Part shown: piece after piece, positions 1 to 64,000 of the stretch
Layout of the letters: each line of letters begins with the position of its first letter
How positions within the stretch are numbered: position 1 is the first letter of the stretch
Assembly (NCBI GenBank): GCA_036768485.1
Contig: JAVLUZ010000145.1
Span: 3,814,660 to 3,878,659, forward strand
Source of the DNA: Mermis nigrescens
Taxonomy: Eukaryota > Nematoda > Enoplea > Mermithida > Mermithidae
Length of the DNA: 64,000 nt
Direction of reading: 5' to 3'
Notes under the pieces: model-generated
Seen by the model: only the letters and a program-made list of their open reading frames with translations
The model's database searches: none
What the model was told of the DNA's origin: nothing
Translations under genes and position numbers: made by a program

Positions 1-305
1 TTTCTGGGGGGGGGGTATTTGTTTTCTGGGGGGGTGCATACCCCCCCCAAACCCCCCCCCCCCACGCCCAGGTGTGGTATGCACCCCCCGAGAAACCAAA
101 ATAACCCCCCAGAAATCAAAATACCCCCCAGAATTCAATTTTTAAATTTTTTTTGTTTTTTTTCGCAATTTTTTGTCGCCAATGGATAGTACTTGATGAG
201 AAACGTTTAAAAATGGTGTTTTTCGCCATACCACTATTTTTAAGGCCATTTTTGACCTTTGAAAAAATCTTGCACCCCCAGAACTTTGGTGCCGCCCACT
301 TATGG
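1..305. mobile_element. Head-to-head pair of CACACCTGGGCGTG-type MITEs
   Basis: Positions 1-79 are the end of a minus-oriented copy, finishing in CGCCCAGGTGTG. It abuts the body of a plus-oriented copy that ends near 305 in CCGCCCACTTATG. Both share the C-rich GCACCCCCC blocks and the conserved interior seen in copies at 2,753, 6,872, 34,327, 57,868 and 58,095. The arrangement matches one copy nested in another, but the left part lies outside the window. Confidence 0.6.
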
Positions 306-1433
306 TCTTCACTCTTGATGCTTTGGCTATTTGCTGTTTTGAGTCGTTATTTTTCGCTCGCGCTGCATATAGAGTTGGATTTCTCTTGCGCTAGAGCTGT
401 ATTTTGTTTATTCGTTTATTAAATTAGTATTACTTACTCAGAAGTAACACATACATACCGCGGGTAACTCGACACCGCTGGTTGGGCCAACGACTTTAGT
501 GCCCTATTTGGATGGTGAATCCTTTTTCGTATTCATTTTCATTCAAAATTCATTTACCCAGATTGTGTGCAAAAGCGCGGTCAGCAATCTAAGACCGTAG
601 AGATCAAGGCCGTCGGTTTTGAGGGTCAATTAGGTTGGGCCGTGACCAAGCGTCTCTAGCAACCTGACCAGCGTTAAGTGTAGCCTAGGTACTTAAGTAA
701 GCCCCGAAGGTAGGTAATACGTCGTTTCCTCTGCTGCTTACCCAGGTACGGAGCGCCGTTATTACTTACTTATACACTCCATGATTTTGAACATTTTGGG
801 ATCAATGAAACGCCCGCCGCGATCGTCAAGTTTTGGTTTCAAGACGTCGTTGGCGGCATTATTGATTTTAGGCCGCGGTTTGCCCTTCAAAGCGTGCACG
901 TACACAGCCGTTGAGGAAATAGCGTAACTGCCGCTATGCCTCTCGCTACGTGCTCCAGGATCATTCGCCTATCAAAATTATTTTATTCTCAAAACCTATT
1001 TCGTTTTCCACTCAAAAACAAAGCGCAGAAGCGCCTCGCGAAAGCGCGGAAAGAGCACGAAAAGCTGTCAACAACAGATTTTTAATGCGTTCAGCCTATT
1101 TGTATGCTTTTCGTTGGGTAGGTATTTGCCCCTTCCCCGACTTATTGTGTCTACGTGTGTACCTTGTGTCACACACACCTTTGTACATGTTTCGGCGGCG
1201 TCAGCCACCGATCTGTGTATTGTGTACGTAAATTCGTGCATGTATGTACATATCTATACAGTATGCACTATAAAGTGAGGCGAAATCGGAATATACTCTG
1301 GGACATTTTGCTGCATAAAATTTTTAGTATGTAACGATGCGGCACATTAACAACTCAGTCTGATTTCCAAGATACATTACATATAAAGTTAATAATCGAA
1401 GAGAAATTTACTGTATGCGCAGTAAAGACATGT
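306..1433. other. Gene-free stretch with a GC-richer block
   Basis: No recognisable gene. About 440-1,250 is clearly richer in G+C than its surroundings and rich in CpG. The 93-aa frame at 950-1,231 matches nothing I recognise and lacks splice or codon support. It could be old coding sequence, a promoter-proximal island or part of an unrecognised repeat. Confidence 0.3.
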
Positions 1434-1456
1434 TTATTCTGCAGGGTTGCCAGGTG

Positions 1457-1620
1457 CAGGAGAATTCCCTGAATTCAGGAGAATCTAAAATTTTCAGGAG
1501 CAGGAGCAGGAGAATGGGCTTTTCAGGAGAAATTTCAGGAGAAGTTGTAAACATGCAGGAGAATGCAGGTAGGAGAATTCAGGAGAATCCTGAAAACCTA
1601 TAAGAATTCAGGAGAATTTT
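1457..1620 (+). repeat. CAGGAGAAT subterminal repeat array
   Basis: About a dozen copies of CAGGAGAA(T), irregularly spaced, lie just inside the left end of the hAT-like element. A matching cluster sits inside its right end (4,664-4,748). Subterminal repeats in hAT elements are typically transposase-binding sites. Here both ends carry them in the same orientation. Spacing is too irregular for a CRISPR array. Confidence 0.7.
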
Positions 1621-2050
1621 CAAAACTTGAACAGCAAGTTATAATGATTATCATACACTAACCTCCTTACTGTACTTACTGTAGTTAATTAGTTGCTTCA
1701 CATTAAGACTTTATTTCGTTCATAGTTAAGACCTAAATATTAAGTTATAACTATATCCAAATAAGTTACGTGCTTCCGTAGTAAATCATTCATTCATTCA
1801 TTTATTTATTCACTTAATATCACGAAGTGCAGAAATACATAGCTTTACACACCGTCTAATTGTTTTTATCAGTTTCATAGACGTTTGAAAACACCGTTTT
1901 TTCCACTTTTTGGTCTATTTGTCAACCAAAATTTTGGGAAATGGAAAAAATTTTTGGGCTTGGTTGGCATTTGTGGAAACTTTTTGTAATGTTAAAAATG
2001 CGTTTTAGAGAGTTAAAACTTCGGCTAAAGTTTCTAATATGGTTTTGCCT

Positions 2051-2293
2051 CCGATTTTCCTAAAAATAATTTTTTCTGATAGATTCGAGGACGCTGAGTC
2101 CAGAAATGAAAAGCGTTAAGGGGGCTGACGGGTATTTGTGGAGATAGAGCCCTTCAAACTTGCAAAAAACGTGATCATTTCGATGTTCCTAGGGCTCCAT
2201 CTCCTCAAATATTCGTCAGCCCCCTAAACGCTTTTGTTTTCTGGACTCAGCGTTGTCGAATCTATCAGAAAAAATTATTTTTAGGAGAATCGT
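2051..2293. repeat. Self-complementary element, copy 1
   Basis: The left half (GATAGATTCGAGGACGCTGA near 2,080) is the imperfect reverse complement of the right half ending at 2,293, so the whole 240 bp can fold into one long hairpin. A second copy of the same palindrome is at 3,104-3,345. Such structures are typical of fold-back MITEs. Confidence 0.7.
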
Positions 2294-2552
2294 TGACAAA
2301 AAATTTTTTGAATAAAAAAAATTATGCAAAAAAAATTATGCTAAACCCCATTTTTAACATTTCTACATTACAGTTCTGACGTTAAAAAAGCGTAAAAACA
2401 CTGTTATCGGGAAAATTGAGAAAAAACTATGTTAGATAAAATTTGGTGATTAGATCCATGCGAGCTAAATTTTTGGCAAATAGATACTTGCCCACAACTC
2501 ACCAGCTTGCTTATACGAACATCTTAGGCTTAGGTTTAGAAAGTGTATTCAC

Positions 2553-2674
2553 ATTGGTGCCAGCTGATGGTCTAAGTCTGAGGCAATTGGGGCGAAAATT
2601 GCGGAGCGAGCGAAGCGAGCGGAGCAATTTTGCCCCAATTGTGCCTTAGGCTTAGACCATCAGCCGGCACCAAT
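2553..2674. repeat. Strong hairpin with GAGCGAGCGAAGCGAGCG loop
   Basis: ATTGGTGCCAGCTGATGGTC at 2,553 is mirrored by GACCATCAGCCGGCACCAAT ending at 2,674, and the stem continues inward through CAATTGGGGC and GCCCCAATTG. The stem is about 48 bp with few mismatches, around a loop of about 20 nt made of AGCGAGCGA units. No gene is attached. Confidence 0.75.
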
Positions 2675-2752
2675 TTGATATGCACGGCAAGTCTAAAATA
2701 ATAATCGTGATGAATCGATTACACCCTGCTTCGGCTTTGTTAACGTCAGAAC

Positions 2753-3023
2753 CATACGTGGGCAGCAAGAAAATTCTGGGGGGGGTGCAAGATTTTTTTT
2801 GAAGGTCAAAAAAAGGCCTTAAAAGTGGTGGTAGGGCAATAAAAACACCATTTTTCGACGTTTTTCATCAAGCACTATCCATTGGCATCAAAAAATTGCG
2901 AAAAAACCGAAAAAAATTTTCAAAAATTGAATTCTGGGGGGGGGTATTTTGATTTCTGGGGGGGGATTTTGGTTTCTGGGGGTGCATACCCCCTCAAACC
3001 CCCCCCCCCTACGCCCAGGTGTG
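2753..3023 (-). mobile_element. MITE of the CACACCTGGGCGTG family, TSD GTCAGAAC
   Basis: Its termini are CATACGTGGGC and GCCCAGGTGTG. It is flanked on both sides by GTCAGAAC (2,745-2,752 and 3,024-3,031), an 8-bp hAT-type duplication. The uninterrupted target survives in inverted orientation near 2,366-2,388. Length 271 bp, non-coding. Confidence 0.8.
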
Positions 3024-3103
3024 GTCAGAACTGTAATGTAGAAATTAAAAATTGGGTTTAGCATAATTTTTTTTGCATAATTTTTTTTAAATTTTTTTGT
3101 CAC

Positions 3104-3345
3104 CGATTCTCCTAAAAACAATTTTTTTCTGATAGATTCGAGGACGCTGAGTCCAGAAAAACAAAGCGTGTAAACGGTTGACGAATATTCGTGGAGATAG
3201 AGCCCTTAGAACATTGAAATAAACACGTTTTTTGCAAGTTTGATGGGCTCTATCGCCACAAATATTCGTCAGCCCCCCAAACGCTTTTCATTTCTGGACT
3301 TAGCGTACTCGAATCTATCAGAAAAAAGTAGTTTCAGGAGAATCG
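3104..3345. repeat. Self-complementary element, copy 2
   Basis: A second, diverged copy of the 240-bp palindrome at 2,051-2,293. The GATAGATTCGAGGACGCTGA block near 3,132 is mirrored by the right arm ending at 3,345. The flanking sequence is itself inverted relative to that beside copy 1. Confidence 0.65.
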
Positions 3346-3391
3346 GAGACAAAACCATATAAGAAAAAAATTCCAAAACTTCAAAAATTTT

Positions 3392-3760
3392 CGGCGCTTT
3401 GCGCCGAATTGATTTAATTCTTTTTTGTTTTTAATATTTGAGCCGCGCCGCATCAACTGCAGCATTTTCATCGACAATTTGATCTAGAACTTTACTACGA
3501 TTGAAAATCCTTATTTTCTGCACGGATTCAGTTAGTTTTTTAATGCAAAAATGCGTTTCAGAGAGGTGAAACTAAAAAATTTTTGGCGCTTCGCGCCGAA
3601 TTGATTTAATTCTTACTTGTTATTGATGTTTGAGCCGCGCGGTGCCAATTGCAGCATTTTTATCGATAATCTGGTCCTAGAACTCCACTACGATTGAAAA
3701 TCCTTACCTTCTGCACAGTTTTTGAGCTAAAATTTCAAAATTTTCTAGCGCTTCGCGCCA
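3392..3760. repeat. Direct repeats carrying the GGCGCTTCGCGCC palindrome
   Basis: Two roughly 180-bp direct repeats begin with the palindromic core (3,392-3,407 and 3,585-3,597), and a third core is at 3,748-3,760. Each continues into a shared AT-rich body. Inverted relatives occur at about 5,650-5,871 and 7,920-8,107, so these blocks belong to arms of larger inverted structures. Confidence 0.6.
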
Positions 3761-4787
3761 TTTGATAAATTATAATTTTAATTGTCAAAAACGACTTCAG
3801 AATTGGCTAAAATGCTTTACTGAAGGAAGGAAATTAAGTTTCAACATAAATAACGTTACTGATCATGATATTCTTGTAGAGCGCAAAATTTTTATACAAA
3901 AAGTGCATCAAACACCGCTATTGCATGTGTACATAAAAGTTTTCACGTAAAAACACTGATTTTTCAACACAGGCGCTCTATTTTGAACGTTTTTAGACCT
4001 CCCAAAAAATGTGGAAAAAAGTCGGAAAAAGTGGAAAAAAATTTTGGTTTCGGTCTATAATGTCAACTAAATCGCTGGAAAAAACTGGTGTTTTGCAAAG
4101 CGCCTATAAACATTTTTTTGATGTATTTCAAAACGTAAGGATTTGCTTGCTACTGAAGTACATACAATCAGTAATAAAGTATTATTTATTTTTTCAAAAG
4201 ACATTGCAAACAGGGCTCTTTTCAGAAATTTTTGATGATGTAAGTGCAACTGAAAATTGGCGGTCACTGTTTTAAGCACAGGAACTGTTTTTTCGAATAA
4301 TGTGTATTGTAAACAATGCGACCTCTTTAGCTTAGGCCCTTGAGCAGTATATCCTGATGAAGATCAGGAATCTGTTATTGAATTTTTGTCAGCTGTTGAT
4401 GTTGAATAAAATGTTATACTTTGTGGTGCAGCATTAGTCTTCCATCATTTTTGCATCTGCCTGTATAATGCAGATATGCTCCATGAGCTTTTGTGAGAGA
4501 ATTAATGTTCATTATTTAGCCTTGAGTGTCCTTAAGATTAACAGGCAAGAGATCAGAATAAAATAGTTGGGTGAACCAAGGTAAATTGGCCTGAGCATGC
4601 TTGATATGCATGTGTACATACAATTGTAGATCTGCTGTACAACCTTTCCTGCAAAATATAAGCCAGGAGAATTTTCAGGAGAATCAAAATATTTTCAGGA
4701 TAATTGCAGGAGAATTTTTCCCCAATTTTACCTCTGTGCAGGAGAATCTGAATTTTGGGACCTGGCAACACTGTTATTCTGCCCGAC

Positions 4788-6057
4788 CAGTGTTGCCAAC
4801 TCTGAAAAGACCAACCGGACATACCAACATTTGAAACCGGACAAAACCGGACAAAACCGGACAAAACCGGACAAGAGCACAGTTAAATTCCGGACAAACA
4901 ATGTATACACTTGATAAATAACAAAGCGGCTAAAATTTATTCAAATCAACTATCGAACTTAAATATCTACCACATTGAACGCATTTTGCACATTAAACAA
5001 GGCTTCATCAGAAAGTTATAACGATTCATTAAGGCACACGATATCATCATCACAAATGCTACGACCGTACATTTTAGTGTTAAACAATTTAAGCATTGGA
5101 TCAGTAACAGTGAAGGTGCAACAATTCTCGCCCTTCCAGCACAGTAAAAAAGAACACGTAATAAAGCATCAGTAGTTTTGACATCTAAGCGATTTGTACT
5201 TTGGTTTACGCTTTACCGCGCAGTATATTTTAATTTTTTGTAATCTGCAACCGTTAAAATGGCAGAAAAATATGTTTTTAATGAAAATTGGAAACTTCTG
5301 AAAAAGTGCAAAAATTCCTTAAAGTGGCTCAAAATGGTGAATGTCCAAGGATGGTGTTTGGAGTAGGTACCGTAACTCTGTGAATTTTGTATGGATTTGG
5401 TTTATTTCTTTTTTCCGCATCTTTTAGTGACATAAAGTATTGTTTTTGCGCAATTGTATGGCAGTTCTGCCGAAATGGCACAAAATCAGTTCACACCATA
5501 TTCTTCAGAAACTCCAAAAATTTCGCGCTCCACTAGAAATATCACGATCAGTATAAGTTATTTATGTTGAAATTTGAATTTCCTTCCTTCAGTAAAGCAT
5601 TCTAGCCAATTCTGAAGTCGCTTTTGACAATAAAAACTATAATCTATCAAATGGCGCGAAGTGCCAGAAAATTCTGAAATTTTAGCTCTCTAAAACGCAT
5701 TTTCGCATTACAAAAACTATCCAAATCCGTACAGAAGATAAGGATTTTCAATTATAGCGTAGTTCTATATATACCAGAGATTGTCGATAAAAATGCTGCA
5801 ATTGGCGTGGCGTGATGCTGGCTTAAAGATTAATAACAAGTAAGATTTAAATCAATTCGGCGCGAAGCGCCAAAAATTTTTTCAACTTTAACCTCTCTTA
5901 GACGCATTTTTGCATTTTGAAACCGGACAAAAGCGGACCAACAGCTTAAAAAACCGGACATCGAAAACCGGACATGACTGTCGACCGGACAAAACCGGAC
6001 ATCAAGCCTGAAAAGCGGACATAAATGTCCGGCTTTCCGGCTAAGTTGGCAACCCTG
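4788..6057. mobile_element. hAT-like element with ACCGGACAAA subterminal repeats
   Basis: The termini CAGTGTTGCCAAC and GTTGGCAACCCTG are inverted repeats, flanked by the 8-bp duplication TGCCCGAC (4,780-4,787 and 6,058-6,065). Clusters of ACCGGACAAA-type repeats lie at 4,808-4,900 and 5,930-6,040. It was inserted directly beside the right end of the previous hAT-like element, and the two target duplications overlap by 2 bp. No transposase frame is visible. Confidence 0.8.
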
Positions 6058-6472
6058 TGCCCGACAAAATGCAATTGCGCAAATTGCAATTTTGCAATCT
6101 ATATTTGTCTTTATTTCCCTTTATTCCCGACTCAAGCTTATACTTTTTCTAGTGAGAAGCAGAGCAGGGTTGATATGATGGCTTAAATCAAACAATTCAG
6201 AAAGCAAAGAAATACCTGCATAAAAGTAGGGCCAGGCCCTCCTTATCCAGGACCGTTTTTTCCCCATCGATTTGGTTGATATAGATCCGTATCCAAAATT
6301 TTTTTCTACTTTTTCTGACCTTTTTCCACGTTTTTTGGTAGATCTAAAAACGTTAAAAATAGAGCGCCTGTGATGAAAAATCAGTGTTTTTTAATTAGAA
6401 AATCCTATGTACACATGCAATAGCGGTGTTTGATGCACTTTTGTAAAAAAATTTCGCGCTTTACAAGAAATA

Positions 6473-7908
6473 GGCAATGTTTATTGGCCAATGTTGGCCC
6501 GAATTTTTCGTTAAAGGCCAATATTGGCCAATAATGCGTGCATTAGGGGCCAGTTTTTGCAAGATTTAAAATTCTTAAAAAGCTTCACATCCGTGGGTTT
6601 CGAACCCCGTACTTTCGGGTTGGTAAACTCACGCGCCCACACTTCGCCAATAGCAACATTGTGATCAAACTTCTGAAGAATGGTACTAATGCTATCTGTT
6701 ATATACAGTACCTATACACAGTTGCTATTTTTTGTTCGAAAGAGATTGCTTATCCTATCTTTTATGCCTATGTAGTTTGAATTGTATGGTAGGTATTTCT
6801 AATTGTCGTTGGTTTGCCTTACGTATTGCAAAATCCTACATATGTACATACCTACATAAATACATATGTACCACACCTGGGCGTGGGGAGGGGTTTGGGG
6901 AGTTATGCACCCCCAGAAACCAAAATACCCCCCCAGAAATCAGAATACCCCCCAGAATTCAATTTTTGAAAATTTCTTTCGTTTTTTTCGCAATTTTTTG
7001 ATGCCAATGGATAGTGCTTGATGAGAAACGTCGAAAAATGGTATTTTTATCGCCATGTTACCATTTTTAAGGCCATTTTTTGACCTTCAAAAAATATTGC
7101 ACCCCTTCCCAGAATTTTCTTGCTGCCCACGTATGATATGTACGTACATGTGTGAATAAATATTCTAATGCCATGTCAGTATGCGATTTCAAATAGCTAG
7201 ATAGAGGTTATCTACCTATGTAGCAGGACAGTAAGGTACGTTTAAAGGTACCTACGCAACTATAGTGTGTTTCATTTGATCGAGGGTTTTTTGAAAAGTT
7301 CAAAGTGGCTACAAAAGTGTTTTTTACTAATGCAACAGCAAATAGGTATATTCTACAGAATATCGAGTGGCATTATGATCTTTGATACTGTTAAGAGGCA
7401 AGACTGCATCATATAGGTATGTACTTATGGGTCACTTTTGTAGCCTGGTTAATGCGGACTAAATTCAGCGGGAAAGCTTTCTAATAAACGAAACAGACTA
7501 TACTTAATTCTGGTCATACAGATTCGGTGTGTGATATCTTACGCTTTACGATAGGTTAAAATTCTCTTTAGCATTTACTTTGATGTAAATAGTATTTTTC
7601 AGCAGGTTCTAATTTTTCTACATAATATATTTATCATTATTTACTGTATTTTTAATACTTTATGTGTGTTCTTCACTTTTAAGAGATAGCATTAGTATTA
7701 TTCTTCTGATTTCTGATCACAATTTCGGTATGGCGCATTGTGCGCACGTGAGTTTATTAACACGAAAGTACGTGGTTGGAAACTCACGGTTGCCTAGCTT
7801 TTTAAGAATTTTAAATCTTGCAAATATTGGCCCCTAATGCACTCGTTATTGGCCAATATTGGCCGTTAACGAAAAATTCGGGGCCAACATTGGCCAATAA
7901 TCAGTGCC
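6473..7908. mobile_element. Fold-back element with 9-bp TSD CAAGAAATA
   Basis: Long inverted arms (about 6,473-6,700 and 7,682-7,908) contain TTGGCCAATATTGGCC-type motifs. The element is flanked by CAAGAAATA at 6,464-6,472 and 7,909-7,917. A 9-bp duplication with long arms fits Foldback or Mutator-like non-autonomous elements. A 264-bp MITE is nested inside (6,872-7,135). No coding capacity is seen. Confidence 0.75.
6872..7135 (+). mobile_element. MITE of the CACACCTGGGCGTG family, TSD ATATGTAC
   Basis: It begins CACACCTGGGCG and ends GCCCACGTATG, with ATATGTAC duplicated at 6,864-6,871 and 7,136-7,143. It sits in the loop of the fold-back element at 6,473-7,908, so it inserted after that element. 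Confidence 0.8.
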
Positions 7909-8429
7909 CAAGAAATATCACGATCAGTATAGCTCTCTAGAACGCATTTTTGCATCACAAAAACTAACCAAATCCGTGCAGAAGGTATGGATTTTCAATC
8001 GTAATGAAGTTCTAGGATCAGATTGTCGATAAAAATGCTGCAATGGGTGCGGCGCTGACATAAACATTAATAACAAGTAACAATTACAATCAATTGCGCG
8101 AAGCGCCGAAAAATTTTTGAAGTTTTGCCTCTCTAAAACGCATTGTTAACATTACAAACATTTTCCACAAATGCCAACCAAGCCCAAAAATTTTTTCCAT
8201 TTCCCAAAATTTTGGTTGACAAATAGACCAAAAAGTGGAAAAAACGATGTCCAGGATTTTGTTTCAGGCTGGGGGTACGACTACGTTTTTTAAAAACAAG
8301 GGGGACTTAAGGATGAACTAAAGAAAAAAATTACAGTTCATCACTTGATGCTACTTGCTTTACACTTCATTAACCAAACAACCGCATATTTACTTCTATA
8401 AATTTTCTATTTTTACCATGCATTATATG

Positions 8430-9125
8430 CAGGGTTGGCAAGGCTGGGTTTTTTGAATCTGGATTTTTTGTAGGTTTTTTGGGTGCAAAAAATCATCGGG
8501 TTTTTTGGGTTTCTTATCCACATGTTACCAATTTTTCAAATAGACTAATGCTCTGCAGCTTCACAATTCTATGTCAATTGTCAGCAGAATTTGAGCAAGA
8601 TTGTGATGAAGTGGAAGTGGATACTATAGAGCAGCTGGGTAAAATAACAGTCACTTATATGTTCTTGTGTCAATTACAAGGCAATGTATGAAGATTTTAT
8701 CAAAACCTATATTCGATCATTTCTAAACATACTTGCAAGTGTGCAATCAAATTTTATAGAAAAATGGTTACGAGCCTGATATGGCATCCCTGCCTCCTAA
8801 TATTTTTTTGAGAGCCAGTGCATTTTTTGATTAAAATCTGGTAATGTCCTAGCATTGAAGAGAAAGATAGATAGATATATGTGGCAGTCGCAATGAACGA
8901 TCGATTTTGTTGTTGGATTTCAATATTAGCTGAATAAAGTTGTTGCTCTTTGTTTGTTTCGAGTCTTGCAGCTGTTGTAAGTATTCCCAGCTACTGTTTG
9001 TAGTTCTAGTGGTCATTTCCATAAAAAAATCTAATAAAACCCTAAAAAACCCGAAAAAAACCCAGAAAAAAAACCAAAACAACCCAAAATTCAAAATTTT
9101 CAAATTTGCGTTTTTTCCATCCCTG
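8430..9125. mobile_element. hAT-like element with GGGTTTTTT subterminal repeats
   Basis: It begins CAGGGTTGGC and ends CCATCCCTG, and is flanked by ATTATATG (8,422-8,429) and TTTATATG (9,126-9,133), an 8-bp duplication with one mismatch. GGGTTTTTTGG-type repeats occupy the left end and their complements (AACCCGAAAAAAACCC) the right end. The short frames inside are not convincing genes. Confidence 0.7.
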
Positions 9126-9133
9126 TTTATATG

Positions 9134-9690
9134 CTATCTGCTGAGCAGATCTTCAAAACAGAAAGTTTTCGTTGACCTTTAATGAGTTGTTTTTTATATT
9201 TTAGGTGTATCCTAGAGATTATGTAGTCATTTTCAATGAAGAAAAGCTTGCCGTTGGTAGTTCAGACCCAATTTTAGCACAAATTGTAGTCATTAACATC
9301 TGTGAATTAAAGTGTGAATGCTTCCATAAATTATTGACTTTTTAAAACCCATGCCAAAACCTGCTTCAAATGAATTATTGTTGCTCTAAGAGACGCCTCT
9401 TAATAAATATTTATGCATTTTCAAGAAAAATGTCACAGCTTGCTTAAACCTGGTCTAAATCACTTTCTTACCAAATGTGCGATATTGCGACTGAATTGTC
9501 TCTGAGAGCAGTGAAAACTCTGAACCCGAAATTCTGCTTTAAGTGCCATAAATTCCGTTATGTACTATCCTTCGTAAGGTACTGAAACAAATTTTGACAT
9601 TCATAACATGAATTTTTGCGACACTGAGCTTTAAATAGACGGAATTAGGTGTTTCACATGTAGGTTGGAGTTTACATTTGAATTTGCGCT
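9134..9690. other. Gene-free stretch
   Basis: No gene, RNA gene or recognisable transposon end is seen between the last hAT-like element and the left boundary of the duplicated segment. Confidence 0.5.
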
Positions 9691-10216
9691 GTATTATTAG
9701 CTATACTTACAGTAAGACAACGTACTCTTAGCACAGAGTTGACAAGTTATACCTCATCATTTGTGGAAAGTTTTATTAACTTTACTTGATTTATAAAAAA
9801 GTTATCGAAAAAAATGGAGATGTGCCCTATTTTTCCGGACACCCTATGTATATGCTTATCAGATTATTAGTGAATTTCTACGTTGCCGATTTATTCCATT
9901 GCTTATGAACATGAATTTAATAAGAAACGAGCAATCACAAATGAATCACTTTGATCTGGAAGCTCTTATTAATGGCTATCTTGGCTTACTTAGTTTTTTC
10001 ATTTGTACATTTGGTTTTCTGTCAGTCAGCAAAAATCATATTTCGCTTCTGTATTTTACTATTTAAAGGAACCTGCAAATTACCTCGGTTTTTCTTTGCT
10101 GTATATTTGCATTAATCACTTTGAAATGCTTAAAATGATAAAATTATTTAGTGGCTCCGTTACTTTAGTGCATTAAATCAACAGTCACAGCTTCAAGTTT
10201 CCAGAAGAATCTGATT

Positions 10217-13200
10217 ATGACTTCTCTTAAGCTGCTGTCGGAGTCAAAGTGCTTTGATGGACTTCAAAGAGTTTATAGTCATTACAGGTAGTTTTGATTA
10301 AGGCCCTTATACTCTTAAGTCTTATAGTTGGTGTGCATACAGACACTACCGGACCCTATTTTGAGGGGGGCAGCAGGCTGTCCTTTAGCGATTAGTCATT
10401 ATGAAGAGTAAATTATTGAGAAGAATGAAAAGATATCGCTTTCTTCGTATGAGTTTAAAATTTTGGGCTTCGTATGCATTGTCTTTTCAAATTTGAGCTA
10501 CACTGTGCGGCCAAAATATGTTCAAAACGTTAGACAGTTCCTACATTCGGGCACTGAGCCTGCTTGAGTTAGTCATGTTGTATATATATGTGTGAATGAA
10601 AGAGGAATGATAAATATGTAGCAATAGCGAATGTATAAAAGCTGCATATTTCAATTTATTAACGGGATAGATTCGATAAATTTTTTAATTCATGTATTAG
10701 TAGATGTAAGCCTTTCGTAACCTTTTCATAGAATCGGACATATTAAGATTTACCCGATCCAGAAGGTTTGGAGATACTGAATCTATCATAAATTGATTTA
10801 TAAGGCATTGTTTCCGCATCTGAGAGATTGAATATTTTGCTTTGAAATCAGACTCATAATTTATAATTATATGTAACACCATCTAACCTACGTACATATT
10901 TAATCTTTGATTTAGAACATGAAAATCGCTTAAAAACATGGTTTCTCAAATCTTTGGAATAGGGGAATCATTGAATATGGTTTATTGCATAAGAAATTAT
11001 TGAAACATGATGCATTTTCAGCCCCGTATCCAGAATTCGATTGCAAGGGGGAATTGCAAACTTTGAAGCCGGATATCTCGATAACCATTAGGAGATATCA
11101 AAAGGGAAAGGCATTTTCGAATGTTTCTCGACAAGCTCTATATACTATTTCGAAGCAAAATTTTTGAAAAATTCCAAAAAAATTATCGTTTAAACTGTCT
11201 GCATAACTGATTTCTTGTCATCCAATTCATTAAAAACTTCTCAACTTTCGTTTTTGCCTTCAATCATTTTACTTTGCAAACAAAAACAACAGAGAAAATG
11301 AATATTCCGGCGCGAAGCGTCAGCAAAATTTGACATGTTCTCCATGTCTAACTTAACTTTGGGCAGTTTTGAGCTATTTAAAAGGCAAAAAGAGTACTTA
11401 AGCAATAAATCCGGCGCGGAACGCCGGAAAATTTTGAGTTTACTAGCCCAATGCTTACCCTGAAAACCTGTTTTCGCGACTTTCTGAATATATTCAATGC
11501 ATTTATCATAGCGAAGCGCCGGAAATTTTCAACATTTTTCCTCTTAAGCTCAATCTTGCAGCTTTGCGAATGTAAGCGACAGAAATTATATCTGTCACGA
11601 AGCGTCAGAAATTATCCACATTTTTACTTTTTGAAGCTCTTTTTTATAGGTTTTCAAAGATAAGCATGTTGCTATGCTCAATTTTGCACCTTTTTTTGAA
11701 GAGAAGAAATGCAGTAAATTTGATCTCACGGATAATGAATCCCTCCTTACCCCCTGGATACGGGCCTGCATGTTATATTGTATGTCCATTTTTTATATAT
11801 CACTATCTTTTTTTTGGGATCCGCTTATATATAATGAAAAACTTATAGCACTTGAAAAGATAGATGAGTAGGCAATGAATAATCTGTTGGGTCAGTCTTA
11901 TAAAACTAAATTTAGCAGTTTGGCTGTCGATTATTTAAAAACTAAGGAGTGACTCCTGACATTTAAAAGGGTGCGAACGCTTCAGATTAGATTCTATCGT
12001 TCATTCCTTGTATTTTAAAAGCCAGGCAACCAGTAATTTTCATTTTATGAAATGAATGACTAGAATGTTTTATGTGGCGCTGTATTACCTATTAATCGCG
12101 TTTACTGAATTACAGTGAGCAGCTGAAATGTCAAATGAATTTCGGCATATATCTTCCCGGAGACTGTTTGAACGAGCAGAATAGGAAATTTCCCTTATTG
12201 TTTTTCTTATCTGGTCTCACGTGCACGGAGGCTAATTTTATTCAAAAAAGTGGATTTCAGAGATATGCGGCAGAACGGTCAATAATTGTTGTTAATCCCG
12301 ACACATCTCCACGTGAGTGAATTGATTTTGCTCCCGACATGCGCAAGGGCACCAACCATATTCACACAGGTGCGTGGGGAGGGGTTTGGACGCCCGAGAA
12401 TCCGGCGAACCTCCTCTTTCAAAAATCGATAGACCCCCAGAATTGAATTTTGGTGCCATTTTTCGCGACTTTGCCCCATTGGACACCAGCATTAGGCCGC
12501 TGCCCATGCTTGGTACCATACAGGGTATTTTGAAATGATCTGTTGTCTTGAAAAACATATTTCTAGATTAGATACAAAAAACTAAATACACCATCTTGTA
12601 TAAAATTAAATTCTAAGTTTAATGGTGTAAGTTCCATTGAACAAGATTCAACCCTTATTGTTTTATTGCACAAAAACGAAACGAATTAAAAAATACAATA
12701 ATACTGTAAATATAATAATTATTTTCATTATAATTGGCATCATAACCTGACTTAACTCTTCAAACATGAAACACAACAACTTTTGAAACAAATATTCATC
12801 AAATTACAATTCAGACAAGGCGATACCTATTGAATTTTTGCACAAGGTTTAATTCAACCGACTTTCCTTGTGCATGAGTGTCTCGACTCTGTCCTTCAGA
12901 ATTTGACCCAGATCGCCGGTTCGGTTTGAGTCAGGAATGTCACCAGTCCACAATCGTTCGCCCCAGAATTAAATAGTCTCAGTTTCAAGAAATTTTGAGC
13001 TTTCTGAGTGAATAATCATTTCGGCGAGCAAGAATCGAAAACACGCGAAATCAAGAGGAGAGAAAGTCAAATTCAAAACCTATTTTGAAAACTTTCTTGA
13101 AGTTTACGCCACACTGCAAACAGATCCATAAGAAGGACATTGCTGAACGTAGAATTCAATTTTCTACAAGATGATGTGTCTACTTTTTCGTATTAGAAGT

Positions 13201-16200
13201 ATGTTTCGAAAGGTTTTCATTCTCAGAAAGGTTTTGATTTTTTACCAGAAATTTTTTTACCCCAGCAGATTTCGCGATTTTCCAAAACTTTAAGAAAAGA
13301 AGTTAAGCGTGTTTAGCTATCTGTTTATAAAAAGTGTCAAATTTTCGGCAGTAATCGGACGGAGGTCGCGGCCAGGCTCAGCGTTTTTTAGGAGCCTCGG
13401 CCTCGACACCGAGGGTAAAGCTAAAAGTTCCGAGGCGCCGAGGGTTGAAATAAAATTTTGGCAAGTTTAATTTATCTTAACACTTAATCTGTTGTTTACC
13501 AATCCTCTGAAGCATCGAGGCTGAAAATAAATTTTCCTTTGCTATAAAATTTGCCCTTGCCTGTCTTCTGACATGTGCTTCATCGAGCGTAAAAGGATAA
13601 ACGTCAAAGATTCTCGGCGCGTTGCGCGACATGTATATAATTACTGCAATGCTTATCTTCAGAAAGTTGCAAAATTGAGCTTAAAATAATTCAAATCTCA
13701 AACGCTTCTAGCGCTTCGCGTCAGACATAATATCTACATTGCATTTATTCAGAGAACTGCAAAAATAGCGTAAAATGAAAAATATCGAAAATTTTTGACG
13801 CGCTGCGCCAATCATAATTCATCTTATCTCAAGGAGAGACTACAAAATTTTGCAGCGATTTTACTTACCTTTGACCATCCCTTTTTTACATTTCCACATT
13901 TTTTAACATTTTTTTACATTTTTACATTTCTATGAACCTTGAAACTTTTAACTAAATTTCTGTAAGAAAAATTATTCTAGAGACGATCAAACAAGGAAAA
14001 AATCATTTTGCATGTAATTAACGGATTCTTCAGGCTAACCTTGACAGTTTTGGAAAAATACTGCCTCATGTCTAGATATCCTAAATCTGACAAATCAGGA
14101 GCAGGCATGCATGTGGGGGTTGGGGTGATGGAGTCTAGCCCCTCCCCCAGAATGGAAAAAATGGGAAATTTTCTCTGGAAAATGAGGCAAAATGACGGCA
14201 AAAACATTCAAATTGAAAATTTTCTCTAAAAATGCTTTATGTTAACCAGAAACTGTGTCGTAATGTAGTTTTAACGCTATTTTAGCGTTTCAATTTTTGA
14301 GATCATTTATCCGAGAAGGCTCAATTCTTGACCCTTCCTCTCAGACCGGCTGACCCTTACACCCAGATGGGCCATGTTGTGCATCCATGATCAGCAGCGT
14401 TTGTTTCAAAAGTAGTGTGTTTTGTCTCAAAAGTGCAGCAAATTCTAGCCATTATAGTTTTTATCGCAAAAACGCCATAACTGTAGAAACGGTATAATCT
14501 TAATTAGAGATGTACCGGGGCAGAGGCCGACCGGGGTCTATAAAGATAATACCTATATCAGAGTGTCGACTTATATATTTGTCCCATCATAATAGTGGTA
14601 AAATAATAAAGTAGTAGTAATATGATAATAATAGAATGATAAATAAAAATTCTTATAATTATGACGCTTAGCGCCTTTACTCAGGATAAGATCATATTCA
14701 GTTGAAACATTTTTCTTTCTCGTATTGATTATGTATGCTGTTTATGATTGCATAGTGGTAACTTTATAATACTTAGTTTTTAGTTTTTAAGTAAGCAATT
14801 GAATGGCCTTGAAATTAAACCAACATAATCAAGAATTTTATGAGGCATTGTATAAAAACAATTTAATTTTCAATTAGGGCTTTATGCAGCAAGTATAGTG
14901 AACTGCTCTCGCATCTACTAGAGCTGTAAGCAGACACGCAGTTAGGGGTTTGGAGAAAGTTTTTGGATGAATATAGTAAGATTACGGCCAGAATCGAACA
15001 ATAGTGAAGGCTAAAAATGATTGAAATCGGTCTGAACCTGAGAATTAATAAGCTATTTAGACATTTCTATAAATTTTTAATATCATTTTAGCTCGAAAAA
15101 TCTTTTTTACCCCAGGCTAATCCCAGACCGAAAATGCTACGCAAAATGCAACTGTGACCGAAAGTTATAAGTTGACATCATTTAACAATGATTGTTGTAA
15201 GGTGCAAATTTGTTGACTTGACTGATTGAACCAAAAATGAATTCCATCAGTTTTGTTTTATAAAGAATTAATTGATCTAAGTTTGCTGACTTCTACAGCG
15301 AAATCAAAGTGTGACTAATGAAATTCGAAGTTTCCGCTCATTACCTTACTTATTTCAATCAATCATTGCGACAATTTGCATCTAACAACAATATTAAAAT
15401 TTTTAGGCCCCGGTGCCGGGCCAGGCCCGGTAAAGCTTCAATCTTAACGTTGTTAATTCTTATTTATTTCATTTTAGTTATTTAATTATGCATTTTTTCA
15501 ATGTTCTAATTTATTTAACAGGATGAAATTGATTCAAAATCTACTGCTCCTAGACTACTAAATCTAATCTCACCGCTTAATGCAACTGGTATAGTGCATC
15601 ATTAAAAAAGACAAATTCATCATAAAATGATTTTTCTCACTTTAAGTATTGAATCTAACGCTATTCCCACTTGTGAACATTGCAACATGATAACTTTTAC
15701 TATGACTTATTTGTATCCTACCATCGACATATAATAGACTATGCCTCGTACACACTTATAAACATTACCCTCGGCACGACCTCGTTCTCGGTGGCAAGGA
15801 TTTTTAACTGCCTGGGCCGATGGTCTAGAAAGTGTCCTCGGTCCGATCACCGATTTTCGACTCTTCGTATCATATACTCATTTTTTACTATAATATGTTC
15901 AAACTACTCGAATTTTTTGATATTTTTCTGTTTTTACGCTCTTGAAAGATGTAGCATCGTTAGAAATGCCGAAAAATGATGTTCCTGACGCTTATTCACA
16001 GTTTTTGGGCCCAAAAAGGCACTTCAAAATCTCAGGCCCCTTCCCAGAATCCCCATGCTGTGTATGTCTGGAATCTACCGTAATGCTGTTAACTTTATGA
16101 ACCTAGTCCTTTGTTATAAAATCAGTCATATTTTCCTTCAAAATAGTCAGAGGCAGATTTAAGGGGAGGGGACGGGGCGGCCGCTCCCACCCCTTCCTAT

Positions 16201-19200
16201 TGGCCAAAAATATTTGGCGAGATAAGGAATGGATATGTAATTTGCGGTATTTGTTTTCTTGGCGGCCTGAATGTCATATTTTGTCGCTAGGGATAGGTTT
16301 TTGTAGCAGCAAACATTTATCATGACTTTTAAAACGATTCTTGGAACAGAAAGAGGTATTTCATCATAGTTTTCTTCCATTTTTAAGCATTAATTTTGAA
16401 AAATTTTAACGCTTCGCATTAAACGCTATAAAGGCAGGAAGTACGGTTGTATTTCGAATCTCTAAACGTCCTTCCTCGTAAATTTAAAAGATTTTCCGGC
16501 CCTTTGCGCCGCATTTTCGCTGAAGTCAAATAAATTTAAGAATTTTTTCGCACAAAAGTGTCGAAAATTTTATTGCTGCTCCAAAAATGATTTTAAATAA
16601 AAGCAGACAACGAAAAACGTCGAAAAACGCTATTTTGGTCGCGAAGAGCGAATTTTTAGACCTACTTTCGACCGTTTTGGAAAAAGTTGGGGTACCGCCC
16701 CCCTTACGAATATCCCAGATTCGCCACTGAATGTAGCATATAAGATTTTACCCTAATTGTTTTTGATTCGCGAATTAAGCACGCAGAATGGTTTTGATTT
16801 TCGAATTAGGCATGCAGATTCTGTTCTTCGTTTTGTACGTGAAGGCGCATACGATTTCAATTTCATACGAAAACTAGCGATTTTTAAAGCAATATATGTT
16901 TCGCCCAATCTATGTATTTTTGTGCCAATCCATAACATATTTTATTTTATTCGAATTGAAACAACTCTTTGGCAGGTGGATGCAACATTGATGGAGAGAC
17001 AGATAGTTGGGATTTCGGACTTGGGGCTGGTTTTTACGTTGACTCTGTTGAGCCGAAGTGGTCGAAGAATTATCGGATGTATTCCTACGTCTGTGCCGAA
17101 GTAATGCAGCTAATTTGATGATTACGAAACTGTGTTAACGTCAAAATGTGGCCTCTAAGAAAACAGAAAAGAAAACACAAGAAGCTTTTCTGAATGACAA
17201 TGTCAGATGATAAGAGAATAAGAAGTTTTCGCGCACAAACACACGTATACTGAACCAATATCTTTATCAAAAGATAGTGTTATTCTAGAACTAGTATACG
17301 CACATATTTAGGTGTTAGGGATGTTCCGGGTTAGATTTGTTTCTTAATTATTCGGGTTCGGGTTTGAAATTTTTTGAATCTCCGGGTTTAGGTTTACAAA
17401 TTTAATAAACATCGGGTTTGGATTCGAGTTAGAGTCTGGCTTTTTATGTTTTAACACTAATCATGTTTTTTTCTCGTTGCGACGTATGTATAATGCATAA
17501 AACAGACGCAATATATGTTCTAAATTTAGTTACATGAACATCAGCATATTTGCGAAAAGCCTCAACTAAATTCAAAGATTGTAAAACAAGCGATATCTTG
17601 CGTAGGTCAAGAAATAAGTTTTTCTTTTATGGAAAGGAGAATTAAAGTCAAGAGCATCGGTTTTTTAACTTCGTATTTTATCGAAGATGAAAAACACTCT
17701 ATATTCAAAGTTGAAGATTAGGCAGCCTGTAATTAGAATATTGGTAAAATTTAGATACAGGATAAAATAGAATAAATAAATAAGTAAATAAAACCTCGAT
17801 CTTGATGAAAACATAATAAAACTATGAAACTATTCCCTCGAATTTTATCAAATCGACAGATGTGGCTTGCCCTGCTTTACACCTTAAGTTTCAATCCCTC
17901 GTCAACAAGAGTTGACTAGTTATTATTTAGTCAATAACTTATGGTAAATTTTGTTATAAGCTTAGATGTCCAAATGTTTTCCTACTTTTTAACAGCAAAA
18001 AAGCTAATATTTCGCCTGCGGCATTACATAAATTATATTATTGTTTAAAAATATGCACGTATTCACCCGTGTTCGTGCGCTAAATTATAATTGATATCAC
18101 TATCAGTAATGTATACACGCTTGCTCAGTAGGTATATAAATGTCAGTAAATGAATCAAGAGTTAATTACATGAAGAAACGTGACTAAACTTGTATATAAA
18201 AGATGCATTATTTTCAAAAGTTGCAGGTACTTAATTAATTGAAAAATTAAAAGTATTTTATCTACAAAAATTGTTAAGCTTCTTTACTTATGTTAGCATC
18301 TTACTTTTCCAAACGCGAAAGAAGCCGAAAATTTTTAGCAAAAGCTTCGGGTACGGGTTCGGGTTTCAAATTTTGGGATCTTCGTCGGGTTCGGGCTTGC
18401 CTAGCGGGTCGGGTTTTTTCGGAGCTCGGTTACCGAACACATCCTTATTAGGTGTATAATCGTTTTTCTTTAATAATGTAAGACTTCTATGTAGCATTTT
18501 CAAAAAATTTCAACAATTGTATGGTTTTAGCTGAAATTTCTCTCCACTGTCCCGCAGAATTTTGATTTATTATTAGTTGTACTATAGTTTTGTACTCGCT
18601 AACACTGCTTGATCTTTTAGTGGAGAGCTTGCTTCAGTACCTAGTGATACGCGTAAAAATTTGTTCATATACACAGATCAATGGTACGAAAAATTGAACT
18701 AGTGATTGATTTTGTTTGCATAGATTTTCGTGTTTTTTATAAGTAATGTACGTATATAGGCACGAGTAGGTAGACAAATAAATTGTAAAGTTAGGCATGT
18801 ACCGTATGATGTATTTCTCTATTGTTCCGCATTCGCATTAGGCGTGCGCACACACATATGGTCAATGATTTATTCATATTCTGTTGCTAATTTATTCTTA
18901 TTGGTCGTATCTCAATTCAGCACCTTGTTTGTCCCGTTTGTTTAAGTTGCCAGAAATAATCATACAAAATTTCAAAGTCGACGGTCAAAGAGTTGGAATT
19001 ACAGGTCATAGGTAAGATAAGAAACACTGTTCAATTATATCATGCATTATTCTAAAATAATATTTCTAAGATGATCATGTGACCCGCAGAATGCATAGAT
19101 TTTAATGTAAGAAATTATCCATTCCTTATATACGTGTCAATATTTGCTAGTTGTTTTTTTATTTTCGTCATATCATAGCTCGTACAGTGTGATCACTCGT

Positions 19201-22200
19201 TATTGACTTATAGCATGGGTGGCCACGGTGCTTTGATATGTGCCTTGCGGAACCCGTCGCTATTTAAATCCGCGTCGGCTTTTGCTCCTATAGCCAACCC
19301 TACAGAATGCTCTTGGGGTCAAAAGGCTTTCAGTGGTTATCTAGGCACGGATAAGTCGTTGTGGCTCCAGTATGATTCTTGCCACTTGGCGAAGCGATAT
19401 AATGGTTCCATGCTTGACATTTTGATTGATCAGGTCACTGCTTTTTTCTTGTACTCGGCAAAGATTTTTCCCGATGTACAAAGACTTTTCGGAACCGTCT
19501 TTGTACACGTACAAAGATTTTTGGGAAGACAAAAATTGCAAGGAAGGTCTAAAATTCGTAAAAATGTTCAGCGCTTAGCGTCGGTATGAATAATTGTGTG
19601 TTCTATATATCTTTATAATGGCAGAAATTGCATTTCAAAAGAGAAAATGTCAATTTTTTCTGCGCTTAGCGTCGTTTTAAGACGATTCTTAGTGATTTTT
19701 GCCCTTAGAGACCCAGAAATTAGCTAAAATACACTACTAAAAGTCGAACAACTCTGTTTTTACCACACTAAAGTCGCTATTGTACCATATTATAGTACCC
19801 AAAAATTTGTTTGTACAAAATAGTGCAAAGACTTTTAGGGACCATCTTTGTACATGTACAAACGGAACTTGTACAAAAAAAACACTGGATCAGGTGGCTT
19901 TTTATAATAACCGTTGTGTGCATAAATCTGCAGGGATAGAAAACAGAATTATTTAGTAATTATACCTTACGTATATGTGTATGATTCAATAGGATGCATT
20001 TTCATGCTTATGCACTATGTAGCTAAACAAGTCACAAACGTATGTACATTTTAATTTCTATATATAAATATGAAATATGTATATATAACGTTAAGCACGT
20101 TATCCTTAAAAATAGATTTGCTTCATCTCGAACTTATTCTCGTAAATGAGCTTCACTAAGATTCTGGCGATTTTTAAAGATAATGTTATATGTGAGAAAT
20201 AACTAAAACGACTTGATCATGAATGGGAGCATCTTGATGGAATAATTGATTGTGGCGTTCACGTGTCAAGTGAACCCAATTTCATTTTCAAGCACGGCAG
20301 CGCTGAACTTTCCAACTTGCGTGAAAAGCATTATGAATCTGAAATTGTAAATTGTAATTCGTAGATGCATTGAAATTCACGATCTCACGCAATGATTAAT
20401 GACAGAATGTATTAAAAGCCTAAGAAGGATTGCATAGTAATAAATTTCGTAGCGAGAAAAGCAGTACATGTACACATCATACGATTTAAACTGGTAGCGC
20501 TAGTTGTGTTCGTCTTAATTTCTCCCCATTTGCCATATTTGTGATGGTAATTTTTCATTACGCAAAGATGCCTTAGTTTAACATTCTATACTCTAATACA
20601 GGGCGATGCCGACGAATTTATGGAGAACCTGTTGCCTGAAAACTTGGTAAAAGCTTGTTCTGAAAATGCCAAGATTAACTTGAACTTTCGACTGCAAAAA
20701 GTAATATATTTGACAGACTCGCATAAATCTGAAATCAAGACAGATGTAGATTAGTTCTAATCTCGTTTGATAAGTTACATTCTTAATTCTTCCGCTGTGC
20801 TCATTTGTTCCTTACACACATGCAGAGAAGGTATACATGGGCAATAGCCAAAGCTTCAGCCCGTTCAAATATGGGCTCTCAAAGGTCGATTGATCTCCTA
20901 TTGTGCCGAAAATGGGTCAAAAAAAGACAATTTCGTTTGAATTTCTATCATTTTTTCCACATTGTTTTAAAATCAGCCCATATAAATGGACCTTCCAGCC
21001 CGTTCAGCTTTTGTGTCAGTCCGTTCCATGTACGAACTGGGATGGGCTATTGCTCAGATTTACATGCAGGCCCATAGCCTGGGGGGCAGTTGCCCTCCTC
21101 CCCGAAATGAAAAAATTTGTTCTTCACAAGGGTTCCTTCAGGAATAAATGGAACATCTCGAAGTGCGTTTGAAAGGTCGCCAAAACAGGTTTTTTGCGTA
21201 CTTTTGAGCTATTAAGCGCATAATTTTGCGGCGCTTCGCGCCAAATTAATTGGTTCTGTATAGATTTTGTCTTTTAAACCTTTCAAATGTGAGTTAGACA
21301 TGAAGAAGATGTCAAATTTATCCGACGCTTCGCACCGAATCACTAATTTTCTGCTTGTTTTTCTTGGCAGAATCACTAAAATTGAGTGAAAATACGAAAA
21401 GATAAGAAACTGTTTACGGACTGGACAATGAGAAATCATTTGCGCAGATAGTTTATGCGATACGTTTTCATGTATAAATATGAGATATACGGGAAAATAT
21501 TTATTTTTTTCAAATTTAACTTCACCATCTTGTAGAGCTAGTTGAGATACGTTTAAAATGCTCTTATTCTTGAATATCCCCTAATGTTTCTCGAGATAGA
21601 TATCTGACTTTCAAAATCTTCTGACCTCCGAAATAAAATCCTGGCTACGGGCCTGCATACATGTAACGGCGCGAAATTTCGGGTGAGGTCCCCGACCATT
21701 TTTATGGGGGGAGGTAATTGATCTTCAATTTCTTGCCAAAAACGGCCTAAAAACACCTAAAATGGCCAAATAATTCATTTTTCTCCGAAAATCGAGGTTG
21801 GGGTCAAAAACTTTCTGGCTTTGGGGGATGTTGGACGACCAACCATGGGTGGGGGATCTCTCATCTCTGTCAAAATCTAACGTAAGTTGGGCTTAACAAC
21901 GAAAGCTATCCCCCATCTCCCTGTCAAAATCCAGGCAAAATGTGGGCTTAATAATGAAAGCTAAGTGGAACTAACGTTGATGCATAAGTATTTAATTTTT
22001 CATTACCGTTGAATTTAAAATATGAAACATCAGCCAGAAAATTAATGTTCGTCAATTTTTATTCGATAACTTAAGCCTAGACGATATTTTTTATAGAATA
22101 CTCTTAAGGATGAATTTGAATGAAGTTAATTCATGTAAACTATAAATTAGTTTACATTTTGTCAAAATTTTGTAAAGAAGAACTGGTATACTTGCAAGAG

Positions 22201-25200
22201 ATCAGTATATCAGGCAGGGACTAGACAAGCCATATAGAATGGGTTGGGTTCTAGACCCTCCAACTGAACAAATGGGAAACTTGTTTGGGAAAAGATAAGC
22301 CAAAGTAAAAGTCAAAAATTAATAAAAGGAAAAGTTCTGTGCAAAAGTTCTAAAATTGACCAGGAACTGTGGAATTGAGATCGTTTTTCTGCTATATTAG
22401 CATTTATACCAGGTTTTGAGGCCATTTCGGTTTAAAAAGCTGGTCAGGATGACCCTGAAGACCGGTTATGCTGTGCATCTGTGGTAGGGTTGTTATAGTT
22501 AACGATATTAAAACGAAAAATATCGTTTACGACGTTTTCTTAACAAATCGCTCAAACATCCTTAATTTTGCGCACTATTTTGGGTTAATGTGGTGGGCGG
22601 CCGCCCCCTCTCCATCAACTAACATCCGACCCTGCTCGTTAACGAAACGATATCCTTGTTTGCGAGTCGTCGTTAACGAAAACGATGCTAATTTCGAGAT
22701 ATTAATATCGTGAAAATAACTTTAATTTTTCTGTACATTGTATTTGATCCTATTCGACTATATAGTACCTAAATATGTACGGCACGACTTTGCTGAGGAG
22801 GCTGCTGGCTGAGTTGGAGGGAGGGTACAACAGACAGGCAGAGCCAATCCTACTGCTCTACGAAATTTGCTCCTAAACTTACTTTTATTCAGTATCAACT
22901 GTCTCTAGCTTAATCGAAGACAGTGATGATTGTATCTTAGATTCTATAGGTATGATTTTATTTTGGATTCTTCAGATGCCGATCCTTCAAAGAACCCTAT
23001 TTACAGGACAAAAAAGTTTTCTGTGATACACGGTTATTTCAAATTTGATAATAGAAATTCAAAGTGTAAAAGTTCTTCATTCTAGATTATGTTATTTGGA
23101 TTTAGCGGTGTTTATAATTTTAATCCGTTTCTAATACCTACATTTTGAATTAAAATTAAATAAAGGCGGTATCTATAGGTCCAAAAATAGGTAAAGTAGG
23201 TCCGAAAATTAGCCCTTTATGTACGAAGTAGCCGTTTTTCGGCGTTTTGCGTTGTCAACTTTTATTCAAAATCGCTTTTGGCGCAACATTTTTCGGAAAA
23301 TTTTCAATTGTCTGACAGTTTTGCTCGAAAAGAATCATGGAAGTGTCTTTGACATTCAGCTGAAAATCTGTCGCGAAGCGCCGCAAAATTCGTGAAATTT
23401 AACCACCAGTTATTTATCCTACAAATTATTTATGAGCAATGGGAAGGAGGTGGCGGCCGGCCGCCCCACCGTTCCTGCTTCTACGCCGCTTATAGTCTTA
23501 TTTATATTAGATTGAATTTACGCTCACGTGTAAAGAATTAGAGGTTTTAAGCTTATGTATCTAGGTATAGCACGTAGCATATATGAAAATTACAAGAAAA
23601 GTACTGCTTGTGGCGACATGTCTCAGCCAGATCAACAAATGAGAGTAAAACCACTCAGTGAGTAATAGATGGGTAGAGATTTAGAAGTATGTACCTATAT
23701 TGGCTTCGATAGTCTGTTTCAAAATTCTTTAGGCCTCTTTTACAGTAAGGTGATTCAAAAGTGTAAACAATTCAGTTCATCGGCAAAAGACTTTTATTAC
23801 TTTCCGTCTTTCGAGCTATGTGCTCCGCCAGTCGTCTCCTGCATATATTTTGCTCCTTCGGCCTTTGCTTGGCATTATTGCTATTCAAATTTAGGTTTTA
23901 AGTGACCATGTGGAGATGAAATGAGATGGCTGAGATCGAGCCCGATACCTTTCAAGTCAAAGGCAGGCGTCTTAATAACACATGGGCGTGAGGGTGGGAG
24001 TCTAAGGATGTGCTAACATCCCCATAATCTGAAAATCCCCAGCGAAAATCGATAACGCTCGGAATCGAATTTTCTGGCTTTTTTTGAATTTTCGCTGGTT
24101 TTGACCCCAAAAATTTGGCTGCTGCCCATGTAAGGTCTTAACACTTAAGCTATCAGCGGGAAACGACCGCGTTGTTTGAAATATTAGTCGATTGTCCAAA
24201 CGTGAGACGGTTGGGTAAGAATGATCTCGCTCCTCTCGCTTTACACTATTTGGTTGAATTACTGATGCTTTCGAATCACCTTACTGTAGAAAGTCATAAG
24301 AATTTTGTAGCAGACTGTAAGAATAATGATAAAAACATGAAAATAGAAAAATGCTGAATATCATTGTAAAAAACGGATATTAATATCGTTAACGATATTT
24401 TTGAGGTCGTCGATTTCGTTAATAAAACGTTATTTTTTCTGGAAATATATTGTTAACGAAAACGATATCTTTTTTCACTAATGATAACAACGCTTCTTTA
24501 ATAGGGTAGGGAAAGGAGGGACATATTTAATTTTTTTCATTTTTTTCATTTTTTAGGCCCATTTATTTTCGTGTCAGAATGCATTGAATGTATAAAAATG
24601 TGTTTTTTTATATGAATACGAAAAATATAAAGCTTACTACTTCCGACGAAATCTGTAATTAGGGGCGAAAGAGCCGATATCATAAAATTGATTTTATCTT
24701 GTGAGTGGCCGGTTCTGTGGGGAGGGGGTCGGCACGATTTGTGGAGTAGGTGGAGAACTTTATTGAGCTGAATAGAACGTCAGTTAAAACAATTTTCATG
24801 TTGAAATAGCGCGAAATCTACATGTGAGGATAAATCCATTATTTATAAAAACTTCTACAATTTTTTCAAAAATACATCTTTGTTCATGTTTGACTTTAAT
24901 TTGCTTTAATAAACCGTAATTTAATAAATTGAATTAGGCCTCAAACTTGTATATCTGGTTATGAATCTAGGCATGATTCCGATCACTGGGCATTGTGCAT
25001 TATGTGCCTGCTAAGTTTGCAGCTTCCTAAGCAAAATCGATTTTAAAAATACATTTAAAAATTCTGCAAACTAAAAGTTATGAAATGTGATGCTTTTTCA
25101 TATGTATAAATGAGGTACGATCGTTGCAAAGGTTTTTAATTTTATCGATTGATGTTCGGTGAATCTCGTAGATTAATTTTATATTTTTTAAATTTTTCAG

Positions 25201-25370
25201 CATTTTCCAAAATTTTATGTAATTTCACCTGTTTTTTGTTTTATTAGCCTTAATTAATATTTTTGTTTTTATTTTGTCTCTGATTTTAGGGATACGATCA
25301 CGGATATCATTTTATCGCCACCTTCATAGGCGATCACATAGCACATCATGCAAAGATCCTGAGCGCCTGA
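10217..25370 (+). CDS. ESD: S-formylglutathione hydrolase (esterase D), copy A
   Basis: Glutathione-dependent formaldehyde detoxification: hydrolyses S-formylglutathione to formate and glutathione in the cytosol. Exons are 10,217-10,287, 12,116-12,312, 16,976-17,100, 18,947-19,011, 19,214-19,433, 20,602-20,700 and 25,290-25,370. They total 858 nt, or 285 aa plus stop, close to the 282 aa of human ESD. Phases agree at every junction and all introns are GT-AG. The start is the ATG before [12 protein letters not shown], matching the family N terminus. Visible motifs are S-G-L-T-C-T-E at residues 56-62, nucleophile elbow G-H-S-M-G-G-H-G with Ser153 split between exons 4 and 5, G-D-A-D-E-F at 227-232 for the acid, and Y-D-H at 261-263 for the histidine. 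An AATAAA lies at 25,458. The intron 5 donor has been altered by a transposon. Confidence 0.93.
11019..11768. mobile_element. Inverted-repeat element in intron 1, copy A
   Basis: The ends CAGCCCCGTATCCAG and CTGGATACGGGCCTG are inverted repeats. The interior holds four spaced versions of the CGGCGCGAAGCGCC palindrome (11,308; 11,411; 11,511; 11,597). The same element sits at the same place in copy B (39,782-40,588), so it predates the duplication. No clear target duplication is seen. Confidence 0.6.
17316..18447. mobile_element. hAT-like element with CGGGTTCGGGTTTG repeats, intron 3 of copy A
   Basis: The termini TAGGGATGTTC and GAACACATCCTTA are inverted, and TTAGGTGT is duplicated at 17,308-17,315 and 18,448-18,455. 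Telomere-like CGGGTTCGGGTTTG repeats lie inside both ends. An orthologous copy is at 46,095-47,064, so insertion predates the segmental duplication. Confidence 0.75.
19214..19433 (+). CDS. ESD: Exon 5 of esterase D copy A, with a duplicated splice donor
   Basis: This exon encodes the nucleophile-elbow part (S-M-G-G-H-G onward) through I-L-I-D-Q at residue 226. It ends in GATCAG followed by GTCACT. A hAT-like MITE (19,436-19,887) inserted exactly here and duplicated GATCAGGT, so a second intact donor (GATCAG then GTGGCT) stands at 19,888-19,898. Using the first donor gives the normal protein. Using the second would include MITE sequence, in which the frame runs to a stop at 19,587-19,589. Copy B keeps the undisturbed donor GTGGCT. 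Confidence 0.85.
19436..19887. mobile_element. hAT-like MITE at the exon 5 donor, copy A only
   Basis: It begins CACTGCTTTTTTCTTG and ends ACAAAAAAAACACTG, flanked by GATCAGGT at 19,428-19,435 and 19,888-19,895. Tandem GTACAAAGAC-type motifs lie inside both ends. The empty site is preserved in copy B at 48,447-48,454. A second member of this family is in copy B at 35,189-35,596. Confidence 0.85.
21064..21659. mobile_element. Inverted-repeat element TGCAGGCCCATAGCC, intron 6 of copy A
   Basis: The ends TGCAGGCCCATAGCC and GGCTACGGGCCTGCA are inverted repeats. The interior carries GGCGCTTCGCGCC at 21,230-21,242 and a second, imperfect core near 21,323. The orthologous insertion is at 49,371-49,968. 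Its termini resemble those of the intron 1 element. Confidence 0.6.
22486..24494. mobile_element. Element bounded by TAACGATAT-rich ends, intron 6 of copy A
   Basis: AGGGTTGTTAT on the left and ATAACAACGCT on the right are inverted. Both ends are crowded with AACGATATTAA/CGTTAACGA motifs (22,500-22,700 and 24,370-24,480). An orthologue occupies about 50,741-52,690. A small MITE-like block (ACACATGGGCGTGAG to CTGCCCATGTAAGG, about 23,980-24,137) is nested inside. Exact ends and target duplication are uncertain. Confidence 0.5.
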
Positions 25371-26936
25371 AATGATCATTTTTATTATTATTTTTCTATT
25401 GCGTTCACAATTTTTTCTGTAATTCGTTCACGAATTTGCTATCTTATTAGATGCACAATAAAATATTTACGCTTGTTCCTCGTATTGAAAAATTGAATAA
25501 TCTTATTTTATCTGCTTTGACAAACCTGTTTTCGATGTACAGTATATCGTTCAAACGGCGTCGTATTCTAATTATGTGGGCAAGAGAATTTACCATTAAT
25601 GGTCGGTAAGAGCGGAATCAGAAGTGTTAAAGGTGCAAAGGGTCAGGGTCGGCAGGCGAAAGTTAAATCTCAGAAATCCAAGACAGTTAATTTAACATTC
25701 ATGAATTTTGTTCTTGTTTTAACGGCCAAAATGCTCAAAATGGCCTATAAAAAGTTTTTTCGTGGTAATTTCGCATTTTCAAAGCATATTCAGTCGATTT
25801 TGACTGCATCATATCATTTTTAACACTAAAAAATACAGAAATTGATACTTTTCCGGCGCTTTTTCGGGAAAAGTGCGTTAAAGTACTAATCAATAAAGTT
25901 TTCACATTTTTACTGCTTTCGACCTCAAAAATGATGCAAAAAAGCGTTCTGTCAGTTCAAAATCGCTGGACAGTACCTGTCTGGCTGACCCTTCAGCATG
26001 GAAAATCCCCCTCACCCCCAATGCGCATGTATGAGAAAAGTGTAAGCTCCGGATTTTTAGCTTCATAAATCAGAAATGTCATCGGAATGTACTTTGAAGG
26101 CTAGACTATCCCAAACAAAATTACCTATTTGAAATTAGAGTACTTAAAGTGACGAAATTTGCATTTATGCAGTATGTGGATCAGCTTTTTAAAGACTCAG
26201 TACAGTTTAAGGTATAGGGGCAACTGAATTTTAATGCTTCAAAAATAAGGTTATCACTTAGGTTTGATCACATTCTATTCAACTACATACAGTTCTTGCT
26301 GTGAGTGGTCGTTCTTTTTTTGAGATCTCAGTATTGCTTTCAGTTGGACTGAGAGATGCAACAGCAAACAAATCCGGAGCGTGCTGGCTGAGTTCTGCAG
26401 CATTGCATATCAAGCATTCTACGAAAAAAGATTGAATAAGAAAAAGATTGAATTTTTACTTGTAGTTTTCCCTATTTTCTCCGAGGAATTTCTTTTTCTA
26501 GCTTGGCAGCATTGCAGATTGATAAAGGTCCGAATAGATATCTTAGTCCAGTTGACACCTCAGTAAACCAGCTGCGAAAAACTAATACTTGTCATGGGCG
26601 CGCGCAGGATTTTTAAACTATATTTCGGGAATTGTTTGGCGATGCGCCAAATAAGAAACACTCTCTCACGTTTCCGAACATGCTCTATTCACTAAGCTCA
26701 TAAAATTATAATTTTTCTAACAAAATTCGTTTTTCATTATTTGTGTAAAGAAGCTGTTTTTTATTACATGCAATTTGCTAGCTCGTGATTTCGTAAGCGC
26801 ATCTTAAACTCTCGCTAATGAATCGTGCGATTCTAAATTCCCAACATTTCTTATTCTCTCAACCTTCATGTCATAACGTCAAAATAAAATAATAAGTATT
26901 CGTACCATGTCAAATTCCCACGCTTACGTATCTCGT
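25371..26936. other. 3' flank of esterase D copy A, with one MITE
   Basis: AATAAA at 25,458-25,463, about 90 bp after the stop, is the probable poly(A) signal. From about 25,600 to 26,040 there is a MITE-like block related to those at 34,603 and 47,355: it shares the interior around TTTTTCGTG and the C-rich end CCCCTCACCCCCAATGCGCAT. The remainder to 26,936 shows no gene. Confidence 0.5.
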
Positions 26937-27236
26937 TAGAATCTTGTCAGCGGAGCCCAATTCTCAGAACCGCTCATCAATCTCAATGCTATAATATTCT
27001 CATGACATATTTTGGTCCTCCAGTATGAAAAACTATCCCAATGAAGCTTGTCCCACGCGCATTCTTCGTTTTCGTACCCGTCATCGACTAATATTTAAAT
27101 TCACGTTTAACTTTATAATTTTAGTCCACGTCGTTGTTCGGGTGCCCGCCCAGTTTCATGTTTTATCCCTTCTCGTGGTAAAATCCCATTAAAACGTATG
27201 TAACCACATACAACCACAACGCATCCTTTACATTTT
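26937..27236 (+). repeat. 300-bp direct repeat, left copy
   Basis: Nearly identical to 29,363-29,662 in the same orientation; both run from TAGAATC to CCTTTACATTT. The 2.1 kb between them has no retroviral gene. They could be the long terminal repeats of a degraded non-autonomous element. Clear TG...CA ends, a polypurine tract and a convincing primer site were not seen. Confidence 0.6.
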
Positions 27237-28088
27237 GGCGCGTCAAAGCCGGGAAATTTTTCGAACCCCGACACTAACGAAATCCCATTATGACGTCTTT
27301 TGAAATACGTTAATTGTTTTAACTAATTCCAATTATTATCATTTTGCCTCATTATCCCATAATTTGGTCCTCGATTTAATTAGTAAGTAAGAAAATTTTC
27401 ACATCTTTAGCGACGAACATATTGCAAGATTATCTATTTATTTATTTTCAACAGTGATATCCCATTATATTTCATACCTCAAGATATTTTGCTAATTTAT
27501 CATTATTATCCTCAAAATTCGTTTCTAAAAATTCTGAATTCCATGACCCAACGAATTCAATGGAGTAAATCTTTATAATAAATCATAGAAATGTTGTTAA
27601 TCTCGATCTGTGTGTTTGTTCCATTTTTCATTTATCAATTTAAATATCCCTAGTGTTTGAAGCACAATTAAATGGGCATCCCAAAATTGATTTTCTTCAT
27701 TTACATCAGAGCTCTGTAGAAAATCTGTTTTGTGTTGTTCATGTTATTCGTTGCTCAGAAACGTAATAATTTACATACTACGAAAAATCCCAAAATCTGC
27801 TCCGCATTACAGAGACCCCGTGTGGGATGGCAGATGCTTGAGAGGTTAGGACACCCATGCGGAAGATGAGGGGTCAGCTGAGCAAGGCGTTGACATAGGA
27901 TCCGATGAATTACCCCATGATGCTCATATTTCTGTTTTGTCGATCCGGGCCCATCACGCATACTCGCAGGTTTTAGTGATATCCTTCCATGAGGGTATGA
28001 TGCGTCATAATACCCGGCCTGGTTAGCGATGATTATGAACTCATTTCGGTCTACCTGCCTCAAGTGAGTGGAAGATGAGCTCGTGAAG
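27237..28088. other. Unassigned interval between direct repeats
   Basis: No gene is recognised. A minus-strand frame at 27,755-28,168 is open for 137 codons over a GC-richer block, but it runs into the C-rich end of the MITE at 28,097 and shows no familiar motif. Confidence 0.3.
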
Positions 28089-28096
28089 GTGGTGAC

Positions 28097-28516
28097 CATA
28101 CATGATCTTGGGTTGTTTGGGGGGTTTTTCACCCCCCCCCCCGCAGAATCATTGTTCACCCCCCGCAAAAAATTTTTTACCCCCCCCCCCAGAATTGGCG
28201 ATTTTTCAAAAGTTTCCTAAACTTACCTGAAAATTGGTAGAAAAAGTGTCTTTTTAAGGGTTTTTGGCTATCTATTTGCTCAAAATCGCCAAATTTTCGG
28301 CGCTTCGCGCCATATATTCATGTTTTAAGCGATATATTGGTCAATTTATTCGACTTTTTTAGTAATTTGTTTCATGATTTCATGCTCTAGAAGGATAGAG
28401 TATCGTCAGAAACGCCAAAAAACGATGTTTTTTAACGCGTACCGGCCATTTTTGGGCCCAAAAAAGGCACTTTAGGTTTTCACCCCCCCCCAGAATTCCC
28501 ATACTGTGCATGTATG
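28097..28516 (+). mobile_element. MITE of the CATACATG family, TSD GTGGTGAC
   Basis: Its termini are CATACATG and CATGTATG. GTGGTGAC is duplicated at 28,089-28,096 and 28,517-28,524. The interior has C-rich tracts and the palindrome GGCGCTTCGCGCC at 28,299-28,311. The same family, inverted, interrupts the virus-type gene at 32,138-32,542. Confidence 0.8.
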
Positions 28517-28524
28517 GTGGTGAC

Positions 28525-29362
28525 TCGACATTTCACTTTTTATGATTTCCTCACCGTATTTTCAAATAGTTGGGAGGATAGCCACAGCCTCATTGTCGTT
28601 CCGCTAACAGGTTTATTTGATTTTTGAAATGTCATCACACCACAGTGCGCAAAGAGCAACGAATGTTCTGAAATAAAAAGACGTAGGCAAACCAAAAAAT
28701 CAGATTGCTAGAAAATCACGGATTTAACCTGTTGTATCTCACGCAGTGAATAATAGAATTTAAACCCTATTCTCCGGATAGCCCTGATTTATATTGTATT
28801 TATGTTATAATCGTATATCTTATATTTCCCAATCAAAATAATTTTATAAACCCTAATCATTGAAATTTTTAGATCACCTCGATTTTATCCCATTTATCAC
28901 AAAAAGTAGTTTTATTGTGGGCTTGCTTCTACGTATTTAATAAGCTAAGCAAGGACGAAAAGTAGCGCACAAAATCTTACTAAGTCGCATTTTCATACAA
29001 ATGTAAGTGTGTTCGTCAAGCCCATGATTCTTTTTATCTCTGAAATTTACTTAGTTCTCTTAAATCCCATTTCTTTTGCTAAATTTTCGAGAGTTCCAAA
29101 ATTGCTCCGAAATTCTTATTTCCAAATGTATGGATGATGACATTTGAATATGTTGTGTACTCATGTGCTCGGAAATTTTAGCATTAAAGATTAAGTCTTT
29201 GTAACCCATACTCATTTTAAAAAGACAGGTACTGCAACATTCTCGAACATCACAAACACGATGTGAATTTCTTAAACTGATTGCATAAGCGACAGCTACT
29301 TAGATGAGAACCTTCTTAATCCCCCGATTTGTGCAAATTATTAATTGACGCCTATTGTCGCC
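28525..29362. other. Gene-free stretch
   Basis: AT-rich sequence with no recognisable coding frame, RNA gene or transposon terminus. Confidence 0.45.
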
Positions 29363-29662
29363 TAGAATCATTGACGTCAGCGCAGCCCCAATTCTCAGAA
29401 TCGCTCATCAATCTCAATGCTATAATATTCTCATGACATAGTTTGGTTCAGTAAGAAAAACTATCCCAATCAAGCTTGTCCCACGCGCATTCTTCGTTTT
29501 CGTACCCGTCATCGACTAATATTTAAATTCACGTTTAACTTTATAATTTTAGTCCACGTCGTTGTTCGGGTGCCCGCCCAGTTTCATGTTTTTCCCTTCT
29601 CGTAGTAAAATCCCATTAAGACGTATATAACCACATACAACCACAACGCATCCTTTACATTT
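29363..29662 (+). repeat. 300-bp direct repeat, right copy
   Basis: Partner of 26,937-27,236, with only scattered substitutions. The sequence just outside differs from that outside the left copy, so the repeated unit is confined to this block. Confidence 0.6.
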
Positions 29663-29976
29663 GGCTGTAAAAATGACGTTTTTTGCTCTGTTCGAGACAA
29701 ACTCATAAAAACTAACTATGCCTAAATTTCTTTTAAATTTTCCTATAAATAGATGCCAAAAATATTTTGAGTGTAGGTGGGCGACCGCCCCCTTTATCAC
29801 TAAGTACATATGTGAACATGTGAGTAGTAATATACGACCATCTGGCGTCAGGGAGATGGGCAACTGTGTAAGCATAGGCAAGTACGTCACATCATCGCTT
29901 TTCCCCAGTCGACCTAAAATATGATTCATAGGGCTCGCTCGCTAACATCATAAAAAACGCGCTCGTTTGCTTTTAA

Positions 29977-30067
29977 TTAAATCTTAAACATTTCCAGCAT
30001 AATAAGCACCTTCTTGAAAAATTTATGAACGGCGTCTTCGCTTTTAAGACCAACCATTAAAACGGTA
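29977..30067 (-). pseudogene. TBP homologue (locus 1), C-terminal piece
   Basis: The minus-strand frame ends at 29,977. It contains T-V-L-M-V-G-L-K-S-E-D-A-V followed by a basic amphipathic tail, matching the last strand and helix of the TBP C-terminal lobe (family pattern S-G-K-x-V-L-T-G-A-K then a helix). It is separated from the rest of the gene by the fold-back element 30,068-31,237. ATTAAAAC(G/A)GTA is duplicated on both sides, so the two pieces were one gene before the insertion. Confidence 0.7.
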
Positions 30068-31237
30068 ACGTCCCGGGTGACCGACAGTCCCGGGTGACCG
30101 ACAATCCCGGGTGACCGACAGTCCCGGGTGACCGACAGTCCCGGGTCACCGACAAATAGTATAAAAATAGATCTGTCAATCAAAAAATTCTCGAGTGACC
30201 GACAGTACCTACTGGCCGACTGTTCCGAGTGGCCGACAGTCCCGGGTGGCCGACTGTACCGGGTGGCCGACAGTCCCGAGTGGCCGAAGTCCCGGGTGGC
30301 CGACACTGTACCGGGTGATCGATAAATGGCATAAAAATTCCCAAATGACCCGGTTGTACTATTACTATGAATATATGTACGTAGTATGCACGTACATTTT
30401 TTCAAAATCGAAACACGTAATTTTTTCATTCTCTCAGAATAGCAATAAAGTTTTCACTTGCATAAATGTGAATATAAACTTATTATGTGTACATATTGTA
30501 TATAAATTTATTAATTGTACATATTTAATATAAACTATCAAAACTAAAAATTTTGTATCAAAGATTCATTTTTGTCCAGTCGTCGTTAAGATCTTGAATT
30601 ACTTATATTCCTGTGCGCGTTAAATTCGGCCTACAGCGTAGTTTCACATGCGCAATGGAATGCATAAGCAATGAATCGCGTTTAGGCACCTTCAGAATCA
30701 AAAAATTCTAAAAATAAAACCTCATTTGCATTTTGAATCGGGCGGATAGTTAATCCCTGTTTTTGTCAAAATAAACATTTTTAAGTGGAGCGTATAGAGT
30801 GCTCAGTAGTTTCGCATGAAAAATGGAAGGCGATTTTAGCTATGAACTCATATGAGCAATGTTATTGCATTGGTAAAACTATTTATGTGCATAAATAGGT
30901 ACCTACTTGAAAAAGCATTAATTCCGAAATCATTAGTCAGTTAGGAATTTTTATGACAAACCTATTATTATACCACTTGTTGGCCACCCGGTACAGTCGG
31001 CCACCCGGGACTGTCGGCCACCCGGTACAGTCGGCCACCCGGTACAGTCGGCCACTCGGGACTGTCGGCCACCCGGTATAGCCGGCCACCCGGGACTGTC
31101 GGTCAGACGGGAATTTTTTGATTGACAGATCTATTTTTAAAACCATTTGTCGGTCACCCGGGACTGTCGGTCACCCGGGACTGTCGGTCAACCGGGACTG
31201 TCGGTCACCCGGGACTGTCGGTTACCCGGGACACAAT
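30068..31237. mobile_element. Fold-back element with CCCGGGTGACCGACAGT minisatellite arms
   Basis: The left arm (30,071-30,345) is a 17-bp tandem repeat, CCCGGGTGACCGACAGT and variants. The right arm (30,956-31,234) is the same array inverted. About 600 bp of AT-rich loop without a gene lies between. The block TAGATCTGTCAATCAAAAAA is present in both arms in mirror position. The flanking duplication CATTAAAAC(G/A)GTA (30,055-30,067 and 31,238-31,250) marks a TBP-like gene as the target. This architecture resembles Drosophila Foldback elements, with a different repeat. Confidence 0.75.
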
Positions 31238-31690
31238 CATTAAAACAGTACCGTTGGTAAAAATTAAAGCCGTGGCATGAGGAAAACTTAATTTAGCGGC
31301 TGGAAATAATTCAGGCTCTAAGCGCACAAACTTTTTATGCATGCGAGCAAAACCAGCAATGTTTAACCGACTGTTCATTCTACCCGTTCCTACTACATTA
31401 TGTACTTTTAACTGCAAAATTTGTAGGTGTAGCCGCTCTGTTGTGAAAAATGCACATTTTTTCATTCGCTAGCTTGTTTTCATGTATGCTCTTTGTGCCT
31501 ACACAAACCAGTTTTCCAGAGCTTAACAATAAACCAGTATATACTCTTTGGCTGCGTTATTTTAAGAATTGAGCCGTTAAACTTTCTTGGATCGTATTTG
31601 ACGCCGTTGCATGTTTTTGCAATTTTATACAAATCTAAGGGTTTGCGAGACAGACGACTTGTGGAAACGACGTTCAAATCGTAGCCATTT
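31238..31690 (-). pseudogene. TBP homologue (locus 1), N-terminal lobe and most of C-terminal lobe
   Basis: Read on the minus strand from about 31,690, the sequence shows N-V-V-S-T-S-R-L then K-Y-D-P-R-K-F-N-G-S-I-L-K. It then shows S-S-G-K-L-V-C-V-G-T-K in the next frame, and after a second shift V-H-N-V-V-G-T-G-R-M and L-E-P-E-L-F-P. These are the conserved blocks of both TBP lobes, in order. At least two frameshifts and the fold-back insertion make it a pseudogene. It lies just downstream of virus-type genes on the same strand and has no spliceosomal introns, unlike most animal TBP genes. Origin (host retrocopy or element gene) is unresolved. Confidence 0.72.
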
Positions 31691-31727
31691 TGAATTAAAA
31701 TGAATGAAAACGCGAGTATTTATATCT

Positions 31728-32884
31728 TCAGAAGAACGAAGTCTTGACTTTACGAAAATGTAACTTGACAATCACTTTTCCAGAAATAAACGGAATAAAT
31801 TCATCTAAATCATCTTTAATGTTAATTTCGATACTCGAAATGTCCTTAACAAGAATAGGTACATAATGGGGGTAGTCGAATGTTCTGTCAATAATGTTGG
31901 AATAGGAGCCCTCTACATTCACGATTCTTAACAAAGGAGCCGAAATGTCTCCAACGATTTGTGGTTCCAAAATATTTGCGTAAATGTACAATACTTTGAT
32001 GCCCCCAACGTGCATGTTTGGTTCATTAACGCCCCATGTTGATTTCGTTATTTTATCATCTTGAAACCTAAAATTTTGGTTATTTCTGGTAATAATGTCA
32101 CTGATTTTACAATTTCACTGTACACTATTGTTTGTACCATACATGCACAGCATGGGAATTCTGGGGGAATGAAAACCTAAAGTGCCTTTTTTGGCCCAAA
32201 AATGGCTGGTACGCGTTACAAAACATCGTTTTTTGGCGTTTCTGACGATACTCTATCCTTCTAGAGCATAAAATCATGAAAAAAATTTCGAAAAAAGTCG
32301 AATAAATTGACCAATATATCGCTTAAAACATGAATATATGGCGCGAAGCGCCGAAAATTTGGCGATTTTGAGCAAATAGATAGCCAAAAACCCTTAAAAA
32401 GACACTTTTTCTACCAATTTTCAGGTAAGTTTAGGAAACTTTTGAAAAATCGCCAATTCTGGGGGGGGTAAAAAAATTTTTGCGGAGGGTGAACAATGAT
32501 TCTGCGGGGGGTAAACCCCCGAACCCCACAAAATCATGTATGGTTTGTACTCGTTATATCGTACTGAAGTATTTAAAAAATATTCCTTTTTCACAATTCC
32601 GCCTTGTTTAGAAGGCAGAATTGCAACATCTCAACAGTTTCATGTATTTAATCGTAACACCCTAGCGGTATCTTAATTACATGATCAGCTTCATCAATGT
32701 CTGTTATACGAATATCAGTTTTTTCAGTTTTAAGCGTTTCCCAATTGTGTGGGTAGATTAGTTGACATGGACCACATTCCCAATCTCCAGTTGACTTAAT
32801 TTTTGTGGTAAATGTGCGGGAAATTCAGATGGGGTATTTTGCTTATCGCTAGCAGTGTTACTACGTAAAGTTACATGAAATTGA
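31728..32884 (-). pseudogene. Polinton/adintovirus-type structural-like protein, broken
   Basis: Minus-strand frames start near 32,884 with a block resembling the N terminus of a protein often found in invertebrate Polinton-like or adintovirus-like loci (F-H-V-T-L-R-S-N-T-A-S). It changes frame to a Y-P-H-N-W-E segment. A CATACATG MITE interrupts it (32,138-32,542), and it resumes as a segment containing H-V-G-G-I-K-V-L-Y-I-Y and L-E-P-Q-I-V-G-D and ending at 31,728. It is recognisable but non-functional (frameshift plus insertion). The family assignment is from memory of the pattern; its exact virion role is not claimed. Confidence 0.55.
32138..32542 (-). mobile_element. MITE of the CATACATG family inside a virus-type gene, TSD GTTTGTAC
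   Basis: Its termini are CATACATG and CATGTATG, with GTTTGTAC duplicated at 32,130-32,137 and 32,543-32,550. The interior matches the copy at 28,097-28,516 in inverse orientation, including GGCGCGAAGCGCC at 32,340-32,352. Confidence 0.82.
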
Positions 32885-32885
32885 T

Positions 32886-33345
32886 CTATTGTTGAGAAAT
32901 TTGATCTACAATAAAATTATCATCTATTGCTACAGTGTGAATCTTAAATAGACCATTTACAAAACCCGTTACAAATTCATCAGCATAACTTTTTCTAAAC
33001 TTTGTAAAATTAAATTCATTGGGACACCCCTGCAGCGCCATACTAAAAAAATTATGCACAATTGCCCACACGTTGACGTTAGAGGTTTTTGCACGCATTT
33101 TTATTACATTTTAGATTCAGTGCGTATTTCAATACATAATCACGCGTTTTTTCGCTAGGCGGTAGTCCATAGCTGTCAAAAATTTCACATTTATCGTGCA
33201 CATCAAAAACATGCATACCGAATGGGACCCGGGCAGATAACTAGGGTCCATATTTATTACTAATGCCGCTGGTTTACTAAAAATAACAGGCTGTTTATTG
33301 CATGGAAAAACTCCACACAAAATTTGACCAACAGCTTGGTCGCTT
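32886..33345 (-). pseudogene. Adenain-like cysteine protease relic
   Basis: The minus-strand frame from about 33,345 reads C-G-V-F-P-C-N-K-Q-P, then N-M-D-P-S-Y-L-P-G-S-H-S, then in the +1 frame I-F-D-S-Y-G-L-P-P. This is the signature region (D-P-x-x-x-P-G-x-H-W and D-S-Y-G) of the adenovirus-type maturation protease encoded by Polintons and adintoviruses. The Trp after the catalytic His is lost. A frameshift lies between the His and the D-S-Y-G motif. The segment where the catalytic Cys is expected (V-C-G-x-Y-C) reads N-V-W-A-I-V. It is therefore inactive. It lies between an F54H12.2-like gene and a structural-type gene. Confidence 0.6.
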
Positions 33346-33381
33346 TTTAAAACAATGGTCTATTGAATAGTATTCATTTTC

Positions 33382-33861
33382 TTATGCTGTATAGTCAAAC
33401 AATACATTGCGGTGCTTATCTAACATTACTAAATTGTCAAAGCCGGCATAAACTATTACTTCTACGCCAGTATCGGGAATTTTTTCTGCAAAAGAAATTT
33501 CAATGCTAGTGGTACCCGCCTTAATTAGATCCCAGTGTGCACCATCATCTTCATCAGGAGTGAGATCAAATGCAAAAAAGCACTGACCGTCTTTGAACCC
33601 TTCTCTAGTTATACCATTGCCTTTGTTGTCTCTAGCCATGTCTAGCGTCTCAGAAAGTTGATCAAATGCTCGCAGAAATTTTCCCTTTTTAAAGTCCAAT
33701 TTCGTAGTATTATTAGCTATTCTTACAGTAAGACAGCGTACTCTAAGCACAGAGTTGACAAGATATACCTCATCATTTGTGGGTAGTTTTATCAACTTTA
33801 CTTGATTTATAAAAAAGTTATTGAAAAAATAAAGATGTGTCCTATTTTTGCGGACACCCAT
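33382..33861 (-). pseudogene. F54H12.2-like protein, C-terminal part
   Basis: A 159-codon minus-strand frame contains F-F-A-F-D-L-T-P-D, G-T-T-S-I-E-I-S-F-A-E-K and a final segment L-V-M-L-D-K-H-R-N-V. These resemble the C terminus of the F54H12.2-like proteins widespread at invertebrate Polinton-like loci. The frame is open, but the full-length protein of this family is about 500 aa, so the N-terminal part is missing. The left boundary of the duplicated segment (33,706) falls inside this frame; copy A keeps only the 5' portion (9,690-9,850), decayed. Confidence 0.5.
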
Positions 33862-34223
33862 GTATATATATGCTCATCAGATTATTAGTAAATTCCTACG
33901 TGGCCGTTTTATTCCATTTCTGCTGAAAATGAATTTAATAAGAAAAGAGCAATCGCAAATGAATCAGTTTGATCTGGAAGCTGTTATTGTTTATCTTGTC
34001 CTTACATAGTTTTTCATTTGTTCATTTGGCTTTCTGTCAGTCAGCAAAAAGCATATTTTGCTTCTGTATTTTACTATTTAAAGGAACCTGCTAATTCGCT
34101 CGGTTTTCTTTGCTGCATATTTGCATTAATAACTTTGATATGCTTAAAGTGATAAAATTATTTAGCGGCTTCGTTACTTTAGTGCAACAAGTCACAAGTT
34201 GAAGTTTCTAGAAGAATCCAATT

Positions 34224-53561
<19,338 letters not shown>

Positions 53562-53668
53562 AATGATCATTTTTTTATAATTATTTTTCTATAGCGTTAG
53601 CGATTTATGGCACTGATTTTGCATATTTTTAGTGCAAAACTTATAATCTTTCACTTACAATTATCATA

Positions 53669-56340
53669 GGTAGCGCGTTAGCGCGTACCTATAATATACT
53701 TGGGTACCCCCAACACCTGGGCACCCCCTACAGCTATAACGGGACACTTCTGGGAGTTGCGGTTTTTTTAAAAGAAAGATAATAAAAAAATTCGCTGCCC
53801 GTGTTTTTTGTTTTTCTTGAAACTCAAAATTGACTGTGTAAAGAAGGTGTAAAGTTTTTGTGTAACGTTATAACATAGGACAAATTTTGGGACCTTTTTA
53901 CTGCGGCATGTGGACAACTGAGTATTGATGACTCGAAGGATTGAACAGAATAGGATAATAGAGGGATGAATTCTACAGATGACACTTTTTTTGTTCTTTG
54001 AAATTCGCATTATTTATCGAACGGCAGTGTGAAGAGTGCGAAAATCTGGGGGTGAAAAAGCACTTTTTGGTCGAGTTTTCAACCTTCCTATGTCCGATAC
54101 TAACTCCGGTTATGAGGTTTTTAAAATGTTTTCTGACAGAAATGTAGAGCGGATCAAGGGCTACATTTTGCATATAAGCAAAGTCTTCTATGCTCTATGG
54201 TGAGTTAGATCCTGGGGTTTAAAGTTTACACTCTAGTGGATGGTGTAAAAAAACGGATTTTGACTAAGATTTCTCTGCCAAATTTTTCCGCTCATGAGTC
54301 AGTGCAAATCGAAGACAGCATTAATAAAGTGCCTTACAGGGGCTAAACATCGCAGCAAACCGCATTTAAAAAAACGCAATATTGAGTTATTTATGGGGGT
54401 GTAAAGTTCGAAATCAGAGGTAAAAAATGGGTTAAAAAACACGTTTTTTCCGAAGTTTGATTGATAAATCATGCCAAATAATTTTTGCAACAGAATTTTG
54501 GCACACAGGAATGTACTACGATTTAAAAGCTACAAATTGTACCAAACCGAATTTCTTTAAACTCAATGGGGAGTTCGGTACGGAATTTTAAAGTTTACAG
54601 TGTTCTAAATGATGGAAAAATACGTTTTTGTTGCGTTTTTTGTTCGCCACTTTCTCCGTCCAGAAGTCGGGATAAGTCTAATAGAATAAAAATAAAGTGC
54701 TTTATATCGGATGCATGCCAGAGCAAATTGTCTATACATTAATATTTAGCGAGTGTAAAGCCAAAAATTTGGAGTCTAAAATGCGTTTCTGTCTTGTTTT
54801 TTCTGCCTGCGTCTCCGGATACGAGTCAGGGACACGTTTATCAAGTCTAGAAATGGACCAGGAACCAAATTTGATATGCCAGTCTGGCACATATGTTTAC
54901 ACTCTACGGTGTTGTAAAGTAGTTTACACCAATTGTTAGTTTGCCCATAGAACATTATGTAGACTTAATTTTTTCATAAATATTAATCGTAATATCGGAA
55001 CAATATCAAAATTACGAATCTGACTAAAATCTTCTTTACACTAGGTGTTTACATGAAGTTTACACTACATATGTATTTATCTTCGTTTTTGAGCATTCCA
55101 GAAACCTAATTTTTTCTTGGAGTCTAGAAGTTTTCAAAGGATCAAATGTGAGACGTCACGTAGGCGCGTTTGTTTACATCCGACAGTGATGTAAAGTAGT
55201 TTACACTCATTGTTTATATGTCCTCAGACCATTGTAGAGACATAATTTTTTCATGAATGTTGATCATAATATCCGAATAATTTTTTACACTGCATGTTAG
55301 CCTTTGTTCTAGAGCATTGCAAAAACCGAAATTTTTTCCTGAGATATAAAAATTTACAGGGAATGAAATATATACGTCAGTTGGGCGCGCTTGCTTACAC
55401 TCAGCAGTATTGCAAAGTGGTTTAAACCTAATGTTTATTGTCTTTAAAACATTATGGACTCATTTTTAAATAAATGTTGAAAGTAATATGGGAGCAATAT
55501 CAAAATTACGAATCCGACTAAAATATTCTTTACGCTATGTGTTTGTGTAAAGTTTACATTACGTGTTAACCTTAGTTCGATAGACTTGCAGAGACTTTGT
55601 AACTGAAGTCAAGAAATTTTCTAGGATTCATATGTGAGACATCAATTAAGTGAGTTTGTTTACCCTCAAAAGTAATCTGAAGTGATTTAAAAATTATGTT
55701 CAAGTGTCCTTAGATCATTGAAGAGATGTAATTTTGTCTTAAATGGGCTGCATTAAAGTTAAATCCTTCTTAGCCGTGTTTATAATATGTTTCACAAAAT
55801 CTTGCACATGGAGAGCTATCGTTTAATTGATGTTAATTGCCTGCAAAAGTGGTTTAAAATGAACCAGCAATCACACTACTGTGCACAGAAGTCGACAAAG
55901 ATATGCAGCTTTATTGTAATCATGTACATTAATAAGCCGTAAACTGTTAGTATTCTCTACACCTTGTAGTTGTGTAAAGTTTGCACTATTCATTTGTTGT
56001 TAATATGTAGTCTATACTACAAATTTATTTTACTACCAAATCAAAGCGTTAGTGTTCCTTACATTTGATATTTGCGTGAAGTTTTTGAATTTTTGCCGAA
56101 AAACTTTGTCTTCTAATTTACCAACATCCCGCCTTTTCCATTTTCTTAAAGTTTAAAATCTTTTATAATTCTCTTAATAATTTAATGGTAGGTTTTAACT
56201 TTAAGTTTCTCTTGGTTTACAACTCTCGCTTTGCAAGCTCATTTTTCAAAACTTTTTCATAGTGATCAGATTAGTCGCGTTTAGTTTGGAATTGGTGGAC
56301 GGTCGTTATTTTATTATTCGGCTTAAATAAACCAAGTGAC
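53669..56340. repeat. Degenerate GTGTAAAG/GTTTACAC tandem repeat, copy 1
   Basis: It begins with the hairpin GGTAGCGCGTTAGCGCGTACC. GTGTAAAG or TAAAGTTTAC cores then recur about every 160-190 bp (53,850; 54,029; 54,221; 54,401; 54,589; 54,756; 54,915) and later every 220-280 bp with a palindromic core, GTAAAGTAGTTTAC (54,914; 55,191; then decayed at 55,412 and 55,675). No long frame is present. It starts 108 bp after the stop of esterase D copy B. The right end is not sharp. A near-identical copy starts at 62,054. Confidence 0.75.
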
Positions 56341-56383
56341 TATCTTTTGATTATTTTCTTTATCGCAAATTCAAAACCCTATT

Positions 56384-56450
56384 TTCAATTTGAAAATTGA
56401 CTTAATTTTCAATTTGAAAATTGATCCAATTTTCAATTTGAAAATTGAAA
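56384..56450. repeat. Short tandem array of TTTTCAATTTGAAAATTGA
   Basis: Three tandem copies of a 26-bp unit, each containing the self-complementary core TTTTCAATTTGAAAATTGA. It is followed near 56,460 by a partial unit and could form stacked hairpins. Confidence 0.85.
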
Positions 56451-56767
56451 ATTGGGTGTTTTCAATTTCAAAAGTCACAACACATTGTGCTTGTGTATTG
56501 ATTGAGTGAGGATTTGCAATGTGAATTCGTTGGTTAAATATTTGCGCTTGATTATAAGTGAACTGCACACATTAAGAAGAAATAACTTAATGGAGTTTCG
56601 ATTTGAAAATGGATGGTGTCAATAAGGTTGTCTTGTTTAAAAAGGATAATGCTGATGTTAAGGACAATATTGTTTTCCGCGTTCTTGGACTGTTGTCATT
56701 ATTGTGGCATGTTACTGATTGTGTTTACTGACTGATGTACTGAAATCACGCTAATTAAAAGTAGTGT

Positions 56768-57530
56768 ACTAGCAAAGAAAAATGCTCCGATGGAACAAAA
56801 AAGATGAATATACTTGGAATTGTGGATTATTATGGATGTAAAAGGAGGGGACTAGGAAAAATCTACCTAAAGTCGGAAAATCTGCTAAAAATCACACTTT
56901 CTCTAAGCAACGCAAAAAATCGATGTATATTCTGCGGCCAACAGATTAAAATAAATATTAAACCATAACAATGATTGAAACAGCAGCACGTTAGCTATGC
57001 AGTAGCTATGGAAATGATATTAAGTAAACTAACAGTCTTCCAAGCCAATTGAATGAAATAGCAAACATCGAAGACAAGTGAAGACATGGTTGGTTTAAAA
57101 CAGTAGGAAACGCGTAAGTTGACTTGAAACAGACTTAATGTAGATACACTAGCATACCCGAAACGATTGTGTGCACTAATCAATCGGCTCCTGCTTTGCT
57201 TGCTATAATGCTCATAAAATAAAACAACTTTAAATACAATACCTCTTAGTTTTCTATCAATCAGGTGCCAGCAATTTAAAAAAGTAACCTTGATAGATTT
57301 CGTTTATACACTCTTATCTGAAACTTCGAACATTATTTAAAAAATACACTTTTTTAGAGGCCGCAGAATATACATCGATTTTTTGCGTTGCTTAGAGAAA
57401 GTGTGATTTTTAGCAGATTTTCCGACTTTAGGTAGATTTTTCCTAGTCCCCTCCTTTTACATCCATAATAATCCACAATTCCAAGTATATTCATCTTTTT
57501 TGTTCCATCGGAGCATTTTTCTTTGCTAGT
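56768..57530. mobile_element. Fold-back element with identical 172-bp inverted arms
   Basis: 56,768-56,939 and 57,359-57,530 are reverse complements with no difference that I can see, starting ACTAGCAAAGAAAAATGC. The 419-bp centre has no convincing gene. A clear target duplication was not found. Identity of the arms implies very recent formation, gene conversion or selection. Confidence 0.85.
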
Positions 57531-57867
57531 TTATTAATAGATGTGTTTAATGATGATATTCGAAATAGGATAAGAAATAATATTTAGACGAATATCCAAT
57601 GTGCATTTGGAGGTTATAAATACTAGCCTAACCCCGGACGAAACAAAATGTCTTCGGCAAAAGCTAAACTCTAAATCGACAAAAGTCGTCCCTACTTCAA
57701 GTTAATAAGCGATAAAAGCATAAATAAAAAACTGAGAAATAATTTAATTTTAAGCGCGCCATCAGAATTTCATACCGTTTTAACTCAAGTATCGAGACAT
57801 TTACTCAACGGTACATTTTGTAAAACGAATCCAACATTTTGTGAACAGTACAGAAACGCATTGTATC

Positions 57868-58403
57868 CATACGTGGGCAGCACCAAAATTCTGGGGGGTG
57901 CAAGATTTTTTAAGGTCAAAAAATGGCCTTAAAAATGGTGGTATGTCGATAAAAACACCATTTTTCGACGTTTCTCATCAAGCACTATCCATTGGCATCA
58001 AAAATTGCGAAAAAACGGAAAAAATTCCAAGAATTGAATTCTGGGGGGTATTTTCATTTCTTGGGCGGGTATTTTGGTTTCTGGGGGTGTATACCACACC
58101 TGGGCGTGGGAGGGGTTTGGGGGTATGCACCCCCCAGAAACCAAAATACCCACCCCCAGAAATCAAAATACCCCCCCCCAGAATTCAATTTTTAAAAATT
58201 TTTTTGTTTTTTTTCCCAATTTTTTGATGCCAATGGATAGTGCTTGATGAGAAACGTCGAAAAATGGTGTTTTTATCGCCATACCACCATTTTTAAGGCC
58301 ATTTTTTGACCTTCAAAAAATTTTGCACCCCCCCCACCCCAGAATTTTTTTGCTGCCCACGTATGGTGTATACCCCCCAAGTCCCCCCCAACGCCCAGGT
58401 GTG
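57868..58403 (-). mobile_element. CACACCTGGGCGTG-family MITE, TSD ATTGTATC, carrying a nested copy of itself
   Basis: The outer copy begins CATACGTGGGCAGC and ends GCCCAGGTGTG, with ATTGTATC at 57,860-57,867 and 58,404-58,411. A second family member is inserted at 58,095-58,365 in the opposite orientation. Confidence 0.85.
58095..58365 (+). mobile_element. Nested MITE of the same family, TSD GTGTATAC
   Basis: CACACCTGGGCG to GCCCACGTATG, flanked by GTGTATAC at 58,087-58,094 and 58,366-58,373. It interrupts the outer copy near its end. Confidence 0.85.
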
Positions 58404-58803
58404 ATTGTATCTCACATCCTTGCCCGAAACGCGAGTTGAGGATAAACAACTGATTATAAGAAAAGAATTGCCTGATTTAATTAAAGTTTTGTTTGAATTA
58501 CTAGAGAAAACAATTAAAAATGATAAAAAAGATGTACGTTATACCGGCGGAGCTATATGATACAGTTTTCCGCAAGTCCATGATTATGGACGATCCTCTT
58601 TTAAATGCGCAAGTATAAGTTGAGAAAGAAAAGTAAAAAAATTCTAAAAACACCATCGACGGACCCCGACACCGTAGGAAATATTCGGACAAAATGCACG
58701 AATTGAGCATTTTAAGTGAACAGCGAAAAAAAACGTCACTCAACCCCTGTTCCCGTAACTTTCGTGCCGCCACCCCTGTCTCAAAAAACTCAAGAGTGGT
58801 GGT

Positions 58804-59124
58804 ATGGCAAAACTAAAACATCAACCTGTGTTTTTAGAGCATTTCTACGATTACGAACCTAACGTTAGTAATGAAGATGAGATGATGGAAGCATTAAGTC
58901 CAACAACATCAAAGAAAACGCGTAAGCAAAATATTAAGAGAGTCGCCGTAACGCCTAAAAAGGCGATCGCAACACAAGTATTAAATGCAAAAATTTGCAT
59001 AAAACACTCGCGTTATTCGCTTGCAATACTCATTACACGCGTCTGCAACACGCGTGTTATAGTTTTTTGTACGGGACGGGGCGTAGCTTTATCAACTTGG
59101 TGTTGTTTTAATAAAATATTCTGA
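58804..59124 (+). CDS. Short hypothetical frame, possible relic
   Basis: A 106-codon frame with an acidic N-terminal half (E-D-E-M-M-E-A-L-S-P-T-T) followed by a basic stretch (S-K-K-T-R-K-Q) and a hydrophobic end. It resembles no family I can name. It lies downstream of the possible virus-type relic on the same strand, and the sequence just upstream (58,560-58,800) is also partly open with stops, so it may be a piece of a decayed gene. Confidence 0.25.
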   Translation: MAKLKHQPVFLEHFYDYEPNVSNEDEMMEALSPTTSKKTRKQNIKRVAVTPKKAIATQVLNAKICIKHSRYSLAILITRVCNTRVIVFCTGRGVALSTWCCFNKIF

Positions 59125-59755
59125 GTTCTGCGCGAAATCCAAACGTCACATACTTTTCAGAAATAATTCGAATTTTACCAATAAAATATTTATCGTTTAA
59201 AATATAGTTTTATTAACTTGAGAAATGAAAAATTATTTCCAATCCCCGCACAAAAAACATGCTCGTGAATCAATAAAAATTTTAAAAACGTCGCTGTTTA
59301 CGTTACTTTGACCTCTATAATTTCGATCGCTTTAAACGCTTATCAGTTGAATATGTACTGGTTCTTATTTTTAGCTGCAGCTCATTCTGTTCAGCATTAT
59401 GGGCTTTCTGGGTGCTCTTTTCCAAGTTTAAATCACATCATCATCGGATCTTTTACAGTACGCCAGGCAGCATGCATATATGTAGGTACTTAAACGGATT
59501 CGATTATTTCGATCATCGGTTCGTATAATACTGCAAGATGTATAATTTGTACATATTACATTTTTTGCGAAATTTGCATAACGCATCTCTTCGTTTTTCG
59601 ATCGATTCAGCAACGATCCAGCATTCTACGCACTTTCGCTGCTGTATTTACGGGTCGGGTTTTTTTCGGTTGTTTCGTACGGTGGGTTATTTTGCGCAGT
59701 GAACGTGTTATTATATTTTTTGTTTCAGCAAACTTAAACTTATTCTTTTATTCAG
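59125..59755. other. Gene-free stretch
   Basis: AT-rich, with no recognisable gene or repeat end. It holds several ACGCGTG and TTCGAT-like motifs of no clear meaning. Confidence 0.35.
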
Positions 59756-59903
59756 ATGGAATTATATTATTAATTTTGATCGGGTGCTCGTCGACAGCCG
59801 ACGTCGATTTCGAATTGTGCAGACGATGCTCCTGCAATTACCCCACAAGGACAATAAGGTGTGATACCGAAATGGACTGGAATCACGCTCAGGACGGCGG
59901 GAA
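59756..59903 (+). CDS. Possible internal exon with Cys-rich segment
   Basis: TTCTTTTATTCAG before 59,756 is a good acceptor and GGGAAA followed by GTGAGT a strong donor. The open frame between them encodes a hydrophobic stretch (G-I-I-L-L-I-L-I-G) and then C-R-R-C-S-C and T-I-R-C. This would suit a secreted or membrane-anchored Cys-rich protein, loosely like a leucine-rich-repeat N-cap. No neighbouring exon has been identified, so it is speculative. Confidence 0.3.
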
Positions 59904-59970
59904 AGTGAGTGCCCGAACTTGTTCTTGTATGCTAGATTTTGTGTAGCATAAGTATAGGTACATATGTACA

Positions 59971-59996
59971 TATATAAAGAGCGAAATCAATCAGTT
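59971..59996 (+). promoter_or_regulatory. TATA box and arthropod-type initiator
   Basis: TATATAAAG at 59,971 is followed by TCAGTT at 59,991, which matches the arthropod initiator TCAGTY. The spacing of about 20 bp is shorter than the usual 25-30, and the ATG of the next gene is 32 bp downstream. Confidence 0.45.
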
Positions 59997-60027
59997 TCTT
60001 TCATTTTCACTATTCTGGAACCTCGAA

Positions 60028-60441
60028 ATGGCTGACATTCTTTGCGTTAGAAAATATTCTACCAAGTCGAATTTTTATAATTCTGATGAGATTAAGATAA
60101 AAATTGTTGTTAGATTAGTGTTTATTGAAGCCATAAAAGAGTGTGGCGTGAAGGGAAGAAATTGCACTAAACAATGCTTCAAATCTTGCCATTTATTGCC
60201 GTCTAAAGCTGATGTCAAAGATTTAAAGGCCTATTATTCAAATTCTACCGTTTTCATATCTACCAAGAAAAAAGGGAAAAATCCTCTAGAAATAAATACT
60301 TTTAATGCCCGAAACGTGTCGTCAAACCGACCACTAATCGCCTTTCCGCCCGTTCCGCCCAACAATTTCGAACTTTTCATTGAGGGGATGAAGAAATGCG
60401 GCATGCTTCTAGAAAGCGTTTCCCCCTCTGACTATTACTAA
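60028..60441 (+). CDS. Compact 137-aa gene of unknown function
   Basis: An intronless frame starting M-A-D-I-L-C-V and ending S-P-S-D-Y-Y, basic in its middle, with three clustered cysteines (C-T-K-Q-C-F-K-S-C) around residues 50-59. It has a TATA/initiator upstream and AATAAA at 60,511, so the whole transcription unit would be about 540 bp. I recognise no family. The compact, intronless form is more like a virus or mobile-element gene than the spliced host gene in this window. Confidence 0.5.
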   Translation: MADILCVRKYSTKSNFYNSDEIKIKIVVRLVFIEAIKECGVKGRNCTKQCFKSCHLLPSKADVKDLKAYYSNSTVFISTKKKGKNPLEINTFNARNVSSNRPLIAFPPVPPNNFELFIEGMKKCGMLLESVSPSDYY

Positions 60442-60510
60442 TCTTTGTCTGTACCTATGTATGTATGCATGTATCATTGTATGTAGTAGGTACGTAAAAA
60501 TGTTAATTCA

Positions 60511-60516
60511 ATAAAA
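60511..60516 (+). terminator. Poly(A) signal AATAAA
   Basis: CAATAAAATGTTG lies 70 bp after the stop of the 137-aa frame, in a suitable position for cleavage and polyadenylation. Confidence 0.5.
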
Positions 60517-60527
60517 TGTTGTAGATT

Positions 60528-61109
60528 CTAAACAACTACTTCAACAACCTCATTCACACTCCACCCACCTGCAACAACACCAACGACTTTACACCAACCT
60601 CCAATTTTCCACTTATACCACAATATTCAACCACTTGCTGCTCAACAGTCAACAACGGCGGCGTTGGATCGGCCTACACGTCGACCTGCTTGCCCGGCGG
60701 CCGTCAAACAACAACAACTACAACAACATTAGCCAAATTCAACATCGGCAACGACGGCCGCCGGAGCGCCATCTCGTATTACGAGTTCGCCAAAATTAAA
60801 TTGGCAAAGTCCGATTATGGCCACATGGCCAAACACCTGAACAGGGCGGCCAACATCGCCGCTGAACGGCGCGAACGCAGGCGATACAGCCTATCTTGGG
60901 TTGATGAGCCCGTCGTAGCGGGGCTGATCCAGGACGCCATTGATTACGCGCCGTTCTGGGTCGCCGGCAACGAGCGTTGCTACGAATTGGACGCTGGCCG
61001 AATTATTGGCTATGATAAGCGTCGAGGCCGCTCGACGTCGTGGTACCGGGTGGTCCTGAAAATGGGCCATTATCATCCGTTCGTTAGAACGGTTTACCCC
61101 GTTTATTGA
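60528..61109 (+). CDS. RNase A-like toxin-domain protein (possible horizontal transfer)
   Basis: The frame is open from after a TAG at 60,525 to 61,109 (about 193 codons) but has no ATG before the domain, so the start is unknown; the 5' part may follow a splice acceptor. Its first third is Asn/Thr/Pro-rich and includes a run of threonines. The C-terminal 110 aa have Y-G-H-M-A-K-H, a D-A-G-x-I-I-G-Y segment, V-V-L-K and a terminal V-Y-P-V-Y. This order of motifs resembles the bacterial RNase A-like domain found at the C termini of contact-dependent inhibition proteins (PF18431). G+C is markedly higher than in the neighbourhood. The function is inferred by eye only. If correct, it would cleave RNA. 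Confidence 0.4.
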   Translation, partial: LNNYFNNLIHTPPTCNNTNDFTPTSNFPLIPQYSTTCCSTVNNGGVGSAYTSTCLPGGRQTTTTTTTLAKFNIGNDGRRSAISYYEFAKIKLAKSDYGHMAKHLNRAANIAAERRERRRYSLSWVDEPVVAGLIQDAIDYAPFWVAGNERCYELDAGRIIGYDKRRGRSTSWYRVVLKMGHYHPFVRTVYPVY

Positions 61110-61271
61110 GGGGCGGCGGCAGCCGTTTTTTATTGTATTCCCAATCCCAACGGCCCTTTTAAGGGCCACTAAACTAACAGAAGTGTATATTTTGCAAGCG
61201 TACGTATTGTTATTATTTTTGGCACAAAAAGTCAAATTTTCAGTGCCCCTACTTTTTTCAAATTCTTTTTC

Positions 61272-61769
61272 TCATTTGAGTAGTACAGTTAGTATGAGCT
61301 CGGTTTGACTTAGATGGTGTATGTATTTAGCTCCAGTTACCATGACTTTACCACTAGTGAATAATATGGCTGTCGTGTTTCTCAGCCTGTAGACGAGCCC
61401 GGGAAAAATCTCCGGCTCATATTGGCATTTTTTGCCCTCTTTTTCGTAAAAATTGGCTAGATTTATTGGAAAATTTAAATTGAATGAACCGACAAACATG
61501 TGAATTTTGACTTTGAGATTAGTGCTTGAATCGATGATTTTTAATCCTTTTTCTAATGTCTACTTAGCTTCTTCAACCGTTTTCGATCCCACGCACACGA
61601 TTTTTCCAGACTCGAAAAACAGTAAAGCTGATTTTGGTTTAGTCATACGAAAAATTAGACCTGGAAATTTAAGCGGTTCATATTACGTACTCAGATAATT
61701 ACTGTAAATCTGGTGTAAATTGATTCTTTTCTTGCTGTCGACACTACTGACGATATTCTGAACCTTCAT
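61272..61769 (-). pseudogene. TBP homologue (locus 2) with two nonsense codons
   Basis: A single minus-strand frame of 165 codons starts M-K-V-Q-N-I-V-S-S-V, the classic opening of the TBP core. It shows [21 protein letters not shown], then in the second lobe Y-E-P-E-I-F-P-G-L-V-Y-R and F-T-S-G-K-V-M-V-T-G-A-K. Both pseudo-symmetric lobes are present and in frame. A TAA at 61,683-61,685 and a TAG at 61,560-61,562 interrupt it; nothing else is broken. It lacks introns and the long N-terminal domain of host TBP. It is clearly diverged from locus 1 and is not a recent copy of it. Confidence 0.82.
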
Positions 61770-61839
61770 TTTTAAGTACTGTAGGTATGTACGTAAGTAT
61801 ATACGGTAGACGTCCAACATAAACCTTACAGATAATTAT

Positions 61840-62049
61840 TTACTGTAAATAGGGGTGTAAACTGATTATTTTCTTGCTGTTAAGGAAAGGATAACGTTTC
61901 AAGACTCTTTTTCCCATTTCCTGACTAGCACGATTAAATTCTGCACACTTCGGACACATTTCTATATGTATGTACCACACGCCTGAATTTGTTTCGGAAA
62001 AATCTCTCGTTGAACTTTTATTCTGACAATATTCACACAAGTGAATCAT
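61840..62049 (-). CDS. Small zinc-finger-like frame upstream of TBP homologue
   Basis: A 69-codon minus-strand frame starts M-I-H-L-C-E-Y-C and contains a second pair, C-P-K-C, about 26 residues later. That gives a C-x2-C / C-x2-C arrangement suited to one zinc site. It lies 70 bp upstream of the TBP homologue on the same strand. The GTGTAAAG repeat begins 5 bp upstream of its ATG, so its promoter is displaced. Family unknown. Confidence 0.35.
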   Translation of the reverse strand: MIHLCEYCQNKSSTRDFSETNSGVWYIHIEMCPKCAEFNRASQEMGKRVLKRYPFLNSKKIISLHPYLQ

Positions 62050-62053
62050 CTTA

Positions 62054-64000
62054 GGTAGCGCCTTAGCGCGTACCTATAATATACTTGGGTACCCCCAACA
62101 CCTGTGCACCCCCTACAGCTATAACGGGACACTTCTGGAAGGTGCGGTTTTTTTTAAAAGGAAGATAATAAAAAAATTCGCTGCCCATGTTTTTTTGTTT
62201 TTCTTGAAACTTAAAATTGACTGTGTAAAGAAGGTGTAAAGTTTTTGTGTAACGTTATAACATAGGACAAATTTTGGGACCTTTTTACTGCGGCATGTGG
62301 ACAACTGAGTATTGATGACTCGAAGGATTGAACAGGATAGGATAATAGAGGGATGAATTCTACAGATGTCACTTTTTTTGTTTTTTGAAATTCGCATTAG
62401 TTATCGAACGGCAGTGTAAAGAGTGTGAAAATCTGGGGGTGAAAAAGCACTTTATGGTCGAGTTTTCAACCTTCCTATGTCCGATAATAACTCCGGTTAT
62501 GAGGTTTTTAAAATGTTTTCTGACAGAAATGTAGAGCGGATCAAGGGCTACATTCTGCATATAAGCAAAGTCTTCTATGCTCTATGGTGAGTTAGATCCT
62601 GGGGTTTAAAGTTTACACTCTAGTGGATGGTGTAAACGGATTTTAACTAAGATTTCTCTGCCAAATTTTTCCGCTTATGAGTCAGTGCAAATCGAAGACA
62701 GCACTAATAAAGTGCCTCACAGGGGCTAAACATCGCAGCAAACCGCATTTAAAAAACGCAATATTGAGTTATTTATGGGGGTGTAAAGTTCGAAATCAGA
62801 GGTAAAAAATGGGCGAAAAAACACGTTTTTTCCGAAGTTTGATTGATAAATCATACCAAATAATTTTTGCAACAGAATTTTGGCACACAGGAATGTACTA
62901 CGATTTAAAAGCTACAAATTGTACCAATCCGAATTTCTTTAAACTCAATGGGGAGTTCGGTACAGAATTTTAAAGTTTACAGTGTTCTAGATGATGGAAA
63001 ATACGTTTTTGTTGCGTTTTTTGTTCGCCACTATCTCCGTCCAGAAGTCGGGATAAGTCTAATAGAATAAAAATAAAGTGCTTCATATCGGGTGCATGTC
63101 AAAGCAAATTGTCTATACATTAATATTTAGCGAGTGTAAAGTCAAAAATTTGGAGTTTAAAATGCGTTTCTGTCTTGTTTTTTCTGCCTGCTTCTTCGGT
63201 TACGAGTCAGGGACACGTTTATCAAGTCTAGAAATGGACCAGGAACCAAATTTGATATGCCAGTCTGGCGCATATGTTTACACTCTACGGTGTTGTAAAG
63301 TAGTTTACACCAATTGTTAGTTTGCCCATAGAACATTATGTAGACTTAATTTTTTCATAAATATTAATCGTAATATCGGAACAATATCAAAATTACGAAT
63401 CTGACTAAAATCTTCTTTACACTAGGTGTTTACATGAAGTTTACACTACATATGTATTTATCTTCGTTTTTGAGCATTCCAGAAACCTAATTTTTTCTTG
63501 GAGTCTAGAAGTTTTCAAAGGATCAAATGTGAGACGTCACGTAGGCGCGTTTGTTTACATCCAACAGTGATGTAAAGTAGTTTACACTCATTGTTTATAT
63601 GTCCTCAGACCATTGTAGAGACATAATTTTTTCATGAATGTTGATCATAATATCCGAATAATTTTTTACACTGCATGTTAGCCTTTGTTCTAGAGCATTG
63701 CAAAAACCGAAATTTTTTCCTGAGATATAAAAATTTACAGGGAATGAAATATATACGTCAGTTGGGCGCGCTTGCTTACACTCAGCAGTATTGCAAAGTG
63801 GTTTAAACCTAATGTTTATTGTCTTTAAAACATTATGGACTCATTTTTAAATAAATGTTGAAAGTAATATGGGAGCAATATCAAAATTACGAATCCGACT
63901 AAAATATTCTTTACGCTATGTGTTTGTGTAAAGTTTACATTACGTGTTAACCTTAGTTCGATAGACTTGCAGAGACTTTGTAACTGAAGTCAAGAAATTT
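62054..64000. repeat. Degenerate GTGTAAAG/GTTTACAC tandem repeat, copy 2 (runs off window)
   Basis: A near-identical, same-orientation copy of 53,669-55,620, starting with GGTAGCGCCTTAGCGCGTACC and continuing to the window end. Differences are scattered single bases and small indels. High identity over 1.9 kb indicates recent duplication or transposition of the whole block. Confidence 0.85.

Follow-up and report, generated by a model that had tools for sequence, protein, structure and literature searches.

Genes and insertions at the locus

The window, a 64,000-nt stretch of the Mermis nigrescens genome, contains the decayed 3' end of a Polinton on its minus strand (29823-33710), which runs from the C-terminus of the MCP through a protease and a 251-aa protein to a TBP gene. 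The first-pass annotation had described a four-part gene run in this order on one strand, and all four parts were recovered on the minus strand. The MCP remnant (33382..33710; tblastn against the L017 MCP, 4e-60) comprises the last ~108 aa of a DJR MCP of lineage D, with L029 as its nearest relative. It sits inside a longer frame, 33382-33873, which had been noted as F54H12.2-like. DNA similarity to L029 ends at 33710, and part of the frame upstream of this position has a second copy at 9678-9812.

The adenain-like protease gene (32874..33407, minus strand; 8e-26 against the L017 protease) is frameshifted. The gene for the 251-aa element protein (31731..32889, minus strand; tblastn, 1e-63 and 6e-48) is interrupted at 32138-32538 by an insert that appears as a gap in the blastn alignment with L029; within it, 32187-32481 is an inverted copy of 28170-28464 (pair I1, 295 nt, 96%). 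The protein is probably structural, judging from the place of its gene; an intact relative had no Pfam match at 0.1.

The TBP gene follows in two parts on the minus strand. Three frames at 31234..31690 hold the N-terminal lobe and the greater part of the second one, and tblastn against the lineage-D TBP matched pieces within 31674-31238 at 1e-28 (best) and 1e-10. The C-terminal piece lies at 29980..30070 (tblastn match 30144-29983 to aa 137-184 of the lineage-D TBP). Between them is a fold-back type insertion of 1.2 kb (30071..31233), recognized by reading the sequence and by a gap in blastn against L029, with CCCGGGTGACCGACAG-type repeats and with GTTTTAATG at both edges. Thus, the "intronless two-lobed TBP" of the first-pass annotation holds as to pieces of both lobes, but the gene is not intact here, being frameshifted and split by the insertion. 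The nucleotide identity to L029 was 92.7% at 31234-32137 (908 aligned columns), 93.8% at 32539-33710 (1178 aligned columns) and 78.9% at 29823-30070. Because of the two higher values and the identical gene order in L029, a chance neighbourhood can be excluded.

A second TBP copy in the window (61251..61763, minus strand) belongs to lineage C and carries in-frame TAG and TAA codons; two further copies lie outside the window at a spacing of ~8.4 kb. Nearby is a fragment of a zinc-ribbon-like protein (61888..62055, minus strand; tblastn against C_zinc, 2e-27), a neighbour of TBP in lineages A and C. The idea that this protein is a TFIIB-like factor was dropped for want of Pfam support.

TBP as a gene of the elements

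The genome contains at least 136 further non-host TBP loci, and the host's own TBP is a separate gene elsewhere, with an intron. In the copies read from several lineages, TBP adjoins Polinton genes, namely those for pPolB, integrase, ATPase, DJR capsid and protease. Among 17 loci chosen from the list of MCP matches, 15 had TBP at the expected place; at the two remaining loci, the gene next to this place was itself truncated. Three of the 17 (L029-L031) have the gene order of the window, and 12 of the 14 others have TBP at the equivalent place. Since these loci were sampled from the capsid list, chance neighbours can be rejected here also. All 12 MCPs scoring at least 1011 bits have a TBP within 3 kb; against this, only 18 of 93 MCP matches lie within 20 kb of a TBP among the TBP matches listed (up to 150). 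TBP occupies at least three different positions in the lineages read; in five of the seven lineage-D tails compared, terminal-looking sequence common to the copies follows it at 0.2-2.7 kb. On the best reading, the Polinton lineages examined in the M. nigrescens genome have TBP as a resident gene. The suggestion that TBP was cargo was therefore right in assigning it to the element, but it is a regular gene in these lineages rather than occasional cargo.

Gene content of the elements

The gene content identifies the elements as Polintons. A pPolB (PF03175) was matched in L014 (1.1e-19), L013 (9.8e-14) and the lineage-D locus L168 (7.8e-11), in which the gene is broken; protein priming is predicted from the family. 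Integrase (rve) was matched in L020 (2.3e-11, with a chromodomain), L026 (3.3e-14) and L168 (2.9e-13). The A32/FtsK-like packaging ATPase of L020 reached 23.1 bits with Pox_A32 against a cut-off of 22.8, and that of L028 fell below it at 21.1 bits; a partial L017 frame had no ATPase match in Pfam. The protease family named at first reading was upheld by the profile PF00770 in the intact relative L017 (30.7 bits versus a cut-off of 21.3; 3.1e-7), L020 scoring slightly below the cut-off at 20.3 bits. The capsid did not pass by profile, the Pfam DJR-like family giving only 20.1 bits against a cut-off of 27; the DJR fold was instead recognized from a structure model of P0002, which shares 82% identity with the MCP of lineage D (pLDDT 84.9; matches to the MCPs of PBCV-1, Sputnik and mavirus at 4e-14 to 3e-12). 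By their place, the 147/182-aa and 251/261-aa families are candidate minor (penton-type) capsid proteins, and those scanned had no explanatory Pfam family. No capsid gene was seen in the stretches read of lineages A, B, C and F, nor a pPolB in those of lineage A, and none of 37 frames scanned from partly read elements matched an RNA polymerase.

The pPolB, the rve integrase with chromodomain, the A32-like ATPase, the adenain-like protease and the DJR capsid are shared with Polintons/Mavericks and the overlapping adintoviruses, and the presence of many copies within one genome is likewise a Polinton trait. The elements differ from these in that the lineages read regularly carry a gene for a two-lobed TBP, in that some lineages have a zinc-ribbon-like and an F-box protein, and in that an extended TATA box, common to the lineages, lies ahead of gene units. 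The F-box proteins adjoin TBP in lineages A, B and C. To our knowledge, TBP is absent from the standard Polinton gene set, and our literature search found no report of TBP in Polintons. No relative was confirmed in IMG/VR, which was scanned with individual proteins and with TBP and MCP alignments.

Origin and conservation of the element TBPs

The L017 TBP matches PF00352 at 3e-48 in two stretches, corresponding to the two TBP repeats, which supports the original identification. In the tree, the clades of element TBPs stand apart from animal TBPs, and the AU test opposed their grouping with the TBPs of the host, Trichinella and Trichuris (p = 6e-74). By this test, the element TBPs are not host retrocopies. 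Since TBP is present in the capsid-selected relatives and separate from the host TBP in both tree and AU test, the view that the window TBP belongs to the element, as opposed to being a stray pseudogene, is supported. Constraining the 14 element TBPs to one clade was rejected, with 3e-4 in the AU test and 0.09 in the SH test, but the constraint is unfair in that the metagenomic TBPs joining lineage D may likewise come from elements.

The TBPs of other lineages share 32-39% identity with that of lineage D. In six of ten TBP pairs, from four lineages, dN/dS was 0.11-0.15, the other four pairs being saturated or lacking synonymous changes; the element TBPs thus evolve under purifying selection. 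Both TFIIB-contact Glu residues are kept in all 14 element TBPs, as are three of the four DNA-kinking Phe residues; the fourth is Phe in 13 and Tyr in one. The roles of these residues are presumed from those generally ascribed to them in TBP. The TFIIA-contact region is not conserved. A model of the relative P0123 (pLDDT 94.8) superposed on TBP-DNA structures with a TM score of 0.91. The element TBPs share the fold, two lobes, kinking Phe and TFIIB stirrup with cellular TBP but are intronless and lack a long N-terminal extension.

TATA boxes upstream of element genes

The motif TATAAA[AT][AG] was found ahead of 42 of 87 element gene starts in the sense direction and 11 in antisense (shuffle mean 5.37, maximum 12), leaving 45 starts without it; the longer AGTCTATAAA was found ahead of 15 in sense and one in antisense (shuffle mean 0.01). 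Relatedness and partial redundancy among the copies that supply the 87 starts inflate these counts and the following clade contrast. Boxes ending in AG made up 11 of 14 in lineage D versus 1 of 30 elsewhere, with exceptions to this contrast in the boxes ahead of TBP in L029-L031, which end in TA. Lineage-D boxes are mostly TATAAAAG, and TATAAATA is found elsewhere.

Four elements were read with family start codons. Of their genes standing free of the preceding one, 13 of 14 had a box at -31 to -56, a count that includes the lineage-D TBP box TATATAAGAG, which falls outside TATAAA[AT][AG] and was added by hand. Among genes of the same elements that overlap the preceding gene or start 2 nt after it, 6 of 17 had a box. 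In the search for wider hosts, a scan with the exact 14-base box returned at least 120 stretches, and in the 120 compared with 26 element proteins no coding match was found at 1e-2; because of this, and because the 80 stretches listed had one match each, these matches look like chance.

Proposed function of the element TBP

On these data, the TATA promoters of the element itself are the probable target, and the protein may in addition redirect host transcription, as the first-pass annotation suggested. We consider it likely that the element TBP is a resident gene whose product recognizes these promoters and runs them through host TFIIB and Pol II. This proposal builds on the residence of the gene in the element, the selection on it, the conserved DNA- and TFIIB-contact residues and the tie between boxes and gene units. 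The element TBP would bind the TATA boxes ~31-56 nt before many element genes, bend the box DNA and, by way of its conserved stirrup, bring in host TFIIB and RNA polymerase II, so that the capsid, integrase and other units would be transcribed independently of host TFIID.

A different role, directed mainly against the host, is conceivable but unlikely. By competing for host TATA boxes, TFIIB or TAFs, the protein could damp or redirect host transcription and so act as a countermeasure upon activation. With the TFIIB-contact Glu residues retained and the TFIIA-contact region drifted, it could form defective or private complexes; the adjoining F-box proteins, members of a class often serving the removal of host proteins, would also fit. 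However, self-transcription accounts directly for the boxes ahead of the element's own gene units, which sabotage does not.

Less likely still, TBP could be a captured, hitch-hiking gene, and host TBP the sole user of the boxes. Host TBP, together with host Pol II, should suffice for reading a TATAAA box, so box and element TBP need not be partners. Such a gene would hardly show the low dN/dS found in four lineages, be retained in 15 of 17 capsid-selected loci and in lineages as divergent as those described above, or have box endings that vary with the TBP clade. A processed host-TBP pseudogene that came by chance to lie next to a Polinton, as the broken state of the window piece and the intronless copies elsewhere might suggest, is so improbable in view of the tree and AU test, the order shared with L029-L031, the like placement in 12 of 14 further loci and the intron-containing host gene that this reading was rejected.

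Transcription by the element's own TBP may go further. Tentatively, and with the odds rather against it, the TBP of each lineage may be matched to a TATA variant specific to that lineage (TATAAAAG or TATAAATA) in a private promoter system that uses host TFIIB and Pol II and avoids control by host TFIID; TCTA occurs within the shared core GTCTATAAA, and this core may be the ancient late promoter of mavirus and CroV.

Comparison with other viral systems

The late promoters of mavirus, EMALEs and CroV are described as TCTA in AT-rich flanks upstream of genes, and the factor is attributed to the giant virus (PMC8547959). The elements described here likewise have a short upstream motif, and AGTCTATAAATA contains TCTA, the kinship of the motifs being putative; they differ in carrying TBP themselves. 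Virus-coded TBP is shared with mirusviruses, of which 59% have it as against 0% of that study's Nucleocytoviricota set (PMC10132985), and with Mimiviridae, for which TBP and TFIIB are listed among shared genes of the group (PMC3620924) and TBP also in Bodo saltans virus (PMC5871332). The genomes of these viruses are far larger, and giant viruses carry an RNA polymerase.

The elements are a case of mobile DNA with a basal transcription factor of the host's class that uses, as far as seen, the host polymerase, and their TBPs lie outside the animal TBP clade. If GTCTATAAA is indeed the mavirus/CroV late promoter, TBP plus a TCTA box would represent an ancient module among DJR viruses. Polintons are virus-like elements widespread among animals, and a TBP under selection in several lineages, together with boxes before gene units, makes it testable how their genes are switched on.

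Polinton remnant and duplications in the window

With the element proteins of better-kept relatives as queries, the decayed Polinton 3' end (29823-33710, minus strand) gave the order major capsid protein (MCP) C-terminus, adenain-like protease (PRO), 251-aa protein and TATA-binding protein (TBP). The four parts share that strand, and the matches reach position 29983. This order matches the first-pass annotation, which had described a same-strand gene run including a protease, a structural-type protein and TBP. The MCP match stops at 33710, and both the protease and TBP contain frameshifts. The locus is colinear with the DNA of L029, a capsid locus of the same genome, at 93.8% over 32539-33710, 92.7% over 31234-32137 and 78.9% over 29823-30070. 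One insert occupies 32138-32538; another, inside TBP (30071-31233), consists of CCCGGGTGACCGACAG-type repeats facing either way and is bordered by GTTTTAATG on each side.

A second TBP copy in the window (61763-61251, minus strand) contains stops and belongs to lineage C of the Polinton lineages, which we letter A-F, J, K and X. It is one of three copies approximately 8.4 kb apart, the others lying at G000:C51:3884571 and 3892956 on the same contig, of which the window covers 3814660-3878659; direct repeats of this spacing were also seen within the window, and the TBP repeats are a tandem duplication extending beyond the window end. Remnants of the lineage-C TBP and zinc gene span 61251-62055. 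The Polinton/TBP locus sits between both copies of a large direct segmental duplication (approximately 11179-25196 and 39983-53388; spacing, approximately 28-29 kb; pieces 88-97% identical). A putative LINE with reverse-transcriptase and endonuclease-like frames was identified by eye on the minus strand at 35900-39153.

TBP genes in the Polinton lineages

Twenty stretches around TBPs were read, including one for the host gene. In lineage D (L017, L023 and L024), the genes run ATPase, 125-aa, 235-aa, 147-aa, MCP (453 aa), PRO, 251-aa and TBP; in L018, the 251-aa gene is followed by TBP, and a second element copy adjoins in the opposite direction. Among the lineage-D tails compared, terminal-looking sequence common to copies was found 0.2-2.7 kb past TBP in L017, L018, L023, L024 and L030, and was absent in L029 and L031. 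The upstream DNA of another lineage-D copy (L168) contains integrase and pieces of protein-primed family B DNA polymerase (pPolB). TBP lies between integrase and ATPase, in reversed direction, in lineages E, J and K (L019, L020, L025 and L026), follows MCP and ATPase in lineage X (L028), and is near pPolB in lineages B, C and F (L013-L016 and L021); no pPolB was present in the stretches read of L022 and L027. An F-box gene accompanies TBP in lineages B and C, with a zinc protein as well in C, and lineage A combines TBP with zinc and F-box genes. The stretches read of lineages A, B, C and F showed no capsid gene.

F-box proteins were observed near TBP in lineages A, B and C (L010-L016 and L022). 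In lineages A and C and in L020, TBP also has nearby a zinc-ribbon-like protein bearing C-x2-C pairs; both proteins are possible host-interaction cargo. In L010 and L012 (lineage A), inverted F-box gene pairs flank TBP and the zinc gene, and the chromodomain-like ends of L010 match the integrase tail. These two stretches are perhaps a shortened element form that retains TBP.

A PF00352 profile search of the genome (523,963,438 bases in 860 contigs) listed 150 matches from 2551 candidates, two of them to the host gene. Of the 148 non-host matches listed, 140 had no internal stop in the matched lobe, and 107 both lacked stops and had an open frame 172-188 aa long. Merging the 150 matches within 3.2 kb left at least 137 TBP loci, one being the host gene; this count is a lower bound, and a minority of the loci were read.

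Seventeen loci from the MCP list, chosen non-randomly to span its groups (L029, L030, L031, L032 with L154, L033 with L155, and L156-L167), were read at the expected TBP place. TBP was found at 15 of the 17, in keeping with the earlier proposal that TBP was cargo of the element. At the remaining two, L158 and L159, the 251-aa gene is truncated at aa 79 and 143. An already listed TBP lay within 20 kb at two loci (L029, 11.6 kb; L159, 14.8 kb), neither being the expected TBP. All 12 MCPs scoring at least 1011 bits had TBP within 3 kb, and 18 of 93 MCP matches had one within 20 kb among the TBP matches listed.

Properties and origin of the element TBPs

The TBP of L017 matched PF00352 over two stretches (3e-48). 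A profile of 15 element TBPs matched 35 distinct sequences in the PDB, and almost all of these are named as TBP, as TFIID or as a fusion containing it; the ECU04_1440 protein was the single differently named match, and a "double stranded DNA binding protein" appeared in the fold search only. The predicted model of P0123, a metagenomic protein 55% identical to the L017 TBP, had a pLDDT of 94.8 and superposed with TBP-DNA complexes at a TM of 0.91. Both glutamates of the stirrup that we take to contact TFIIB are invariant in 14 of 14 element TBPs, as are three of the four phenylalanines presumed to kink DNA, the fourth being tyrosine once; the region presumed to touch TFIIA is not conserved across the 14. 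The dN/dS ratio was 0.11-0.15 in six of ten pairs, those for which it was computable.

Host TBP, on C73, has at least two exons and clusters with Trichinella and Trichuris, as we would expect of a mermithid. Our tree comprised 55 TBPs (named references and 26 unnamed rows hand-picked from 99 matches), a set without TBPL1/TRF2 (TBP-like factor) by name. Lineage-D TBPs cluster with metagenomic TBPs, those of the remaining lineages form one clade (99% ultrafast bootstrap), and neither clade groups with animal TBPs; several deeper nodes are weak (33-70%). A processed pseudogene of host TBP, an alternative to element cargo, is contradicted by the rejection of a single group of element and host/Trichinella/Trichuris TBPs (AU 6e-74). 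Placement of the element TBPs with Metazoa (AU 4e-97) and of either element clade alone with the host group (AU 1.5e-4 and 2.9e-4) was also rejected. Fast evolution could have exaggerated the apparent depth, but would still not conceal a recent retrocopy.

Metagenomic TBPs (P0121-P0125 and P0127; 173-182 aa, contigs of 0.9-1.4 kb) are 43-55% identical to the lineage-D TBP, and such relatives suggest that the gene may occur beyond this host.

TBPs are reported for mirusviruses (PMC10132985), Mimiviridae (PMC3620924) and Bodo saltans virus (PMC5871332). In a green alga, they are also reported sporadically in elements that putatively derive from mirusviruses (PMC10675990). The openly licensed literature searched yielded no report of TBP in animal Polintons, and an earlier mention elsewhere is possible; neither TATA nor TBP occurs as a term in three papers that deal with Polinton-type viruses or with DNA viruses of animals (PMC11071308, PMC11071296 and PMC10120064).

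Putative promoter boxes of the element genes

One motif, AAAGTCTATAAATA or AAAGTCTATAAAAG, precedes start codons in several lineages: it lies upstream of MCP (D, E and X) and the zinc gene (A and C), and in identical or near form upstream of the 147/182-aa gene (D and E). The zinc genes of L010-L012 and L014 have this box upstream. Within 100 nt upstream of 87 gene starts at 16 loci, AGTCTATAAA occurred at 15 starts in sense and one in antisense (mean of dinucleotide shuffles, 0.01), and TATAAA[AT][AG] at 42 and 11, respectively (shuffle mean, 5.37; maximum, 12); divergent neighbours account for some antisense boxes. A separate count under other rules found AGTCTATAAA at 21 of 115 starts in sense, two in antisense and none in gene bodies. 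The element stretches, 191 kb of partly redundant copies, contain AGTCTATAAA 30 times; it is absent from the 64-kb window, where a longer form with at most one mismatch occurs five times versus three expected.

In four elements with start codons set by family, a box was present at -31 to -56 in 13 of 14 genes free of the preceding gene, versus 6 of the 17 genes whose start lies within the preceding gene or 2 nt past its end. Only one free-standing gene, the L020 ATPase, lacked a box. This distribution suggests the lineage-D transcription units 125-235, 147, MCP-PRO-251 and TBP. The box of the lineage-D TBP is TATATAAGAG. Of the 14 boxes in lineage D, 11 had an AG ending, versus 1 of 30 others, and the three lineage-D exceptions all lie upstream of TBP itself; for AG versus TA endings, Fisher's test gave 7e-7, which is not a true probability because the sequences are related.

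An element TBP directed at the host would explain less of these observations, as would a TBP that is merely a passenger. We favor a role in element transcription, in which the element TBP would bind these TATA boxes and, once bound, would recruit host TFIIB and Pol II; the genes of the element would then be fired without TFIID.
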